Assembly: GCA_030532405.1 (NCBI GenBank)
Contig: JAUNLF010000005.1
Coordinates: forward strand, 62,001 to 126,000
Direction: 5' to 3'
DNA length: 64,000 bases
From: Actinomycetaceae bacterium
Lineage (GTDB): Bacteria > Actinomycetota > Actinomycetes > Actinomycetales > Actinomycetaceae
Positions 1 through 64,000 of this stretch are shown one piece after another. Position numbers and translations under genes: made by a program. The notes under the pieces were generated by a model. The model had not been told where the DNA came from, did not search any database, and worked only from the letters and a program-made list of their open reading frames with translations. Every line of letters starts with the position of its first letter. Position 1 is the first letter of the stretch.

Positions 1-93
1 CTTCTCTTTGCAACCGGCGCGGCCGGCTCATGCAAATCTCCTGCACGTGATTGAACTATTGAGACGCCCCGGCGTTTAGATATGGAGAACTCA

Positions 94-1167
94 ATGAAAC
101 GTGTTTGGACTGGAATAGGTGCCGCAGCAGCCGCGGCGTTACTTTTGGCCGGCTGCTCCTCGTCTGCCCCGCAGGCAGGAACCGGTAGTGAGGCCACTGA
201 ACTGCCCGTTGCTGACGTCAGCGAAGTCGTAGTTGTTTCTTACGACTCGATGGAGATTCCCGAAGATGTCATCGCAAAGTTTAAGGAAGAAACAGGCTAC
301 GAGCTGACTGTGAGCCAGTTAGGCTCTGGCGGCGAGCTTGTAAGTCAGCTCGTCTTGTCCAAAGAAAACCCGCTAGGCGATGTAGCTTTCGGCATCGACA
401 ACCTTTCCGCATACCGTGCGATTGAAGAGGGCGTCTTTGCCGACGACGCACCCGAACTGCAGGCTTGGGCAACCGAGCAACAGATCGACGGTGCGCCCGG
501 CCTCGTCCCCTTTGACCAAGGCGACGTGTGCATCAACGTTGACCACGAGTGGTTCGCCGAAAACAACCTGGAAGAGCCCGCCACCCTGGACGACCTCGCG
601 GATCCAAAGTACAAGGACCTGCTGGTTGCGATGAACCCGACTTCGTCCTCGCCGGGCCTGGCCTTCTTTGCCGCAACGGTTGGCGCTTACGGTGATGACT
701 GGACCGGATACTGGGAGAAGCTACGCGACAACGGCGTGAAGATCACCAAGGGCTGGTCGGACGCTTTCGAAGTGGACTACACCGCGGGTGAAGGTGACGG
801 AAACCGTCCGATGATGGTTTCGTACGCGTCATCGCCGGCATACTCGGTGAATGAAGAAATGACCGAATCTTCCACGGGAGCACTGCTGGACACCTGCTTC
901 CACCAGGTTGAATACACCGGCGTGCTTGCCGGTGCGAAGAACCCCGAAGGCGCAAAGGCGTTCATCGACTTCATGCTCCAGGTTCCGCAGCAAGAGATGA
1001 TCTCGGAAGCAAACTACATGCACCCGATCAACCCGGACGCGAACGCGCCCGAAGCGCTGGCAAAGTTCGGCCAAATGTCGGACAACCCGCACCAGGTTGA
1101 CCCGAAGACCCTGGCAGAAAACCAGCAGGACTGGCTACTGCAGTGGACTGAAATCATGGGTAACTAA
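94..1167 (+). CDS. thiB: Thiamine ABC transporter substrate-binding lipoprotein
   Basis: Extracytoplasmic thiamine-binding lipoprotein that feeds the ThiP/ThiQ importer. The chosen start (ATG at 94) has a GGAG six bases upstream; an in-frame ATG at 82 lies inside that ribosome-binding site and is rejected. The protein begins with a basic tip and Ala/Leu core ending in the lipobox LLAGC (Cys21), so it should be lipid-anchored. The mature part opens with the family pattern VVVVSYDSMEIPEDVIAKFK and then NPLGDVAFGIDN, typical of the TbpA/ThiB group rather than iron-binding proteins. Length (357 aa) is normal. It is followed at 35 bp by the permease. No TPP riboswitch is visible in the 93 bases available upstream, but the window may begin too late to show one. 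Confidence 0.87.
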   Translation: MKRVWTGIGAAAAAALLLAGCSSSAPQAGTGSEATELPVADVSEVVVVSYDSMEIPEDVIAKFKEETGYELTVSQLGSGGELVSQLVLSKENPLGDVAFGIDNLSAYRAIEEGVFADDAPELQAWATEQQIDGAPGLVPFDQGDVCINVDHEWFAENNLEEPATLDDLADPKYKDLLVAMNPTSSSPGLAFFAATVGAYGDDWTGYWEKLRDNGVKITKGWSDAFEVDYTAGEGDGNRPMMVSYASSPAYSVNEEMTESSTGALLDTCFHQVEYTGVLAGAKNPEGAKAFIDFMLQVPQQEMISEANYMHPINPDANAPEALAKFGQMSDNPHQVDPKTLAENQQDWLLQWTEIMGN

Positions 1168-1202
1168 GCACGCCCTCACGGGTAATCACACTGTTTTTAA
1201 AC

Positions 1203-2987
1203 ATGCAGATTAAGACGCGGCGGGCACCCTCAGACCGCATCCTCCCCGCAGTGGGATGGACGGTTGCGGTGGGGGTGCCCGTCGTGTTTTTGACGATCTT
1301 CTTTCTGCTCCCCTTCTTGACGCTGGTGGGGCGCGGATTCATGAGCGCGGACGGGGCGCTGGACCTGTCGGGATTCGCGGAAGTCCTGACCCGATCGCGC
1401 ACGTGGCGCGTCATTTGGCAGACCGTGTGGATGTCAAGCATCGCTACGGTTCTAAGCGTTTTGGTTAGTGTGCCCGCCGCGTGGGTGCTGTATCGCACGG
1501 CGTTCCCCGGGCGCGGGTTTTTACGCGGGATTGTGGCCGTGCCGTTCGTGTTGCCCTCCGTCGTGGTGGGCGTCGCATTCCGGTCGATATTCACCGAAAG
1601 CGGGCCGCTAGGGTCGTGGCAACTGGATGGCACCCAGTGGGCGATCATCATCGGCATGGTGTTTTTTAACTACTCGGTGGGCGTGCGCACGCTGGGGAAC
1701 ATGTGGGTGCGGTTAGACCCGCGCGCCGAACAGGCGGCCGCTGCGCTGGGGGCACGCCCGGTGCGCATGTTCTTCACGGTGACGCTGCCGCGCCTAATGC
1801 CCGCGTTGGCGTCCGCGGCCGCCGTTATTTTCTTGTTTTGTGCGACCTCGTTTGGGTTGGTCCTCATTTTGGGTGGTACCCGCACGCAGACGGTTGAAAC
1901 GGAAATCTACTTTCTAACGACCGCCCTTTTGGATCTGAGGTCCGCATCCGTACTGTCGATCGTCCAACTGGTCGTGATTGCGCTGGCACTGTGGATGGGG
2001 TCCGCTGCGCGTCGCGCGGGCGCCGCCACGCAAACCATGCGCACCGATTTGGCGCCCAGGCCCGTCTCCAAAGCGGATGTTCCCGCCCTCGTGGCAACGA
2101 TTATTCCCGTGCTAGTACTGCTGATTGCGCCTTTGGCATACCTATTTTGGAGGTCGTTGCACCGCTCCGGTGAGTTCACCCTCGCCAACTATGCGGCCCT
2201 GTTTGACGCGGACGCGGTAAGGGTCCTGCAAGGTTCGGTGATGGCGGCGACCTGGAGGTCGATCGAGATCGCCCTCGTCGCCATGATTGCGGCCGTGATC
2301 GTTGGCGTGCTGGTATCGATCGTGGTGACGCGCAGGCCGAAGACCATGCTGGGCAAACGGCTATTGGCCGCGTTAGATGGGCTGTTTATGCTCCCGCTAG
2401 GAGTTTCTGCGGTGACCGTGGGGTTTGGGTTTTTGATTGCCCTGGACAAGCCGCCGATCGACTTGCGCGGGTCGTTTTGGCTGATTCCGATGGCTCAGGC
2501 GATGGTTGCGATTCCGCTGGTTGTGCGCGTCGTGACGCCCGTGCTGGCATCGATTGACCCGCGCCAACGAGAAGTCGCGACCGTGCTGGGGGCGGGGCCC
2601 GCACGCTCGCTGGTCACCGTGGAGGGGCCCTACGTTCTGCGGTCGTTGACCATTGGCGCCGCGTTCGCATTTTCGATGTCTTTGGGTGAGTTCGGGGCGA
2701 CCTCATTCCTTGCCCGCCCCGGCACGCCCACACTGCCAGTCGCGATTTACCGGCTGATTTCGGAGCCCGGCGCCACCGAACAGGGCATGGCGCTCGCGGC
2801 GTCCGTGGTACTCGCTCTGCTGGCCGGCTCCGTTATGGCCCTGGTCGAAGCCCGCGCGGACAGCACTTCCGGCGGTCGCGTAGGTAGCGCCGGAAGCCGC
2901 GCAGGTAGCGCCGGCGGTGGTGCTTCTGGTGCTAGCAAGGTCGCTTCGCCCCGCGTGGCACAGGGTAGTTTTGAGAAGGGGATGTAA
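1203..2987 (+). CDS. thiP: Thiamine ABC transporter permease (fused two-domain)
   Basis: Membrane component of the thiamine importer. Two homologous permease halves lie in one chain of about 594 aa, each with about six hydrophobic segments and an EAA-type loop (AAAALGARPVRMFFTVTLP in the first half, VATVLGAGPARSLVTVEGP in the second) that contacts the ATPase. This fused layout is usual for ThiP and related FbpB permeases. The last 45 or so residues are a Gly/Ser/Ala-rich tail that looks disordered. No clear Shine-Dalgarno precedes the ATG at 1203, so the start is less certain than the gene. The stop codon shares its last base with the ATG of the ATPase gene (TAATG), indicating translational coupling. 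Confidence 0.85.
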   Translation: MQIKTRRAPSDRILPAVGWTVAVGVPVVFLTIFFLLPFLTLVGRGFMSADGALDLSGFAEVLTRSRTWRVIWQTVWMSSIATVLSVLVSVPAAWVLYRTAFPGRGFLRGIVAVPFVLPSVVVGVAFRSIFTESGPLGSWQLDGTQWAIIIGMVFFNYSVGVRTLGNMWVRLDPRAEQAAAALGARPVRMFFTVTLPRLMPALASAAAVIFLFCATSFGLVLILGGTRTQTVETEIYFLTTALLDLRSASVLSIVQLVVIALALWMGSAARRAGAATQTMRTDLAPRPVSKADVPALVATIIPVLVLLIAPLAYLFWRSLHRSGEFTLANYAALFDADAVRVLQGSVMAATWRSIEIALVAMIAAVIVGVLVSIVVTRRPKTMLGKRLLAALDGLFMLPLGVSAVTVGFGFLIALDKPPIDLRGSFWLIPMAQAMVAIPLVVRVVTPVLASIDPRQREVATVLGAGPARSLVTVEGPYVLRSLTIGAAFAFSMSLGEFGATSFLARPGTPTLPVAIYRLISEPGATEQGMALAASVVLALLAGSVMALVEARADSTSGGRVGSAGSRAGSAGGGASGASKVASPRVAQGSFEKGM

Positions 2988-3973
2988 TGACAGAATCTGG
3001 GCTCGTCCTCGAAAATATTGATGTCTTTTACGGCAGTGTGCACGCTGTGAAGGACGTGTCTGTGGCGTTGGAGCCGGGGAAGATCCTCGCGTTGCTGGGG
3101 GCGTCCGGTTCGGGGAAGTCGTCTTTGTTGCGCGCGATTGCGGGCTTGGAGAAGGCCCATGGGCGCGTTGTTTTTGCGGGTCAGGACGTGGCGGACTTGC
3201 CTGTTTATCGCCGTGGTTTTGGACTCATGTTTCAAGATGGCCAGCTTTTTGGGCACCGCAATGTGGGCCAAAATGTTGCGTACGGTTTGAAGGGCCGGTT
3301 GCCGAGGGCGCAGTGGGCCGACCGCGTGGAGCAACTGTTGGACACGGTTGGTTTGCCCGGTTATGCGGATCGCGCGGTTTCGACTCTGTCGGGTGGGCAG
3401 GCGCAGCGCGTGGCGTTGGCGCGGGCGCTGGCTCCGCAGCCGCGACTGTTGTTGTTGGATGAGCCCCTGTCCGCCCTCGATCGCGCGCTTCGCGAGCAGC
3501 TTTCCGTGGAGATCCGCCAGATTGTTCACCGCACGCACACGACCGCGGTGTATGTGACGCACGATCAGGATGAGGCCTTCACTGTGGCTGACACTGTTGC
3601 GATCATGCATGAGGGCGAGTTGGCGCGGATTGGGACTGCGCAACAGGTGTGGACGGACCCGCGAACCGCTACGGTTGCGCGGTTCTTGGGGTATGGGCCG
3701 CTATTGGATGCGGGTCAGGCCGCGCGCTTTGGCGTGGAAGTTCCCGCTGACCGCTTGTTGGCGTGCGGGCCTGACGCGTGGCGCCAGTCGAGCGAGGGTG
3801 TGGCCGTGCAAGTGTTGGAGAGCCGCACGGTGCGCGGCGCAGAAGAAGTTGTCGCCCAGTTCGCTGACGGGGTCCGCGCGTCGGTTGACCTGCCGATCGG
3901 CACCGATGTTCGCGCAAACACCATCCGGGTTGCACTAGACCCGTCTCGTTGCGCAGTCGTGCGCGACGCCTAG
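2987..3973 (+). CDS. thiQ: Thiamine ABC transporter ATP-binding protein
   Basis: Cytoplasmic ATPase of the thiamine importer. All ABC signatures are present: Walker A GASGSGKS at residues 38-45, signature LSGGQ at 134-138, Walker B LLLLDEP at 154-160, D-loop SALD and the switch His192 in VTHDQDEAF. At 328 aa it is about 100 residues longer than Proteobacterial ThiQ; the extra C-terminal part resembles the regulatory TOBE-like domain of Fe/polyamine-type ATPases. Position as third gene of thiB-thiP-thiQ, with a one-base overlap with thiP, supports the thiamine role; on sequence alone an iron or putrescine ATPase would be an alternative. Confidence 0.82.
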   Translation: MTESGLVLENIDVFYGSVHAVKDVSVALEPGKILALLGASGSGKSSLLRAIAGLEKAHGRVVFAGQDVADLPVYRRGFGLMFQDGQLFGHRNVGQNVAYGLKGRLPRAQWADRVEQLLDTVGLPGYADRAVSTLSGGQAQRVALARALAPQPRLLLLDEPLSALDRALREQLSVEIRQIVHRTHTTAVYVTHDQDEAFTVADTVAIMHEGELARIGTAQQVWTDPRTATVARFLGYGPLLDAGQAARFGVEVPADRLLACGPDAWRQSSEGVAVQVLESRTVRGAEEVVAQFADGVRASVDLPIGTDVRANTIRVALDPSRCAVVRDA

Positions 3974-3985
3974 GACGCGCGAGCC

Positions 3986-4013
3986 AGGCGGGTGTAAAAC
4001 TCAGCCCGCCCTC
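3986..4013. terminator. Weak hairpin between convergent genes
   Basis: A GGCGGG/CCCGCC stem (3987-3992 with 4005-4010) separated by an A-rich loop lies between the converging thiQ and DUF4921 genes. There is no good T tract. It could be a weak bidirectional terminator; its right arm overlaps a copy of the over-represented CGCCCTC heptamer (4007-4013). Confidence 0.35.
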
Positions 4014-4028
4014 GTGGATGAAAACTGT

Positions 4029-5342
4029 TTAACGCAGGTCTTCGGGGCCGACTTTGCATTCTTCGCCCAGAAGCATCTTCGCGATTTTGCCTTCGTCGCG
4101 CAGGCGGCGAAGTTCAGGGAGCAGCCTGTCGCGTACGCCCCACGGGTCGATCGTGTTCAGGTAGATTCGGGTGCCGCCTTCAAAGCCGGCGAGTGTAGAA
4201 ATGCGCCACTTGATGAGCAACCTCCACCGCATGGGGGATGCGATGTCGGGCGGACGGTGGTACCACTCTTCGTTGCAGGGCACTTCGCGTCCGGTTGCCG
4301 CGTGGATGGCGTGCACGAGGTCAGAGACGCCGCGCATTTGCTCGTCCGTGGCCTCCCACGGGTTGTAGGACGGGCCGAGCGGCCATATCGCGACACTGGG
4401 GTAGCGGTGACCGATACCGGCAAGTGCGACAGCGTGATCATTTTGTGCCAGGAGGACGCCGCGGGTGACGGCGACCTTCATGATCTTCTCGTAGATTTCA
4501 GGGTCGCGGCGCAGGCGCCCAAGTTCCGCGTCGGTTTGCACCGAGTGCGCGTCGATCGCGACAAGCTGCTTGTGCAGGTGGTCGAAAGACGCGCCGGCGG
4601 GTTTCAACCAGTTTTGGAAGCACGCCACGTAGCGCACCTGGTCGTTCAACTTGTACAGGTCTTCCATGGCGTCGGCCGTGAACTTCATGTAGTAGTAGTG
4701 CTCTTCGGGGGTTAGCGTGCCCGACGAGGCTAGTTCAGCGGTTGACTTTGCGCCCGGTTCGTAATGGTTTTTAGCGACGATAACGTCGTGGCCACCGGAG
4801 AAAAATCCGGAAGCTTCCGGCAGTAGCTGCGAGTCGTCCATCGCTTCGATCTCTTCAGCTGTCTTGCCGGACGCCATTAGCCGCATTTTCACGACGCGCA
4901 TCACGTGGTCGTAGCCGTCCGAGTTCGCCAGGTACTGCGCCATGCGACGATATTCCGCTTCGGAGGGCGTGTGGCCGTGGTTGAGGTGCCAGTATTTGTA
5001 AGAGACGATCTCAAACAGGTTGGGGATTCGCCGGAACTCCGCGGTGGTCTGGTCAAGCTGCGCGGCCGAGAGGCCCTCTAGCTTCTCCCACAAGCCGTCC
5101 GCGTGGCGGATCATTCGCGCCTTTTCCGGCGGGGTCTCTAAGTATCGGTTTTGACAGAACGCGCAGTAGTTGCCGTGATTTTCCTTGTCGATCGGCTGAA
5201 TGTTCTGTGCTGGAACCGACAGCGGCCTATGTCCGCGACCAGGCACGGTCCAAACTTCCGTACCGGTGAGCATGTTCTTTTGTTTTACGGTTCCATCAGC
5301 CAAGCGTTGAATAGCTTGGTTATCTATTTGCTCTTTGGACAT
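4029..5342 (-). CDS. GalT-like HIT-superfamily protein (DUF4921 family)
   Basis: 437-residue protein resembling the DUF4921 family, related to galactose-1-phosphate uridylyltransferases. Near the N-terminus is a probable zinc-binding Cys pair (NYCAFCQNRY), and in the second half is the HIT-like active-site stretch FDHLHKQLVAID, where GalT enzymes have His-Pro-His-Gln. The family's exact reaction is not known to me; a nucleotidyl transfer on a sugar phosphate or nucleotide is the reasonable inference. The gene is alone, convergent with thiQ. A TAGGGT box ends six bases before its ATG (rc of 5349-5354), suggesting a leaderless transcript. A link with Gal-1-P from the GH112 locus at 50.8 kb is possible but not shown. 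Confidence 0.65.
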   Translation of the reverse strand: MSKEQIDNQAIQRLADGTVKQKNMLTGTEVWTVPGRGHRPLSVPAQNIQPIDKENHGNYCAFCQNRYLETPPEKARMIRHADGLWEKLEGLSAAQLDQTTAEFRRIPNLFEIVSYKYWHLNHGHTPSEAEYRRMAQYLANSDGYDHVMRVVKMRLMASGKTAEEIEAMDDSQLLPEASGFFSGGHDVIVAKNHYEPGAKSTAELASSGTLTPEEHYYYMKFTADAMEDLYKLNDQVRYVACFQNWLKPAGASFDHLHKQLVAIDAHSVQTDAELGRLRRDPEIYEKIMKVAVTRGVLLAQNDHAVALAGIGHRYPSVAIWPLGPSYNPWEATDEQMRGVSDLVHAIHAATGREVPCNEEWYHRPPDIASPMRWRLLIKWRISTLAGFEGGTRIYLNTIDPWGVRDRLLPELRRLRDEGKIAKMLLGEECKVGPEDLR

Positions 5343-5441
5343 ACTTCCACCCTAGTGGAACGGGAGCGAGCCTGCCGGTAACTTGTGCTGTCTGGCACCT
5401 CTCTTTAAGTGCAGACGCCCAGCTCGCCCTCGCCTCCATAC

Positions 5442-5470
5442 AAAAATCCTCGTGCAGATTGTGCACGAGG
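5442..5470 (-). terminator. Rho-independent terminator of the ACT-domain gene
   Basis: Perfect 9-bp stem CCTCGTGCA/TGCACGAGG (5448-5456 with 5462-5470) and 5-base loop. On the minus strand it is followed by ATTTTTG. It sits 36 bp after the stop of the ACT-domain gene. Confidence 0.8.
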
Positions 5471-5505
5471 ACGGGCAGGCTTGCGCCAGCCAATAGGTTT
5501 ACAGG

Positions 5506-5913
5506 TTAGTTAGGTAGCCAGCCTTGCGCTTGCTCCTTGAGGTCGTGGAGGATCTCAAGGGCTTCATCGGCCTTGTCTACCTGGACGAATAGGTGATCGC
5601 GGTGGAACCCTGCCAGCGAGTTACACGTAATCGAGCGTGCCGCCAAAATCTGCGCGACCGTCGCCGTGATCCCAACAGACTGTAGCGAAGAGGGCACGTC
5701 CATTGAAATGCGGGCGAAACGATTATCGGTAGGCAACCCAGCTTTCTTCGCGCGATCCTCAGAAATGACGATGGTCATACCTTCGTATTCGCGAACGGTT
5801 GCGAACGGTTCAACACCTTCTGGAATCTCATCCAGGGCAACGAAAACGTAGATGCCCTGAATCTTCAACTCCATCGATGCAAGTGAATGATCGAGAGACT
5901 GATTTGCTGTCAT
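5506..5913 (-). CDS. ACT-domain protein
   Basis: 135-residue cytoplasmic protein made almost entirely of ACT-type ligand-binding repeats: an N-terminal part (LKIQGIYVFVALDEIPEG) and a C-terminal part (ISMDVPSSLQSVGITATVAQ, then HLFVQVDKADEALEIL) with the beta-alpha-beta pattern of small amino-acid sensor domains. There is no catalytic or DNA-binding domain, so a regulatory or amino-acid-binding role is inferred and the ligand is unknown. A TAAGTT box ends six bases upstream of the ATG with no Shine-Dalgarno, so translation is probably leaderless. It is a single-gene unit with its own terminator, divergent from hsp20. Confidence 0.72.
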   Translation of the reverse strand: MTANQSLDHSLASMELKIQGIYVFVALDEIPEGVEPFATVREYEGMTIVISEDRAKKAGLPTDNRFARISMDVPSSLQSVGITATVAQILAARSITCNSLAGFHRDHLFVQVDKADEALEILHDLKEQAQGWLPN

Positions 5914-5995
5914 ACCAGAAACTTACCGAAAAAGGTCCTGCAGGTATACGGGTGTCTCACGCCTTGACAGCCCGCCCTCATAAACAAATTTCAGC

Positions 5996-6016
5996 CTTGA
6001 GTGAACTAGGCTCAAC
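5996..6016. promoter_or_regulatory. HAIR-like operator (HspR) upstream of hsp20
   Basis: TTGAG at 5997-6001 and CTCAA at 6011-6015 form an inverted repeat with the spacing of the actinobacterial HAIR box (CTTGAGT-N7-ACTCAAG). The inner bases match, the flanking bases are imperfect. Two better copies precede dnaK and one precedes clpB in this window, and an hspR gene is present at 25 kb. Confidence 0.68.
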
Positions 6017-6021
6017 TTTAG

Positions 6022-6048
6022 TTGGCACTCTCGGGGTAAGAGTGCCAA
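6022..6048. promoter_or_regulatory. CIRCE operator (HrcA) upstream of hsp20
   Basis: TTGGCACTC (6022-6030), nine bases, then GAGTGCCAA (6040-6048): perfect 9-bp arms with exactly the CIRCE spacing, differing from the TTAGCACTC consensus at one symmetrical position. It lies 43 bp before the hsp20 ATG and five bases after the HAIR-like box, so HrcA and HspR may both repress this promoter. Confidence 0.9.
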
Positions 6049-6090
6049 TATAGAGGTGTTCAAAGATTTACAGACCACGGAGGAATCAAA

Positions 6091-6528
6091 ATGGCTCGTT
6101 ACTACGACCCGATTCGCGACATGAACCGACTAATGGATGCGGCTTTCCGCCAGGCGCCGACCTCGCCGTCAATGCCTCTGGACTTGTACCGCATGGGGGA
6201 GAACTTCTTCGCCAAGATCGACCTGCCCGGCGTTGACCCCGCGTCGATTGATATTGATGTTGAGGATCGCACTTTGACCGTTCGTGCCGAGCGCGCCGGC
6301 GCCCAGAGCGACGACATGGAGTGGCTCACCCACGAGCGTCCGGTCGGCACCTTCGCCCGCCAGCTCACCCTTGGTTACGGCGTTGCACTCGACAAGATTG
6401 AGGCCGACTACGCCGACGGTGTTCTGACGCTAACCATCCCGGTTGCCGAAGAAGCAAAGCCGCGCAAGATTCAGGTTCGCCACAAGGACGACGGCAAGGT
6501 CATCGAAGCTGAAAGCAACGAAGGCTAA
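6091..6528 (+). CDS. Small heat-shock protein (Hsp20/alpha-crystallin)
   Basis: ATP-independent holdase that binds unfolding proteins in the cytoplasm. The 145-residue chain has a short N-terminal arm (MARYYDPIRDMNRLMDAAF), then the alpha-crystallin domain with the signatures FFAKIDLPGVDPASIDIDVE, LTVRAER and GVLTLTIPVAEEAKPRKIQV; an IPV-like motif for oligomerisation is visible. GGAGG precedes the ATG at a good distance. It is a single-gene transcription unit between the CIRCE/HAIR operators and a strong hairpin terminator. Confidence 0.93.
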   Translation: MARYYDPIRDMNRLMDAAFRQAPTSPSMPLDLYRMGENFFAKIDLPGVDPASIDIDVEDRTLTVRAERAGAQSDDMEWLTHERPVGTFARQLTLGYGVALDKIEADYADGVLTLTIPVAEEAKPRKIQVRHKDDGKVIEAESNEG

Positions 6529-6559
6529 ACCCGCCAACCATTCCTGAAGAGGACCATAT

Positions 6560-6594
6560 AAAAGTCCGGCCCGATCTCCTCGGGCCGGACTTTT
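6560..6594. terminator. Bidirectional intrinsic terminator
   Basis: A 14-bp perfect stem (AAAAGTCCGGCCCG with CGGGCCGGACTTTT) and 7-base loop, with A and T runs at its ends, serves both hsp20 (plus) and the aldo/keto reductase (minus). Confidence 0.9.
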
Positions 6595-6622
6595 ATGTTC
6601 AGCGTGTGCCTACGCGGACGTT

Positions 6623-7471
6623 TTACAGGCGGTCCATGGTGTTGGGGTGGGAGCCGCAGCGACCGTCCTCGCCCTTATCCAGTGACGTAATCAGTTCCAT
6701 GTCGGAGGACGTGAGCTCAAAGTCGAACAGCTCAAAGTTCTCCCGCATCCGCTCTTGGTGCATTGACTTGGGGAACACAACGTCTCCGCGTTGCAACGCC
6801 CACCGAAGCGCCACTTGCGACGCCGTCTTGCCGTACGGTTCCCCAATGTCTTGGAGTAACGGCTCGTTAACAATTGCGCCGCGCGCCAGCGGAGACCACG
6901 CCTCCGTCACAATCTGATGCTCATCGTGGAACGCGTGCAAGCCCGCGATCTGCATGTACGGATGCGACTCCACCTGGTTCACCATCGGCTTGATGTCACA
7001 CTGGTCCAAAATCGGCTGAATGTGGTGTTCCAGGAAGTTCGAAAGCCCAATCGCGCGGGCACGCCCGTCCTCGTAAAACTCCTGTAGCACTTCCCAAGTT
7101 TGAATAAAGTCGCCCCCGTACAGCGTCGGCAGCGGCCAGTGGATCAAAAACAAGTCAACGTAATCGACCTGCAAATCCTGTAGCGACTTGTCAAAAGTGC
7201 GGCGCGCGTCGTCTGGTAAATGATTCGAATTGTCCAGTTTCGTAGTCAAAAAGTATTCATCGCGACTGAGGGCGGCCGCGCGAATCCCTCGGCCAACCTC
7301 AAGCTCGTTGCCATACATCTGGGCGGTGTCAAAGTGGCGGTAACCGACCTCGGCACCTTCTTCAACAACCCGCTGAGCTTCAGCCGGCGGAACCTTGTAC
7401 GTGCCGAGCCCCAACTGAGGGATCTCCAGCCCGTGATACATCTTCAACGTCGGCACACCAAAATCAGTCAT
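6623..7471 (-). CDS. Aldo/keto reductase
   Basis: NADPH-dependent cytoplasmic carbonyl reductase of the AKR5/2,5-diketo-D-gluconate reductase type; the physiological substrate cannot be told from sequence. The AKR tetrad is visible: Asp and Tyr in HFDTAQMYGNE, Lys in LTTKLDN and His in LIHWPLP; the cofactor loop PKSMHQERMREN lies near the C-terminus. The start at 7471 (MTDFGVPTLKM) is preferred because GGAGGA lies upstream; a longer TTG-initiated frame starting at 7492 would place that sequence inside the gene. Length of 282 aa is normal. It is monocistronic, facing hsp20 across a shared terminator. Confidence 0.9.
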   Translation of the reverse strand: MTDFGVPTLKMYHGLEIPQLGLGTYKVPPAEAQRVVEEGAEVGYRHFDTAQMYGNELEVGRGIRAAALSRDEYFLTTKLDNSNHLPDDARRTFDKSLQDLQVDYVDLFLIHWPLPTLYGGDFIQTWEVLQEFYEDGRARAIGLSNFLEHHIQPILDQCDIKPMVNQVESHPYMQIAGLHAFHDEHQIVTEAWSPLARGAIVNEPLLQDIGEPYGKTASQVALRWALQRGDVVFPKSMHQERMRENFELFDFELTSSDMELITSLDKGEDGRCGSHPNTMDRL

Positions 7472-7561
7472 AAAAATCTTCCTCCCACCCAAAGCCTACT
7501 AGCGCCAAGCCGCGTCCGAATAGGGAAGAGCGTGGAAGGAAGCGACAACATCGGGCCGCGG

Positions 7562-7625
7562 GGGCGCGGTGTTGTGAGCGACCAGAAAAGTGTGGGCGCG
7601 GTGTTGTGAGTGACCAGAAAAGTGT
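7562..7625. repeat. 32-bp tandem duplication
   Basis: Two adjacent 32-base units (7562-7593 and 7594-7625), each starting GGGCGCGGTGTTGTGAG and ending CAGAAAAGTGT, differ at one base, and the first seven bases recur at 7626. The array lies in the gap between the reductase and the ABC exporter and runs into the exporter's terminator hairpin. It looks like a recent slippage duplication. Confidence 0.9.
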
Positions 7626-7648
7626 GGGCGCGCTTTTCGCGCGCCCAC
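7624..7648 (-). terminator. Terminator hairpin after the ABC exporter operon
   Basis: Perfect 10-bp stem GTGGGCGCGC/GCGCGCCCAC with a 5-base loop, seven bases past the exporter stop codon. On the minus strand it is followed by ACTTTTC, a short T tract contributed by the 32-bp repeat. Confidence 0.7.
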
Positions 7649-7654
7649 AAGCGG

Positions 7655-9559
7655 TTACTTTCCGAACTGTAGCGAGTGCAGTTTCGCGTACTCGCCACCC
7701 TTCTTGAGAAGCTCCTCGTGAGTGCCTTGCTCCACCACGTCTCCGTCCTCCATCACGAGGATGACGTCCGCAGACCTAATTGTTGACAAGCGGTGTGCAA
7801 TCACGAACGAAGTGCGCCCCTCACGCAACCGCTCCATTGCCTCTTGAATGACAGCCTCCGTGCGCGTATCAACCGACGAAGTTGCCTCATCCAAAATCAG
7901 GATCTGCGGCTTCGAAATGAATGCGCGCGCAATCGTAAGCAGCTGGCGTTCACCCTGGGACAGGTTAGAACCCTCATCCTTAACAATCGTGTCGTAGCCG
8001 TCCGGCAGGTGACGGATAAACGAATCCGCCTGCGCCGCCACCGCCGCGGCAACGATCTCTTCCTTGGAAACCTCACGGTTCGCGCCGTAAGCAATGTTGT
8101 CCGAGATCGTCCCCTCAAACAGCCAAGTATCCTGCAACACCATGCCGATACCACTGCGCAGATCGTCCTTATTAATGTCCGCAATCGAACGGCCATCAAT
8201 CGTGATAGCACCCGAATCCAGCTCGTAGAACCTCATAACCAGGTTCACCAGCGTCGTCTTACCAGCACCCGTCGGGCCAACAATCGCAATCATGTGCCCC
8301 GGTTCAACCGTCAACGACAGTCCGCGAATAACAGGCTCGCCGGGCTCATAACTGAACCTCACGTCCTCAAAACGGATAGTCGCATCCGCCAAATCCAGGC
8401 CGGCCACACGTCGCTGCGCATCCGGCTCCATCTCTTCGGCATCCAAAAACTCAAAAATGCGTTCCGCCGAAGCAATCGCCGACTGCACCATTGACGCCAT
8501 CGACGCCAAATGCGCAATCGGGTGCGTGAACTGACGCGAATACTGGATAAACGCCTGCACCGAACCCAGCGAAATCGCACCCGACGCCACCTGCAAGCCA
8601 CCGGCAACAGCAACCAGCACGTAAGACAGGTTCGAAACCAACTGCATAGCCGGCCTCATCAGCATTGAAATGCCCTGCGCGCGGGCCGAAGCGCTGTAAA
8701 GACGCTCATTAGCCTCATCAAACTGGCCGATGAACTCCCCGCGCAAACCGAAAGCCTGCACGACCTCGTGACCCGTATACGCCTCTTCAACAACGCCACC
8801 CAAGTCGCCGGTCGCCTTCCACTGCTTACGGAAATACGGCTGCGCCTTCTTCGCAATAAACCCGGCAACAACACCGCCAAGCGGCACCACAACAATCGCC
8901 AAAATCGCGAGCCGCCACGAAATCCAAAACATCATGACCAAAATGCCGATAATCGTCAGCAGGCCCTCAAACAGCTGGGCGATAACCTGCTGCATCGACT
9001 GCGTCACGTTGTCAACGTCATTCGTCACGCGTGACATGAGGTCGCCGCGCCTGCGCGAATCAATAAACGAAAGCGGCAGCCGGTCAATCTTTGCCTGCAC
9101 CTGGTTGCGCATCCGGTAGCCCGTCTTTTGCACCATCAACCGCACAATCAGGCCGACCAGGTAGTAGAACAGTGACGCGAACGCATACACCGCAACCGCG
9201 ATCATCAACACGCGCGCCAAAGCCTCAAAATCCACACCCGAACCGGGCGTGATTTGCATGGAGCCAAGCATGTCAGCCAGCTGATTTTGCCCCTCGGCAC
9301 GCAACTGCTGAACGTACTGGTCCTTCGTCATTCCCTGCGGGATGTAGCGCGATGCAACGCCGTTGAAAATAATGTTCGTGCCGTCGCCAAGCAGCTTCGG
9401 CCCCGCGACCGTGAGCGCAACAGCGATCGCCGTCAAAATCAGTGACGCGCTGATGCGCACGTACTCCGGGCGCAGTTCCTTAAGTAGGCGCTTAGTGGAG
9501 CCCCAAAAGTTCTGGCTCTTTTCTACCCCGCGGCCGCCGTGGCCTCCTCCGCCCCTCAT
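7655..9559 (-). CDS. ABC exporter half-transporter, canonical ATPase site
   Basis: 634-residue fusion of an N-terminal six-helix ABC exporter membrane domain and a C-terminal ATPase. Nucleotide motifs are intact: Walker A GPTGAGKTT, signature LSQGERQ, Walker B ILILDEATSSVD with the catalytic Glu, and the H-loop IAHRLSTI. The N-terminus carries a Gly/His-rich lead (MRGGGGHGGRG). Its ATG overlaps the stop of the upstream half-transporter gene by four bases, so the two are made together and almost certainly form a heterodimer of the TM287/288, YheI/YheH or LmrCD type. Such pumps export drugs, lipids or peptides; the substrate here is unknown. Confidence 0.88.
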   Translation of the reverse strand: MRGGGGHGGRGVEKSQNFWGSTKRLLKELRPEYVRISASLILTAIAVALTVAGPKLLGDGTNIIFNGVASRYIPQGMTKDQYVQQLRAEGQNQLADMLGSMQITPGSGVDFEALARVLMIAVAVYAFASLFYYLVGLIVRLMVQKTGYRMRNQVQAKIDRLPLSFIDSRRRGDLMSRVTNDVDNVTQSMQQVIAQLFEGLLTIIGILVMMFWISWRLAILAIVVVPLGGVVAGFIAKKAQPYFRKQWKATGDLGGVVEEAYTGHEVVQAFGLRGEFIGQFDEANERLYSASARAQGISMLMRPAMQLVSNLSYVLVAVAGGLQVASGAISLGSVQAFIQYSRQFTHPIAHLASMASMVQSAIASAERIFEFLDAEEMEPDAQRRVAGLDLADATIRFEDVRFSYEPGEPVIRGLSLTVEPGHMIAIVGPTGAGKTTLVNLVMRFYELDSGAITIDGRSIADINKDDLRSGIGMVLQDTWLFEGTISDNIAYGANREVSKEEIVAAAVAAQADSFIRHLPDGYDTIVKDEGSNLSQGERQLLTIARAFISKPQILILDEATSSVDTRTEAVIQEAMERLREGRTSFVIAHRLSTIRSADVILVMEDGDVVEQGTHEELLKKGGEYAKLHSLQFGK

Positions 9560-11289
9560 TGGCGCACCTCCCCGGATTGTGACTCAGCGATTTCACGATA
9601 GAGCCAGCAGTTTTGCATCAGCTCCTCATGCGTTCCAAGCCCTTGCACGTCGCCTTCACCCAAAACCAGAATCTGATCCGCATCCACAATCGAGGACGTC
9701 TTTTGTGACACCACGATCACGGCCGCGTCACCAACGTAGTTGCTCAATCCGTCGCGAAGCCTCTGCTCAGTTTGAGCATCCAAGGCGGACAGTGAGTCGT
9801 CGAAAATGTAAAGGTCAGCGTCACGGTACAGCGCCCTCGCGATTGCCAGGCGCTGCTTTTGACCGCCGGAGAAGTTCTGCCCGCCGGCCTCGACCTCCGA
9901 ATCGATCCCATCGTCAAGCTTCGACACGAACTCCCACGCCTGCGCGCCCTTCAACGCCCACTCGACGCGCTCGCGGTCCACGTCAGCCTGGGCAAAATGG
10001 CCGGCCACAGTGCTCGCAATGGTTCCCGAGAACAAATACGCCTTTTGCGGCACCAGCGAGATGCGGCGCCGCACTTCGTCAATCTCGAAGTCTTTAATCG
10101 GATGCCCATCCACCCGAACTTCGCCCTCGGACACGTCAAACAAGCGCGGCAAAATGTTTACCAGCGTGGATTTTCCAGACGCGGTCGGCCCCACAACACC
10201 CGTGATCGTTCCGCGTGGGAATTTGACGGAAAGATTTTGGAGGACGGGCTCGCGCGCGCCCGGGTATGAAACAGTGACGTCGTTTAAGGAGAACTCGACG
10301 GGGCCCGTGATCTCGCGGTGCTGCGCGGCAGGCTCCAGGTCGGATTCGGTTTCCAAAACCTCCAGGACACGCTCGGCAGAAACGGAGCCGCGCGGAACCA
10401 TCACGAACATGAACCCGGCCATCATCACGGACATGAAGATCTGCATCAAATAGTTGATGAACGCAATCAGAGAGCCGACCTCGGCACTGCCCTGTTCAAT
10501 AAGGTGACCGCCGTACCAAATAACCGCGACCTGCGTCATCCAAATAATGAACTGCGCGGCCGGGAACATGACCGCAAACAGTTTGCCAATCGCAATCGCA
10601 ACATCGCGCAGGTCAGCGTTTGCATCCTGATACTTCTTACGTTCCGTATCTTGACGCACGAACGCGCGAATCACGCGAACACCCGACAGTTGCTCGCGAA
10701 GCGTCGTATTCATGCGGTCAATGCGTTCCTGCTGAGTCTTAAACAGCGGATGCATACGCGCCATGATTACGCCAATCACCAGCGCAACCAGCGGAACCGC
10801 AACGAGTAGCAAGCCGGACATTTGAACGCTTTGACGCAGCGCCATAATGACCGCGCCAACACCCATGAGCGGCGCCATCACCATGATCGTAAACGTCATC
10901 ATCGTTACCATTTGGATCTGCTGAACGTCGTTCGTATTACGCGTAATCAGTGACGGCGGGCCAATGTGTGAAAGCTGAGCCGTAGAAAAACTCTGCGCGT
11001 GCTTAAACTGCTCCCGGCGCAACCAGCGCCCCATCCCCATGGACGTCACCGCAGAAATCAACACGCCAGCCCCGGCAGTAACTGCTTGCACCGCCGAGAA
11101 ACCAAGCATTATTACACCCAAGCGCCAGATGACGTTCGTGTCGCCAACAACTACGCCCTCATTAATAATTCGGGCATTCAAATCCGGAAGGAACAGCGAT
11201 GCGGCGACCGCGATCAACTGGAGAAGGATGATAGCTACAACAGCAGGAATGTGGTGGCGCAAATACCTCCACACAAGGCGAAATAGCAT
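9556..11289 (-). CDS. ABC exporter half-transporter, degenerate ATPase site
   Basis: 577-residue partner of the downstream half-transporter: six membrane segments, then an ATPase with Walker A GPTASGKST and signature FSGGQKQRLAIARAL. Two catalytic residues are altered: Walker B reads IFDDSLSALD, with Asp where the catalytic Glu should be, and the switch loop is VVSQKTSSI, with Gln in place of His. This asymmetric pattern is typical of the non-hydrolysing subunit of heterodimeric exporters. AAGGAG lies upstream of the ATG at 11289. First gene of the two-gene operon. Confidence 0.88.
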   Translation of the reverse strand: MLFRLVWRYLRHHIPAVVAIILLQLIAVAASLFLPDLNARIINEGVVVGDTNVIWRLGVIMLGFSAVQAVTAGAGVLISAVTSMGMGRWLRREQFKHAQSFSTAQLSHIGPPSLITRNTNDVQQIQMVTMMTFTIMVMAPLMGVGAVIMALRQSVQMSGLLLVAVPLVALVIGVIMARMHPLFKTQQERIDRMNTTLREQLSGVRVIRAFVRQDTERKKYQDANADLRDVAIAIGKLFAVMFPAAQFIIWMTQVAVIWYGGHLIEQGSAEVGSLIAFINYLMQIFMSVMMAGFMFVMVPRGSVSAERVLEVLETESDLEPAAQHREITGPVEFSLNDVTVSYPGAREPVLQNLSVKFPRGTITGVVGPTASGKSTLVNILPRLFDVSEGEVRVDGHPIKDFEIDEVRRRISLVPQKAYLFSGTIASTVAGHFAQADVDRERVEWALKGAQAWEFVSKLDDGIDSEVEAGGQNFSGGQKQRLAIARALYRDADLYIFDDSLSALDAQTEQRLRDGLSNYVGDAAVIVVSQKTSSIVDADQILVLGEGDVQGLGTHEELMQNCWLYREIAESQSGEVRQ

Positions 11290-11411
11290 TCAATTCTCCT
11301 TAAAAATTCAACGGATCAAGTCTGACACGAAACGCCGCCCAATTGCAGTTTGGGTGATCAAGACAACCGTTGGCAGGGGCAAAACAGCCGCTGAGATAGT
11401 AACTTTAAAGA

Positions 11412-12074
11412 ATGGCCCACCAAAAAGCTTTTTCAACAGCATTGCTAGAAGTCGCGGTTTACTACGTTTACGCCCGCGTCGCCGAGGCCGACCTGTCCGC
11501 GCTGGAGCAGGCCGGCCGGCAGTGGTTCAACGCCGGCGCGGACGGCGCGCAGTCAAAGTGGGAGCAAGAACTGGACACGCTCGCCCTCGTTTTCGAAAAT
11601 CTTGGAGTGGACGGGGCGGCGGGCGCCGCGGATAGAATCCTGCACACCGCGCTAGGCATGCGGCTAGCTGGCAAAGACGCCAAGCAAACCACGCTGTCCG
11701 TTTCAAAATACGACCGCGAGCGCAAGAAAATCCTGGCCGAGCTAAACCTAGCGTCTTCGCAGGGGGCGCTGCTGTGGCCGCCAACGTCGCAAACCATCCT
11801 GGCCAGGATGGGTGGAAAATGGTCAGCCGCAATGGAAGCGACCGGCCTGGCCGCGTCCTCGGACGGGAAAATCGGCCGCAAAAACACGCGTTTTACCGAT
11901 CAAGACCGCGAACGCGCCCTGCGCGCGTACCTTCGCCACTGCGAGGTTGAAACCCTCAACCCCTCCTATTCCGGCTACACGAAATGGGCCAGGCAACAAG
12001 ACTTCGCCCCCTCCGGAGCCGCCATCCGCCAAGCCTACGGAACGTGGCAAAAAGCGTTAAACCAAGTTCAATAA
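11412..12074 (+). CDS. Protein with HNH-associated-like WxxAL repeats, function unknown
   Basis: I do not recognise this 220-residue protein as a whole. The N-terminal half is helical and Ala-rich with no motif. The C-terminal half contains two units of the pattern S/P-x3-I-x11-15-W-x2-A-(L/M) (around GKWSAAMEATGL and GTWQKALNQV), like the small helical repeats found beside HNH homing endonucleases and in some DNA-binding proteins. No nuclease motif (His-Asn-His) is present, so a DNA-binding role is only a suggestion. A TAACTT box (11400-11405) ends six bases before the ATG, pointing to leaderless expression. It stands alone, divergent from the exporter operon. Confidence 0.6.
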   Translation: MAHQKAFSTALLEVAVYYVYARVAEADLSALEQAGRQWFNAGADGAQSKWEQELDTLALVFENLGVDGAAGAADRILHTALGMRLAGKDAKQTTLSVSKYDRERKKILAELNLASSQGALLWPPTSQTILARMGGKWSAAMEATGLAASSDGKIGRKNTRFTDQDRERALRAYLRHCEVETLNPSYSGYTKWARQQDFAPSGAAIRQAYGTWQKALNQVQ

Positions 12075-12127
12075 TCCAAATTTTTGAGGGCGAGCCTGCC
12101 GCGCGTTTAGCCAGCTCGCGCTTGGGT

Positions 12128-12517
12128 TTAGAAGCGCCCCTCGTTAGTGTCACGCCCTCGCAACCGGTCCAACTCGCGACGCTCACGCTTGGTAGGACGA
12201 CCCGACCCGCGCTCGCGGCGCGGAAGCGACATCATGACAAACGGCTCCGGCAACGGCGGCGAATGATCAATATAAGCCGTCTGCGCAATCGGAGCACCAA
12301 CCCGCGTTTGCAGAAGCTTCACGACCTCCAAAATGCGATCAAAGCCTTGAAACCGGTAGGTGACAGTATCGCCAACCGCGACTTTCTGTGAGGGCTTCGC
12401 CGTGTAGCCGTTAACCTTCACGTGCCCGGCCTTACACGCGGCAGTTGCTTTGGAACGCGACTTCACTTGACGCACGCTCCAAAGCCAGGTGTCTACTCTG
12501 ACGGTTTCCTCACTCAT
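12128..12517 (-). CDS. S4-domain RNA-binding protein (Hsp15-like)
   Basis: 129-residue basic protein. Residues from about 6 to 65 form an S4 domain (VRVDTWLWSVRQVKSRSKAT, then GHVKVNGYTAKPSQKVAVGD), the fold of Hsp15/YrfH, which in E. coli binds 50S subunits carrying stalled nascent chains; the C-terminal tail is Arg-rich (GRPTKRERRELDRLRG). It is likely to act on ribosomes or tRNA. TAGCAT lies six bases upstream of the ATG and no Shine-Dalgarno is seen, so it is probably leaderless. It is divergent from the AspT-like transporter with almost no intergenic DNA (12518-12556). Confidence 0.83.
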   Translation of the reverse strand: MSEETVRVDTWLWSVRQVKSRSKATAACKAGHVKVNGYTAKPSQKVAVGDTVTYRFQGFDRILEVVKLLQTRVGAPIAQTAYIDHSPPLPEPFVMMSLPRRERGSGRPTKRERRELDRLRGRDTNEGRF

Positions 12518-12556
12518 GTACCCATGCTAACCCGCTCATGGCATATGGTTGGAGGC

Positions 12557-14131
12557 GTGTTTGGCATACTTTCCCATAGCCCCATCCTGACGTTCTTCCT
12601 GGTCGTCGCTGTCGGCGCGGCATTCGGCCAGATCAAATTTGGGCCCCTCAAGTTCGGGGCGGCCGGCGCACTGTTCGTCGGCCTCGCATTCTCGGCGGCA
12701 TACCCCGAACTAGGGGAGAACATGTCGCTCATGCAGTCCATTGGCCTCGCAATGTTCACTTACACGGTGGGCGTGGCTGCGGGCGCGACCTTTATGCAAC
12801 AACTTAAGAACCAGGCACCCCTAATGGGCGCCGCCGCACTAACCACTATCGCGGCCGGAATCGTCGCCGTAGTCGGCGGCAAACTACTGAAAGTACCAGC
12901 CGAACTAACCACCGGCCTCTTCACCGGCGCACTCACGTCCGCGCCCGCGTTAGATTCGGCAATGCGAGTAACCGAATCCTCAACCCCCGGCGCTGGCTAC
13001 GCGGTGGGCTACCCCTTCGGCGTGATCGTCGGCATTATCATCGTGTCGATCGTCGTAGAGCGACCGTGGAAGGGCGAGAAGGACACGCCCTCACTCGCGG
13101 GAACGGGCCTCGTGGCACACACCGCGATCGTTCACAAAAACATTAATCTTCGCGACGTGGAGCCCTGGGCGTGCCAGGACGTTCGCATGTCGTACCTGCG
13201 CCGCGATGGCGTCACCCGCGTAATCGTTCCCGGCGAAGAACTAAAACCGGACGACCTGGTCGTAGTTGTCGGTGAAGAACCGCGCGTCAAAGAGACCATC
13301 GAGATTCTGGGTGAACTATCCAAAGAACACATTGCGGATGACCGTCGCGCAGTCGATTTTGAAAAGATTCGCGTCTCTGACTCGGACCTAACTGGTAAAA
13401 CGATTGCTGAGCTTAACCTCCCCGTGCGCTTCGGTGGCCTAGTCACGCGCGTGACTCGCGGCGACCTGGAGTTACTCGCAAAAGATGAGCTAAACCTGCA
13501 ACCCGGTGACGAAGTCTCGGTTGCCGTGCCTTCGGACCAGTTGAAGAAGATCCGCCGTTTCTTTGGTGACTCCGACACGCGCGTCGCCGAGATCGATGCG
13601 CTGTCGTTCGGCCTCGGCATGGTCCTGGGCCTACTGGTCGGCCTCGTATCGATCCCGATGCCCGGTGGCGCAATGTTCTCGCTGGGCGCCGCGGCCGGCC
13701 CACTGGTGGTTGGCATGGTGCTCGGTTCACTTCGCCGCACCGGCGTACTGATCTGGTCCATGCCCGAATCAGTGAACCTAACGATCCGCCAGCTCGGACT
13801 CTTGTTCTTCCTCGCCGCACTAGGCTTGGGCGCAGGATCGGAGTTTAAAGAGGTCGTAGTCACCTCCCTGGGTTGGAAGGCCGCAATAATCTCAACCGCG
13901 ATCGCCCTGGTATCCGCGGGCCTGTTGGCCATTGCCGGCCGCTTCTTGAAGCTTTCGGGCCCGCGCACCGCGGGTGGCGTGGCCGGATTCCTGGGGCAAC
14001 CCGCAATCTTGCAGGCTGCTACTGCGCGCGTGTCTGACGAACGCATTGAATCCGCTTACGCCGCGCTGTTTGCCTCCGCGATCGTATTCAAGATCCTGCT
14101 GGTGCCGGTCATCTACTCATTCCTGAGCTAA
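12557..14131 (+). CDS. AspT/YidE-family transporter with two RCK_C domains
   Basis: Predicted inner-membrane transporter of about 524 residues with the YidE/YbjL/AspT layout: a hydrophobic block of about five helices, a soluble middle containing two TrkA-C (RCK_C) domains (around INLRDVEPWACQDVRMSYL and IRVSDSDLTGKTIAELNLP), then a second hydrophobic block homologous to the first. Characterised AspT exchanges aspartate for alanine; substrates of most relatives are unknown. Start choice is uncertain: in-frame ATGs occur at 12524 and 12545, but GTG 12557 gives MFGILSHSPILTFF, fits the family N-terminus, and has a TATGGT box seven bases upstream as in other leaderless genes here. Confidence 0.83.
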   Translation: MFGILSHSPILTFFLVVAVGAAFGQIKFGPLKFGAAGALFVGLAFSAAYPELGENMSLMQSIGLAMFTYTVGVAAGATFMQQLKNQAPLMGAAALTTIAAGIVAVVGGKLLKVPAELTTGLFTGALTSAPALDSAMRVTESSTPGAGYAVGYPFGVIVGIIIVSIVVERPWKGEKDTPSLAGTGLVAHTAIVHKNINLRDVEPWACQDVRMSYLRRDGVTRVIVPGEELKPDDLVVVVGEEPRVKETIEILGELSKEHIADDRRAVDFEKIRVSDSDLTGKTIAELNLPVRFGGLVTRVTRGDLELLAKDELNLQPGDEVSVAVPSDQLKKIRRFFGDSDTRVAEIDALSFGLGMVLGLLVGLVSIPMPGGAMFSLGAAAGPLVVGMVLGSLRRTGVLIWSMPESVNLTIRQLGLLFFLAALGLGAGSEFKEVVVTSLGWKAAIISTAIALVSAGLLAIAGRFLKLSGPRTAGGVAGFLGQPAILQAATARVSDERIESAYAALFASAIVFKILLVPVIYSFLS

Positions 14132-14132
14132 C

Positions 14133-14237
14133 GCGCCTTGCCGGCCCGCGCCTTGCCGGCCCGCGTTCTGCACGCGCCTTGCCGGCCCGCCTGTTTACGT
14201 CCTGCCGGCTCGCGTTCTGCTCGCACTCGCGCGAGCC
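14133..14237. repeat. GCGCCTTGCCGGCCC repeat cluster between convergent genes
   Basis: Three perfect copies of GCGCCTTGCCGGCCC (14133-14147, 14148-14162, 14174-14188), the first two directly adjacent, followed by a diverged CCTGCCGGCTCGCG and a GGCTCGCG/CGCGAGCC hairpin (14207-14214 with 14230-14237). CGCGTTCTGC also occurs twice. The array fills the gap between the converging AspT-like and M18 peptidase genes and may stop transcription from both sides, though no T tract is present. Confidence 0.75.
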
Positions 14238-14273
14238 GCGAACCGGCAAGACGTTTGCCAAAAGGGCTGGCCG

Positions 14274-15575
14274 CTACGCGCCTTGCCAGTACTGTTCGAT
14301 AACGCGCGAGAGCGCCAGATGGTCTTTCACGTGGCTCATTTCGCGCGCGGAGTGCATGGATAGCAGCCCGATGCCGACGTCAACCGTGGTGATACCCAGG
14401 CGGGTTGCTGTTAGCGGTCCGATTGTGGAGCCGCACGGCACCGAGTTGTTCGACACGAACGCCTGGTTTTCCACACCCGCTGCCTCGCAGATGCGGTTCC
14501 ACAGCGCGGTGCCCACAGCGTCCGTCGCGTAGCGCTGGTTTGCGTTGAGCTTCAGCATTGGGCCCGCGCCCGGCATCGGGTGGTTGTTCGGGTCGTGGCG
14601 CTCCGAATAGTTCGGGTGCACAAAGTGTCCCGCGTCAGCCGAAACGCACGTGGTGGTGGCGAGCATGCGGTGGTATCCGTCCTCGTCCCGTCCGGTCGCG
14701 GCGGCAAGGCGACGCAAAACGGATTCGAGGATTGGCCCGGAAGCACCCGAACGGGTCGACGACCCAACTTCTTCGTGATCGAACGCCGCAAATACAGCAA
14801 TGTCACGCGTGTTCGCGAGGCCGTCCTCGCGCCCGGCGAGCTTCTCCATTGCAACCAAGCCAGCGTGAACTGAAGACAGGTTGTCCTGCCTGCCGGCGGC
14901 AAAGAATTCTTCGTTTACTCCAAAACGGGCTGGCTTCTCAGTCGCGTACGAAACGAGGTCGTGTCCCGCGATCTGGTCGGCCGAGTCCAATCCTGCGAGC
15001 TGTGCCAAATGGTCGAAAATGGTCTGCCCGTCGCCCAGCATCCAGACGGGTTGCATGTGCTTTTGACGGTCGAGTTTGAGGCCGTCCTTGTTGATCTCAC
15101 GGTCCAGGTGAATCGCGAGCTGCGGGATGCGCGCAATCGGGCCGGTATTCACCAGGTGCTCGTTGCCCTCGCGGTCGATCAGGCGGCCAGCGAAGCCGAC
15201 CTCACGGTCAAGCCAAGAGTTCAGTAGCAGGCCACCGTACAGTTCAACGTCGATCTGTCCCCAGCCGTCAGAAGTTGTTGAAGACCCCGACGGTTTGATC
15301 TTCAGACCGGGGGAGTCCGTGTGGCAGCCGACAATCCTGAAGGAGGCCGCAGACGCGTCCTCGGGAACGAACCACGTCATGACGGCGCCGTCGCGGATAA
15401 AGAAACGCCCGCCGGGCTCGGCTGACATCGGATCAGATTCGCTAACTTGCGTGAATCCGACGGCTTCGAGGCGGCGGGCTATTTCTGCTGCTGCGTGGTA
15501 GGAGGACGGGGACGCGCTAATGAAGTCCGCGAAGTCCTCTACGTGTGCGATTTCTGCTGAATCTAGGTAGGTCAT
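14274..15575 (-). CDS. apeB: M18 family aminopeptidase
   Basis: Cytoplasmic dinuclear-zinc aminopeptidase that removes N-terminal (often acidic) residues from peptides. The M18 signatures are in order: VGCHTDSPGLKIKP with the first metal His and Asp, AAFDHEEVGSSTRSGASGP with the catalytic Glu pair, SADAGHFVHPNYSERHD, and GITTVDVGIGLLSMHSAREM with the last metal His. Length 433 aa matches the family. TAACTT, overlapping the stop of the upstream GNAT gene, ends six bases before the ATG; GGAGG abuts the start too closely to be a normal ribosome-binding site, so leaderless initiation is possible beside co-transcription with the GNAT gene. Confidence 0.92.
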   Translation of the reverse strand: MTYLDSAEIAHVEDFADFISASPSSYHAAAEIARRLEAVGFTQVSESDPMSAEPGGRFFIRDGAVMTWFVPEDASAASFRIVGCHTDSPGLKIKPSGSSTTSDGWGQIDVELYGGLLLNSWLDREVGFAGRLIDREGNEHLVNTGPIARIPQLAIHLDREINKDGLKLDRQKHMQPVWMLGDGQTIFDHLAQLAGLDSADQIAGHDLVSYATEKPARFGVNEEFFAAGRQDNLSSVHAGLVAMEKLAGREDGLANTRDIAVFAAFDHEEVGSSTRSGASGPILESVLRRLAAATGRDEDGYHRMLATTTCVSADAGHFVHPNYSERHDPNNHPMPGAGPMLKLNANQRYATDAVGTALWNRICEAAGVENQAFVSNNSVPCGSTIGPLTATRLGITTVDVGIGLLSMHSAREMSHVKDHLALSRVIEQYWQGA

Positions 15576-15584
15576 GCCTCCAAG

Positions 15585-16019
15585 TTAGCAGGAGTAGCGG
15601 TAAACATTCGTGTTGCGTTTGTCGAAACCGACGCGCTGGTACAGGCGGTTCGCGGCCTCGCGGGACGGGCGTGACGTCAAGTCCACCGTGCACGTTCCAA
15701 GACTGTTCGCGTATTCGAGGGCGGCTTCGGTTAGCTTACGGCCAGCTCCCTGCCCGCGAGTTTCCTCCGAGACGACTACGTCCTCGATCCATGCCCGCGT
15801 ACCGGTGGGGATGTGGAAGATAACGAGGGTGAGCATGCCGAGAATATTGTTCGGATCATCATCGGGCGTGTAGACGAACAGGTGGACGTTCGGTTGAGAA
15901 ATGAAACGCTCGAGGCCCTCCGGTGTCATTGCGGATGCTGAGGATGAAAGTTGCGGGAGCAGACGGTTCACGGCCTCAAGTAGCTCCGGCGTTGCCTTGT
16001 CGATAGTCTGAACGGTCAT
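15585..16019 (-). CDS. GNAT N-acetyltransferase
   Basis: 144-residue single-domain acetyl-CoA-dependent transferase. The acetyl-CoA loop is visible as VVSEETRGQGAGRKLTEAAL (Q/RxxGxG/A), preceded by the beta strands LGMLTLVIFHIPTGTRAWIE and followed by the dinucleotide-like LTSRPSREAANRLYQRVGF typical of GCN5 enzymes. The acceptor is unknown. The stop is ten bases before the M18 peptidase ATG, so both are probably on one transcript. GGGGAA precedes the ATG. The 231 bp upstream (16020-16250), shared with thrC, contain no gene that I can support. Confidence 0.87.
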   Translation of the reverse strand: MTVQTIDKATPELLEAVNRLLPQLSSSASAMTPEGLERFISQPNVHLFVYTPDDDPNNILGMLTLVIFHIPTGTRAWIEDVVVSEETRGQGAGRKLTEAALEYANSLGTCTVDLTSRPSREAANRLYQRVGFDKRNTNVYRYSC

Positions 16020-16250
16020 TGTGTTCCCCTAACTGGACGGGTTGAAACTTACCCCCCATTGTAAAGTTTCGCGTCGACAAAATGGCCTCATGGCGCGCAC
16101 TATTCGCCGCGAAGCCACCCGGCGCGGTTGCGTCCGCGTGTCGGCGGCAAACCGCGAGAGCGGCGCCCTCATAACGCTTTGAATAAAAGTGCAGGCCACT
16201 AAGTTTGGAATGCACAATTAATCGGGGGTGGAACTTAGTAGGCTAAGCGC

Positions 16251-17696
16251 ATGCGCTACATCTCCACTCGCGGATTGCCAACAGATACTCCGAGGTCGTT
16301 CACCGACATTCTCCTGCGCGGCCTCGCGCCCGACGGCGGCCTGTACATGCCCGTCGAATACCCGCGCGTCGACAGTGAAATGTTGACCAAATGGGCTGAC
16401 CGTTTCCGCGAGGGCGGTTACGCGGCGCTCGCCTTCGAAGTCATGCGCCTGTTCGTGGACGACATTCCGCCGGCAGACCTGGAGGCCATGTGCCAGCGCG
16501 CGTACAACGCCGACAATTTCGGGTCCGACGTCGTCACGCCCATGACCCAGTTGGAGGACGGCATTTGGCTACTCCACCTTTCAAACGGCCCGACCGCCGC
16601 GTTTAAAGACATGGCGATGCAGATGCTCGGCCAACTGTTTGAATACGTGCTCGAAAAGGAAGGCCGCGAGCTGAACATTGTGGGCGCGACCTCCGGCGAC
16701 ACGGGTTCATCCGCCGAGTACGCGATGCTCGGCAAGGACAACATCCGCGTCTTCATGTTGACGCCCGCCGGACGCATGACGCCTTTCCAGCAGGCGCAAA
16801 TGTACGGCCTCGACGATCCCGCGATTATCAATATTGCGCTCGAGGGCGTCTTTGACGACTGTCAGGACGTGGTGAAGGCTATTTCTGCGGACGCTGATTT
16901 TAAGGAAAAGTACAGTATCGGCGCGGTGAACTCGATTAACTGGGCGCGACTTTTAGCACAGGTCGTGTACTACGTTGCCGCGTGGATTCAGGCCGGCGGG
17001 TCGTCTGTTAAGAAGGTGTCATTCTCGGTGCCAACCGGCAACTTTGGTGACATTTGCGCGGGGCACGTGGCCCGCAGCATGGGTGTTCCGATCGACAAAC
17101 TGATCGTCGCTACCAACGAGAACAACGTTTTGGACGAGTTCTTCCGCACCGGCATCTACCGCGTGCGTTCCGCAGCCGAAACGTTCGAGACTTCCAGCCC
17201 ATCGATGGATATTTCCAAGGCGTCAAACTTTGAGCGCTTCATTTTCGACCTGGTTGGCCGCGATCAGGAACTTGTTCGCGACCTTTTTGCCAACAAGTTA
17301 GTGAACGAGGGCGAGTTCAGTTTGGCTGACTCATCCGTCTTTAGGGACACGCGCATCCGCTTTGGCTTCCTGTCGGGCTCCTCAACGCACGCGGACAGGC
17401 TGGACTCTATCCAGTCGGTGTACCGCCACGACAAGGTCATCATTGACCCGCACACGGCGGACGCGTGGAAGGTTGCCCGCGACGCCATGCGCGGAGGAGT
17501 CGTTGACCCTCCGCTAGTCGTCCTCGAAACCGCATTGCCCGTAAAGTTTGCGCAGACCATTCAAGAAGCGCTCGGCTTCACGCCCGACACTCCCAAACGT
17601 TTTGAAGGGATCGAGGACGCCAAACGCCACGTTATCGACCTGCCAAACGACGTGGAAGCAGTCAAACAACTAATCCGCGAAGTGGTAGGCGACTGA
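16251..17696 (+). CDS. thrC: Threonine synthase
   Basis: PLP enzyme converting O-phosphohomoserine to threonine in the cytoplasm. The 481-residue length and N-terminus (MRYISTRGLP) fit the long class of bacterial/fungal threonine synthases. The PLP lysine is in GPTAAFKDMAMQMLG, and the phosphate-binding TSGDTGSSAEYA and the later SVPTGNFGDICAGH loop are both present. No ribosome-binding site is seen; TAGGCT (16239-16244) ends six bases before the ATG, so the mRNA is probably leaderless. The methyltransferase gene starts seven bases after the stop and may be read from the same promoter. Confidence 0.95.
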   Translation: MRYISTRGLPTDTPRSFTDILLRGLAPDGGLYMPVEYPRVDSEMLTKWADRFREGGYAALAFEVMRLFVDDIPPADLEAMCQRAYNADNFGSDVVTPMTQLEDGIWLLHLSNGPTAAFKDMAMQMLGQLFEYVLEKEGRELNIVGATSGDTGSSAEYAMLGKDNIRVFMLTPAGRMTPFQQAQMYGLDDPAIINIALEGVFDDCQDVVKAISADADFKEKYSIGAVNSINWARLLAQVVYYVAAWIQAGGSSVKKVSFSVPTGNFGDICAGHVARSMGVPIDKLIVATNENNVLDEFFRTGIYRVRSAAETFETSSPSMDISKASNFERFIFDLVGRDQELVRDLFANKLVNEGEFSLADSSVFRDTRIRFGFLSGSSTHADRLDSIQSVYRHDKVIIDPHTADAWKVARDAMRGGVVDPPLVVLETALPVKFAQTIQEALGFTPDTPKRFEGIEDAKRHVIDLPNDVEAVKQLIREVVGD

Positions 17697-17703
17697 CGCT
17701 TTC

Positions 17704-18597
17704 GTGGACGTTCTTAAACCGTTTTATATGTGGGCGGGCGGGAAAAGTAAGCTCTTGAAGTTTTACGATCGCGAACTGCCTGACCTGACGAAATACTCGC
17801 ATTACGTGGAGCCATTTTTTGGTGGAGGCGCAGTATTTTCCGAGCTGTATAACAGTGCCCTAGCGAGCGGGACCGACACGGAGTTCATAATCAACGACAT
17901 CAACATCGAACTGATTTCAATGTTGCGTTGTTTGAAAGAGGACGCCGACGGTTTCATACTTCAACTCGAAAACCTAACAAACGAGTATTTGGCGATCGAA
18001 GGTAAAGACGCCCGGAAAGAGTACTATTACCGCAAACGGCGCGAATACTGGGGATCCCAAGACCCCGTGCTGCTCTACTTCCTGATGCGCACCGGCTTCA
18101 ACGGAATCTGGCAGACCAATAAAGAAGGTGGAGGCCTGTTCGCCACCCCCGCGGGACTCCTAAACCATAAAACCGAAGCGCAAGTCTTCCAGCGGCCTTT
18201 ACTGGGGGCGTGGTCGCACGCCCTCCAAAAAACTGAAATCTACAGCGTCGACTACAAAGACCTGGAAGTTCCAGAAAACAGTTTCGTCTATTGCGACCCG
18301 CCTTACCGAGGAAGCTTCACAACCTACGGCACTGACTTCGACGACGAGAGCCAGAAGGAACTATGCGCCTGGATGGAAATGCTAGTGCGCGACCGGAACT
18401 GCGCCGTCGCAATGAGCAACCGAACCGTTGACGACGACGGGTTCTTCGAAAGCATCCTCGGGCCAACATGGGAGTTCCACTACTACGACGTCACCTACAC
18501 CGCAGGCCGACGCAAACGAACAAAAGACGGCTTTGAAGCAAAACCCGCGCGAGAGTTCCTCGTCGTATCTTCAAATCTCAAGAAACGGCGCGGATAA
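17704..18597 (+). CDS. D12-class DNA adenine N6-methyltransferase (Dam/M.DpnII-like)
   Basis: S-adenosylmethionine-dependent methyltransferase adding a methyl group to adenine in DNA. The D12-class motifs are clear: the AdoMet motif MWAGGKSKLL near the N-terminus, VEPFFGGGAVF, the substrate-positioning region YYYRKRREYW and YFLMRTGFNGIW, and the catalytic CDPPYRGSF. Length of 297 aa fits Dam and M.DpnIIA, whose target is GATC; that specificity here is inference. It starts with GTG seven bases after thrC. No restriction endonuclease gene is adjacent, so it is an orphan. By eye it is more AT-rich than thrC, consistent with acquisition. Confidence 0.9.
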   Translation: MDVLKPFYMWAGGKSKLLKFYDRELPDLTKYSHYVEPFFGGGAVFSELYNSALASGTDTEFIINDINIELISMLRCLKEDADGFILQLENLTNEYLAIEGKDARKEYYYRKRREYWGSQDPVLLYFLMRTGFNGIWQTNKEGGGLFATPAGLLNHKTEAQVFQRPLLGAWSHALQKTEIYSVDYKDLEVPENSFVYCDPPYRGSFTTYGTDFDDESQKELCAWMEMLVRDRNCAVAMSNRTVDDDGFFESILGPTWEFHYYDVTYTAGRRKRTKDGFEAKPAREFLVVSSNLKKRRG

Positions 18598-18602
18598 ACA
18601 AA

Positions 18603-18638
18603 AAGTTGGAGGCACCCATTTCTGGATGCCCCCAACTT
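18603..18638. terminator. Bidirectional hairpin terminator
   Basis: AAGTTGG (18603-18609) pairs with CCAACTT (18632-18638), and the inner GGCA/TGCC extends the stem with two mismatches. An A run precedes it, giving a T run for minus-strand transcription. It lies between the converging methyltransferase and wrbA genes. Confidence 0.7.
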
Positions 18639-18662
18639 GAAAGCCCTGGTGTGAAACTCTGG

Positions 18663-19262
18663 TTAGTCGAGCTTCTTTGCAATGCCGATTGCGCGCTGGA
18701 TTAGGTGCGTCAAAGCGGCCTTGGTCTCTTCGTTGACCTCGTTCTGGTTAGCAGCGCCGGTTACGTGGCTGACACCGTACGGGTTGCCGTCGGCGAACTT
18801 GACCGGATCGGTGAAGCCAGGCGTGACGATGATGCCACCGAAGTGCATGATGATCTCGTAGATCGAAACGAGCGTGATTTCCTGACCGCCGTGGTTGGTC
18901 TGCGAAGAGGTGAACGCGGAGTACACCTTGTTCGCCAGCTTGCCCTGCGCCCACAGGCCGCCCAGGCTGTCGATGAATGCCTGGAACTGGGAAGCAACCT
19001 TCGAGAAGCGCGTCGGCGAACCGAAGATTACAACGTCTGCCCACTCAATGTCTGCGCCCGTCGCGGCCGGCAGATCCTTAGTCGCCTCGTAGTTAGACGT
19101 CCAAGCAGGGTTCTGCTTGAAGACCTCCGGGTCAACGGTTTCGGCGATGTGGCGGACGCGTACCTCGACGTCCTCCATCTGGTTTGCGGATTCTTCAAGG
19201 TGCTTGGCCATCGAAGTGCCGTGTCCCGTTGCGGAGTAGTAAATAATGGCGACCTTAGTCAT
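18663..19262 (-). CDS. wrbA: NAD(P)H:quinone oxidoreductase, WrbA-type flavodoxin
   Basis: 199-residue flavodoxin-like FMN enzyme that reduces quinones by two electrons and limits oxidative stress. FMN-phosphate loop YYSATGHGTSMAKHL is at the N-terminus; the later FGSPTRFSKVASQFQAFID and AFTSSQTNHGGQE segments are the WrbA flavin-ring contacts. AAGGAAGA lies four bases before the ATG. It is divergent from a MarR repressor, with a palindromic operator at each end of the shared promoter region, so it is very probably the regulator's target and inducible by quinones or oxidants. Confidence 0.92.
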   Translation of the reverse strand: MTKVAIIYYSATGHGTSMAKHLEESANQMEDVEVRVRHIAETVDPEVFKQNPAWTSNYEATKDLPAATGADIEWADVVIFGSPTRFSKVASQFQAFIDSLGGLWAQGKLANKVYSAFTSSQTNHGGQEITLVSIYEIIMHFGGIIVTPGFTDPVKFADGNPYGVSHVTGAANQNEVNEETKAALTHLIQRAIGIAKKLD

Positions 19263-19324
19263 GCTGTCTTCCTTTCGTGTGCGTCACATGAGGTCTGTAT
19301 TTTGACAACTGAAGTGTAGCAAAA

Positions 19325-19344
19325 ATAGTTGCGTTCGCGACTAT
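19325..19344. promoter_or_regulatory. Putative MarR operator, wrbA side
   Basis: ATAGTTGCGTTCGCGACTAT is a 20-base near-perfect palindrome (one mismatched pair) in the wrbA-marR gap, nearer wrbA. It shares both outer half-sites with the box at 19398-19417. Confidence 0.75.
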
Positions 19345-19397
19345 CTAAATCAAATGTGGCCCAAATCATCGCGAAAAGTAGCTAACTTAATGATGTG

Positions 19398-19417
19398 ATA
19401 GTTTCGTAAGCAACTAT
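19398..19417. promoter_or_regulatory. Putative MarR operator, marR side
   Basis: ATAGTTTCGTAAGCAACTAT has ATAGTT/AACTAT ends identical to those of the ATAGTTGCG half-site family at 19325, and the same 20-base size. It lies 31 bases before the marR start, suited to autoregulation. Confidence 0.72.
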
Positions 19418-19448
19418 TTACCCACAATTAATAGAAGGAGGGCGTGGC

Positions 19449-19904
19449 TTGGAACCGGTATCGGATAAGACCCTTGTTGCTGCTTGGGCGCGTGCGGCAA
19501 GACTGATTGCGTTCTCCGTGGATGCCCGACTGTCGAAGGTTGGTGTCACTCAAGCGGAGCTAGAACTTCTGAGGGCGCTGACAGACACCTGCTCAATGAA
19601 AATGATGGACTTAGCAAAGGCGTCGGCCCTAACGAAGTCTGGTGCGAGCCGCGCAATCCAACACATGGAACGCGCCGGCTGGGTGAAACGTAAAGGCTCT
19701 GGTGAAGATCGCCGCTCCATGGTCGTGTCCATCACCGAGGCGGGCTACCAAAAGTTCCTGGAAGGCTCCGAAGCGATCCAACCCGTCGTGCAAAAATATT
19801 TGCTCGACAACCTATCGCCGCGGGCCGCCCGCGACCTGCTCTACTTCCTGGAATCAGTAGCCGAAGCCGGTGAAGAACAATGCGACGAGGCCGCCGAACA
19901 CTAG
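19449..19904 (+). CDS. MarR-family transcriptional regulator
   Basis: 151-residue winged-helix repressor. The recognition region MKMMDLAKASALTKSGASRAIQHMERAGWVKRKGS and the wing GSGEDRRSMVVSITEAG match the MarR fold; the ends are helical for dimerisation. It starts with TTG behind AAGGAGGG. Divergence from wrbA and two matching palindromes between the genes indicate that it controls wrbA and itself. The only Cys is in the effector-proximal region (DTCSMKMMD), so redox sensing is possible but unproven. The last four bases overlap the converging LysE gene. Confidence 0.9.
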   Translation: MEPVSDKTLVAAWARAARLIAFSVDARLSKVGVTQAELELLRALTDTCSMKMMDLAKASALTKSGASRAIQHMERAGWVKRKGSGEDRRSMVVSITEAGYQKFLEGSEAIQPVVQKYLLDNLSPRAARDLLYFLESVAEAGEEQCDEAAEH

Positions 19905-20647
19905 GCGAAAACAGTCGACCAGGGTATGAGGGCGACGCCGAGTATCACGAATAAGCCGCCAAGCGCGACATCTATGGGCGTGTGCATCTTTTCGTAGCCC
20001 CGAACAAACGCCGGAATCGACGCGACGGACGCCACGATGGTGAACCACGCGGAAGAAATCAAGACCATAGAGGCTGTCAGCAGCGCCCCCTGGGTTGCCG
20101 TTATTTCAGAGGGCAACATCGCGGCAAACAAGGTCGTAAAGAAAATCACTGCCTTCGGATTCCCGACCGTCGTTGTCAAAAACCCCAGCCGGAACGCCTT
20201 CCACCAAGGGTAATCCTCTGCTGGCGCGGTCGTCGGCGCGGAGCCTTCCTGTGCGGTGGCCGCGGGTGAGCTTTCAGATTGCTGCGCACGCAGTTCGCCC
20301 TCCACCTGGGGCGCGGCAGGCTCGCCCTCAGAAATGGAATTGGAACGATCGCGGTGACTTTTGTAAACCGACCACAAAATTCGCGCACCGTAAACGGCTA
20401 GGAAAGTCGCGCCCGCCAGGCGGACGACGAAAAACACGGCCTGTGACGCCGAAATAATCGCGACAATCCCAACCATCGTGCCGACCGCCCACAGGGACGT
20501 GCCAGTCCCGATGCCAAGGCCCGTCGCAATACCCTTGCGGCGCCCGCGCGTGAGCGACATGCGCAAAGTCGCCAAAAAATCCGGGCCCGGAGACATGACC
20601 GCCACCGCGAACGTCACCAACAGGGTGATCCAGTTTGAAAGCGTCAT
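19901..20647 (-). CDS. LysE-family amino-acid exporter
   Basis: 248-residue inner-membrane exporter of the LysE/RhtB type. The N-terminus carries the family signature VMSPGPDFLATLRMSLTRG within about six hydrophobic segments. An acidic, Ala/Glu/Gln-rich loop of about 60 residues (around ISEGEPAAPQVEGELRA) separates the first and second halves and is longer than usual. Substrate is unknown. Its ATG overlaps the stop of the upstream metallopeptidase gene (ATGA), so both are on one transcript; its 3' end overlaps marR by four bases. Confidence 0.87.
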   Translation of the reverse strand: MTLSNWITLLVTFAVAVMSPGPDFLATLRMSLTRGRRKGIATGLGIGTGTSLWAVGTMVGIVAIISASQAVFFVVRLAGATFLAVYGARILWSVYKSHRDRSNSISEGEPAAPQVEGELRAQQSESSPAATAQEGSAPTTAPAEDYPWWKAFRLGFLTTTVGNPKAVIFFTTLFAAMLPSEITATQGALLTASMVLISSAWFTIVASVASIPAFVRGYEKMHTPIDVALGGLFVILGVALIPWSTVFA

Positions 20648-21015
20648 CAGCCCCAGCCCAACTCGTCCAAATGATCATCGTCGATGCCAAAGAAATGGGC
20701 GATCTCATGGACGAGCGTGATGTGAATCTGTTCGCGAAGCTCAGCCTCGTCGCGACTGATCCTCATCAGCGGATTGCGAAACAGGACAATCCTGTCCGGC
20801 AGGTCGCCAAAACCGTAATCGCCGCGCTCAATCAGATCGATGCCCTCATAAACCCCGAGCATCTCAGGCTCACCCGCGGGCGAGTCGTCCTCAATAAAAA
20901 TCGCGACATTATCCAGCCGGTCCACCATCGATTCTGGGAGGGCGTCGATGGCGTCTTCCACGAGGGCGGCAAAATCGTCCTCGGAAATCTCGAAAGGCTC
21001 ATCCGTGTCTGACAT
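20647..21015 (-). CDS. Zincin-like metallopeptidase family protein (PF06262-type)
   Basis: 122-residue protein of the small actinobacterial zincin family. The zinc-binding HEIAHFFGIDDDHLDELGW gives two His and a downstream Asp/His in the HExxH-x5-D arrangement; the rest (MSDTDEPFEISEDDFAALVE, then GDLPDRIVLFRNPLMR) matches the family. Biological substrate is unknown. The start was moved to 21015 from a longer frame at 21183: the extra 56 residues are low-complexity and unlike the family, and a TAGCAT box ends seven bases before this ATG (leaderless pattern). Confidence 0.82.
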   Translation of the reverse strand: MSDTDEPFEISEDDFAALVEDAIDALPESMVDRLDNVAIFIEDDSPAGEPEMLGVYEGIDLIERGDYGFGDLPDRIVLFRNPLMRISRDEAELREQIHITLVHEIAHFFGIDDDHLDELGWG

Positions 21016-21225
21016 GCAACCGATGCTAACGGAACCAGCGCGGCCACTGCTAGCGAGGTCCGCGCAGCCGCTGCGATTGGTGCCGCCCGTGGAGCTTTGC
21101 GAGCGTGTGGACCGCGTGCTGTCGATGGAGCCGCGCGTGCGGCGCCCGCCCTCGTAAATCGAAATGGTTGTGAGGAGCTTCACGGCGGTAAATGGCGGGA
21201 GGGGAATAAATGGAGGGCCCTAAGG

Positions 21226-21246
21226 GTTGAGTTACATAGACTCAAG
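21226..21246. promoter_or_regulatory. HAIR operator 1 of the dnaK operon
   Basis: GTTGAGT (21226-21232), seven bases, ACTCAAG (21240-21246): all but one base of the HAIR consensus, the HspR binding site. It lies upstream of the -35 box. Confidence 0.92.
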
Positions 21247-21261
21247 TTTAGAGCACTCGTC

Positions 21262-21289
21262 TTGACACTGAATATAGAGAGGTTAGACT
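21262..21289 (+). promoter_or_regulatory. Promoter of the dnaK operon
   Basis: TTGACA (21262-21267) and TAGACT (21284-21289) with a 16-base spacer form a housekeeping-type promoter. Its -10 box abuts HAIR operator 2, so bound HspR would block RNA polymerase. Confidence 0.72.
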
Positions 21290-21308
21290 TGAGTGCAACA
21301 GACTCAAC
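21288..21308. promoter_or_regulatory. HAIR operator 2 of the dnaK operon
   Basis: CTTGAGT (21288-21294), seven bases, ACTCAAC (21302-21308): one base from the perfect HAIR. It overlaps the -10 and start region and ends 21 bases before the dnaK ATG. Confidence 0.92.
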
Positions 21309-21329
21309 TTATTTAAGGAGGCCATCAAC

Positions 21330-23192
21330 ATGGCACGTGCAGTAGGTATTGACCTTGGCACTACAAACTCGGCTATCGCCACTTTGGAAGGTGGCGAGCC
21401 CACAATCATCGCGAACGCTGAAGGCGCACGCACTACGCCGTCGGTAGTCGCATTCTCAAAGGCCGGCGAGGTTCTCGTCGGCGAAATCGCAAAGCGTCAG
21501 GCTGTCACCAACGTCGATCGCACCATCATGTCGGTAAAGCGCCACATGGGTACCGACTGGGATGTAAACATTGACGACAAGTCGTACACCGCGCAGGAAA
21601 TCTCCGCCCGCATCCTCGGCAAACTAAAGCGAGACGCGGAAGAGTACCTGGGCGAGCCGATCTCGGACGCCGTCATCACGGTTCCCGCATACTTCAACGA
21701 CGCTGAGCGTCAGGCAACCAAGGATGCCGGCCGCATCGCGGGCCTGAACGTAACCCGTATCGTTAACGAGCCGACCGCGGCAGCGCTGGCGTACGGCCTT
21801 GAAAAGGGCAAGGAAGACGAACTGATCCTGGTATTCGACCTCGGTGGCGGTACCTTCGACGTTTCGCTTCTAGAAATTGGAAAGGATAACGAGGACGGTT
21901 CTGAGTTCTCCACGATCGAGGTTCGCGCAACCTCCGGTGACAACCGCCTAGGCGGCGACGACTGGGATAAGGCGATCGTCGACTGGCTGGTAGCCCAGGT
22001 GAAGACCAAGACCGGTAACGACCTTTCCAAGGACCCGGTCGCAATGCAGCGTCTGCGTGACGCCGCAGAGCAGGCGAAGAAGGAGCTTTCTTCCGCGACC
22101 TCCACCAACATTTCGCTGCAGTACCTCACGATGGTAGACGGCGTGCCCGTCCACCTCGATGAGACCCTCACTCGCGCGAAGTTCGAAGACATGACTTCCG
22201 CGCTGCTTGAGCGCACGAAGGCGCCCTTCGACGCTGTCATCCGCGACGCCGGCATTTCGGTTGGCGACATTGACCACGTGATCCTCGTCGGTGGCTCCAC
22301 GCGTATGCCCGCAGTTGCCGAAGCAGTTAAGAAGATGACGGGCGGCAAGGAGCCCTCCAAGTCGGTTAACCCCGACGAGGTTGTAGCACTCGGTGCTGCC
22401 CTCCAGGCCGGTGTTATGCAGGGTGACCGTAAGGACGTTCTCCTCATCGACGTGACCCCGCTTTCGCTTGGTATTGAGACCAAGGGCGGCTTCATGACGA
22501 AGCTGATCGACCGCAACACCGCGATCCCGACGAAGTCCACCGAGATCTTCTCGACCGCTGAAGACAACCAGCCGTCGGTTCTGATCCAGGTCTTCCAGGG
22601 TGAGCGCGAGTTCGCACGCGACAACAAGCCGCTAGGCACGTTCGAGCTGACCGGTATCGCACCCGCCCCGCGTGGCGTCCCGCAGATCGAGGTCACCTTC
22701 GACATCGACGCCAACGGTATCGTCCACGTCTCCGCTAAGGACCGTGGCACCGGCAAGGAACAGTCCATGACGATCACGGGCGGCTCCGCACTGCCGAAGG
22801 ACGAGATCGACCGCATGGTCAAGGAAGCCGAAGCCCACGCGGAAGAGGACAAGAAGCGCCGCGAAGACGCCGAAGTTCGCAACACCGCCGAGCAGACCGT
22901 CTACCAGATGGAGAAGATCCTGAAGGACGAGGCCGACAAGATCTCGGACGAGACCGCAAACGCTGTCAAGGCCGACGTTGACGCCGTAAAGGCAGCGCTT
23001 GAAGGCGACGACACCGAAGCTGTTAAGTCCGCAATGGAGAAGCTGAACGAGTCCGGCATGAAGATCGGTCAGGAGGTCTACCAGGCCGCCCAGGCTGAGC
23101 AGCAGGCCGCAGACGTCGCTGGCGAGCAGACCGCCGACGACGACGAAGAAATCATCGACGCAGAAGTAGTCGATGATGAGGAGAACAAGTGA
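21330..23192 (+). CDS. dnaK: Molecular chaperone DnaK (Hsp70)
   Basis: ATP-dependent cytoplasmic chaperone working with GrpE and DnaJ; in actinobacteria it also serves as co-repressor of HspR. The 620-residue chain has the Hsp70 signatures [11 protein letters not shown] at the N-terminus (lacking the extra lead of Gram-negative DnaK), [17 protein letters not shown] and [13 protein letters not shown], a linker [10 protein letters not shown], the substrate-binding domain and an acidic tail. AAGGAGG precedes the ATG. The two HAIR boxes upstream show HspR feedback control. Its last four bases overlap the GTG start of grpE. Confidence 0.98.
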
Positions 23193-23872
23193 GCGACGAG
23201 CAACTGAATCATGACCCGAATGAGGGGCGTGAGGACGTAAACATGGGGGCAGAGGAGTCTGCCCCCATGGGCTCAAGCCCTGAAAACAGCTCTGACGCCG
23301 CAGGCGAAACCAGTGCCGAAAACGCGGGAACCGGCGCGAACTCCGGTGGTGAGGCCGATGACCTTTCCCACCTGGAAGAACAACTCGCCGACGTGGACGC
23401 CGACCAGGACGTCAACGACCCGCAGGCACTACGCGAAGAGCTAGCCAAACAGGGAGACGAGCTTGCCAGAGCTCGAGCTGACTACTACAACCTCACGCAG
23501 ACGCACAACAATTTCGTGCGCCGATCAAAGTCCGACGTGGCTGCGGCGCGAGGGATGGGACACGGCGAAGTCGTAGAAGCCCTAATGCCGGTGCTTGACG
23601 ACATCGCTGCCGCGCGCGATGCTGGCGCCCTCGAAGACGGGCCATTCGCGGCAATCGCAAACAAGCTTGAAAACACGCTGAAATCCCGATTCGGATTCGA
23701 ACGATTCGGAGAAGCCGGCGAAGAATTTGACCCGAACATTCACGAGGCCGTAATGGCAACCCCGTCCGCTGACGTCGAGGTAGAAACCGTGCACCAGGTA
23801 GTCCAAATGGGTTACCGCAGTGGTGACAAGGTTCTTCGTGCCGCGAAGGTCATTGTGGCGAACCCTCAATGA
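23189..23872 (+). CDS. grpE: Nucleotide exchange factor GrpE
   Basis: 227-residue GrpE releasing ADP from DnaK. The acidic, low-complexity N-terminal 85 residues precede a long helix ([20 protein letters not shown]) used for dimerisation and the beta-wing with the GrpE signature [14 protein letters not shown] and [20 protein letters not shown]. The GTG start overlaps the dnaK stop (GTGA), giving translational coupling. Sequence is normal for actinobacteria; the sequence around 23250-23280 has a short self-complementary GGGGGCAGA/TCTGCCCCC element inside the coding region. Confidence 0.95.
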
Positions 23873-23910
23873 GGTGCCACTGCAAAACTGCAAGAAGGAG
23901 GTGAGAAGCA

Positions 23911-24945
23911 ATGGCAGGACAAGACTGGATGCAAAAAGACTTCTACAAAGCTCTAGGCGTATCCAAGGATGCTGACCAAGCCGAAATCAAGAAGGCGTAC
24001 CGCAAACTGGCGCGCAAGTACCATCCGGACCAAAACCCGGGCGACAAGCGTGCAGAAGAACGGTTCAAAGCCGTCGGAGAAGCATACCAAGTGCTATCCG
24101 ACCCGAAGCAACGCCAACAGTACGACGCGATCCGCGCAATGGCTGGTGGGGGAGCAAGGTTCTCTTCAGGCGCAGGTGGCTCCGCCGGATTTGAAGACAT
24201 CTTCTCGATGTTCAACTTTGGCGGCGGCGGTCCGAACGTAAGCTTCTCCACTTCGGGAAACCCTTCCGGATCCGGCGCCGACTTTCAAGACGTGTTCTCA
24301 AACCTTTTCGGTGGCGCAGCGCGCGGCGGCGGATCAAACGGAGGCTTCACGGGCTTTTCCGGGGCTAGGGGCGGCTATGGCGCTCCGAATGCTCCGCGAT
24401 CGGGTGCGGACCTAGCGACGTCGACTACCATCACATTGCGTCAATCAGTTGAGGGCGCAATGCTGAAACTAACCGTCGAAGGTCGCACCATGACGGTTCG
24501 CGTTCCCGCTGGAGTTCAGGACGGGCAGAAGATCCGCCTTCGTGGCAAGGGCAGGCCGGGTGTAAACGGTGGTCCGGCCGGCGACCTGGTTATCGCTATC
24601 TCTATCGAGAAGCACCCGGTATTTACCCTGGACGACCTCGATCTGCGAATGAAGCTGCCGATCTCGTTTAGTGAGGCGGCACTTGGCGCAGAAGTTCCGG
24701 TTCCGATGCTGGACGGCTCTACCGTGACCGTGAAGGTTCCCGCAGGAACCTCATCGGGCGCCCAGTTGCGTTTGCGTAAACGCGGCGTGCAGAAGAACCG
24801 CAAGAAGGGCGACCTGATCATCGAGGTCATGGTCGCTGCTCCAAAGAAGCTTTCGCGTGAAGCTAAGGCTGCTATCGAAGAGTTTTCGAAGGCCACTTCG
24901 GATTGGGATCCTCGAGAAGGCCTGGCCGAGAAGGCTCAAAAGTAA
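23911..24945 (+). CDS. dnaJ: DnaJ-type co-chaperone lacking the zinc finger
   Basis: 344-residue J-protein that stimulates DnaK ATPase and delivers substrates. The J-domain occupies residues 8-75 with the HPD motif in [11 protein letters not shown]. It is followed by a long Gly/Phe-rich and Gly/Ser-rich stretch and two C-terminal beta domains ([20 protein letters not shown], then [17 protein letters not shown]). The four CxxCxGxG zinc repeats of classical DnaJ are absent, so this is a type II (CbpA-like) protein although it is in the dnaK operon. AAGGAGG precedes the ATG. The gap to hspR (24946-25064) holds nothing recognisable. Confidence 0.93.
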
Positions 24946-25064
24946 ACTAAGAATAGCCGCAAAGTTGGCCCGAAAATCGGTTGCCGTGGCCGGCCCCAAG
25001 TGGGCTCGGCCGCGGTTGCCGACCGGGGCTGGTGCGGCTGCGAGTTTGGTGAGGAGGTAAACGA

Positions 25065-25547
25065 GTGTCAGATCATCAAACTACGTATGTCATCTCTGTT
25101 GCGGCAGAACTTGCGGGCATGCATCCGCAAACGCTGCGTCAATATGACAGGTTAGGAATCGTTATTCCTGCCCGAACTCAAGGCCGCGGGCGCCGTTACA
25201 CTCCTCGCGATGTTGAACGGTTGCGCGAAGTTCAACGCCTTTCGAAAGATGAAGGCGTAAACCTTGAAGGCATCCGCCAAATCCTAGAGTTGAAAGCGCG
25301 CCTTGATGAGGCCACTTCAACAATGGATCGTATGAGGGCGGAGTTGCAGCAGCTTCGGGAACAGGCTGAACGCGAACATGCGCGCCGCACCCGTGTATTC
25401 GCCGCATCCGCAGACGGCGATGTGCACACTTTGCGGTGGGGTAGCCGCGTGAAAGCGCAAGGCGGTGAACTGGTACACATTCCCCGCCCCGGCTCGATGG
25501 TTAGAGTGAACTCAAATGACGGCGCAATGGTCCTGTTCCGTCGATGA
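25065..25547 (+). CDS. hspR: Heat-shock repressor HspR (MerR family)
   Basis: 160-residue MerR-type repressor of the dnaK operon and clpB, acting with DnaK as co-repressor. The N-terminal winged helix (YVISVAAELAGMHPQTLRQY, then GRGRRYTPRDVERLREVQRL) includes the HspR-typical HPQTLR and RRY; a coiled coil (ATSTMDRMRAELQQLREQAE) follows. It begins with GTG behind GAGGAGG. Being last in dnaK-grpE-dnaJ-hspR, downstream of two HAIR operators, it regulates itself; further HAIR sites are at 5996 (hsp20) and 31007 (clpB). Confidence 0.95.
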   Translation: MSDHQTTYVISVAAELAGMHPQTLRQYDRLGIVIPARTQGRGRRYTPRDVERLREVQRLSKDEGVNLEGIRQILELKARLDEATSTMDRMRAELQQLREQAEREHARRTRVFAASADGDVHTLRWGSRVKAQGGELVHIPRPGSMVRVNSNDGAMVLFRR

Positions 25548-25597
25548 ATGCGTTATTTGCCGTTATTATTGAAAAGTTAAAAACTGGTTAACGCATT
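25547..25597. repeat. Inverted repeat between hspR and murT
   Basis: AATGCGTTA (25547-25555), starting at the last base of the hspR stop codon, is repeated inverted as TAACGCATT (25589-25597) just before the murT start. The arms match perfectly and are 33 bases apart over AT-rich DNA. It could be an operator or part of a transcript-end structure. Confidence 0.5.
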
Positions 25598-25609
25598 GTG
25601 AGGGGACCC

Positions 25610-26902
25610 GTGAACTTAGGGCTACGCGGCAGATTTGCACGAGGAGTTGGGCGCTTTGCGGCCTGGGCATCCAAGGCAAGTGGGCGCGGGTCCGGAGGCA
25701 TGATCGGCGGCCGTGTTGCTATGGCTTTGGACCCGCGCTTGCTTGCGAAAGTTAGCGAGGGCAAGAAGGTCGTCATCGTCACGGGCACCAACGGCAAGTC
25801 GACAACCACGGCGATGGTTCGCGAAGCGCTGATGAACGCTGGAGTGGTTGCGTCGAACGTGCGCGGGGACAATATGACTGACGGTGTTTTGGCCGCCATG
25901 CTTGACACGCCTGACGCGCAGTACGCGGTGCTAGAAGTTGATGAACTCTACGTTCCCAAGATCGCGAAACTGGTGAAACCCGCTGCATTTGTGCTGTTAA
26001 ATCTTTCGCGCGACCAGTTGGATAGGGTCGGGGAAATGGGATCGGTCGAGTCCCGCCTTCGTCAAGCTGTTAACGAAAACCCGGACGCCTTCGTGGTCGC
26101 GAACTGCGATGACCCGCTGATTACTTCCGCCGCGTGGGATAGTCCAAACCCGATTTGGGTAGCCGCGGGCACCACTTGGACTGCCGACTCGGTTTCCTTC
26201 CCCCGCACGGGCACGCCCGTCATTCGCACCGAGTCGGGATGGCAAGTTGCGGGTGAACAAAAGTACTCGCGCCCCAAGCCACACTGGGTGTTAGACGGCA
26301 ACGAGTTATTGCACGAGGGCAACAGGTACCCGCTCGCCCTCGCGTTGCCTGGTCGTGCAAACCGTGCGAATGCGGCGCAAGCTGTTGCAGCCGCGCACGC
26401 GCTGGGTGTCAAGATCGAGGACGCCATAAGCCAGGTCAACCGCGTTTCCGAAGTTTCGGGCAGGTACGCGCGTGAAAACCTGGAGGGACGCCTCACCCGC
26501 ATTCTGCTGGCAAAGAACCCGGCGGGATGGCAAGAAGCGCTATCGATGCTCACTACACAAACCGATGAAGACCGTGTGCATGAGGGCGGGGAGGTCGAAA
26601 CTCCGTCCTCAATTATCTTGTCCGTAAACGGCCAGGTTGGTGACGGTGAGGATCTTTCGTGGCTGTGGGACGTCGAATTTGACGCGATTCGCCGCCACGA
26701 CGGGCCGGTTATCGTGTGCGGAGAGCGGGGCACTGACATGGCGGTGCGCCTGCGCTACGACGGTATTGAATGCGACTTGGTGGATACGACCGCGGAAGCT
26801 GTGCGTAAAGCTCCGATCGGGTCGGTTGACCTGCTGGCGAACTACACGGCTTTCCGCGATTTTAAGGCGATAATCCCGCGCGAGTTTGGGGAGGCGAAGT
26901 AA
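25610..26902 (+). CDS. murT: Lipid II isoglutaminyl synthase, MurT subunit
   Basis: Mur-ligase-like ATPase subunit that, with GatD, amidates the alpha-carboxylate of D-Glu in lipid II. The ATP loop VTGTNGKSTTTAMVREAL is near the N-terminus, followed by a Mur ligase centre (RVGEMGSVESRLRQ) and the MurT C-terminal domain (RRHDGPVIVCGERGTDMAVR). The four Cys of the zinc ribbon seen in S. aureus MurT are missing; that region here reads AGEQKYSRPKPHWVLDGNEL. GTG 25610 is chosen because GAGGGG lies four bases before it; an in-frame GTG at 25598 has none. The stop overlaps the gatD ATG (TAATG). Confidence 0.9.
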   Translation: MNLGLRGRFARGVGRFAAWASKASGRGSGGMIGGRVAMALDPRLLAKVSEGKKVVIVTGTNGKSTTTAMVREALMNAGVVASNVRGDNMTDGVLAAMLDTPDAQYAVLEVDELYVPKIAKLVKPAAFVLLNLSRDQLDRVGEMGSVESRLRQAVNENPDAFVVANCDDPLITSAAWDSPNPIWVAAGTTWTADSVSFPRTGTPVIRTESGWQVAGEQKYSRPKPHWVLDGNELLHEGNRYPLALALPGRANRANAAQAVAAAHALGVKIEDAISQVNRVSEVSGRYARENLEGRLTRILLAKNPAGWQEALSMLTTQTDEDRVHEGGEVETPSSIILSVNGQVGDGEDLSWLWDVEFDAIRRHDGPVIVCGERGTDMAVRLRYDGIECDLVDTTAEAVRKAPIGSVDLLANYTAFRDFKAIIPREFGEAK

Positions 26903-27639
26903 TGACTGAATCAACCATTCGAATTGGCGTGGTCCTTCCCGAAGTGCTTGGAACGTACGGCGATGGTGGCAACGCGGTCGTGCTGCAAAAGCGGCTTGAA
27001 TGGCGGGGCATTAGCTCCGAAGTGGTTTCGATTGGGCTGGGTCAGCCGGTGCCATCCGATTTGGATATTTACTTGTTAGGCGGCGGGGAGGACGCGGCGC
27101 AGGGGCTCGCAACTGAAAACCTGCGGGCGAATCCTGGCTTGCAGCAGGCCGCTGGGCGCGGGGCCACTGTTTTGGCGATTTGTGCTGGCATGCAGATTCT
27201 TGGCGAGTGGTACACCGACGCGAGCGGCAACCACGTGGCGGGCCTCGGCGTGTTGGATGCGCGCACGTTCCCGCAGGGGAAGCGCTCCACCGGTGAGCTC
27301 GTGTCCACGCCTCTGGTGCCCGGCCTGACGGACTTGTTGACCGGTTTTGAAAATCACGGGGGAGCCACGGAGCTCGGCCCCGACGCGCGACCCCTCGGGC
27401 GGGTCTTGCACGGCGATGGTAATGCCGTCGGAGACCCGCTGTCCGACGGCGCCGTACAGGGCGGGATTTTTGGCACGTACATGCACGGCCCGGCCCTGGC
27501 GCGAAACCCGCAGTTTGCAGATTTTTTGATTATGAGGGCGAGCGGGCTGGACTCGCTGCAACCGCTGGATCTGCCAACGGTGGACAAGCTCCGCGGTGAG
27601 CGCCTAGATGCCGCGGGCATCTCGATAGGCGCAGAGTAA
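26902..27639 (+). CDS. gatD: Lipid II isoglutaminyl synthase, glutaminase subunit GatD
   Basis: Class I glutamine amidotransferase (CobB/CobQ-like) that releases ammonia for MurT. The nucleophile is Cys94 in LAICAGMQILG, with the oxyanion-type LLGGGEDAAQG upstream and the catalytic His195 in GTYMHGPALARNPQFAD. Length of 245 aa is normal. It is translationally coupled to murT by a one-base overlap. The pair is expected to be important for cell-wall cross-linking in this Gram-positive organism. Confidence 0.93.
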   Translation: MTESTIRIGVVLPEVLGTYGDGGNAVVLQKRLEWRGISSEVVSIGLGQPVPSDLDIYLLGGGEDAAQGLATENLRANPGLQQAAGRGATVLAICAGMQILGEWYTDASGNHVAGLGVLDARTFPQGKRSTGELVSTPLVPGLTDLLTGFENHGGATELGPDARPLGRVLHGDGNAVGDPLSDGAVQGGIFGTYMHGPALARNPQFADFLIMRASGLDSLQPLDLPTVDKLRGERLDAAGISIGAE

Positions 27640-27702
27640 GATAGGCACCGACAGCGATCTTACGCAAAGGACGCCCCTTGAATTCCGATAGAAGGAACTA
27701 AT

Positions 27703-28677
27703 ATGAGCGAAAACTACCCCCGCAATCCCTCCGAAAATGAGGGGCAGGGCGGCTTCGAGAATTCAAACCAGAATCCAGCGCCCGAACCGCAACGTGAAGA
27801 ACCCCGATTTGGTCGTCGCCGTGAGGACGATCCGGGTTACACCTCTAACTATGGGCAGACCGCGGCTTCGGGGCAGCCTGGCTACGGACAGGATCAGGCC
27901 GATTATGACCGCCCCGGTTACGGTGAGCCGAGCCAGCCTGGCTACGGGGAGCCGAATCGTTTCGGCCAGCCCGGTTACGGGGAATCCCGCGAGGGCGCGC
28001 AATCTTTCGGCTATGGTCAGGGCGGCCAGGGTGGCTACGGTAACCAGGGTCAGCCCGGTTACACGGATCCGAACCGCTACGGTCAGCCGGGCTACGGTCA
28101 GCCGAATGCGTACGGTCCCGGTGGGGGATACAATCCTGCGCCCTTGAAGACGCTACCGGGTCGCGGTGGTTCGATCGCGATGATCGTGATTGGCGCGGTG
28201 TTGACGTTCATTGTTGCGCCGGTGGCATTTTTCGCGGCAGTCGCGGTTGGTGCGTACAGCTCGGTTGACGGCATGCCGCAGCCGTACTATATGAACGGCG
28301 ATACGGTTACGGTCTCGTCCTCGGGCTCGTTTACTCTCATGTTTGAAGATACGGCTGAGGCTCCCGAATGTAGCTTGGTTGGAAACGGCGAGACGTATCA
28401 GCTTGAGCCGCTTACCGTGCAAAGTGAATCAATGTCATTCGCGGAAAGCGTCCCGGCGGGCACGTACCATCTTGAATGCACGAACGATAATGGGCGTCGA
28501 ATGGTGGGCATGGATGGCGCATTCTTTGGCGACCTGGTTGGAAGTGCGGGCCCGGCTCTCATTATTTCCGCGGTTATTGGTGTCGCGGGCCTGGTTGTGA
28601 TGATTTGGGGTATCGTGCGCCTGGTTAAGGTAAACCGCGAACGCCGTAACATTCAGCTAAGGATGCAGGGCTGGTAA
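27703..28677 (+). CDS. Membrane protein with PGYG-rich N-terminal tail
   Basis: 324-residue protein of unknown function. The first 145 residues are hydrophilic and low-complexity, with about ten copies of P-G-Y-G in units such as [19 protein letters not shown], plus GGYGNQGQ stretches. A hydrophobic segment ([23 protein letters not shown]) anchors it, a domain of about 85 residues with two Cys lies between, and a second hydrophobic segment ([21 protein letters not shown]) is near the basic C-terminus. The middle domain is probably extracellular and the tail cytoplasmic, as in many actinobacterial envelope proteins. GAAGGA precedes the ATG. Strong terminator downstream. Confidence 0.8.
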
Positions 28678-28718
28678 GCAAATATGTGAACACCGCAGCC
28701 TTACGGGCTGGGGTAGTG

Positions 28719-28751
28719 AAAATGGTCGGGGCGCTTGCCCCGACCATTTTT
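28719..28751 (+). terminator. Rho-independent terminator
   Basis: Perfect 14-bp stem AAAATGGTCGGGGC/GCCCCGACCATTTT with a GCTT loop and a following T. It ends the murT-gatD side of the region, 42 bp after the PGYG-rich protein, and is equally usable from the opposite strand. Confidence 0.92.
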
Positions 28752-28837
28752 GTATTCACTGTTAGCATCCGGAAGTTTGCGGCGCGAAGGGGTGATCCCT
28801 CCGGCTGGCGCGCAACCGCCGGTGCGGCCGCGGAATT

Positions 28838-30931
28838 TTAGCCTTCAGCGGGTGCGTTTTCACCGCCGAGTTTTTGCCACAGGAACTCCCACGCCAGTGC
28901 CGACGTCTTCGCGCGTTGCGCGTTGTCCGCGGCGCCGGCATGTCCGCCCTCGACGTTTTCATAAAAGAGGACGTCCTTGCCGGCCTCATCCATTTGCGCG
29001 ACCATCGTGCGGGCGTGCGCCGGGTGTACGCGGTCGTCGCGGGTTGAGGTTTTGAACAGGACGGGCGGGTATTCGCGCGCGGGGTCGAACAGGTGGTAGG
29101 GGCTGAAGGTTTTAATGAACTCCCACTCTTCCGGAATATCGGGGTTTCCGTACTCCGCGATCCAGGAGTGTCCGGCCAGTAGCGTGTGGAAGCGTTGCAT
29201 GTCCAGTAGTGGCACGTCGCAGACGATCGCCCCGAAATGTTCGGGATACTTCGTTAGCATCATGCCCATCAGCAGGCCGCCGTTGGATCCGCCCTGCGCG
29301 CCGAGCTGCTCCACTGTTGTAACGCCGCGTGCCACCAGGTCGTCCGCGACCGCAACGAAGTCCTCGTAAGCGCGGTGACGGTTTTCCTTCAACGCCGCGC
29401 GGTGCCAGGTGGGCCCGTACTCGCCGCCGCCGCGAATGTTCGCGATCACGTAACTCGCTCCGTGCTCCAACCACACGCGCCCCGCGGACGCCAAGTACGC
29501 CGGAGTCAGCGAAACCTCGAACCCGCCGTACCCGTACAGCAAAGTGGGTCGCGGGCCTTCTGCGTCAGCTGGCGAAATCTGGAAGTAAGGAACGCGTGTG
29601 CCGTCCTCCGACGTCGCAAAATGCTGGCTAACCTCAAGGCCTTCCGCGTCGAACATGGTTGGCGCGTTGCGGATAACGCTCGCGGACAGCATGTGGCCAG
29701 AACGCGACAGCTCCACCAGCGACAGCGTCATGGGTGTTGTGAACCCGGTGGTTCGCAGCCACAGGCGGTCTTCTTCCTTGCGGTTCACAGCGCTCACGCT
29801 GATCGAGGCGAACTCGGGGACCGTCCAGCCTTCCGCGTCCGACGAAAGTTGCAGGTCGCGCCTGTCCCATCCGCCGTTTTCGATTGCGGGTGGCGTCAAG
29901 ATTCCCAGGCGGTTCGACACGTTGTGCAGCACGTTTATGATCACGTGGTGGCGCGTTGTTGTCAGGTCGACCATTGCCGTTGTATCCGAGGGCGTAAACA
30001 GCGCGTAAGGGTCAGCGCTTTGCGCTAAAACGTCGTCAAGCAGGGCAACAACCAGCGAGCCGGCCTTAAAACTCTTGCCCGCGTATTCCCAATCCTTTTG
30101 AGGACGCATGAGCGCCCACTCGCGCCACATGCCGACCTCTACGTAGTCGGGAACGGGAATCTTGCGTAGCGTTGAACCGGCCGCCGGATCCGCCACGTAC
30201 GTTTCAGAAGAGTAGAAGTCCTTCGCACGCTCCACAATTAGTCGGCGCCACCCCGGCATGTGGTCCACGCCAGCGAAGACCGCGGTATCGTCCTCGGGAA
30301 CTTCAAAAATGATTTCAGCATCTTCGATGCGCTGCCCGCGCTTCCAGCGGCGAACCTGACGCGGGTAACCGGACTTTGTCATGGTGCCGGGGCCGAAATC
30401 ACGGCCGATCAGGACTTCGTCCTCACTGATCCACTGGCAAAAACCCTTGGATTCTGGCAGTTGGAAGCCATCCTCGATGAAGGTACGCGTGGCAATGTCG
30501 AACTCGCGCACCACGTCAGCGTCAGAACCGCCGTCCGAAAGCGTAATGAGGGCGCGCGTGTATTCGGGATACAGCACGGATGCGCCGTGGTAAACCCACG
30601 ACTTACCTTCTTCTTCGGCGAGCTTATCCACATCCAGCAGGATGTCCCACTCGTCGTCATCACCGGCCAGGTAATGCGTCGTCAGCTGGCGGCGCCAAAG
30701 GCCGCGCGGGTGGTTTTCATCCACCCAAAAGTTGAACGCCCAGTCGTCGCGCAGCGTCGCAAACGGGATGCGCGCGGGGTCATCCAGCACGGCCTTGATC
30801 TGTTCATTGAAAGTCGTGTAGCGCGGGGTCTGCAACTTTGACAGCGTGCGCTCGTTGTGTGCGCGGACCCAGTCCAGCGCCTGTGGCGAATCGATTTCGT
30901 CTAAGACTTCGCGAGAAATTTGTTCAGTCAT
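28838..30931 (-). CDS. S9 prolyl oligopeptidase family peptidase
   Basis: 697-residue cytoplasmic serine peptidase: N-terminal beta-propeller (residues about 60-400) and C-terminal alpha/beta hydrolase. The nucleophile is in QGGSNGGLLMGMM, the Asp in TSTRDDRVHPAHA and the His in VEGGHAGAAD, all in normal order. It should cleave short proline-containing or other oligopeptides. The start is placed at 30931 (MTEQISREVLDEI); 78 further codons reach upstream through the clpB HAIR box and are clearly non-coding. A GATACT box seven bases before the ATG suggests leaderless expression. Confidence 0.92.
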   Translation of the reverse strand: MTEQISREVLDEIDSPQALDWVRAHNERTLSKLQTPRYTTFNEQIKAVLDDPARIPFATLRDDWAFNFWVDENHPRGLWRRQLTTHYLAGDDDEWDILLDVDKLAEEEGKSWVYHGASVLYPEYTRALITLSDGGSDADVVREFDIATRTFIEDGFQLPESKGFCQWISEDEVLIGRDFGPGTMTKSGYPRQVRRWKRGQRIEDAEIIFEVPEDDTAVFAGVDHMPGWRRLIVERAKDFYSSETYVADPAAGSTLRKIPVPDYVEVGMWREWALMRPQKDWEYAGKSFKAGSLVVALLDDVLAQSADPYALFTPSDTTAMVDLTTTRHHVIINVLHNVSNRLGILTPPAIENGGWDRRDLQLSSDAEGWTVPEFASISVSAVNRKEEDRLWLRTTGFTTPMTLSLVELSRSGHMLSASVIRNAPTMFDAEGLEVSQHFATSEDGTRVPYFQISPADAEGPRPTLLYGYGGFEVSLTPAYLASAGRVWLEHGASYVIANIRGGGEYGPTWHRAALKENRHRAYEDFVAVADDLVARGVTTVEQLGAQGGSNGGLLMGMMLTKYPEHFGAIVCDVPLLDMQRFHTLLAGHSWIAEYGNPDIPEEWEFIKTFSPYHLFDPAREYPPVLFKTSTRDDRVHPAHARTMVAQMDEAGKDVLFYENVEGGHAGAADNAQRAKTSALAWEFLWQKLGGENAPAEG

Positions 30932-31006
30932 ATGAATTAGTATCGTCGAAAAATCTGACTTAGACCACACTTCTGAGCGAACTAGGTAAACCTGCAAATA
31001 AACGAA

Positions 31007-31027
31007 GTTGAGTGGAATAGACTCAAG
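31007..31027. promoter_or_regulatory. HAIR operator of clpB
   Basis: GTTGAGT (31007-31013), seven bases (GGAATAG), ACTCAAG (31021-31027). The arms are identical to those of dnaK operator 1, and the spacer ends in the same ATAG. It lies 64 bases before the clpB start. Confidence 0.92.
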
Positions 31028-31091
31028 TTTAGATGCGTTGTAAATAGTAGACGAAAAATACTTGCCTGATGGCACGAAAGAAGGTACTGAA

Positions 31092-33686
31092 GTGGATAAC
31101 AAATTCACCACGAAAGCCCAGGAGGCGATTGGCGCTGCACTGCAGAATGCCTCCGCCGTGGGCAACCCTTCAGTTGAACCGATGCACTTGCTACACGCGC
31201 TGCTCGATCAACCTGAAGGCATCGCAATCTCTTTGCTTGAAGCGGCAGGCGCGTCCCGAAAAGATATCGGCGCACGTGCCCGAATCGAGCTGACAAAACT
31301 ACCCGCAACGCAGGGAGCGTCGGTGTCGCAACCGTCGACATCGCGCGCACTTATGAACATCTTGACCGGTGCGGAACAGGATGCGCGCGGGATGGGGGAC
31401 GAGTACACCTCGACCGAACACCTGCTGATTGCACTCGCAAAATCAAACACGGATGCCGGACGCATCTTGACCGAGAACGGCGCGAGTGCGCAGGTTCTGG
31501 AATCTGTGCTCCCCGGCTTAAGGAAGGACCCCATTACGACCGCTGATCCGGAGGGCTCGTTTGAAGCCCTCAAAAAGTATGGCCGCGACCTGACCGAAGT
31601 TGCGCGCGAAGGAAAGCTAGACCCGGTGATTGGCCGTGACTCCGAAATTCGCCGTGTCGTCCAGGTGCTGTCGCGTCGCACCAAGAACAACCCGGTCCTG
31701 ATTGGCGAACCGGGTGTTGGTAAGACCGCGGTGGTTGAGGGGCTTGCCCAGCGAATTGTCGCCGGCGATGTCCCCGAGTCCTTGCGTAACAAGACGCTTA
31801 TCGCCCTCGATCTATCGGCAATGGTCGCTGGTGCAAAGTATCGCGGCGAGTTTGAAGAACGACTCAAGGCGGTTTTGAACGAAATCACGGCGTCGGACGG
31901 GCAGATCATCACGTTTATTGACGAGCTACACACGGTCGTTGGTGCCGGTGGCGGGTCCGAGGGCGCGATGGATGCCGGCAACATGTTGAAGCCGATGCTT
32001 GCGCGCGGTGAGCTGCGCATGGTCGGTGCGACGACGCTGGATGAGTATCGCGAGAATATTGAGAAGGATCCGGCGCTGGAGCGTCGCTTCCAACAGGTGT
32101 TTGTTGGCGAGCCGTCCGTTGAGGATACAGTCGCGATCTTGCGCGGTATTGCACCGAAGTACGAGGCTCACCACAAGGTTACGATTTCTGACGGCGCGAT
32201 TTTGGCGGCCGCGGAGCTGTCGAACCGTTACATTACGGGCCGGCAGCTGCCGGATAAGGCAATCGACCTGGTTGACGAGGCGGCTTCGCGCCTGCGGATG
32301 GAGCTAGATTCGTCGCCCGTTGAGATCGACGTGTTGCGCCGTCAGGTGGATCGCCTTCGCATGGAGGAGTCTTACCTGACCGAGTCCGACCCGCAGGGGA
32401 CGGATGAGGAAACCGCCGCCCAGCTTGAGAAAGTTCGCGCGGAACTGGCTGACAAGCAGGAGGAACTGAACGGCTTGACTGCGCGTTGGGAGGCCGAGAA
32501 GGCTGGCCGCAACAAGGTTGGCGACCTGCGCGTGAAGTTGGACGAGCTGCGCACCCAGTTGGAACTCGCGATGCGCGAGGGTCGTTGGGAGGAAGCCGGC
32601 CGCCTGCAAAATGGTGATATTCCGACCGTTGAGGCCGAGATTGCCGCGGCTGAGGCCGAGGAGGACTCGGATGCGCGCGAGCAGGCTCCGATGATCGCGG
32701 AGAAGGTTGGGCCTACCGAGATCGCGGAGGTCGTTGAGGCCTGGACGGGTATCCCCACTGGGCGTTTGCTGCAGGGCGAGATGGAGAAGCTCTTATCGAT
32801 GGAGGACGTCATCGGCGAGCGTTTGATCGGCCAGAAGGACGCGGTTGCGGCCGTGTCTGACGCGGTGCGCCGTTCGCGCGCCGGAGTGTCCGACCCCGAT
32901 CGCCCTACTGGTTCGTTCCTGTTCTTGGGGCCGACGGGCGTGGGCAAGACGGAGCTTGCGCGCTCGCTCGCGGACTTCTTGTTTGATGACGATCATGCGA
33001 TCGTGCGTATCGACATGTCGGAGTATTCGGAGAAGCATTCCGTGTCCCGCCTTGTCGGCGCTCCTCCGGGCTATGTGGGTTATGACGAGGGCGGCCAGTT
33101 GACGGAGGCTGTGCGGCGTCGCCCGTATTCGGTTGTTTTGCTTGATGAGGTCGAGAAGGCTCACCCGGAGATCTTCAACATTTTGCTCCAGGTTCTTGAC
33201 GATGGTCGTTTGACTGATGGTCAGGGTCGTACGGTTGATTTCCGGAACACGATTTTGGTGCTGACGTCGAACTTGGGCTCGCACTTCCTGGTCGATCAGA
33301 GTATGTCGGAGGACGAGCAGCGTGTCGCCGTGATGGGCACGGTGCGGGCTGCGTTTAAGCCGGAGTTTTTGAACCGTTTGGATGAGATCCTGATTTTCAA
33401 TGCTTTGACTCGCGATGAGCTGGCGAAGATTGTTGACATTCAGGTCGCTCAAATGGCGAAGAGGCTTGGTGGTCGCCGCATTACGCTGGATGTCACGGAT
33501 GCTGCGCGCGCCTGGCTGGCTGATCATGGCTACGACCCGGCGTTTGGTGCTCGTCCTCTGCGCCGACTGGTGCAACGTGAAATCGGAGACCGTTTGGCTC
33601 GAATGATTTTGGGTGGCGAGGTCGAGGACGGCGGCTCGGTAACCGTAGACGCAAACGGCGATGAGCTGGTCCTACAAGCTGGCTAG
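31092..33686 (+). CDS. clpB: ATP-dependent disaggregase ClpB
   Basis: Hexameric Hsp100 that extracts proteins from aggregates with DnaK. The N domain ([16 protein letters not shown]) is followed by AAA domain 1 (Walker [14 protein letters not shown]), the coiled-coil middle domain (about residues 400-520, which mark it as ClpB rather than ClpC) and AAA domain 2 ([13 protein letters not shown]). The start is GTG 31092: AAGAAGG lies seven bases before it and the protein then opens with the usual (M)[11 protein letters not shown]; a TTG-initiated frame at 31062 is longer but lacks a ribosome-binding site. HspR control is shown by the HAIR box. Confidence 0.97.
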
Positions 33687-33689
33687 GGA

Positions 33690-33738
33690 AGTATGACTCC
33701 GACCGGATAAAAGAATTTTATCCGGCCGGAGTCATACT
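33690..33738. terminator. Bidirectional intrinsic terminator
   Basis: A 23-bp stem with one mismatch (left arm from AGTATGACTCCG, right arm to CGGAGTCATACT) and a GAA loop, with AAAA/TTTT at the tip. It ends both clpB and the converging beta-lactamase-like gene. Confidence 0.9.
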
Positions 33739-33749
33739 GTTAAGGGGAT

Positions 33750-34565
33750 TTAGATCATTTCTAGGAAGTAGTCGCCTAGGCGTTGCCAGTTTTTGCGGTG
33801 CCACGGTCCGAAGGGTTCCTCGCCGAGGAATGCCATGGCGCGCCCCGATTCGGGGTCTGCCCATAGGAAGGAACCGGACTGTCCGAAGTGGCCAAACGTC
33901 TGCGGCGAGGCGCCGCGTGGGAACCAGGTGCGAACTTTGGCGCCCTTGATTTCAAGCCCGAGCCCCCACGTGTTGTCCGAATACGAACCGTAACCCGGCG
34001 TCAGCCCCTTCAAGCCGGGGAAAACCACGTGTAGAGCTTCGTTGGCTAGCTCCCGCGAGATCAAACTCGGCTCTAAAAGTTCGTGCGCCAGGGCCGTCAG
34101 ATCGCGAATCGACCCGACGCCGGCGTGCGCGGGCGATCCTTCTATCATGGTTTCAACAACTCCGAGCGGCTCTAAAACCATCGAGTCAACCCAGTCCGAA
34201 AAAGCAAAACCCGTGGCCTCTTCGATCGCCCACGACGCCTCTTCGATCCCGCGGTTAGAGTAGATCCGCTTCTCCTCAACACCGGCCTCCAGTTTCGGGC
34301 CGTCAAACCCAAGGCCCGATGCGTGCGAAAGCAGGTGCCGCAAAGTAACGGTGCGCTCACCGTTCGCAATCACGACCTCATCATCCAAATCGATGAGCGC
34401 CCTATCAACCGCCACTAGCATCGCCCACGCGGAGAACAGTTTCGTAACCGACTTATACGGGTACACGAGCGCAGAATCGCCATATTCGAGGACGTGGCCG
34501 GGTTCGATGAATGCCAGCGAGTACTCAAATGGTGGGGTTATGCTGTCGGGCAATCCGTCAGGCAC
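33750..34565 (-). CDS. Beta-lactamase/PBP4*-like serine hydrolase
   Basis: 271-residue protein of the class C beta-lactamase fold, without signal peptide. The SxxK motif is SVTK in YPYKSVTKLFSAW and the YxN motif is YSN in RIYSNRGIEEAS; a third HxG-like motif is around QTFGHFGQSGSF. The chain is shorter than AmpC, and the lack of secretion signal argues for an intracellular esterase or peptidase rather than antibiotic resistance. The GTG start at 34565 has AGGAG five bases upstream, within the last codons' vicinity of xth, eight bases away; the two genes are probably co-transcribed. Confidence 0.83.
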   Translation of the reverse strand: MPDGLPDSITPPFEYSLAFIEPGHVLEYGDSALVYPYKSVTKLFSAWAMLVAVDRALIDLDDEVVIANGERTVTLRHLLSHASGLGFDGPKLEAGVEEKRIYSNRGIEEASWAIEEATGFAFSDWVDSMVLEPLGVVETMIEGSPAHAGVGSIRDLTALAHELLEPSLISRELANEALHVVFPGLKGLTPGYGSYSDNTWGLGLEIKGAKVRTWFPRGASPQTFGHFGQSGSFLWADPESGRAMAFLGEEPFGPWHRKNWQRLGDYFLEMI

Positions 34566-34573
34566 GGGGGCTC

Positions 34574-35341
34574 CTAAAAGTCGATGATTACAGGCACGTG
34601 GTCGGAAGCGCCCTTACCTTTGCGCTCGTCGCGGTCAATCTCCGCGTTCGTAACGGCCTTCGCCAGCGCGGGGGATGCGTAAATGAAGTCGATCCGCATT
34701 CCCTCATTCTTCGGGAACCGAAGCTTCTGGTAGTCCCAATACGTGTAGTTCGTGACGCGCTCGCGGGTGACTTCCTCCATGCCGATCTCGGCGAAGTGTT
34801 CAAACGCGTCACGCTCCGGCTGTGACACGTGCGTGTGCCCGTCGAAAACGCTGATGTCCCACACGTCCTCATCGCGCGGCGCCACGTTGAAATCGCCAAC
34901 AACCGCGAGCTTCAAGTCCTCATCAGCCATTTCCGCAGCTGCCTGATCCGCCATTTTGGAAAGGAACTCCAGTTTGTACTCGTAATGCGGGTCGTCGAGG
35001 GCGCGCCCGTGCGGTACGTACAGGCTCCACACACGCAGACCACCACAGGTGGCGCCGATTGCGCGCGCTTCGAGCTTGTCCTTGAACTGCGGCTGGCCAG
35101 GGAAACTTGTGGACACGTCCTCAATCCCAACCCTGGAAATAATGGCGACGCCGTTCCACTGGTTGTAACCGACCATCTCGACCTCGTAACCGGCTTCCTT
35201 GAACGCGTCGAAGGGGAACTGGTCCGGTTTGCATTTGAGTTCCTGGATCGCCAGGACGTCCGTGTCGGATCGCTTCAAAAATTCGACGACGCGGTCCACG
35301 CGCGCACGTATCGAGTTCACATTCCAGGTCGCAAGTCTCAT
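34574..35341 (-). CDS. xth: Exodeoxyribonuclease III (AP endonuclease)
   Basis: Mg-dependent base-excision repair nuclease. The 255-residue protein has the EEP signatures: MRLATWNVNSIRARV with the metal Asn, LAIQELKCK with the metal Glu, VGDFNVAPRDEDVW and the terminal ASDHVPVIIDF with the catalytic Asp-His. The start was set to 35341 where the family N-terminus begins; 14 codons of upstream frame are not family-like. TAGTGT ends seven bases before this ATG, again a leaderless layout. First gene of a two-gene unit with the beta-lactamase-like gene. Confidence 0.95.
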   Translation of the reverse strand: MRLATWNVNSIRARVDRVVEFLKRSDTDVLAIQELKCKPDQFPFDAFKEAGYEVEMVGYNQWNGVAIISRVGIEDVSTSFPGQPQFKDKLEARAIGATCGGLRVWSLYVPHGRALDDPHYEYKLEFLSKMADQAAAEMADEDLKLAVVGDFNVAPRDEDVWDISVFDGHTHVSQPERDAFEHFAEIGMEEVTRERVTNYTYWDYQKLRFPKNEGMRIDFIYASPALAKAVTNAEIDRDERKGKGASDHVPVIIDF

Positions 35342-35493
35342 GCCCCTAACACTACCGTTTAGCGCGTTTCCCGGCATTGGCAACGCTTTGCGCGGCTTGC
35401 GTTTAAGGCGGTGCGGGCCCTCGCGGCCGCTCGCTGCCGGTGACTTTCGCGAGCGATGGCGCGCATGAGGACGGTCCTACTACGCTGGGAGTT

Positions 35494-36255
35494 ATGGGTA
35501 CTGCATTAGTTACCGGAGCGTCATCCGGCCTTGGAGAAGAATTCTGTTGGCAACTTGCCGCCGCCGGCCACAACGTTGTGCTGGTCGCGCGCAGGGAAGA
35601 TAAGTTGCGCGAAATCGCGGACAACATTAGCGCCTCTATGGGCGTTAAAACCGAAGTGCTACCGGCCGACCTTTCTGTGCCAGAAGGCCGTGACAAAGTT
35701 GTTCAGCGTTTGAGGGCGGACGAACGCCCCGTCGGCCTGCTGGTTAACAACGCGGGATTCGGCCTTGGAGTGCCATTTCGCGAAAACGATCTTGAAGCTG
35801 AAATAACAGCGTTGAACGTGATGGTTCGGGCCGTCATGGAGCTTACGCACGCCGCGGTTAACGCGATGTTTGACCGCGGGCAGGGCGCGGTCCTCAACGT
35901 GTCGTCGGTGGCAGCCGACACGGGAATGGGCACGTACTCTGCGCACAAAGCGTGGGTGAAAGCGTTCTCCGAAGGCATCGCCGAAGAGCTTCGCGGCACC
36001 GGCGTCTCCGTCACCGCCGTCATGCCGGGCATGGTCAACACCGATTTCCATGACCGCGTTGAAACCGTCGTTGAGGACGTGCCCAGCATCTCCTGGATTA
36101 CCGAAGAACAGGTTGTCGAGGAAGCCCTCGCTGCTGTTCGCCGCCGCCGAGTGCTAGTCACGCCCTCAATCCGCTACAAGGTGACCACGTTCGCAACCAA
36201 ACACGCCCCGCGCTGGATGGTTCGCGCCGTAACGTCGCGCCTGCCGCACATGTAA
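35494..36255 (+). CDS. Short-chain dehydrogenase/reductase
   Basis: 253-residue NAD(P)-dependent oxidoreductase. Cofactor loop TGASSGLGEEF is at the very N-terminus, NNAGFGLG follows, the catalytic Ser is in NVSSVAADTG and the YxxxK pair in YSAHKAWVKAF. The substrate is unknown. The start at 35494 places the Rossmann loop immediately after MGTALV; an upstream frame from 35440 adds 18 non-family residues. TACGCT (35481-35486) ends seven bases before the ATG, so the mRNA is likely leaderless. It converges on the ykvI-like gene. Confidence 0.92.
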   Translation: MGTALVTGASSGLGEEFCWQLAAAGHNVVLVARREDKLREIADNISASMGVKTEVLPADLSVPEGRDKVVQRLRADERPVGLLVNNAGFGLGVPFRENDLEAEITALNVMVRAVMELTHAAVNAMFDRGQGAVLNVSSVAADTGMGTYSAHKAWVKAFSEGIAEELRGTGVSVTAVMPGMVNTDFHDRVETVVEDVPSISWITEEQVVEEALAAVRRRRVLVTPSIRYKVTTFATKHAPRWMVRAVTSRLPHM

Positions 36256-36268
36256 TCCCCGCTGGACG

Positions 36269-36331
36269 ACATGTAAAAAAGTTTTACACGTTAAGAGGAT
36301 CTGTAAAGAATTTGCTGAATTTTTTACAGGT
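36269..36331. repeat. Composite palindromic element, left of the ykvI-like gene
   Basis: A 23-bp palindrome (36269-36291: ACATGTAAAA-N3-TTTTACACGT), a 7-bp gap, then a 33-bp palindrome (36299-36331: ATCTGTAAAG to TTTTACAGGT). The same half-site AC-N-TGTAAAA and the same 23-7-33 spacing recur at 37858-37920 on the other side of the ykvI-like gene. Here the element lies after the 3' ends of two convergent genes. Confidence 0.85.
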
Positions 36332-36335
36332 CCTC
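36295..36335. terminator. Probable bidirectional terminator within the palindromic element
   Basis: GAGGATCTGTAAAGAATT (36295-36312) pairs along its whole 18 bases with 36318-36335 if two G-U wobbles are allowed, leaving a 5-base loop; GCTTTTG follows. It separates the SDR gene from the converging ykvI-like gene and coincides with the 33-bp palindrome. Confidence 0.7.
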
Positions 36336-36347
36336 GCTTTTGTGAGC

Positions 36348-37709
36348 CTATTTCGCGCGATCGTCGGGTGCTGACTCTTCAGGGGCGTCTAGGTGCCCTT
36401 CGAGCGCGGAGTCTTCAAGCTCGACGTTCGTGATTTCCTCAAAGTCGAATGAGGAGGGGTGGTCGTAGGCAATACCTTCGGCTTCCAGTTCCTCCACGAC
36501 GGCAATCACGCTGCCGGCCTGCAAGTCCTCATTCTCGATGTGCGACTCTTCGATTGCTTCGGCGAGTTTGTCGGCGTGCGTGTCGGTGAACTTCTTGTCG
36601 CGACGTAGCAGGTGCCTCAGCATCGTTCGAATAGTTTGGCGTCGCTGTGACTCCTCGTGAATCTCGTGGCGGCTTCGAAACCAGTTGACGACGAGTAGCA
36701 GGATGAGGAGCATGCCCATGTACCCGATTACGGGGTACAGGTAGTTTACGAACGTGGTGAACCCGACGAACGAAATCGCGAACCCTACGAGCGCCATCGA
36801 GATGAGAAGTATCTTGAACCGCTTCGGGTTACCTCCGGAGAAGCGGGAGGCGAGCGCGTAGTACATGCCGATCGCGGTGTTGAAGATCATGCCGAACACC
36901 ACGAACGCCATGACGACGCCGAGCGCGGGGTGAATCTGGTTAAGGAGCATGAGGTTCGGCATATCGGACGTGCCGACCTTGTCGATTTGTACGAAAAGGG
37001 CGGCGGCGGAGACGAGGATTAGTAGCCCGAAAATGAGGCCGCCGTACATGCCGCCCTTACCCGCAATCTTGGGGTCGCGGATCTGGCCACCCATGACGAT
37101 CGACATCGATACGGCCATGGCAAGGGCTAGCGCTACATAGTTTGTGGAAGAAATCCACCAGTTCGGTAGCGTGGAGCCGATGTCGAGCGCCATCGTGTTT
37201 AGCTCGGCGAGGGGGTAGTCGATGTGGGTGAAGGCCCAGATTGCGGCGCCTCCGATTAGCACGATAACGAAGGGCGTGATCGCGCCGATGATGGCGGTTA
37301 CACGGTCGACGTCGAGCATTCCGACGAGTATGACGAGGAGGGTGATTACCGCGCTACCGATCCAGACGGGAAGGCCGAATTGTTGGTTGAGGGTGGTGCC
37401 TCCGCCAGCAATCATTACAAATCCCATGCTGAAGAGTGTGAGGATGATTAGAAAGTCGAAGATTCGTGAAGTGATCGGCGAGGTGGTTTCGGTTAGCACA
37501 CTGTTGTGGTCATTTGCGAGGAAGAAGGAGGCTAGTTGCAGGATCGCGTACCCGGCTATAGCGAGGATCGCGAGGGTTAGGAGTACCGCCCACATTCCTT
37601 GGATGCCGAATCCTACGAAGTATTGAAGGATCTCTTTTCCTGATGCGAATCCCGCTCCCACCACGAGTCCAACGAACGCGAGTGCAACGGTTACGACTTT
37701 CCGATTCAT
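36348..37709 (-). CDS. YkvI-like multi-spanning membrane protein
   Basis: 453-residue transporter-like protein with about ten membrane segments in the first 350 residues; the opening VALAFVGLVVGAGFASGKEILQYF is typical of YkvI relatives, which share the LeuT-like APC fold. Transported solute is unknown. After the last helix comes a basic region (RSRHEIHEESQRRQ) and an acidic cytoplasmic tail of about 90 residues (LAEAIEESHIENEDLQAG) not expected in the family. The gene is flanked on both sides by AC-N-TGTAAAA palindromes. No ideal ribosome-binding site, but GGAAGAAAGC lies before the ATG. Confidence 0.8.
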   Translation of the reverse strand: MNRKVVTVALAFVGLVVGAGFASGKEILQYFVGFGIQGMWAVLLTLAILAIAGYAILQLASFFLANDHNSVLTETTSPITSRIFDFLIILTLFSMGFVMIAGGGTTLNQQFGLPVWIGSAVITLLVILVGMLDVDRVTAIIGAITPFVIVLIGGAAIWAFTHIDYPLAELNTMALDIGSTLPNWWISSTNYVALALAMAVSMSIVMGGQIRDPKIAGKGGMYGGLIFGLLILVSAAALFVQIDKVGTSDMPNLMLLNQIHPALGVVMAFVVFGMIFNTAIGMYYALASRFSGGNPKRFKILLISMALVGFAISFVGFTTFVNYLYPVIGYMGMLLILLLVVNWFRSRHEIHEESQRRQTIRTMLRHLLRRDKKFTDTHADKLAEAIEESHIENEDLQAGSVIAVVEELEAEGIAYDHPSSFDFEEITNVELEDSALEGHLDAPEESAPDDRAK

Positions 37710-37857
37710 GCTTTCTTCCGGTTGGTTTCAGGGTTTCTAGGCGCATGGCCCACTTTTTACCCTACCGAGCTTCCACAACTGACGCGTTTTCTAGGCAAAT
37801 CTCACTATTTTACGAGTATGTACTTGTAGACCGATTGCCGAAGAGGAGTCCTGCACG

Positions 37858-37960
37858 ACGTGCAAAAGATTTTTACAAGTGGGCAGAACCTGTAAAAAAA
37901 TTGCCGAATTTTTTACAGGTCTAGTCAACGTGTAAAAAATAAGCGATAATTTTTACACGT
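37858..37960. repeat. Palindromic array upstream of fic (23-7-33-7-33 bp)
   Basis: Three palindromes in regular order: 23 bp at 37858-37880 (ACGTGCAAAA to TTTTACAAGT), 33 bp at 37888-37920 (ACCTGTAAAA to TTTTACAGGT) and 33 bp at 37928-37960 (ACGTGTAAAA to TTTTACACGT), each 7 bp apart. Half-sites match the element at 36269. The last palindrome ends 19 bases before the fic ATG, covering its promoter; the array also lies about 150 bp upstream of the divergent ykvI-like gene. Confidence 0.9.
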
Positions 37961-37979
37961 TTGCTGGCTGGAGGTAGCT

Positions 37980-39065
37980 ATGAGTGTTGATCCGATGACC
38001 CCGTATCAAGATCTCCCACCCCTGCCTCCAAAGGTCGATATTGAGACTGCGGAGGTGCTAAAAGCGGTAATCGCCGCCGCGCGCGCGTTGGAAAAAGCGA
38101 ATACTTCAGCAAACCTGCTACCTAACCCGCGTATTCTGATCGATGCCGTTCCATTGCTTGAGGCGCAGGCGTCGAACGAGATTGAAAACATTGTCACTAC
38201 CAACGATGAGCTGTTCCGCGCCGCGCATAACGTCGACAAGCCGACTCCGGCCACTCGCGAAGGCCTCCGCTACCGCGAAGCAATGAACCTCGGCCACGCC
38301 CTCTTGAAGGAGCGGCCGATAACGACGAACACGGCAATCGCGATCTGTTCGAGAATCACCAATATTGAGGTTGACGTGCGCTCTAGTGCCGGCACTTTCA
38401 TTGGAAATCCGGCGACAAAGCAGCGCATATACACGCCGCCCGAAGGTAAGAATGTGATTCTGGGCCACCTTGCCGCGTGGGAAGAGTTCCTCCACGGCGA
38501 AGACTTACTGGACCCACTTATCAAGCTCGCGCTACTTCACTACCAGTTTGAAGCAATCCATCCTTTCCCTGACGGTAATGGGCGAACGGGAAGAATTCTC
38601 AACGTCTTGTACCTTGTTCACGAGGGGATGCTCGATAATCCGATCACCTATCTGTCGGGTTACATCGTTCAGCACAAGGCGGAGTACTACAGGCGATTGA
38701 ACGCGGTGACTCAAGATGGCGAGTGGATCCCTTGGGTTCTGTTCATGTTGCGCGCGGTCCAGGTGACTTCGCAGTGGACCTCCAACTTGGTTTATTCGGT
38801 TCGCGGATTGCTTGAAGAAGTTGTGGAGGCGCTGAGCGGTACCGGCCTGCCTAGACGGGATACGGCATACATGCTGTTTGAAAAGCCTTATGCGCGTTAC
38901 CGCGACTTCGAGCAGACGCTGGGTGTTAGTCGACCTACCGCGGCGAAGTATGCCAACAAGTTGGAGGCGATGGGCGTCCTCGAAAAGATGACTGTCGGCC
39001 GTGAAGTCTTGTTTGTGAACCGCAGGTATCTGGACTTGCTGTTCAACACCGACCTTCCAAAGTAG
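37980..39065 (+). CDS. Fic-family protein (class II, self-inhibited) with C-terminal winged helix
   Basis: 361-residue Fic enzyme, expected to transfer AMP or a similar group from a nucleotide to a protein hydroxyl. The active site HPFPDGNGRTGR (residues 194-205) is complete. The inhibitory helix with the S-x3-E-N pattern (SNEIEN, residues 65-70) lies N-terminal in the same chain, so no separate antitoxin is needed (SoFic-like layout). The C-terminal 80 residues (YRDFEQTLGVSRPTAAKYAN) form a winged helix that could bind DNA. GGAGG precedes the ATG. The palindromic array immediately upstream would be a natural operator for autoregulation; this is untested inference. Confidence 0.92.
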   Translation: MSVDPMTPYQDLPPLPPKVDIETAEVLKAVIAAARALEKANTSANLLPNPRILIDAVPLLEAQASNEIENIVTTNDELFRAAHNVDKPTPATREGLRYREAMNLGHALLKERPITTNTAIAICSRITNIEVDVRSSAGTFIGNPATKQRIYTPPEGKNVILGHLAAWEEFLHGEDLLDPLIKLALLHYQFEAIHPFPDGNGRTGRILNVLYLVHEGMLDNPITYLSGYIVQHKAEYYRRLNAVTQDGEWIPWVLFMLRAVQVTSQWTSNLVYSVRGLLEEVVEALSGTGLPRRDTAYMLFEKPYARYRDFEQTLGVSRPTAAKYANKLEAMGVLEKMTVGREVLFVNRRYLDLLFNTDLPK

Positions 39066-39156
39066 CGGGCGCCCGCCCAACCTCGCGAGAATAGTGGAGC
39101 ATTGGTGGTGCCTGTGATTGCCGAGGAGGCGGCGGCTGATCGCTTATGATGGAGCC

Positions 39157-39723
39157 ATGACTAATGACCCTCGCAAGGCCCGCCTGGCCGAACTCGTTAA
39201 AGAACTTTCCGTGATCCACCAGAAGGTGACGCTGGCTTCGGGTAAGGAGTCGGATTTCTACGTAGACATGCGCAGGGCGACGCTCCACCACGAAGCCGCT
39301 CCGCTCATCGGGCACGTCATGCTCGACATGCTTGAAGATAACGGTTTCGCCCCCGACGACTTCGACGCTGTCGGCGGCCTCACCATGGGTGCAGACCCTG
39401 TAGCCACCGCGATCCTGCATGCAGCGGCTTCGCGCGGCCTCGAGGTTGACGCGTTCGTTGTCCGCAAGGAGGCGAAAGATCACGGCATGAAGCGCCAGAT
39501 TGAGGGCCCCTCGGTTGAGGGTAGGCGCGTCATCGTCCTCGAAGATACATCCACAACCGGTGGATCACCCCTGCAAGCGGTGGAAGCATTAGAGGCTGCT
39601 GGCGCTGAGATCCTTGCTGTCGCTGTTATTGTCGACCGCGACACGGGCGCCAAGGAAGCCATCGAAGCGAAGGGCTACAAGTACCTCAACGCGCTTGGAT
39701 TGGACGACCTAGGCCTCGTGTAG
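39157..39723 (+). CDS. pyrE: Orotate phosphoribosyltransferase
   Basis: 188-residue enzyme joining orotate to PRPP to form OMP in pyrimidine synthesis. The PRPP-binding loop is RVIVLEDTSTTGGSPLQAVE; the flexible catalytic loop RKEAKDHGMKRQIEG lies before it. The start at 39157 gives MTNDPRKARLAELVKELSV; 13 extra codons upstream are not family-like. TATGAT (39145-39150) ends six bases before the ATG, the clearest of the leaderless -10 boxes in the window. Isolated from other pyr genes. Confidence 0.94.
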   Translation: MTNDPRKARLAELVKELSVIHQKVTLASGKESDFYVDMRRATLHHEAAPLIGHVMLDMLEDNGFAPDDFDAVGGLTMGADPVATAILHAAASRGLEVDAFVVRKEAKDHGMKRQIEGPSVEGRRVIVLEDTSTTGGSPLQAVEALEAAGAEILAVAVIVDRDTGAKEAIEAKGYKYLNALGLDDLGLV

Positions 39724-39827
39724 CCGCCAATACGGTGCGGATGGTCAGTGTCCTTGAACTTGTTTTGGAGAACGGTAGTTCCGGGAATGTAGTAGTCATT
39801 CCAGGAATAAACACGCTTCCTGTTCAC
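39723..39827 (-). pseudogene. Truncated Fic toxin (N-terminal fragment)
   Basis: Reading the minus strand from GTG at 39827 gives about 35 codons beginning MNRKRVYSWNDYYIPGTTVL and then QNKFKDTD. The YIPGT-x-VL-x-NKF segment matches the start of Fic toxins of the VbhT/Doc-linked kind (typically YxYPGTxVLxNKFG). Homology then fades and the frame runs into the 3' end of pyrE, so the catalytic part is gone. The GTG overlaps the stop of the upstream antitoxin fragment (GTGA), the usual antitoxin-toxin junction. Recognition is by motif from memory; a database search is needed to confirm. Confidence 0.55.
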
Positions 39828-39964
39828 AGTGTCTGATCAATGTGGTTAATGGCTTTTGCGAGGTAGTCGGCTTCACTTAGCTGTCCAGAAAGATACTGCT
39901 CTAGCAAGTCTCGTATATAAGGATCCGTAACTTCGTGTCCGGCAAATTCAGGAAGAACGATCGG
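39824..39964 (-). pseudogene. VbhA-like Fic antitoxin, C-terminal remnant
   Basis: A 46-codon open frame on the minus strand preceded by TAA and lacking any start codon. It encodes FAGHEVTDPYIRDLLEQYLS followed by GQLSEADYLAKAINHIDQTL. The pattern V-x-DP-x-(V/I)-x5-9-Y-x-(S/R)-G-x-(L/I)-S-x-(E/D) is that of small VbhA-type antitoxins, whose N-terminal inhibitory helix would be encoded further upstream and is missing. It overlaps the toxin fragment's start by four bases. The rest of the 350-bp gap (39967-40073) holds only the promoter region of the next gene. Confidence 0.5.
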
Positions 39965-40073
39965 TTAACAGCCGCAAATTAGCGAGAAAACGCGGATTGT
40001 TTAAGGTTTTTATTGGTTACTCTAATCCTGACGTACGTGTTCAAACGCAACTTTTTTCCTAGGAGAACCCCGC

Positions 40074-40856
40074 ATGAAAAAGATGAAGCTAGCAGCCGTG
40101 CTTGCTGCGCTGTCGCTCACGACCTTGACGGCATGTTCTGAAGGGGCGAGCGAAGCTGAGCCGGAGCCCGTCGAGACCGAGCAGGTTGAAACTCAAGCCG
40201 CCGAAGAAAACGACGATGAGGGCATCGAAGCCGAGGAAGCAGCGCTGTGGGCGCTGCCGGAAGGTGCTCCTGACATTGCCTCAACGAAGGAACTTACTAT
40301 CGCTGGTAACAAGGTGATCATGGGCTCCACGGTTCGCGAAGTGGTCGAATCGGTTGATTGGGAAGTCGACACTGATAAAGAGGGCGTGACGATCGAAAAT
40401 ACCCTCGCGCTCATGCTGGAGCCTGGTGCGGAGGAGACGCTACCTATGAGGTTCCCTGGCAATGACGACATTAGGGTCGGGATTGACGTATCTAACGAGA
40501 CGGACGGTGAGATTTCTGTCGGTGACGCGGTTGTGCGGGAGTTTGCCATTCACCACGACTTGGAGGATCTGGAAACCGGTTTCGTGGGGGATCCGAAGCG
40601 TCACGAGGGGCTAGCGAAGTTGGGGGACGCGTACTTAGGCATGCATATTGATGACTTCATCGAGCGTTACAAGAACCCTGAAGACGTGGGCGGTTACGGT
40701 ATGACTCCGTTTGGCACGATCAGCTACACGTACGCCACCGAGGGTGGTTACAGCTTGAACATGGTTGAGTTCGCTAAGGCTGAAGATGGCGGGTTCTACC
40801 TGTACTCCTTCTACATGCGTGACTTCCCGGACGAGATCAGGCAGTACATCAAGTAA
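40074..40856 (+). CDS. Putative surface lipoprotein
   Basis: 260-residue protein with a signal peptide and lipobox LTAC (Cys21), followed by an acidic Glu-rich spacer (EPEPVETEQVETQAAEENDD) that would lift the domain from the membrane. The rest, about 200 residues, shows no motif known to me; it is rich in beta-strand-like segments and acidic residues, and two halves (ELTIAGNKVIMGSTVREVVE and GLAKLGDAYLGMHIDDFIER) each resemble the 'property-then-strength' pattern of small repeated envelope domains. AGGAGA precedes the ATG. Function unknown; single-gene unit with terminator. Confidence 0.8.
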   Translation: MKKMKLAAVLAALSLTTLTACSEGASEAEPEPVETEQVETQAAEENDDEGIEAEEAALWALPEGAPDIASTKELTIAGNKVIMGSTVREVVESVDWEVDTDKEGVTIENTLALMLEPGAEETLPMRFPGNDDIRVGIDVSNETDGEISVGDAVVREFAIHHDLEDLETGFVGDPKRHEGLAKLGDAYLGMHIDDFIERYKNPEDVGGYGMTPFGTISYTYATEGGYSLNMVEFAKAEDGGFYLYSFYMRDFPDEIRQYIK

Positions 40857-40869
40857 AGGCACATAGTCG

Positions 40870-40902
40870 CCCGCGCTTTAATCAGTAAAAGCGCGGGTTT
40901 TT
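40870..40902 (+). terminator. Rho-independent terminator
   Basis: Perfect 10-bp stem CCCGCGCTTT/AAAGCGCGGG (40870-40879 with 40888-40897) followed by TTTTT. It ends the lipoprotein transcript and touches the stop codon of the converging HAD gene. Confidence 0.92.
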
Positions 40903-41812
40903 ACTTGTCGTGATCAACCTCGCCAGGCGTGGTTAGCATTTCCTCTTCCTTGCGGTCGTTCTCAAGCTTTTCAAGCAGGCCCGACTCTTTTGCGAGCTTG
41001 TGGTTCTCCTTCACAACATCCACCATTTCCGCAATGGACTTGTGCACCTGGTAGGGCCGGAACGGGAAGTTATCAATATCCTTCTTCGAGGTCGAACCGG
41101 TAAGCACCAGGTGCGTGCGAAGGCCGGCCTCAATACCCGCTTGCACATCAGTATCCATGCGGTCGCCGACAAGCGCTGTACCTTCGGAGTGCACGCCAAT
41201 CTTATTCAACCCGGCGCGCAGCATGATCGAGTTCGGCTTACCCACAAAGTACGGTGACTTACCCGTCGCCTTCGTAATCATTGCGGCAACCGAACCGGTC
41301 GCGGGCAGAATGCCGTTCTCTGAAGGCCCGGTCACGTCCGGGTTCGTAGCAATGAACTTCGCCCCGGCCTCAATAAATCGAACCGCGCGCGTAATCGCAT
41401 TGAAATCGTACGTGCGAGTCTCTCCAAGAACCACGTATTCCGGTTCCGTCTCCGTCAAAACGTAGCCAGCTTCATGCAAAGCAGTGGTAAGCCCGGCCTC
41501 GCCAATCACGTACGCGGATGACTCCGGAGACTGCTGCGTCAAAAACGCGGCCGTCGCCAGCGCGGACGTCCAAATGTGCTCCTCCGGCACGTTCAAACCA
41601 GAATGCGCCAAACGCGCCGACAAGTCACGCGGCGTGTAAATCGAGTTATTCGTGAAAACCAGGAACGGGATCTCCAACTCGTGCAACGTGTCTAGAAACT
41701 TCTGCGCGCCGTCAATCGCCTTCTCCTCGCGAACCAGCACGCCATCCATGTCCGAAAGCCACGAAGTTACCGGAGGCATATCGTCCAACGTAACAATCTG
41801 ATCAGAAGCCAC
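40901..41812 (-). CDS. HAD-IIA family hydrolase (NagD-like)
   Basis: 303-residue haloacid-dehalogenase phosphatase of subfamily IIA. Motif I is SDMDGVLV, motif II is in VFTNNSIYTPRDL (TNNS), the Lys motif is GKPNSIMLRAGL and the acidic motif GDRMDTDVQAGIEAGL, with the C2 cap between. E. coli NagD acts on UMP and sugar phosphates; the substrate here is unknown. GTG 41812 is chosen because GGAG lies five bases before it, whereas an in-frame TTG at 41836 includes that site. The C-terminus has an extra charged tail (ENDRKEEEMLTTPGEVDHDK). Confidence 0.87.
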   Translation of the reverse strand: MASDQIVTLDDMPPVTSWLSDMDGVLVREEKAIDGAQKFLDTLHELEIPFLVFTNNSIYTPRDLSARLAHSGLNVPEEHIWTSALATAAFLTQQSPESSAYVIGEAGLTTALHEAGYVLTETEPEYVVLGETRTYDFNAITRAVRFIEAGAKFIATNPDVTGPSENGILPATGSVAAMITKATGKSPYFVGKPNSIMLRAGLNKIGVHSEGTALVGDRMDTDVQAGIEAGLRTHLVLTGSTSKKDIDNFPFRPYQVHKSIAEMVDVVKENHKLAKESGLLEKLENDRKEEEMLTTPGEVDHDK

Positions 41813-41969
41813 ATCTTCTCCTATGTTTGAGATCAAAAGTCATACCTACCTCAACCCTAGTTCCCAAACCTGCGTTTTCCCTGGAATTGCGCTAATCTGC
41901 ACGCCCGTTCAGCCCGTAAGCCGAAGTTTTGACACATGTCAGTGGTTGTCGTGTTGTATCGTCGAGGAC

Positions 41970-42629
41970 GTGTCTGACTTGAACGAAACTGTCCCCAAAT
42001 CTAAACCCGGCCGCGGCTTGGGCCCATGGCCCGGAGGGCGCGACAACTGGCCCGAGGGCGACCACTACGACCCGGAACTGCTCGAAAATGGGGACGCGCG
42101 CAACGTGGAGGACCGCTTCCGCTACTGGAAACGCGAAGCCATCAAACGCTACCTTGACGAACACAAACCCGAAGACTGGCTCGAAGTCGCCATCGAAAAC
42201 TTGGGCCACGACTTCAACATCGGCTCCATCGTTCGCACGGCGAACTCGCTCGGCGTGCGCCGCGTCCACATCGTTGGGCGCCGCCGCTGGAACCGCAGGG
42301 GAGCGATGGTCACCGACAAATACTTAGAAGTCGTACACCACCCGGAAGTTTCCGACTTTTACGAGGACGTGTCCGGCCGCGGCCTCGCGGTCATAGGTAT
42401 CGACAACATCGAACACTCCGTCCCGCTCGAAGGGCGCACCCTGCCGCGCAAGTGCGTACTGGTTATGGGGGAGGAATCTGCCGGCCTCAGTCCCGACATG
42501 GTTTCAGTTTGCGAAACCGTTGCACATATAACCCAGTACGGGTCAAGTCGGTCCATGAATGTGGGCCACGCGGCAGCGATAGCCATGTGGTCGTGGGTGA
42601 CCCAGCACCGCCCTCAAGAATCGAACTGA
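41970..42629 (+). CDS. TrmH/SpoU-family RNA 2'-O-methyltransferase
   Basis: 219-residue SPOUT-fold enzyme methylating a ribose 2'-OH of tRNA or rRNA with S-adenosylmethionine. The three SpoU motifs are present: NLGHDFNIGSIVRTANSLGV, LVMGEESAGLSPDM and the knot strand ITQYGSSRSMNVGHAAAIAM. An N-terminal extension (GLGPWPGGRDNWPEGDHYDP) of about 50 residues precedes the fold. The frame is open from 41823, but the first 49 codons are not family-like. TATCGT (41957-41962) ends seven bases before GTG 41970, a leaderless layout. The target nucleotide is unknown. Confidence 0.87.
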   Translation: MSDLNETVPKSKPGRGLGPWPGGRDNWPEGDHYDPELLENGDARNVEDRFRYWKREAIKRYLDEHKPEDWLEVAIENLGHDFNIGSIVRTANSLGVRRVHIVGRRRWNRRGAMVTDKYLEVVHHPEVSDFYEDVSGRGLAVIGIDNIEHSVPLEGRTLPRKCVLVMGEESAGLSPDMVSVCETVAHITQYGSSRSMNVGHAAAIAMWSWVTQHRPQESN

Positions 42630-42768
42630 AAACCCCGACATTCCGCGGATATCCGCGTGTTACTGGAAAAGAACACCCCGGTAGGTAGGCCTTAAGTCCT
42701 CTAAGCATTGTGCAGATAAATGTGGGATAATGGATCCGTCAAGATGTCTAGTTCAAGGAGGCAAATAA

Positions 42769-43794
42769 GTGCCTATTGCAACCCCTGAGGTCTACAACGA
42801 AATGCTAGATCGCGCGAAGGAAGGTCGTTTCGCTTACCCCGCGATTAACGTCACCTCCTCGCAGACGCTCACCGCTGCTATCCGCGGTTTCGCGGAAGCG
42901 GAATCTGACGGCATCATCCAGGTTTCCGTTGGTGGCGCCGAGTACTGGTCTGGTTCCACGGTCAAGGACCGCGTTGCGGGATCCCTCGCGATGGCTGCTT
43001 ACGCCCGCGAGATCGCTAAGAACTACGACGTAAACGTTGCTCTGCACACCGACCACTGCGCAAAGCAGAACCTGGACTCCTGGGTTGTTCCGTTGATGGA
43101 ACTTGAGGTCGAAGAAGTAAACGCAGGCCGTCTGCCGTTCTTCCAGTCCCACATGTGGGACGGCTCCGCTGTTCCGTTGGAAGAGAACCTCGAGATCGCG
43201 CAGAAGATGCTCGACCTCGCTCAGAAGTCTCGCACCATCCTGGAAGTTGAGATCGGTGTTGTTGGCGGCGAGGAAGACGGCGTAGTTGGCGAGATCAACG
43301 AGAAGCTGTACACCACCACCGAAGATGGTCTAAAGACCGTTGAGGCCCTCGGCCTTGGCGAAAAGGGCCGCTACCTGACGGCTCTGACCTTCGGTAACGT
43401 ACACGGCGTTTACAAGCCGGGTCACGTCAAGCTCCGCCCCGAAATCCTGGGCACCATCCAGGAAGAAGTCGGCGCGAAGTACGACGCAGGCGACCGCCCG
43501 TTCGACCTGGTAATGCACGGTGGCTCCGGCTCCTCCGCCGAGGAAATCGCAACCGCTGTCGCAAACGGCGTCATCAAGATGAACGTCGACACCGACACCC
43601 AGTACGCCTTCACCCGTCCCGTCGCTGACTGGATGCTGAAGAAGTACGACGAGGTCCTCAAGATCGACGGTGAGGTCGGCGTCAAGAAGTCTTACGACCC
43701 GCGCTCGTGGGGCAAGGCTGCAGAAGCTGGCATGGCTGCCCGCGTAATCGAGGCATGTGAACGCCTCGGCTCCGTCGGCACCAAGATGAAGTAA
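42769..43794 (+). CDS. fba: Fructose-bisphosphate aldolase, class II
   Basis: Zinc-dependent glycolytic aldolase splitting fructose-1,6-bisphosphate. Metal and substrate residues are in VALHTDHCAKQNLDSW, in the VEIGVVGGEEDGV loop, FGNVHGVYKPGHVKL and MHGGSGSSAEEIATAV. The 341-residue length with the long insert is the class IIA (E. coli FbaA/actinobacterial) form, distinct from the shorter GatY-like enzyme at 46.1 kb. Codon use is strongly biased, as in highly expressed genes. GTG start behind AAGGAGG. Monocistronic with a GC-rich terminator. Confidence 0.96.
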   Translation: MPIATPEVYNEMLDRAKEGRFAYPAINVTSSQTLTAAIRGFAEAESDGIIQVSVGGAEYWSGSTVKDRVAGSLAMAAYAREIAKNYDVNVALHTDHCAKQNLDSWVVPLMELEVEEVNAGRLPFFQSHMWDGSAVPLEENLEIAQKMLDLAQKSRTILEVEIGVVGGEEDGVVGEINEKLYTTTEDGLKTVEALGLGEKGRYLTALTFGNVHGVYKPGHVKLRPEILGTIQEEVGAKYDAGDRPFDLVMHGGSGSSAEEIATAVANGVIKMNVDTDTQYAFTRPVADWMLKKYDEVLKIDGEVGVKKSYDPRSWGKAAEAGMAARVIEACERLGSVGTKMK

Positions 43795-43812
43795 ACCTCA
43801 AACCCTTGCAGG

Positions 43813-43841
43813 CGCCCCGCACCCACAATCGGTGCGGGGCG
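43813..43841 (+). terminator. GC-rich hairpin terminator of fba
   Basis: Perfect 11-bp stem CGCCCCGCACC/GGTGCGGGGCG with a 7-base loop, 18 bases past the fba stop. The following ACTCTAT is T-poor, so termination may be inefficient. Confidence 0.75.
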
Positions 43842-43949
43842 ACTCTATACCCTCACCACCCACCATTTGAGTCCGCTCGCATTAGCGTGGCGACGCCCTC
43901 AAAATGAATAGGTGACAATCAAACCCCAAACACCCGTGGAAGGACCCCA

Positions 43950-44735
43950 TTGGGCACAATAGTTTTCGCCGTAATAATCGGCGTTGCGGTTGGCGTAGTA
44001 GTCGGAGCGCTCGGCGCCGGCGGAGGCATCCTCGCAGTCCCAGCCCTAACGTACTTGCTACACCAGTCGCCGCACGCGGCCGCAACGGGATCTCTAGTGA
44101 TCGTGCTCGCCACCGCGCTCGTCGCAATTCCTGAAAAAGTCCGCAAAAAAACGATCCGTATCCGCGAAGGCCTAGTCTTTGGCGCCATCTCCGTAGTCGG
44201 CTCATTCATTGGCGCGCGCCTATCCGCATACGTGGACGGCAACGTCCTCATGCTCCTATTCGCGGCAATGCTAGCAATCATGGCGATCGTCATGACCCGA
44301 AAGGGCCTTAGAGAAAGAAAGATTTCCGAGGGCGAGCCTGCACCTCGAAAACCTCGCGGCTGGCCGTGGGTCATAGTCGCAGCGACCCTCACCGGATTCC
44401 TAACCGGCTTCTTTGGCGTCGGCGGCGGCTTCATGGTCGTACCGGTACTAACTCTCGTCCTCGCATTCGGCATGAGGGAAGCGGCAGGCACGTCCCTAAT
44501 CATCATGGTGCTCGCGTCAGCAGCCGGCCTCGCGTCCCGCTACGGACAATCCATTCCCGTTGATTGGGAGGTCGTGCTGGGCTTCATGTTCGGCTCCATG
44601 GCAGGCGGCATCGCGGGCGGCCCACTTTCAAATAAGGCGAAACCACACCAACTCACACTAATCTTCGCAGCGCTACTTGCGGTGGTGTGCATCGCGAGCC
44701 TCGCCGCAACACTCACCCAAATGCTTGCCGCCTAA
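43950..44735 (+). CDS. TSUP family permease (TauE/SafE-like)
   Basis: 261-residue membrane protein with about eight segments in two repeated halves, each opening with the Gly-rich signature of sulfite/organosulfonate exporters (GALGAGGGILAVPALTYLL and GFFGVGGGFMVVPVLTLVL). Known members move sulfite, sulfonates or similar anions; the substrate is unknown. TTG start behind AAGGA at six bases. The mid-loop contains GAGGGCGAGCCTGC, a 14-mer also found at 12086 and, inverted, at 20316. Alone between fba and an unknown gene. Confidence 0.87.
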   Translation: MGTIVFAVIIGVAVGVVVGALGAGGGILAVPALTYLLHQSPHAAATGSLVIVLATALVAIPEKVRKKTIRIREGLVFGAISVVGSFIGARLSAYVDGNVLMLLFAAMLAIMAIVMTRKGLRERKISEGEPAPRKPRGWPWVIVAATLTGFLTGFFGVGGGFMVVPVLTLVLAFGMREAAGTSLIIMVLASAAGLASRYGQSIPVDWEVVLGFMFGSMAGGIAGGPLSNKAKPHQLTLIFAALLAVVCIASLAATLTQMLAA

Positions 44736-44882
44736 GCGAAGCGGCACGCGCCAAGCGCGCGGCTCGCCCTCAAACACAATCACGCACAAGCGGGACAAAT
44801 CGGGGCGCGCAAGTTACTCATCCAGGTATAAAACTGGGCGGTTTCGTGGTGAGATGGAAGATAGGGAACTTAAGGAGGCACT

Positions 44883-46067
44883 ATGACGGACACATCACGT
44901 CAATGGACACGCACTGAGGGCATTATTATTGCCGAGCATCTCGACCCCAAAGAGGTTGCAGACTTTATCAACCAAACCAGGGTCGTCGTGTCGATGGACT
45001 GGTATGAGAGGACTCCTAACCTAATCGGCTTAACTCTGGTTGAAGCGGATCGCAAGCTCGCCGCCGTCAACGACGTTGACGAGGTCGTGCCGATGGTCGA
45101 GTTTGAAGACTTCGCCCTCGAAGTCGCACAGCGGTTCGACGCCGAAGTTCTGATCGGCGGTGTGGCCGCTGACGCAATGCCAGAAGGCGCGGAGGTCAGC
45201 GGCGACGTTGACTACGCCGTCGCAGACGAAACCATGCGCATTGTTGAACTGAGCTCGATCCCGGACTCCTCGATTCCGCTGGCCGCCGCGATCTCGGGCG
45301 TGGACCTCGCCGCCCTCGCACTGGACAACGACTGGCAGGCACTCGCGTACGAATCGGAGTACAGCGTCACGGTCGCATCGTTTGGCGATTACCCGATCGT
45401 GACCCTCATGGTCTCCGACGACGAATTCCACGCGAGCCTTGCCGAGGACGACGACCCCGAATCTTTGATCATGTACAACTGGTCAATGTCCGCGCGCACA
45501 CTCGCAGCGGGACACATGAACGATCGCGTGTTTGAGGAAGCCGAAGAACTCGTCGGGTCTTCTGCGGATCTTCGCCGCATTGCCGAGGCCGTTCCGGGTG
45601 CCGACGTGGTAGCCGCTGAAGCTACCGCGCAGCTTTCCGGCACGCGCGCAGTTCTGAGCTTTGTTCGCGCCCTCGGAGCCCCCGGCTCAATCGCTGACTA
45701 CCTACTAGGCAAGCTTGAGGTCGACGAGATTCCCGGTGCGGAAAGCCACGACGCTCGCGGCATTTCGAACGCTATCGGACGCAGCGTCGACCGGATGCTT
45801 CTGGAACCCGAATCCACGGGGAATCCTGTCTGGGAGACCTACCACAAGGTAGCCGTCGAAAAGCCGCAGATTGTTCGAACCGTTGCCGGCATTGAGGGCG
45901 CCATCGGCGGCATTCTGCTGGCCAACGCGTTCCGCGGTGACAAGCCACGCACTGGCTGGACGAAGTTCAGCGGCATCGTTGGTGGGCTCATGGTGTTTGA
46001 CTCGATCGCGGAAGTCATGCTTGCGAAGTACCTCGGCAAACGAGCTGAACGTCGCAGCGGCAAGTAG
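44883..46067 (+). CDS. Hypothetical protein, 394 aa
   Basis: I do not recognise this protein. It is acidic, probably soluble, and opens MTDTSRQWTRTEGIIIAEHL; the first 200 residues are strand-rich with many Asp/Glu (DYAVADETMRIVELSSIPDS), the last 70 contain two weakly hydrophobic Gly-rich helices (TVAGIEGAIGGILLANAF and FSGIVGGLMVFDSIAEVMLA) that could touch a membrane. There is no signal peptide, nucleotide-binding or catalytic motif. AAGGAGG precedes the ATG and codon use matches its neighbours, so it is a real gene. It is monocistronic and convergent with the aldolase operon. Confidence 0.75.
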   Translation: MTDTSRQWTRTEGIIIAEHLDPKEVADFINQTRVVVSMDWYERTPNLIGLTLVEADRKLAAVNDVDEVVPMVEFEDFALEVAQRFDAEVLIGGVAADAMPEGAEVSGDVDYAVADETMRIVELSSIPDSSIPLAAAISGVDLAALALDNDWQALAYESEYSVTVASFGDYPIVTLMVSDDEFHASLAEDDDPESLIMYNWSMSARTLAAGHMNDRVFEEAEELVGSSADLRRIAEAVPGADVVAAEATAQLSGTRAVLSFVRALGAPGSIADYLLGKLEVDEIPGAESHDARGISNAIGRSVDRMLLEPESTGNPVWETYHKVAVEKPQIVRTVAGIEGAIGGILLANAFRGDKPRTGWTKFSGIVGGLMVFDSIAEVMLAKYLGKRAERRSGK

Positions 46068-46090
46068 CTCTAACAAGTCGAAGTGAAACG

Positions 46091-46125
46091 TGAAGGTCCG
46101 GCGGGGGATTCCCGCCGGACCTTCA
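46091..46125. terminator. Bidirectional hairpin terminator
   Basis: Perfect 15-bp stem TGAAGGTCCGGCGGG/CCCGCCGGACCTTCA with a 5-base loop between the converging hypothetical gene and the aldolase operon. Confidence 0.85.
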
Positions 46126-46145
46126 GTGCTGTATAGAGGTAGTGA

Positions 46146-46985
46146 CTAGCTTCGTGCGTAGAGCTTCAGCAGGCGAGCGACTTCGGCTTGAACGTGGTCG
46201 CGGCCGGGGCCCACGTACTTGCGCGGGTCAACGAGCTTGTCGTTGCCCGCGAGGATTTCGCGCACAACGCCGGTAAAGCCGACGTTGAGGTGGGTCGACA
46301 CGTTGATCTTCGTCATGCCCGCCTCGATTGCAGCGACCATGCCTTCGTCGGGCACGCCGGAGGAGCCGTGTAGCACGAGCGGAACGGGAACTGCGTCGCG
46401 AATGCGCGAGATCAGGTCGGTGTCGAGCACTGCGCCGCGGGTGGTCATTGCGTGCGACGAGCCGACTGCCACGGCGAGAAGATCAACGCCGGTGTCGGCT
46501 ACAAACTTCGCGGCGTCGTCCGGGTCGGTGCGGGCGGACGGGTCGTGTACGCCGTCTTTGCCGCCAACTTCGCCAAGTTCGGCTTCAACCGCGACGTTCG
46601 CCGCGTGGCAAAACTCGACTACGGCTGCGGTGCTCTCGCGGTTTGCCTGGTCTTCAAGTTTCGAGCCGTCGTACATAACCGAGTTGAAGCCGATGTCCAC
46701 GGCCGCCTTGCAAAGATCCACGCTCTCGGCGTGGTCGAGGTGTACGGCAACGGGTACCGACGCTTGCTCGGCGAGGGCGATCATAGCTTTGCCGATGGGG
46801 GCGATGTGGCCGCCGTGGTACTTGATCGCGTTTTCGGATAGCTGCAGGATGACGGGGCGGCCGACGCTTTCGGCTGCCGCGACCTCCGCGTGGGCAAACT
46901 CCAGTAGGACGACGTTAAATGCGCCTAGCCCCACCTTGTCGCGTGCGGCCTCAGCCGCCATTTCACGAATGTCTACTAGTGGCAT
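46146..46985 (-). CDS. gatY: Class II ketose-bisphosphate aldolase, tagatose-bisphosphate type
   Basis: 279-residue zinc aldolase of the short class IIB group that includes GatY/KbaY (tagatose-1,6-bisphosphate) and B. subtilis FbaA. The metal and substrate residues are in VAVHLDHAESVDLCKAA, EAELGEVGGKDGV, VAVGSSHA and LVLHGSSGVPDE. A separate full-length fba lies 2.4 kb away, and the neighbours are a PfkB kinase and an amino-sugar isomerase, so cleavage of tagatose-1,6-bisphosphate to DHAP and glyceraldehyde-3-phosphate is the likely role. Its ATG overlaps the kinase gene by ten bases. Last gene of the four-gene leftward operon. Confidence 0.85.
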   Translation of the reverse strand: MPLVDIREMAAEAARDKVGLGAFNVVLLEFAHAEVAAAESVGRPVILQLSENAIKYHGGHIAPIGKAMIALAEQASVPVAVHLDHAESVDLCKAAVDIGFNSVMYDGSKLEDQANRESTAAVVEFCHAANVAVEAELGEVGGKDGVHDPSARTDPDDAAKFVADTGVDLLAVAVGSSHAMTTRGAVLDTDLISRIRDAVPVPLVLHGSSGVPDEGMVAAIEAGMTKINVSTHLNVGFTGVVREILAGNDKLVDPRKYVGPGRDHVQAEVARLLKLYARS

Positions 46986-47932
46986 TCCATGTCCTTCACT
47001 TCAACTTCTTTCAACATTTCTTTAAACAGTTCGAGGTCGACCTCGCCGGCAACAGGCCTTGCAACTGCCGCGCCAGACAGTGCCACGGCCATCGGCAGGC
47101 CATCTTTTAAGTCTTTGGCAGTGAGCGTTGCGCTCGTGTGCTCGTCGATGAATGCACACCACGCGGCAACGGAGGCGTCTCCTGCTCCGGTGGGGTTGCC
47201 TTCGATGTAGCGAACGGGCTTGGCGTGGTAGGAGCCGTCGGGCCCGTGAATGCTCATGCCGTTTTCGCCCTCGGAGGTGATTACGATGCCAACACCTTGG
47301 GCGAGCAGGGCGGCCGCCCCTTCGCACACGTCGTCAAGCCCGGTCGTAGCCTTGAGCTCGAGGTCGTTGGGTTTCACAAAGTCTGCTCCGGCGGCGCATG
47401 CGCGAACGAGGTTTTCGCCAGTGGCATCCACGAGAATGCGGGCTCCGGCTTCGTGAACGGTGTCCACGATCCTCGTCATCCATTCGGGGCTGGAGTCGCC
47501 CGCGAAGGAGCCGCAGCTGGCGAGCAGGTCGCCCGGCTGGAGGCTTTCGCGTAGTAGCGTAAGGAGTTCCTCCCACGATTCGTCGCTTGGGGCCTCCCCG
47601 GATTCGTTGAGAACGGTTGCGGCGGAATCGTCCTCAACAACCGCGATACTCATGCGGGTTTGGCGGTCGAATTTAACGAACCTGCTTGAGATGAGCTTGG
47701 CCTCTGGAAGGCCGGCGAGCAGGTCGGAAAAGCGTTTGCCGTTTGCTCCGCCGAGGAATCCGGTGGCCGTGGATTCTTTACCGATTTGGGCGAGTACGCG
47801 CGACACGTTTACGCCCTTGCCGCCGGCGCGAACCTGCGAGTCCTCAATGCGGTGCGTGTTTCCAACGTTCAGTGTGGGTAGGTGGTAAGTAAAATCCAAT
47901 GCCGGGTTTGGGGTTAGAGTCCATACCGTCAT
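46976..47932 (-). CDS. PfkB-family hexose-phosphate kinase (tagatose-6-phosphate kinase candidate)
   Basis: 318-residue ATP-dependent sugar kinase of the LacC/FruK branch. N-terminal TLTPNPALDFTYHLPTL and RAGGKGVNVSRVLAQIG are the substrate side; GNPTGAGDASVAAW is the ATP/anion-hole motif with the catalytic Asp. LacC phosphorylates tagatose-6-phosphate and FruK fructose-1-phosphate; overlap with a tagatose-type aldolase gene and the adjacent amino-sugar genes favour tagatose-6-phosphate. TAGGAGG precedes the ATG, made by the stop of the ROK gene nine bases away. Confidence 0.87.
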   Translation of the reverse strand: MTVWTLTPNPALDFTYHLPTLNVGNTHRIEDSQVRAGGKGVNVSRVLAQIGKESTATGFLGGANGKRFSDLLAGLPEAKLISSRFVKFDRQTRMSIAVVEDDSAATVLNESGEAPSDESWEELLTLLRESLQPGDLLASCGSFAGDSSPEWMTRIVDTVHEAGARILVDATGENLVRACAAGADFVKPNDLELKATTGLDDVCEGAAALLAQGVGIVITSEGENGMSIHGPDGSYHAKPVRYIEGNPTGAGDASVAAWCAFIDEHTSATLTAKDLKDGLPMAVALSGAAVARPVAGEVDLELFKEMLKEVEVKDMECH

Positions 47933-47941
47933 GGTTTCCTC

Positions 47942-48859
47942 CTAGCGCTCAGCGCGAAATGCGCGCAGTCCAGCGCCTTTAAGTTGTGATTGTGAACCGA
48001 GTTTCGCCCCGATTACTTCCGGGGTTGGAACGATTCCGAGTGCCTCGTCGAGTTTTGTAGATAGCTCGTCGAACAGTTTTTGCCCGCGATTTGCAAGGCC
48101 GCCACCGATTACGATGGGCACTTTTCCAACCGCGGAAACAATGGGGGCGAGTGCCTCGGCGAGCTGTTTCATCGAGTAGTCCACGATCTGCGTTGCTTCG
48201 GGGGAGCCCGAATCGACCAGTTGGTACAGGCCCGCAGCGCCGTCGCATTCCTCGATAAGGCCGAGGCTCGCGCCGCGCCTGCAGATTGCGGAAGCCGAGG
48301 CTACCCGCTCGAGCGAAACCGGGTTGCCGTCCCAATCTGGAACAGTAATCTGGCCGAGCTCACCCGCCCAACCTGACACGGCAACGGGCATGCCGTTTAG
48401 GATCAGAACGCTTGCTATACCGGTTCCAATGGCAACGTAGAAGAAGTTCTCTAAGCCAACGCCCCAGTGCGCCTCTGCTAGAGCACCCGTTCGCACGTCG
48501 TGACCAAAAGCCACGGGCCGCCCACTCGCGTCGCTCAGCGCCTCCCGGGCTGGGAAATCTCTCCAGCCCAGGTTCGCGCTGAAAACAGCCATACCAAGGG
48601 ATTCATCGACGATACCCGGCACGTCGAAACCAACGGTGTCAATCACCTGGGAGGGCTGGATGGGGCCGTCGGCGCCAGCAACCTCGCCCTCAAGAATCAT
48701 CCGACCGTAATCGGAGATGATCCGTGCGCTACGCGTGATTAACGCGTCCGGACTCGCGGGCGTCGGGTACTGCCCGGGTTGCCACACTGCACCATCTGTG
48801 CCGACAACGCCGGCCTTAATAGTGGTTCCTCCAACGTCTAATGCGATCGCGTAGCGCAC
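47942..48859 (-). CDS. ROK-family sugar kinase (GalNAc kinase candidate)
   Basis: 305-residue cytoplasmic kinase with the ROK phosphate loop ALDVGGTTIKAGVV, the catalytic-Asp region GHDVRTGALAEAHWG and the second Gly loop VIVIGGGLANRG-like (PIVIGGGLANRGQKL). The ROK zinc site CxCGxxGCxE is absent: after GELGQITVPDWDGNPVSLE there are no Cys ligands, and the usual His of GxGHxxv is Gln. It therefore belongs to a divergent ROK branch. In context it is the best candidate for phosphorylating GalNAc released by the GH112 enzyme, in place of a PTS. GTG start behind AGGAG; six bases after the SIS gene. Confidence 0.8.
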   Translation of the reverse strand: MRYAIALDVGGTTIKAGVVGTDGAVWQPGQYPTPASPDALITRSARIISDYGRMILEGEVAGADGPIQPSQVIDTVGFDVPGIVDESLGMAVFSANLGWRDFPAREALSDASGRPVAFGHDVRTGALAEAHWGVGLENFFYVAIGTGIASVLILNGMPVAVSGWAGELGQITVPDWDGNPVSLERVASASAICRRGASLGLIEECDGAAGLYQLVDSGSPEATQIVDYSMKQLAEALAPIVSAVGKVPIVIGGGLANRGQKLFDELSTKLDEALGIVPTPEVIGAKLGSQSQLKGAGLRAFRAER

Positions 48860-48865
48860 GATGTT

Positions 48866-49750
48866 TTACTCCTCGTCCAGGATGACCGAACGCGTCAGGT
48901 GACGCGGCTTATCGGGGTCCAGGCCCTTCGCTTCGGCGCGGGCAACGGCCAAACGCTGGGCCACTACCAAGTCTGCCATCGGGTCTAGGTCAGAGGTGTG
49001 AACCTCGGCGCCCGTCGCATCGATTTGATCCGTGAGGCCGGTCGGGGCCTCGCCAAAGATCCAAACGAGGCGGCCGGGCTCTGCAATCGAGATGGGGCCG
49101 TGACGGTACTCCATTGCGGGGTAGGTTTCGGTCCAAGACTGGCTGGCCTCGCGGAGCTTCAAGCCGGCTTCGTTTGCCAGGCCGATCGTCCAACCGGTGC
49201 CAAGGAAGGTGATCTGGGATGCGTCAACCCAAGACTGCGGGATCTCGACCTCTAGGGCCTTCTTCGCATCTTCAACAGCCTTGTCAACGTCGTCGCCGAG
49301 CGTTGCGCGGAAGTAGGCGAGTGCGGACGTTGCGAAGCGGGTCTGAACGACCGACTCCTCATCCGCGAAGTCAAGGACGACCTCGAAGTCCGCGTACTGC
49401 GCTGCGGGGCCTTCACCAACAGCGGTGATCAGAACTGCGGGGCGGCCGGCCTCGTGCAGGACCTTCATAACGTCAATAATTTCGGAGGTCGTGCCCGAAC
49501 GTGACAGGCAGACAACTCGATCGTATTCGCGGTCCATCGGAAACTCGGTAGCGGTGAAGGCATCGGAAATGCCCTGGCCGCCAACTTCGCGCATCCTGGT
49601 GTATGCCTGCGCGATGAACCAAGAGGTTCCACAACCGATTACTGCAAGCGATTCCTCGTTACCTGCTAGCGGACCGGTCTTCTTTGCGACCTCAGCAGCC
49701 TTTGCCCAAACCTCGGGCTGCGACGCAATTTCAGAGCTCGTTTTGCTCAT
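48866..49750 (-). CDS. agaS: SIS-domain sugar-phosphate isomerase/deaminase (AgaS-like)
   Basis: 294-residue protein with two SIS domains. The first carries the sugar-phosphate loops VIGCGTSWFIAQAYTRM and LSRSGTTSEIIDVMK; the second TFLGTGWTIGLANEAGLKLR and MEYRHGPISI, as in AgaS, FrlB and the GlmS isomerase half. No glutaminase domain is present. In this operon deamination/isomerisation of galactosamine-6-phosphate to tagatose-6-phosphate is the natural role, by analogy with E. coli AgaS. The start at 49750 has GGAGGAAGG upstream; the longer frame from 49804 contains that site. First gene of the leftward operon. Confidence 0.82.
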   Translation of the reverse strand: MSKTSSEIASQPEVWAKAAEVAKKTGPLAGNEESLAVIGCGTSWFIAQAYTRMREVGGQGISDAFTATEFPMDREYDRVVCLSRSGTTSEIIDVMKVLHEAGRPAVLITAVGEGPAAQYADFEVVLDFADEESVVQTRFATSALAYFRATLGDDVDKAVEDAKKALEVEIPQSWVDASQITFLGTGWTIGLANEAGLKLREASQSWTETYPAMEYRHGPISIAEPGRLVWIFGEAPTGLTDQIDATGAEVHTSDLDPMADLVVAQRLAVARAEAKGLDPDKPRHLTRSVILDEE

Positions 49751-49969
49751 TTCGTTTACCTTCCTCCATTGGTCTGGTTGAACGTCGTTGATCAAGTGGC
49801 TCAAACTGCCAGACTTGATAAATCTTGATCACAACTACACTATACCAATCATTATTAATCGTGGTAGTCTATTTTGAAGTTGAGTCCTCAATCAAAGATG
49901 AACAAAGAGGTGTAACATGATTGCAATTAGATCAACCTTGCCCCTTCGTGGTGCTTGTTAAGAGGACTC
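49751..49969. promoter_or_regulatory. Divergent control region of the galacto-N-biose locus
   Basis: 219 bp between agaS and deoR. It holds repeated CTTGAT-type words (TTGATCAAG near 49790, and the direct pair CTTGATAAATCTTGAT at 49814-49829) and CAATCATTATTAATC (49847-49860 region). AATCATT and TTAATC recur before the binding-protein gene (53002-53080), so both may be operators of the DeoR protein. The exact promoters cannot be fixed. Confidence 0.5.
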
Positions 49970-50770
49970 ATGAACCGCCAAGAACGTCTTTCGCACCTAG
50001 CTGATCTCATTGTTGAGCGCGGATCTTTGCGCGTAGAAGAAGCTGTGGAGGAGCTCAAGGTCTCCCCGGCAACTGTGCGCCGAGACCTTGATGTACTTGC
50101 AGAACAGCAACTAATTGTCCGCACTCGTGGAGGCGCCAGCGCCAATGCGCAGTCGGGAGAGCTTCCCCTGCGCTACCGCGCAGTTACTCAACCGGAACAA
50201 AAGGCCGCGATCGCGCGAGCCGTGACCGAGTTGATTAAGCCCGGTGAAGTGATCGGTTTCAACGGTGGAACAACCACGACGCTCGCCGCGTACGAAGTGG
50301 GAGTTCGAGTCAGCGGGGATGATTCCTTCGCTGACGACGGCATCACGCTCGTTACGAACGCAATTAATATTGCGAATGACCTGGTAGTACGCCCGCGCGT
50401 CCGCGTGGTAGTCACCGGCGGGGTGGTGCGCGCTCGGTCTTATGAACTGATCGGCCCGCTATCCGACCTTTTGCTACCCAGCATCAGCGTGGACACCCTG
50501 TTCCTTGGCGTTAACGGTATTGACTTCTCAACCGGCATTTACGCTACGCACGAGGGCGAAGCAGCGGTTAATGCTGCGCTCGTCGCCTCGGCAAACCGCG
50601 TGATTGTCCTAGCTGATTCAACCAAACTGGGATCCACAGCATTCGCCAGGATCTCGCCGATTTCTGCGGTTTCAATGGTCATCACCGATGGGGATGCGAA
50701 CCCCGCCCACGTCCGCCAACTGGAGGCGCAGGGCATCGAAGTCATTAAAGCAACAAACTCCACAATCTAG
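49970..50770 (+). CDS. DeoR-family regulator of the galacto-N-biose locus
   Basis: 266-residue repressor: N-terminal DeoR helix-turn-helix (VEEAVEELKVSPATVRRDLD and QQLIVRTRGGAS) and a C-terminal sugar-phosphate-binding DeoRC domain (PGEVIGFNGGTTTTLAAYEV, VTGGVVRARSYELIGPL, FLGVNGIDFSTGIYA). Such proteins (AgaR, LacR, GatR) respond to phosphorylated intermediates, here perhaps tagatose- or galactosamine-6-phosphate. The start at 49970 has AGAGG five bases upstream; a TTG at 49955 lies before it and is rejected. It lies between the two divergent arms and 20 bases before the GH112 gene. Confidence 0.92.
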   Translation: MNRQERLSHLADLIVERGSLRVEEAVEELKVSPATVRRDLDVLAEQQLIVRTRGGASANAQSGELPLRYRAVTQPEQKAAIARAVTELIKPGEVIGFNGGTTTTLAAYEVGVRVSGDDSFADDGITLVTNAINIANDLVVRPRVRVVVTGGVVRARSYELIGPLSDLLLPSISVDTLFLGVNGIDFSTGIYATHEGEAAVNAALVASANRVIVLADSTKLGSTAFARISPISAVSMVITDGDANPAHVRQLEAQGIEVIKATNSTI

Positions 50771-50790
50771 CTCACTGCCAAGGAGTCTCA

Positions 50791-52944
50791 ATGGCCACTA
50801 AAGGTCGAGTAACCCTTCCAATTGAAGTTGGTATCGACGATCAAGTACGCGAACTTATGGAACGGCTCGGCGCCGACGCCGTCCGCAACTCGGATGGAAC
50901 CGAACTTCCTGAGCTCGTACACGAACTATCCGCAAAGGTTTATTCAACCTACTTCCCGGCGCGCGGCGACCAGGAGTGGGCCGTTGCGAATCCCGACACG
51001 GTGACAAACCTTTTCTTGCAATCAGTTCGCAAGCCCGCCCTCGAAAATGAACTAACAATCGACGTTATGGAAGGCTATCTGCCCGAACAGATCGAGCCCG
51101 AAACTAACGTGGATTTGGATCTGTACTGGGACGTTATCGACCGGACTACGGGGCAGTGGCACGCGGATTGGGAACTCGTTGATGATACGCACGTGCTTAT
51201 CAAGAACGCCGAGGTTGGCCACGTCTACACCGTGAACTTTTTGGCGCGCCAGATCTGGGACGCAACCCAGATGTACAACTACATCACGAACAACTGGGAC
51301 GACGATCCGACCCGGCACAAGGAGCGCCCGTACAACGTGGTGCTCCCGAAAGTGTGGAAGCGCGTAACCGAGCAGCTCGGCAGCTGGCTGTCCGAGCACG
51401 ACGAGGTCGACGTCGTACGTTTCACGACCTTCTTCTACCACTTCACACTCGTTTTCAACGAGCATCGCAAGGAAAAGTTTGTCGACTGGTTCGGCTACTC
51501 CGCGTCGGTATCGGTGCCCGCGCTGGAGGCGTTTGCGAAGGAGTACGGCTACGAACTGCGCGCCGAAGACTTTGTAGACCAGGGGTACTACAACTCTCCA
51601 TTCCGCCAACCCAGCGATCGGTTCCGCGACTGGATTGCTTTCCAACACAAGTTTGTAACCGGACGCGTTCGCGAACTCACAGACGCCGTTCACGCTGCCG
51701 GCAAGGAAGCCATGATGTTCCTTGGCGACAACTGGATTGGCGTTGAACCCTACGGCCCGCACTTTGAGGACGCAAACCTAGACGCCGTCGTAGGGTCCGT
51801 CGGGAATGCGGCCACGTGCCGCCTGATCGCCGATATTCCGCACGTAAAGTACACGGAAGGGCGCTTCTTGCCCTACTTCTTCCCGGACGTGTTCAACGAA
51901 AACGGAGACCCTGTCGGCGAGGCCAACACCTCCTGGCTGTCCGCCAGGCGCGCAATCGTGCGTTCCCCGCTGGACCGCATCGGTTATGGCGGCTACCTAT
52001 CCCTTGCGATCAAGTTCCCCGAGTTCGTTGATCGCATTGAGGAAATCTGCCAAGAATTCCGCGACATCTACAGTGCTGCGGACGGTAAGCGCCCGCAGGT
52101 CGCAACCCCGCGCGTAGGAATCGTCAACGCCTGGGGCAAGTTGCGCACCTGGCAGACTCACATGGTCGCACACGCCCTGCCGTACGAGCAGACGAACGCA
52201 TACGTCGGAGTCATCGAAGCGCTGGCAGGCCAAGGATTCGACGTCCAGTTCATTTCATTCGATGAAGTCCGCGAGGGCGCCCTCGACAATCTGGATGTAT
52301 TGATCAACGTGGGTGAAGCGGGAACTGCATTTTCTGGCGGTGACGTCTGGTTAGACCCGCAGCTACAGGTTGCTGTGCGCAAGTTTGTTGCTCAGGGCGG
52401 CGGAATTATCGGCGTGGGAGAGCCTTGCGCTGTTTCCGCGAACGGAGCGTACAACCAGTTGAGCGATATTTTTGGAATTGATCAGGAGCAGTCATGGTCG
52501 CTTTCGACTGATCGATATCCGAACAATGCTGATGAGCACTTCATCCTGGGGGAAAAAGATGCTCTTGACGTAAATTTGACCGGCGGATCGCGCTACTGGG
52601 TTCCCGTGAGCGACGACGTGCAGGTCCTGCGAGCGAATGGGACCTCCGTGGAGCTCGCCGTCAAGCAGTACGGTGCTGGACGGGCAATCTACATTTCTGG
52701 GCTGCCGTACTCGCAGGACAACAACAAACTGCTTGAACGTTCCATATTCTGGGCATCTTCAAAGGAAAGTGAGTATGAGAATTCAACTCACTGCGAGGAT
52801 CCGAGGATCGAAATTGCCACCTATGATTCGGGTGCAATCTTCGCTTACAACTCGTCTTTCGATCGCGTTACGGCGACGATTTTGAACTGTAATGGTGAGG
52901 AAAAACGGGTGGACCTGGAGCCCCTGGGTAGCATCTGGCTTTAA
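50791..52944 (+). CDS. lnbP: GH112 galacto-N-biose/lacto-N-biose phosphorylase
   Basis: Cytoplasmic inverting phosphorylase that cleaves beta-1,3-galactosyl-N-acetylhexosamines with phosphate, giving alpha-Gal-1-phosphate and GalNAc or GlcNAc. The 717-residue sequence is unmistakably GH112: SNSDGTELPELVHEL-like N-terminus (VRNSDGTELPELVHEL), FLGDNWIGVEPYGPHFEDAN containing the general acid at Asp313 (same number as in the Bifidobacterium longum enzyme), DAVVGSVGNAATCRLIADIP and VKYTEGRFLPYFFPDVF. Preference for GalNAc or GlcNAc cannot be read off directly. AAGGAG precedes the ATG. Joined with deoR upstream and an ABC importer downstream, it defines the locus. Strong terminator follows. Confidence 0.95.
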   Translation: MATKGRVTLPIEVGIDDQVRELMERLGADAVRNSDGTELPELVHELSAKVYSTYFPARGDQEWAVANPDTVTNLFLQSVRKPALENELTIDVMEGYLPEQIEPETNVDLDLYWDVIDRTTGQWHADWELVDDTHVLIKNAEVGHVYTVNFLARQIWDATQMYNYITNNWDDDPTRHKERPYNVVLPKVWKRVTEQLGSWLSEHDEVDVVRFTTFFYHFTLVFNEHRKEKFVDWFGYSASVSVPALEAFAKEYGYELRAEDFVDQGYYNSPFRQPSDRFRDWIAFQHKFVTGRVRELTDAVHAAGKEAMMFLGDNWIGVEPYGPHFEDANLDAVVGSVGNAATCRLIADIPHVKYTEGRFLPYFFPDVFNENGDPVGEANTSWLSARRAIVRSPLDRIGYGGYLSLAIKFPEFVDRIEEICQEFRDIYSAADGKRPQVATPRVGIVNAWGKLRTWQTHMVAHALPYEQTNAYVGVIEALAGQGFDVQFISFDEVREGALDNLDVLINVGEAGTAFSGGDVWLDPQLQVAVRKFVAQGGGIIGVGEPCAVSANGAYNQLSDIFGIDQEQSWSLSTDRYPNNADEHFILGEKDALDVNLTGGSRYWVPVSDDVQVLRANGTSVELAVKQYGAGRAIYISGLPYSQDNNKLLERSIFWASSKESEYENSTHCEDPRIEIATYDSGAIFAYNSSFDRVTATILNCNGEEKRVDLEPLGSIWL

Positions 52945-52950
52945 CCTCTC

Positions 52951-52996
52951 TTAGTAACGGTGCGGGAAAATCATGAATATCCCGCACCGTTACTAA
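52951..52996 (+). terminator. Intrinsic terminator after the phosphorylase gene
   Basis: Perfect 17-bp stem TTAGTAACGGTGCGGGA/TCCCGCACCGTTACTAA with a 12-base loop, six bases past the lnbP stop; separates it from the binding-protein gene, which has its own upstream region. Confidence 0.85.
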
Positions 52997-53001
52997 ATTG
53001 T

Positions 53002-53080
53002 AATCAATCATTCATCTAAGGGGTAGAAACTATCGAAAGTGCGCGCTAAGCTATAGAAGTAATCAGAATTAATCATTCTG
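53002..53080. promoter_or_regulatory. Putative operator/promoter region of the sugar importer
   Basis: AATCAATCATT (53002-53012) and a palindrome CAGAAT-TAATC-ATTCTG (53064-53080). AATCATT and TTAATC are shared with the agaS-deoR control region, suggesting one regulator. GAGGGAGAGG just before the ATG at 53104 is the ribosome-binding site. Confidence 0.5.
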
Positions 53081-53103
53081 AACTCGAGGGAGAGGTTTTA
53101 TTC

Positions 53104-54438
53104 ATGGCACGTACAACCGGCTACAGGAAAGCCGCCGCATTGTTCGCAGCTGTTTCGGTCGCATCGTTGGGCCTAGCAGCCTGCTCCTCCGGTGGGGAAG
53201 AGCCCGCACCGGAGTCGGATGCTACCGCCGAGGCTCCGGCAGAGGCTGTTACCATCCAGTACCTGCACCGCCTGCCTGACGGTGAGGGCATGGTTCCGGT
53301 TGCAGAGATCGTCGACCGTTGGAACGCTGAGCACCCGGAGATTCAGGTTGAGGCCACCAAGTTTGATGGTGCTTCGGCCGAGATGATCAAGAAGCTTGAG
53401 ACCGACGTTAAGGCTAACAACGCACCGTGCTTGGCTCAGATCGGTTACGGCGAGGTTCCCGAAGTATTCTCTAAGGGCCTAGTTGAAGACGTTGCGGCTG
53501 AAGCTGAGAAGTACAAGGACAACTACTCTGGTGCTTACGGCCAGATGCAGGTTGGCGACGCTGTTGTAGGCCTGCCGCAGGATACTGGCCCGCTCGTATA
53601 CTTCTACGACGAGGCCGCATTTGCTGATCTTGGCATTGAGGTTCCGACCACGGTTGATGAGCTGAAGGAAGCCGCAAAGGCTGCTGCGGAGCAGGGCAAG
53701 TACATCCTAGACTTCGAGCCCGACGAGGCTCAGTACATGCTGTCCGCGCTTTCCGCTGCTGCTGGTGACACCTGGTACGCCGCTGAGAACGACGCGTGGA
53801 AGGTAACCACCACCGGTGATGGCGCATCGCTTGTTGCTGATTTCTGGCAGGAAATGATCGATTCGGGCGCGGCTCTAACCCACGAGCGTTGGGGTGAGGC
53901 TTACGCTAACGCGCTTGCTTCCGGTGAGCTGGTCGGCAACATTGGCCCGGCTTGGGAAGCTGGCTTCATGCTTGACGGCGTTGTTCCCGAGGGCGAAGAG
54001 GGCACCTGGAAGGTTGCGCTTCTGCCCGAGTTCGGTAACGGCCAGATGACCGGCCCGGACGGTGGTTCCGGCGTTGCAGTTATGAAGGGCTGTGAGTACC
54101 CGGCCGAGGCAATGCAGTTCAACGACTGGTTCAACACTCAGACCGAGGATCTTGCTACGCAGGGTCTAGTTGTTGCAGCACTTGGCGATGTTGTTACCCC
54201 CGAGAAGGTCAAGATGCAGTTCGGTGGCCAGGACGTATTCGCAGAGCTTGCAAAGGCTAACGAGACTCTTAACCCGAACTTCGGTTACATTCCGGGCTTC
54301 TCCGCTGTTGGTGCCAAGATGAACGAGGTTGCTGGCAACGTTGTTGCTGGTGAGGGCAAGGTCATGGACATCTTCACGGCAGCTCAGGACGAGTCGGTTA
54401 AGACTTTGAAGGATCTGAACCTTCCGGTTGCTGAATAA
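53104..54438 (+). CDS. Sugar ABC transporter substrate-binding lipoprotein
   Basis: 444-residue family 1 solute-binding protein with signal peptide and lipobox LAAC (Cys27), then a Glu/Ala-rich linker and the periplasmic-type fold (IQYLHRLPDGEGMVPVAEIV, VVGLPQDTGPLVYFYDEAAF). Size matches the galacto-N-biose/lacto-N-biose-binding protein of Bifidobacterium. It lies between the GH112 gene and two permease genes, so galacto-N-biose or a related disaccharide is the inferred ligand. Codon use is biased as for abundant proteins. A hairpin after the stop probably keeps its level above that of the permeases. Confidence 0.9.
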   Translation: MARTTGYRKAAALFAAVSVASLGLAACSSGGEEPAPESDATAEAPAEAVTIQYLHRLPDGEGMVPVAEIVDRWNAEHPEIQVEATKFDGASAEMIKKLETDVKANNAPCLAQIGYGEVPEVFSKGLVEDVAAEAEKYKDNYSGAYGQMQVGDAVVGLPQDTGPLVYFYDEAAFADLGIEVPTTVDELKEAAKAAAEQGKYILDFEPDEAQYMLSALSAAAGDTWYAAENDAWKVTTTGDGASLVADFWQEMIDSGAALTHERWGEAYANALASGELVGNIGPAWEAGFMLDGVVPEGEEGTWKVALLPEFGNGQMTGPDGGSGVAVMKGCEYPAEAMQFNDWFNTQTEDLATQGLVVAALGDVVTPEKVKMQFGGQDVFAELAKANETLNPNFGYIPGFSAVGAKMNEVAGNVVAGEGKVMDIFTAAQDESVKTLKDLNLPVAE

Positions 54439-54471
54439 TAGGCAGCTGAGTCCGATCGAGAGATAACTACG

Positions 54472-54505
54472 ATGGGGGCATCCACCGCAGGGAGGATGCC
54501 CCCAT
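54472..54505 (+). terminator. Partial terminator between binding protein and permeases
   Basis: Perfect 12-bp stem ATGGGGGCATCC/GGATGCCCCCAT with a 10-base loop, followed by TCTTC rather than a clean T tract. Such hairpins commonly attenuate downstream permease genes and stabilise the binding-protein mRNA. Confidence 0.75.
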
Positions 54506-54561
54506 TCTTCACAACAGATCCCTGTAACCCCCATTAGTAACCTGGAAACGATAGGTGAATC

Positions 54562-55539
54562 GTGTCTTCTGCAAATCCTGCTACCGTCGTAGCGCGTCAG
54601 GCAGTGGAGCCGGCGAAGCGACGCAAGAGGAATAGGACCAGAGAGCTTCACGATGCGCGCACGGGCTGGGCATTCATGGCCCCATTCGCGATTGCGTTCA
54701 TCCTGGTTTTTCTTATTCCAATCTTTCTTTCGCTGTACTCGTCGTTCTTTAAAGAGGTTTCCGAGGGCGGAGGCCTGTATGGTGGCGGCGAGGTAAGCAA
54801 ACAGTTCGTCGGTTTTGAAAACTACGCGTACGTTGTCCAGTCGGGTGCTTTCTGGAAGGGCATTTTGCGCGTGCTTGGTTACACCGCGGTGCAAGTGCCG
54901 TTAATGATCCTGCTGGCACTGGTATTGGCGTTGGTGTTGGATTCTTACTTGACCAGGCACGTGACCGCTTACCGGCTGGGTTACTTCCTTCCTTTCGCTA
55001 TTCCGGGCATCGTGGCTGCGATGATCTGGTTGTACTTGTACACTCCTGAGATTTCGCCGATTGTGCAGACGCTGCAAAGTTGGGGTCTGGATGTTAACTT
55101 CATGGGGCGCTACACGATCTTGGCGTCCATGGCGAACATGACGACCTGGACGTACACGGGTTACAACATGCTCATCTTCCTTGCGGCCTTGCAGGCTATT
55201 CCACACGAGCTGGAAGAAGCGGCTCGCATTGATGGTGCGACCGGATTCCAGATTGTCACCAAGATCAAGGTGCCGATGGTTCGCGGCGCTGCACTGCTGG
55301 CCGTCCTCCTGTCGATTGTTGGCACTATTCAGTTGTTCAACGAGCCGACGGTTATGGCTACGGCTAACTCGTGGATGGGTAAGGACTACACGCCAATGAT
55401 GATGGCGTACAACTCGATGATGGGAACGATCTCGCCTTCCGGTGATGGTCCCGCATCCGCAGTCTCGATTGTGATGGCTTTGATTGCGGGCATCCTGGCC
55501 GTGTTGTACGCGTTCGTTGATCGGAGGTTGAGCAAGTAA
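54562..55539 (+). CDS. Sugar ABC transporter permease (MalF/LacF-like)
   Basis: 325-residue inner-membrane subunit with six hydrophobic segments after a basic cytoplasmic lead (PAKRRKRNRTRELHD). The EAA loop that docks the ATPase is HELEEAARIDGATGFQIVTK. GTG start. Its stop shares one base with the next permease ATG (TAATG). No ATPase gene is in the locus, so a shared MsiK/MalK-type ATPase encoded elsewhere must energise it, as is common in actinobacteria. Confidence 0.92.
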   Translation: MSSANPATVVARQAVEPAKRRKRNRTRELHDARTGWAFMAPFAIAFILVFLIPIFLSLYSSFFKEVSEGGGLYGGGEVSKQFVGFENYAYVVQSGAFWKGILRVLGYTAVQVPLMILLALVLALVLDSYLTRHVTAYRLGYFLPFAIPGIVAAMIWLYLYTPEISPIVQTLQSWGLDVNFMGRYTILASMANMTTWTYTGYNMLIFLAALQAIPHELEEAARIDGATGFQIVTKIKVPMVRGAALLAVLLSIVGTIQLFNEPTVMATANSWMGKDYTPMMMAYNSMMGTISPSGDGPASAVSIVMALIAGILAVLYAFVDRRLSK

Positions 55540-56447
55540 TGGCGATCAAAACGAAGAAGCTTCCTGACGGTCGTGAGTACACTCCGTCGGTTGAAGGCCA
55601 GCCGATGCGTTCGATCGCACCGTCCTCGGCAGCGCGGTGGATTACAACCGGTGTGCTGCTACTGGCTCTGGTTTACTTCCTCTTCCCGGTTTACTGGGTG
55701 ATTGTTGCGTCCACGAAGACGAACTTCCAACTGGCATCCACTAACGGGTTCTTGTTTGACGAAGTTAATCTGGACGCTAACTACACGGCTTTGATGACGT
55801 GGACGAAGGGCATGTTCTGGCGGTGGGTTGGAAACTCGCTGCTGTACTCGACGGTTGCGGGCGTTGTTGGCACCCTGATTTCCGTCATGGCGGGCTACGC
55901 GATGGCTAAGTTCAAGTTCCCCGGTAAGGGTGTCGCGATGGGCGTCATCATGTCGGGCCTGCTGTTGCCGATTGCTCTGCTGACGATTCCGATGTACCTG
56001 ATGTTTTACAAGATCGGCCTCACGAACACTATGTGGGCGATTATTATCCCGTCGTGTGTTTCGCCGTTCGGTGTGTTCTTGGGTCGCGTTTACGCGCAGA
56101 CTTCAGTGCCGATTGAACTGATCGAGGCGGCTCGCATTGATGGGGCGGGGGAGGCGCGCATCTTCTTTACGATGGTGCTGCGACTGCTCGCGCCGGCTAT
56201 GGTGACGATCTTCCTGTTTATCTTCGTGATGACGTGGAACAACTTCCTGCTGCCGTTGATGATGGTTTCTTCCGACTCGATCAAACCGGTGACGCTCGGC
56301 TTGTACGGCATGATGAGTTACTTCGCGCCGGACAAGGGCGCGGTCATGCTTGGTGCTCTGCTCGGCGTTGTTCCGCTAATCATCCTGTTCCTCGGCCTAC
56401 AGAAGTACTGGCAGTCCGGCCTCGCCGCCGGTGCGGTCAAGGGATAA
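55539..56447 (+). CDS. Sugar ABC transporter permease (MalG/LacG-like)
   Basis: 302-residue partner permease. The N-terminal cytoplasmic part is followed by six hydrophobic segments, and the EAA loop reads IELIEAARIDGAGEARIFFT; the ending LQKYWQSGLAAGAVKG is the standard MalG-type C-terminus. Translationally coupled to the preceding permease. With the binding protein it forms the importer assigned to galacto-N-biose/lacto-N-biose on context. Strong terminator follows. Confidence 0.92.
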   Translation: MAIKTKKLPDGREYTPSVEGQPMRSIAPSSAARWITTGVLLLALVYFLFPVYWVIVASTKTNFQLASTNGFLFDEVNLDANYTALMTWTKGMFWRWVGNSLLYSTVAGVVGTLISVMAGYAMAKFKFPGKGVAMGVIMSGLLLPIALLTIPMYLMFYKIGLTNTMWAIIIPSCVSPFGVFLGRVYAQTSVPIELIEAARIDGAGEARIFFTMVLRLLAPAMVTIFLFIFVMTWNNFLLPLMMVSSDSIKPVTLGLYGMMSYFAPDKGAVMLGALLGVVPLIILFLGLQKYWQSGLAAGAVKG

Positions 56448-56492
56448 TGACAACTAAACAAACTGGCTAAGCCTACGTACTTCCAGAACACA

Positions 56493-56532
56493 GTTTGGGG
56501 GTGCAGATCCAGCCGGATCTGCACCCCCAAAC
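56493..56532 (+). terminator. Strong intrinsic terminator of the sugar importer operon
   Basis: Perfect 18-bp stem from GTTTGGGGGTGCAGATCC to its complement with an AGCC loop, 45 bases past the permease stop. It separates the sugar locus from the ATPase/RloB cassette. Confidence 0.9.
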
Positions 56533-56601
56533 AATATGTTTAAGCGGCTAAGCGGTGATGAGATAAACAGCATGTTGATTTGAAAGAGATTGAGGCGGTA
56601 A

Positions 56602-56630
56602 CATTTGTTGTAGAAAAAGTGCGACAAATG
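56602..56630. promoter_or_regulatory. Inverted repeat before the ATPase/RloB cassette
   Basis: CATTTGTTG (56602-56610) and CGACAAATG (56622-56630) match at eight of nine pairs around an 11-base spacer, 17 bases before the ATPase ATG. Position and form suit a repressor site; no regulator gene is adjacent. Confidence 0.5.
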
Positions 56631-56647
56631 CGGTAGGGGTGGTCGTA

Positions 56648-57979
56648 ATGTTGCGTTCATTCACGGTTTCTAACTGGAAGTCGTACTACGAGCCTGCTGA
56701 GTTTTCCATGGTCGCCACCCGCGAGCGCCGTCATGGCGAACGTCTAACAAGAGTTCGACGATCACGGATCCTCCCCGTGTCTGCCATTTATGGTGCTAAT
56801 GCGGCAGGTAAATCTACGCTTATAGAGGCTTTGGTGGCCTTGCGCACCTTAATTATCGATGCCCGCAGGGTCGGATCTCTCCTGCCTGTTATGCCGCATT
56901 TGCCCGAGGGCAAGCATGAACCTTCTAAGTTTTATGTTGAATTCTTAACCGAACTCGAAGGCGATGGATTATCAACCAAGGAGGCAATTCTTACGTACGA
57001 GCTAGCAGCGGATCGTCGCCGCATCTACTACGAGGCTCTCCTGATTCGCCGCGGGGACCGTGAGGATTTCCTGTTTGAGCGCGAAGGCTCGAACGTCCAG
57101 CTAGATGAACCGCTCTTGGGAGATAAACGAACAGAGCTTCACTCTGAACTGATCTCCGACAACGAAACACTGCTCGGTGCATTAGGACCAGATCCTGAAG
57201 TCGCAAACCCACATGTGAAGGCTGCATATAACTGGTTTGCAAGGCAGCTAAATGTCATTTACCCAGATTCTCGAGCAATCTATCTACCCGCACAATTCGC
57301 GACGGACGACCTGTTCGCTGACGCCGTGAATACAGGGCTTACGCGTGCCGATACAGGGATTTCTGGTCTCCAGTTGCAAGATATGAGGGTCGAATCCTTG
57401 CCTCTGGAGCCTGACGAGATTGACTTCTTACTGAATGAGCTCTCCTCAAGGGGCGGTATTTTCGTGATCGGTGGAGGTGTGGGGGACTACGCTCTCCTCG
57501 ACCTGCACAAAGAGGAGCTTCGTGCGCGACGGCTTGTTGCTACCCATTCAACGGTAGCAGGCCCGGGTGAGGTGTCCGAGGAGTTCTTACTTCCTCTTCG
57601 CGAAGAATCTGAGGGCACTCAGAGGTTCATGAATCTTTTGCCTGCGTTATTCCAACTACGTAAAGCCGACTCACGTGCAGTTTTCCTCATTGATGAGCTT
57701 GAGCATTCGATGCATCCGAAGTTGACTGAGGAGTTTATTCGAACGTTTTTGGACGATCTCGATGGTTCGAACCGTAGGCAGTTGATATTTACTACGCACG
57801 AGATTCAGCTCATGCGTTCGGATCTTTTGCGTCGTGACGAGATCTGGCTGGTAGATAAGGTGGATGGACAGTCCGAGCTGACGCGTGTTTCGGATTTTTC
57901 TGACATTGGAGTTCGAAAAGACGCGGATTTAATGTCTTTCTACATGTCTGGTCGTCTTGGCGGGGTCCCCCGAATATAG
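56648..57979 (+). CDS. AAA-family ATPase, RloA/AAA_15-like (defence candidate)
   Basis: 443-residue ABC/SMC-type ATPase of the AAA_15/AAA_21 group. The opening LRSFTVSNWKSYYEPAEFSM is the family's first strand; Walker A is YGANAAGKSTL, Walker B AVFLIDELEHSMHP, and the switch IFTTHEIQLMRSDLL. Between them lies a long charged insert without motif. Paired with the RloB-like gene 10 bases after its stop, it resembles two-gene abortive-infection modules such as RloAB or the AAA_15/TOPRIM pairs of PARIS. ATG 56648 is chosen over GTG 56639, which overlaps the AGGGG ribosome-binding site. The region is AT-richer than the sugar genes, consistent with horizontal acquisition. Confidence 0.87.
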   Translation: MLRSFTVSNWKSYYEPAEFSMVATRERRHGERLTRVRRSRILPVSAIYGANAAGKSTLIEALVALRTLIIDARRVGSLLPVMPHLPEGKHEPSKFYVEFLTELEGDGLSTKEAILTYELAADRRRIYYEALLIRRGDREDFLFEREGSNVQLDEPLLGDKRTELHSELISDNETLLGALGPDPEVANPHVKAAYNWFARQLNVIYPDSRAIYLPAQFATDDLFADAVNTGLTRADTGISGLQLQDMRVESLPLEPDEIDFLLNELSSRGGIFVIGGGVGDYALLDLHKEELRARRLVATHSTVAGPGEVSEEFLLPLREESEGTQRFMNLLPALFQLRKADSRAVFLIDELEHSMHPKLTEEFIRTFLDDLDGSNRRQLIFTTHEIQLMRSDLLRRDEIWLVDKVDGQSELTRVSDFSDIGVRKDADLMSFYMSGRLGGVPRI

Positions 57980-57989
57980 GAGGCTTGTC

Positions 57990-58655
57990 GTGTCTGCAAA
58001 GAAACGTTCACGTAAACCGCGCAGTAGACGATCCGCCGCTGTAGGCTTTCGCGTACCTCGCGAGCCAGTTTATCTCTGTGCTGAAGGCCAAACGGAGATT
58101 CAGTACGTGCGTGCCTTGTTTGAATACCGTTACCCGGGTTTGTTCACGCTAAGCATCATAAGAACTCGTGGGAAACGTGCCGGTGGTAAAACGTCTTTGC
58201 TGAACCTTATCGAAGTCGCACGCAAAGAATCGAAGACTTGGGCCCGTCGTGAGAAATCTAGTAGGGATATCTGGATCATCTGTGACTTGGATGAGAATGC
58301 TCATCACAGAGAAGCCTTAGAGAAGTGGTTGAACGAGAGTCCCAACACTCATCATGCTGTAATCCAAGCTGCATCTATAGAAGCATGGTTTCTTTCACAC
58401 TTCGATAATCCGCAGAGGCCTAGAGGCAACAGAGAGGCGGAGGAACTATTAGCGAAACAATGGAAAAACTATAGGAAAGGCGCAGAGATTCCAAGGGGCC
58501 TTATAGATAGGACAGACGAAGCGGTCTCGCGAGAGCTTAACGCCATGAATAATGCGGAGTCGCAATGGCCTTTCCCTCCGCCTGGATGCTCGCAGATGCC
58601 AGATTTTATTGAATACTTAGATGAGCGCGCTTCGAAGCTAGGGGGACAACACTAA
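57990..58655 (+). CDS. RloB-like protein (TOPRIM-type nuclease candidate)
   Basis: 221-residue protein. After a very basic N-terminus (SAKKRSRKPRSRRSAAV) comes the RloB signature VYLCAEGQTEIQYVRALFE, whose Glu pair corresponds to the TOPRIM metal Glu, then DIWIICDLDENAHHREAL with the D-x-D(E) metal acidic triplet, and IEAWFLSHFDNP. These are the positions of TOPRIM-fold OLD-type nucleases, so it is probably the effector nuclease controlled by the upstream ATPase. GTG 57990 is preferred because AGGAGG lies six bases before it, overlapping the ATPase stop. The family's biochemical activity is not established to my knowledge. Confidence 0.82.
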   Translation: MSAKKRSRKPRSRRSAAVGFRVPREPVYLCAEGQTEIQYVRALFEYRYPGLFTLSIIRTRGKRAGGKTSLLNLIEVARKESKTWARREKSSRDIWIICDLDENAHHREALEKWLNESPNTHHAVIQAASIEAWFLSHFDNPQRPRGNREAEELLAKQWKNYRKGAEIPRGLIDRTDEAVSRELNAMNNAESQWPFPPPGCSQMPDFIEYLDERASKLGGQH

Positions 58656-58811
58656 GCGCGTTGCTGAACGTTCACCGGTAGTTGATGCATGATACCGAGA
58701 CGTTAAGTTAGTGGATATCTGCATCTGTACTATTGACCAGGAGCCCCGGTGGAGCGCTATCTTTCGGACTATCCGATGGCTGTTCTTACCGGGGTTATTG
58801 TTTCTTTCATG

Positions 58812-58853
58812 CATAAGGATCCGTAGCCATGAAAATGGCTACGGATCCTTATG
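58812..58853. terminator. Long perfect hairpin between convergent genes
   Basis: 19-bp perfect stem (from CATAAGGATCCGTAGCCAT) with a GAAA loop. It probably terminates both the RloB-like gene and the converging GH3 gene. The rest of the 270-bp gap 58656-58924 shows no gene. Confidence 0.8.
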
Positions 58854-58924
58854 GTGGTTGCACGTCAAACCAAATAATCTGGCTCTTGCCGGACTCAGAT
58901 GTATGTCAATTTATGGTTCGAAGT

Positions 58925-61312
58925 TTACTCAGGGCGCATTGCAAGCGTCTTGTAGCGGTTTTTCAGGAAGTTCAGCACGTTTATCGCGCAGCGTTCCGCC
59001 TCCTCGCGGCGGATCGTGCCCGCCTGCAAGCACTCAAAAACGGAATCCTCACGCGTCGTACCCTGATGCACGTCACCTCCAGGCATCAACACGTCCACAC
59101 CACTACGCACGCGGTACGCTGAATCGTACACGCCCTCAAAATTCGGATCAGGAGCCATGCGCATCCACCAATCCGTCATAATCGCGCCCGCGTACCCCCA
59201 CTCGCCGCGCAGAATCGTCTCCACCAGCTCATAGTTGTAATGCCCCCAAACGCCATTAATCTTGTTGTACGACGTCATAATGAAATGCGGCGACGCCTCC
59301 CTGACAACAATCTCAAAACCACGCAAATACACTTCCCGCAGCGCGCGTTCAGACACGATCGAATCATTGTAAATGCGGTTCGTCTCCTGATTATTCGCCG
59401 CATAATGCTTCGGACACGCACTGCGCCCACCGCGCTGCACGCCCTCCACGACCGCCGCCGCAAACACGCCCGAAATTAGCGGATCCTCCGAGAAATACTC
59501 AAAGTTTCGACCACACAACGGGTCACGGTGAATATTCATGCCGGGGCTCAGCAGAATGTCAGAGCCGAGGCTCGCCATCTCCTCCGCGTGCAGCAGCGCC
59601 ATCTCGTTCACCGTGTCCACATCCCACGAGGAGGCGAGAGCCGTGCCGCACGGCAGGAGCGTCGCGGTCGCGTTAAGACGCAGGCCGGACGGGCCGTCCG
59701 TCGTGATCGCCGGAGGAACCCCGAGGCTCCGCAGGCTTTCCGTCACGCCGCCCAAGGCACCCGCATTACCGGGTGCGCCGAGCGGGGAGTTCATCGTGAC
59801 GTCCCCGTACGTGAGGTCTGCAAGATCGCGCAGCGACAGCGACGCCGCGAAATCCTCCACCGAAATCTCGCCGGCCACAACCTGGCGGAAAGTTGCGCCT
59901 TCGCGCGCGGTTCCGCGCTTTTCGGGCATGCGATCCATGATTCTGGAGGCGAGATCAACCTCGCTTAGAGGAACCGGCTCGAGGGTGAGCTCGCCGCCGC
60001 GGCGAGTCATACGCTCAAACGGTGTGACCGGCGCGCTCGCCTGCTCGAGGCGCTCCAAGATCAGTTGCTCCTCGGTGAGGGTGCCCGCGGGCTGCGCGTC
60101 TCGAACGTTTGCGCCGAGGAAGAACGCGTGCTCGCCCTCCTCAATCACCCAAGTGAAGCTCGTGTCACGGCCGGGCTGGTCGTCGTAAACCGCGAGATTC
60201 CGCAGCGGAACGCGGATCGTGAACGCCTCACTCTCGCCCGGCTGCAGGGTGGCGGAGCGCGAGAAGCCGACGAGTTCACGCTCGGGCGCACCATTCAATG
60301 CGCCCGGTTTGCGCACGTAAAGCTGCGCGACACCCGAGGAGGGGCGCTCACCCGTATTCGTGATTACCCCCTCCACGACGACGGCGTCCGGTTCACGCGT
60401 GAGCTTCACTGCCTCGAACGCGTGCGTGGAGTAGCCGACGCCGAAGCCGAACGGGTACTGCACTTTTTGCGGGGCGAAGGTCTCGAAGTATCGGTATCCA
60501 ACGTAAATGTCTTCGGCGTAAACGTTGGCGTCGAGGTCGCCGAAGTTGTCGGAGCTGGGGTAGTCCTCGTACCTGTACGCGATCGTGTCGGTGAGGCGTC
60601 CGCCCGGCTCGAGTTCGCCGACGAGCACGCGCGCGATGCTTCGCCCGCCTTCTTGCCCGCCCGCCCACGCCAGCAGCAGCGCGTCGACGCCGATTTCTTC
60701 AGCCCACGACAGATCCATGACGTTGCCGGTGACGACGATTGCGACCGTGCGCGCGAACGTTTGATTGACGCGGGTGAGGAGTGTTTTCTCATCGTCGGTG
60801 AGGTAGTAGGAGCCCGGTTCGAGTAGGGAGTCGCGGTCTTCGCCGGCAGCTCGGCCGACTACAACGATTGCGGTTTCGGCGCGCTGTGAGGCGACGTCGA
60901 TGAGGGAGGGTTCGATCGGCATTTCGGGGAACGACAGTGGCCATTTGCCCCACTCTTCGCCTGGATCCACGGGGTTTTCGGCACACCACGCACGGTACGT
61001 GTTCGCGACTTCCTTGTCGACGGGCACGCCGAGTGCGGTGAGGGAGTCTAGGAGGTTGGTGGTGTAGGGCGGGTTGACGTCGCCGCCGGAGCCGTAGCCG
61101 ACGCTGATCCAGTCGAGTTGCACGCGCCCGAACACGGCGACGGGTTGCGCGGGGTTGAGGGGGAGTGCGCCCTCGTTTCTAAGGAGGGTCGCGCCTTTCG
61201 CGGCGAGCGCCTGCCCGAGCTCGGCGAGCCTAGGGTTGAGGTCGCTCGGGCTGTTTGCGAGGTTGGTGGCCGCGGATTTGGTTGAGGTTTGGGAGAGTAG
61301 TTCGCTTGTCAT
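58925..61312 (-). CDS. GH3 glycoside hydrolase, circularly permuted domain order
   Basis: 795-residue cytoplasmic retaining exo-glycosidase (beta-glucosidase-like). Domain order is inverted relative to typical GH3: the alpha/beta sandwich comes first (GATLLRNEGALPLN, VVVGRAAGEDRDSLLEPG), then a fibronectin-III-like part (GVITNTGERPSSGVAQLYVR), then the catalytic barrel (PSGLRLNATATLLPCGTALA, FEYFSEDPLISG, CPKHYAANNQETNR) with the nucleophile Asp in AIMTDWWMRM. The permuted form is known from rumen and intestinal bacteria. No signal peptide, so it acts on imported oligosaccharides. It lies 20 bases after the LacI gene, in an operon with the permeases. Confidence 0.92.
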   Translation of the reverse strand: MTSELLSQTSTKSAATNLANSPSDLNPRLAELGQALAAKGATLLRNEGALPLNPAQPVAVFGRVQLDWISVGYGSGGDVNPPYTTNLLDSLTALGVPVDKEVANTYRAWCAENPVDPGEEWGKWPLSFPEMPIEPSLIDVASQRAETAIVVVGRAAGEDRDSLLEPGSYYLTDDEKTLLTRVNQTFARTVAIVVTGNVMDLSWAEEIGVDALLLAWAGGQEGGRSIARVLVGELEPGGRLTDTIAYRYEDYPSSDNFGDLDANVYAEDIYVGYRYFETFAPQKVQYPFGFGVGYSTHAFEAVKLTREPDAVVVEGVITNTGERPSSGVAQLYVRKPGALNGAPERELVGFSRSATLQPGESEAFTIRVPLRNLAVYDDQPGRDTSFTWVIEEGEHAFFLGANVRDAQPAGTLTEEQLILERLEQASAPVTPFERMTRRGGELTLEPVPLSEVDLASRIMDRMPEKRGTAREGATFRQVVAGEISVEDFAASLSLRDLADLTYGDVTMNSPLGAPGNAGALGGVTESLRSLGVPPAITTDGPSGLRLNATATLLPCGTALASSWDVDTVNEMALLHAEEMASLGSDILLSPGMNIHRDPLCGRNFEYFSEDPLISGVFAAAVVEGVQRGGRSACPKHYAANNQETNRIYNDSIVSERALREVYLRGFEIVVREASPHFIMTSYNKINGVWGHYNYELVETILRGEWGYAGAIMTDWWMRMAPDPNFEGVYDSAYRVRSGVDVLMPGGDVHQGTTREDSVFECLQAGTIRREEAERCAINVLNFLKNRYKTLAMRPE

Positions 61313-61332
61313 GATCTGCCTTTCGAGAACCG

Positions 61333-62343
61333 CTAGAACGAGAATCTCGGAGTGCGTTCCACGAGGTTAATGGGAAGTACTACGGGCTCGCCGTTCCAAG
61401 TGCCTGTTAGGCGAGACTCGAGGAGTTTCGTTGCTTCGTACGCTAGTTGGTCGGTTGAGTTTGTGATTGAGCTGAGGGAGAGTTCCTCAGCGATTGGTGA
61501 GTTGTCGAAACTTACGATTGGGATAGGTCCAAGTGCGGCTCCCGCTTCTTTGAATGCGTCGAAAATGCCTTGTGCCATGAGGTCTGAGCTTGAGAAGATC
61601 CCGTCTACTTCGCCAACCTCCAGGCGGCTGACGAGCCTCTTTCCCGCTTCGTATCCGGAGGCGTAGGTGAATGCCCCAGGCTCTACTATGGAGTCGATAT
61701 TTTCGGACTCCAACTCGTTGAGGAAGCCCTGAAGTCGATCTTTACCAGCGATCATGTCGGCTGGTCCAGCAACCACAGCCGGACGTGCACACCCTTGATT
61801 TAACAAGTGGCGGGCAGCGAGTTGTCCCCCGGCGTAGTTATTTGAATCAACCCACGCGGAGGTGTCTTCTTCGATACGACCAATGAATACCGTAGGCACA
61901 GAGGCTTTCAGCAGTCGTTCGATCTCTCCGGTGTACCTGTGATGAGAAAGAACGATCGCACCATCGACTGCGCCGGAGCTGAGGAAAGACTCTGTGCGTT
62001 CGGACTGCTCCTTAGTCGAGAAGAACACGAGAACTGCTTGGCTCCCCACTTTCCCTAACTCAGACGATAGGGACTGGACAGACCTAGCGAAGAACGGGTC
62101 GGAGAAAACTCTGCTATCAGGTTCTGGAATTACCACGGCGGTGACGCCGGACCTATTGGTCACGAGGGCGCGAGCGGCTGAGTTTGGGCGATATCCAAGC
62201 TCAGCTACGGCACTCTTTACGGCTTTAACCTTCTTGGGAGACACTCTTTGGTCGCCGCGAATAACGCGAGAAGCGGTTGCTCTGGATACGCGCGCGCGTG
62301 CGGCTACATCTTCTAGCGTTACTCTTTTAGTTTTCACAGACAT
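61333..62343 (-). CDS. LacI-family transcriptional regulator
   Basis: 336-residue repressor: N-terminal helix-turn-helix (TLEDVAARARVSRATASRVI, with the hinge VAELGYRPNSAARAL) and a periplasmic-binding-protein-like sugar domain (VTAVVIPEPDSRVFSDPFFA, GVDGIFSSSDLMAQG-like GEVDGIFSSSDLMAQGIFDA, PIVSFDNSPIAEELSLSSI). It presumably senses the sugar imported by the adjacent permeases and controls this operon. Located nine bases after the second permease gene and 20 bases before GH3, all on the minus strand. Confidence 0.93.
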   Translation of the reverse strand: MSVKTKRVTLEDVAARARVSRATASRVIRGDQRVSPKKVKAVKSAVAELGYRPNSAARALVTNRSGVTAVVIPEPDSRVFSDPFFARSVQSLSSELGKVGSQAVLVFFSTKEQSERTESFLSSGAVDGAIVLSHHRYTGEIERLLKASVPTVFIGRIEEDTSAWVDSNNYAGGQLAARHLLNQGCARPAVVAGPADMIAGKDRLQGFLNELESENIDSIVEPGAFTYASGYEAGKRLVSRLEVGEVDGIFSSSDLMAQGIFDAFKEAGAALGPIPIVSFDNSPIAEELSLSSITNSTDQLAYEATKLLESRLTGTWNGEPVVLPINLVERTPRFSF

Positions 62344-62352
62344 CTTGGCTTC

Positions 62353-63282
62353 TTACCCCTTCACAGCACCCTGCATGATGCCGCTAACGAGCTGTCTGCC
62401 TGCAAAGAAGAACAGAAGCAGTAGTGGCACGGTGGCGATAACTACACCCGTCATGATGAGCGAGTAGTCCTTAAAATAGGATGCTTGTAGCAATTGTAGT
62501 GCCACCGGCAGTGTTGGTTTTGAAGCTCCAAGTACGATAAACGGCCAAAAGAAGTTGGTCCAAGATCCAACGAAGGTAAAGAGTCCTAGCATTGATGCTG
62601 CTGGCCTAGCTATGGGCATGGATATTGACCAGAACACGCGGAAGAGGGAGGCTCCGTCGACTCGAGCCGACTCGATTAGCTCGTAGGGGAGTGCATCACG
62701 AATGTACTGCGTCATCCAAAAAACACCGAATGCGGACACCATTGCTGGGATGATTACGGCCTTCAACTCACCTGTCCAGCCGAGTTTTGCCATAACCATG
62801 AATAGTGGAATGACGCCGAGCTGGGCAGGGATAGCCATGGTTGCAATGACGAACGTCAGCAAGCCTTCTCGCCCTCGGAAACGCAATTTTGAAAAGGCGA
62901 ATCCTGCAAGAGTTGAGAAGAACACGACGCTTAACGAAGTTATCACTGCAACAATAACGGAGTTTATGAGAGCACCCATTAGGTCAAGACCCGAGGCTCG
63001 AACCCTGCCTAAGTTGTCAAAGAACTCTCCCTGCGGAATCAAAGACGGGATCGGATTCTGAGCGATTTCAGCCGCGTTTGAAGATGCGAGGAGGAACGCA
63101 TAATACAGAGGAGCGGCAGAGATAATCAGCACCAGAATCAGGAACGTGTAGTTGAATACGCCTGGCTGACGTGAGGAACCGATGGCAGTATTTGAGCGCC
63201 TCCTGCGCTTCTTTGCAGCGGCCCTCGCAATACCCGGCCCTGCTGTCTGCTTAAGTGTCGCAACAGAAACTTCGCTACTCAT
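62353..63282 (-). CDS. Sugar ABC transporter permease (MalG-like)
   Basis: 309-residue inner-membrane subunit with a basic N-terminal lead (AAAKKRRRRSNTAIG) and six hydrophobic segments. The EAA loop reads YELIESARVDGASLFRVFWS and the chain ends FFFAGRQLVSGIMQGAVKG. It overlaps the upstream permease gene by eight bases. Together with that permease, a binding protein presumably encoded beyond the window, and a shared ATPase, it imports an oligosaccharide cleaved by the GH3 enzyme. Confidence 0.92.
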   Translation of the reverse strand: MSSEVSVATLKQTAGPGIARAAAKKRRRRSNTAIGSSRQPGVFNYTFLILVLIISAAPLYYAFLLASSNAAEIAQNPIPSLIPQGEFFDNLGRVRASGLDLMGALINSVIVAVITSLSVVFFSTLAGFAFSKLRFRGREGLLTFVIATMAIPAQLGVIPLFMVMAKLGWTGELKAVIIPAMVSAFGVFWMTQYIRDALPYELIESARVDGASLFRVFWSISMPIARPAASMLGLFTFVGSWTNFFWPFIVLGASKPTLPVALQLLQASYFKDYSLIMTGVVIATVPLLLLFFFAGRQLVSGIMQGAVKG

Positions 63283-64000
63283 CTGATGCTCCTTCCTGTG
63301 CGCCAGTGCTAATGGTTCCTTGTTTTCTACTACGTACGAGGGCGAATATGGGAGTCCGTGTTTTTGCCGTTGGCGTGGCGCTCGAGGCTATCTTGCGCGT
63401 GAGCGTGAAAGAAATGAGGGCAAAAATCAAGATAATTACGAACAGGATTAATGCAACTGCAGAGCCTTTACCTAGGCTCTTCTGATCGCCCCAAGCGAGG
63501 TTGTAAAGGTGCATGGTTAGGGTGAGCCACTGGTTGTCGCTGCCTCCCTTGCCAATCTGGTCGTACATTCTGGGCTCATCAAAGATTTGAAGACCGCCGA
63601 TCGTAGAGTTAATGATGACGAAGATAAGGGTTGCGCGTAGCTGCGGGATGGTCACAGAGAAGAACTGACGCATTCTCCCAGCACCATCTACAGTTGCCGC
63701 CTCGTAAAGGTCGTTTGGAACGGCCTGCATGGCTGCCAAGAGGATCAGCGAGTTGTAACCCGTCCATCGGAAATTAACCATTGAGGCAATCGCGATGTGT
63801 GACCAGAAAGCGCTGGAGTGCCAGCCAATCGGGGAGATCCCAACGTTGGTTAAGATCGCGTTGATCATGCCTGATTCATCAGCAAATAACTTTGAGAAAA
63901 TAATCGACACTGCAACGGGGGCGACCACATAGGGTAGTAGCACACCCATGCGCCAGAATGTTTTAGCGCGCAAATTCGCGTCGAGCATGTAGGCGATGAA
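63275..64000 (-). CDS. Sugar ABC transporter permease (MalF-like), cut by window end
   Basis: C-terminal 241 codons of a permease whose start lies beyond base 64000. In-frame codons continue upstream of the internal Met at 63988 (FIAYMLDANLRAKTFWRMGV), where family members have a membrane segment, so this is not the true start. The EAA-type loop is VPNDLYEAATVDGAGRMRQF, and the ending RKIASSATPTAKTRTPI is a basic cytoplasmic tail. Partner of the downstream MalG-like permease, with which it overlaps by eight bases. Confidence 0.9.
   Translation of the reverse strand, partial: FIAYMLDANLRAKTFWRMGVLLPYVVAPVAVSIIFSKLFADESGMINAILTNVGISPIGWHSSAFWSHIAIASMVNFRWTGYNSLILLAAMQAVPNDLYEAATVDGAGRMRQFFSVTIPQLRATLIFVIINSTIGGLQIFDEPRMYDQIGKGGSDNQWLTLTMHLYNLAWGDQKSLGKGSAVALILFVIILIFALISFTLTRKIASSATPTAKTRTPIFALVRSRKQGTISTGAQEGASDE

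Follow-up and report, generated by a model that had tools for sequence, protein, structure and literature searches.

In the Bifidobacterium LNB/GNB pathway (GH112, NahK, GalT and GalE), the disaccharide is phosphorolysed by GH112 after ABC import. GalNAc enters through a PTS in the enterobacterial aga pathway (AgaPTS, AgaA, AgaS and KbaYZ), and in the Lacticaseibacillus gnb operon PTS import (GnbPTS) is joined to an intracellular glycosyl hydrolase, GnbG, with no phosphorylase (PMC5583593). A PTS-free route has been reviewed for Shewanella, where a permease and a GalNAc kinase (AgaP-AgaK) replace the PTS ahead of the common steps to tagatose-6-phosphate (PMC12118421). LnbABC-LnbP has been assigned, together with agaS and agaA, to a GalNAc pathway, in a paper whose genome survey used AgaS as the signature gene for GalNAc use (PMC5583593). 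A recent paper characterised O-glycanases of Actinomyces, Schaalia and Trueperella (PMC11861894); neither 'GH112' nor 'galacto-N-biose' occurs in its main text.

Here, we describe a locus within a window of 64,000 nucleotides (the whole stretch of DNA that was analysed), that apparently allows a relative of Actinomyces to take up a mucin-derived disaccharide and degrade its GalNAc half with an uncommon set of enzymes. Gene calls and profile searches resolve the locus (46146-56447) into two divergent arms, the minus arm holding SIS, ROK, PfkB and class II aldolase genes and the plus arm a DeoR-type regulator, a GH112 and an ABC importer with a binding protein and two permeases (Table 1). All nine genes lie where the earlier note had placed them. 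Among the ORFs examined at the locus, none encodes an importer ATPase. The solute-binding protein had no Pfam match at 1e-3 and matched sugar-binding models only weakly (30.7 bits of 700 for GanS), and the regulator is no AgaR equivalog, since it reached 161.3 of 260 bits with the AgaR model. The SIS reading frame is open up to the TTG at 49804, the start in the ORF list; the start is most likely the ATG at 49750 instead, because GGAGG precedes it and the alignments of most relatives begin at this position.

Table 1 Features of the proposed galacto-N-biose locus, in window coordinates.
Feature	Position	Strand	Evidence
Class II ketose-bisphosphate aldolase, proposed tagatose-1,6-bisphosphate aldolase	46146..46985	-	PF01116 290 bits
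PfkB-family kinase, 1-PFK/LacC type, proposed tagatose-6-phosphate kinase	46976..47932	-	PF00294 119 bits
ROK-family sugar kinase, proposed GalNAc 6-kinase	47942..48859	-	PF00480 105.1 bits
SIS protein, 294 aa, proposed galactosamine-6-phosphate deaminase/isomerase	48866..49750	-	PF01380 52.6 bits
Candidate DeoR operator, divergent region, CAATCATTATTAATCG	49846..49861	+	pattern from near relatives
DeoR-type regulator	49955..50770	+	PF08220 (HTH) 61.8, PF00455 (sensor domain) 135.8 bits
GH112 beta-1,3-galactosyl-N-acetylhexosamine phosphorylase	50791..52944	+	TIGR02336, PF09508, PF17385
Second candidate operator, one mismatch, just 5' of binding-protein gene	53060..53075	+	motif match
Lipoprotein-like solute-binding protein of ABC importer	53104..54438	+	precedes two permeases
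ABC permease 1	54562..55539	+	PF00528 53.2 bits
ABC permease 2	55539..56447	+	PF00528 59.3 bits

The phosphorylase is a clear member of its family (TIGR02336, 857.2 bits against a cut-off of 560.3), with both PF09508 (Lact_bio_phlase, 606.9 bits) and PF17385 (LBP_M, 261.8 bits), and resembles the lacto-N-biose phosphorylase chains 2zus/3wfz along almost all of its length. The pairing of GH112 with a sugar ABC importer, one of the marks of the bifidobacterial LNB/GNB pathway, is present at the locus. Among 396 genomes across the phylum, GH112 was matched in the window's own genome only. The same genome encodes a GH101, the enzyme class that releases galacto-N-biose from mucin-type glycans. GH101 occurs in 43 of the 213 genomes of the family, all 43 of which carry GH112, and lies 6-11 kb from it in four.

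We propose that galacto-N-biose, freed from mucin-type O-glycans by the GH101, would be taken in by the ABC importer, probably along with lacto-N-biose, and phosphorolysed by GH112 to Gal-1-P and GalNAc (or GlcNAc). The ROK kinase would convert GalNAc to GalNAc-6-P, a NagA encoded elsewhere would deacetylate it, and the SIS protein would deaminate and isomerise the product to tagatose-6-phosphate. A further phosphorylation, by PfkB, would give the substrate that the class II aldolase splits into triose phosphates; Gal-1-P would pass to a GalT encoded elsewhere. We infer the substrate specificities of all of these enzymes, and consider this reading of the locus highly likely. From GalNAc-6-P onward the proposed intermediates are those of the enterobacterial pathway, which differs in its PTS import, in using AgaS rather than this SIS, and in a KbaZ-type partner where the window has PfkB. 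Shewanella imports GalNAc itself and no phosphorolysed disaccharide (PMC12118421), and the window SIS is not AgaS by model. Compared with Bifidobacterium, the window genome lacks a NahK match, and phosphorylation of GalNAc at C6 by ROK would lead to tagatose-6-phosphate. The route through ROK, GalN-6-P and Tag-6-P to triose phosphates had been put forward in the earlier note, and comparative genomics, not enzymology, now supports it. Its further remark, that it had not seen the combination described, holds in part: as far as we searched, the SIS module is new, as is the way it trades places with NahK and AgaS, but a PTS-free kinase route and an LnbP feeder had already been proposed.

The steps reported as absent from the locus have candidates elsewhere in the genome. 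A NagA-like deacetylase gene (L001:1345-2541) scores 196.9 bits with TIGR00221, under the cut-off of 225.65, although this is its best family by far. NagA occurs in 198 of the 213 family genomes, and its presence did not discriminate between them. NagA of S. coelicolor takes GalNAc-6-P as a substrate (PMC12680351). A galT (TIGR00209, 155.9 bits, cut-off 102.1) lies beside galK. A NahK route, which would have spoken against the proposal, had no match in this genome at E <= 1e-30, with a NahK-like query of the APH family (from locus L053) named by its APH domain and its place beside GH112 and galT rather than by a NahK-specific model. The bifidobacterial-type NahK pathway does occur within the window's bacterial family.

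The kinases and the aldolase are assigned to families more firmly than to substrates. D121 of the ROK protein, which we take to be the catalytic Asp, is invariant in 11 sequences, and the predicted fold is nearest to an N-acetylmannosamine kinase; GalNAc is its putative substrate. PfkB exceeds the cut-off of the hexose-kinase model TIGR03168 (233 against 216.4 bits) and stays under that of LacC (TIGR01231, 106.5 against 409.55). In the PDB its neighbours are kinases of fructose-1-phosphate and of tagatose-6-phosphate, and Tag-6-P is its presumed substrate. The aldolase likewise passes the parent model TIGR00167 (233.8 bits, cut-off 215.6) and falls under the cut-offs of both the fructose- and the tagatose-specific equivalogs (203 bits with the tagatose-bisphosphate aldolase TIGR01858, cut-off 443.55); it is similar lengthwise to AgaY (PDB 1gvf).

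The SIS protein scored only 26.8 bits with the AgaS model (cut-off 529.2), whereas the four AgaS proteins of sister genomes, likewise under that cut-off, reached 450-458 bits. It also stayed below the cut-offs of the GlmD / NagB-II models (NF041128, 87.8 against 580; NF046059, 35.7 against 430) and of full-length GlmS (TIGR01135, 73.2 against 418, isomerase part only). By both sequence and fold its nearest neighbours are GlmD-type; among the alignments listed, it differs from these and from TM0813 in an invariant Arg (R305) where they have Lys, and its genomic context points to GalNAc. Because it misses the AgaS model and its nearest relatives are GlmD-type proteins, it probably represents a third type of galactosamine-6-phosphate deaminase/isomerase, not orthologous to AgaS or AgaI. 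A NagS-like GlcNAc-6-P dehydratase was rejected because the protein aligns lengthwise with the GlmS/GlmD type and that activity is reported only in Streptomycetaceae (PMC12680351).

Across the 213 family genomes, SIS was found in 54, NahK in 20 and AgaS in four, with no overlaps (raw genome counts; thresholds of 1e-40, 1e-30 and 1e-50, respectively). GH112 was matched in 92, six of them below the family cut-off, and these divide into 43 with the window-type SIS, 19 with NahK, four with canonical AgaS and 26 with none; no carrier holds two of the three. Among the 49 SIS-less carriers, ROK and aldolase genes lie beside GH112 in all four AgaS genomes, in none of the 19 with NahK and in none of the 26 others. 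Conversely, AgaS is present in 4/4 SIS-less genomes with ROK, aldolase and GH112 and in 0/45 of the other SIS-less carriers, a distribution that argues for a GalN-6-P deaminase/isomerase role of the SIS protein. In the four sister genomes AgaS adjoins a GatZ/KbaZ-like gene (613-619 bits). A count over 76 GH112 stretches without SIS, many from outside the family, returned ROK and aldolase in the same four genomes only; it covered nine of the 49 SIS-less family carriers, and the other 40 were added and all 49 recounted. We consider it likely that this SIS founds a third GalN-6-P deaminase/isomerase family and forms, with a ROK GalNAc-6-kinase, an exchangeable GH112 module, with SIS+ROK, AgaS+KbaZ+ROK and NahK swapped even within genera.

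Gene linkage within the SIS module exceeds chance. In 36 non-duplicate SIS loci, excluding the window, genes within 6 kb of SIS included ROK in 33, aldolase in 31, PfkB in 27 and DeoR in 25. L058, L071, L073, L075, L077 and L124 were dropped as repeats, and L070 and L074 were left out because they are the GH112 stretches of genomes G520 and G524, in which the SIS gene is on other stretches (L148, L149); some duplicates may persist. Of the 43 genomes with both SIS and GH112, 34 have the two genes no more than 5 kb apart, and at most 1 kb separates NahK from GH112 in 12 of the 19 NahK genomes. Of the 26 carriers that have none of SIS, NahK and AgaS, 15 have a GHMP-kinase and nucleotidyltransferase gene pair close to GH112; this pair was not counted as an exclusive alternative, since it also accompanies SIS in L055/L073 and L156. 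A GFO/IDH/MocA gene just 5' of SIS in L140 and L141 was considered as a possible glycosidase of that fold, but the PDB neighbours of the L140 copy are dehydrogenases and similar proteins. In L138 and L149, the large ORFs next to the module encode RNA polymerase subunits, and the ORFs L145:3909-6521, L147:4179-6920 and L140:3794-5314 had no family in the Pfam search.

The resemblance of the SIS protein to GlmD and other GlcN-6-P deaminases invites a different reading, as a lacto-N-biose locus in which ROK would be a GlcNAc kinase, SIS a NagB-II-like GlcN-6-P deaminase, and PfkB and the aldolase would act on fructose phosphates; some GH112 enzymes do accept both disaccharides, with no clear preference (PMC8950772). 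We regard this as unlikely. With a NagB-type deaminase gene (173 bits) and a second PF01116 aldolase (42769-43794), 2.4 kb from the locus, already in the genome, SIS and aldolase would be redundant in a GlcNAc/fructose role. Moreover, the sister genomes replace SIS by AgaS and a KbaZ-like gene, which are GalNAc/tagatose enzymes. GH101 indicates GalNAc, as does a GH123 gene (a beta-N-acetylgalactosaminidase family) near a more distant SIS module in one GH112-less genome.

Such modules raise the question of whether SIS could be part of a module for galactosamine/tagatose (or Gal-6-P) use in general, with a loose connection to GH112 and a ROK that acts on another sugar. GH112 is absent from 11 of the 54 SIS genomes, where the neighbours differ and include other ABC transporter parts, and galactose is another source of tagatose-6-phosphate. 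This seems quite improbable given the 43 genomes with both genes, their proximity in most, the near-constant presence of ROK in the module loci and its fold. A biosynthetic SIS, an ammonia-using GlcN-6-P synthase replacing GlmS, is highly improbable. TIGR01135 was found in 188 of the 213 genomes but in neither the window genome nor seven others of its genus, and the SIS fold is common to GlmS isomerase domains. However, among 20 listed of the 25 GlmS-less genomes, nine also lack SIS (G508, G435, G461, G462, G476, G478, G479, G534 and G580), at least 38 of the 54 SIS genomes have GlmS, and SIS heads a catabolic-looking arm facing a DeoR regulator.

If this SIS has the function of AgaS, an AgaS criterion would miss the 54 SIS genomes of this family and see only four. 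The proposed pathway would also show where the core-1 disaccharide released by the O-glycanases of Actinomyces, Schaalia and Trueperella (PMC11861894) probably goes.

Regulation of both arms probably falls to the DeoR protein. The operator pattern was built from eight near relatives, the window among them, so that the eight exact matches among the 21 divergent regions, two of which duplicate each other, arise by construction; L044, L127 and L156 match with one mismatch. Taken alone the motif is weak: the window has two matches with at most one mismatch against 0.92 expected, and 24 of 100 shuffles reach two. In 25 regions 5' of the binding-protein gene (some duplicates), two matches were exact, two had one mismatch and the rest two to four; at the region of the second candidate operator, the match is exact in L057 and one mismatch away in L056. 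The 7-mer TCAATCA occurs in 12 of the 21 divergent regions, compared with six in the largest shuffle.

The gene content that the earlier note read in the two divergent arms was confirmed, nine genes being verified with Pfam and NCBIfam, with the exception of the binding protein, which gave weak NCBIfam matches only. The minus arm runs in the order SIS, ROK kinase, PfkB kinase and class II aldolase (two intergenic gaps, of 6 and 9 bases, and a 10-base overlap), and the plus arm from the DeoR regulator through GH112 (20 bases between the two) to the binding protein and two permeases. No importer ATPase gene was seen in the locus; sugar importers of actinobacteria often have one ATPase in common. 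The most likely start of the SIS gene is the ATG listed in the table, because the alignment of most relatives begins there and GGAGG precedes it. Inverted repeats, hairpin-like by eye, lie 3' of the aldolase, GH112, binding-protein and second permease genes. Among the best 80 named loci, the window's GH112 comes closest to that of L056, from an Actinomyces sp. MAG (87%), followed by that of L057, from Schaalia canis (70%); judged by these names, the window comes from the Actinomyces/Schaalia group (Actinomycetaceae).

Features of the window and of loci fetched from relatives (L numbers), each in the coordinates of its own sequence
Sequence	Positions	Strand	Feature
Window	42769-43794		Second aldolase, probably housekeeping FBA
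Window	49750		ATG, most likely SIS start
Window	49846-49861		Candidate site CAATCANNWWHNATCR, divergent region
Window	53060-53075		CAATCANNWWHNATCR with one mismatch, 5' of binding-protein gene
Window	56639-58655	+	AAA_21 ATPase and RloB-like gene
Window	58925-63282	-	GH3 enzyme, LacI regulator, ABC permease
L041	16968-18377		Sulfatase
L041	15709-16971		Sulfatase maturase
L041	1281-2732		Alpha-L-fucosidase
L043	16372-17646		Maturase
L140	7966-9198		GFO/IDH/MocA oxidoreductase-like gene
L141	6780-8633		GFO/IDH/MocA oxidoreductase-like gene
L145	3909-6521		ORF of 870 aa
L147	4179-6920		ORF of 913 aa

Across the 213 genomes of the family, window-type SIS occurs in 54 (E <= 1e-40), NahK in 20 (E <= 1e-30) and AgaS in 4 (E <= 1e-50), and no pair of the three co-occurs in any genome. 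The 92 GH112 carriers split into 43 with SIS, 19 with NahK, 4 with AgaS and 26 with none of them, and the exclusivity of SIS and NahK among these carriers was significant when kinship is left uncorrected (Fisher p = 8.6e-7). Kinship is insufficient to explain all of this exclusivity, because two genera each mix SIS and NahK: g244 has SIS in G468, G469 and G471 and NahK in G470 and G472, and the GH112 carriers of g263 have SIS throughout bar G545, in which NahK lies 171 bases from GH112. NahK is found within 1 kb of GH112 in 12 of the 19 genomes, with galT behind it in many of those 12. In 15 of the 26 carriers without SIS, NahK or AgaS (e.g., L178-L183), GH112 is accompanied by a nucleotidyltransferase and a GHMP kinase resembling galactokinase, and the two also occur together with the SIS module in L055/L073 (Winkia neuii) and L156; they are possibly a GalT-free Gal-1-P route or a HexNAc kinase. 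GH112 lies in two adjacent frames in G480 and G581, probably as degraded genes or sequencing errors.

The surroundings of GH112 were examined in all 49 family carriers without the window SIS. ROK (>=36% identity) and aldolase (>=55%) stand beside GH112 in all four AgaS genomes (G444, G477, G478, G479), in 0/19 NahK genomes and in 0/26 others; in at least three of these last 45 genomes, GH112 is close to a contig end. In all four AgaS genomes, no PfkB was seen beside GH112, and the AgaS gene lies away from GH112, adjoining a GatZ/KbaZ-like gene (613-619 bits; L170-L173); therefore, AgaS and the KbaZ-like protein occupy the place of the window's SIS and PfkB. Passages of PMC12118421 and PMC4694137 describe KbaZ/AgaZ either as a subunit of the aldolase or as a kinase of tagatose-6-phosphate. 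G476, which shares its genus with three AgaS genomes, has neither SIS nor AgaS, and of the known genes DeoR and GH112 alone remain in its GH112 stretch. Judged from gene neighbourhoods in four genomes of two genera, this displacement is the strongest evidence for the function of SIS, the proposed galactosamine-6-phosphate deaminase/isomerase, and for a tagatose-6-phosphate intermediate.

Within 6 kb of SIS in 36 fetched, non-duplicate loci, several of which were picked for absence of GH112, we found ROK in 33, aldolase in 31, PfkB in 27, DeoR in 25 and GH112 in 19, and NagA, NahK, GalT and GalK in none (0/36 each). Nine of the best 80 named GH112 loci carry SIS, all from Actinomyces, Schaalia, Winkia, Mobiluncus or Buchananella, and the Bacillota loci among these 80 have NahK or other neighbours. 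One GH112-less genome (L146, SIS 46% identical) has a GH123 gene about 5 kb away; GH123 enzymes are beta-N-acetylgalactosaminidases. In other GH112-less genomes, the oxidoreductase-like gene of L140 and L141 immediately precedes SIS. The ORFs beside the SIS module in L145 and L147 matched no Pfam family and are possibly unrecognised GalNAc-releasing enzymes, or no genes at all.

The remaining steps were sought in the window's own genome (G000; 2.23 Mb, 33 contigs, 99.7% complete), in which the window is C18:62001-126000. As the earlier note had claimed, the deacetylase and the Gal-1-P branch lie outside the locus: a NagA-like gene (398 aa; TIGR00221, 196.9 bits against a cut-off of 225.65) is on contig C8, and GalT (TIGR00209, 155.9 bits, above the cut-off of 102.1) is on C4 with GalK immediately behind it (TIGR00131, 284.5 bits, above 226.65). 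A NahK-like query from a sister genome matched nothing in G000 at E <= 1e-30. G000 also encodes a NagB-type protein (PF01182, 173 bits) and, 2.4 kb from the locus, another aldolase belonging to the Pfam family of the locus aldolase; thus, the locus supplies its SIS and aldolase on top of the enzymes ordinarily used for GlcNAc and glycolysis. One NagA common to both amino sugars would be reasonable by analogy, since the S. coelicolor enzyme accepts GalNAc-6-P (kcat/Km 1.03e4 vs 1.01e5 on GlcNAc-6-P; PMC12680351, in part) and NagA can replace AgaA in E. coli (a passage of PMC12118421). GlmS, found in 188/213 family genomes, had no match in G000 or in seven further genomes of its genus, and such bacteria may rely on amino sugars from the host or on a NagB working in reverse.

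Endo-alpha-N-acetylgalactosaminidases, which free galacto-N-biose from peptides (excerpt of PMC7674204), include family GH101 (excerpt of PMC5583593), and G000 encodes a GH101 (372.7 bits, 1563-aa frame). GH101 occurs in 43/213 family genomes and a GH112 match in 92/213, including 43/43 GH101 genomes (Fisher 1.5e-19, overstated as genomes are treated as independent). The two genes are 6-11 kb apart in 4/43 and on one contig in 19/43. Characterised O-glycanases are known from Actinomyces, Schaalia and Trueperella, according to a section of PMC11861894. Close to sister locus L041 are a sulfatase, its maturase and a fucosidase, and in L043, of the same genus, the maturase is the sole one of the three tested; these neighbours point to sulfated, fucosylated host glycans.

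Overall, the pathway proposed earlier, in which GH112 splits galacto-N-biose and GalNAc passes through Tag-6-P without a PTS, is supported. Among the papers listed from the open-licence PMC literature, most of them judged by their listings (subscription papers being outside this scope), we recognised no description of GH112 joined to the SIS-ROK-PfkB-aldolase module or of a GlmD-like GalN-6-P deaminase; as far as searched, this kind of SIS is new, and so is the replacement of SIS, NahK and AgaS by one another inside the family. Components of the idea, however, were already known: in the portions consulted, PMC12118421 makes a related claim for Shewanella AgaP/AgaK, and PMC5583593 counts LnbABC-LnbP, found in Actinobacteria among others, in the GalNAc pathway; its supplementary tables may already include some of the genomes considered here. 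Roseburia grows on galacto-N-biose with GH112 (PMC7335108, in part).

The pattern CAATCANNWWHNATCR was derived from eight relatives; 5' of the binding-protein gene, L057 carries an exact copy, and L056 and the window each carry a copy with one mismatch. As regulatory signals, these candidate operators are suggestive only. Immediately behind the importer, the AAA_21/RloB-like genes, which match two PADLOC models (248.7 bits to AbiLi, 52.1 bits to AbiLii), are a candidate phage-defence pair, and the GH3 gene and its neighbours form a second sugar operon beside the locus.
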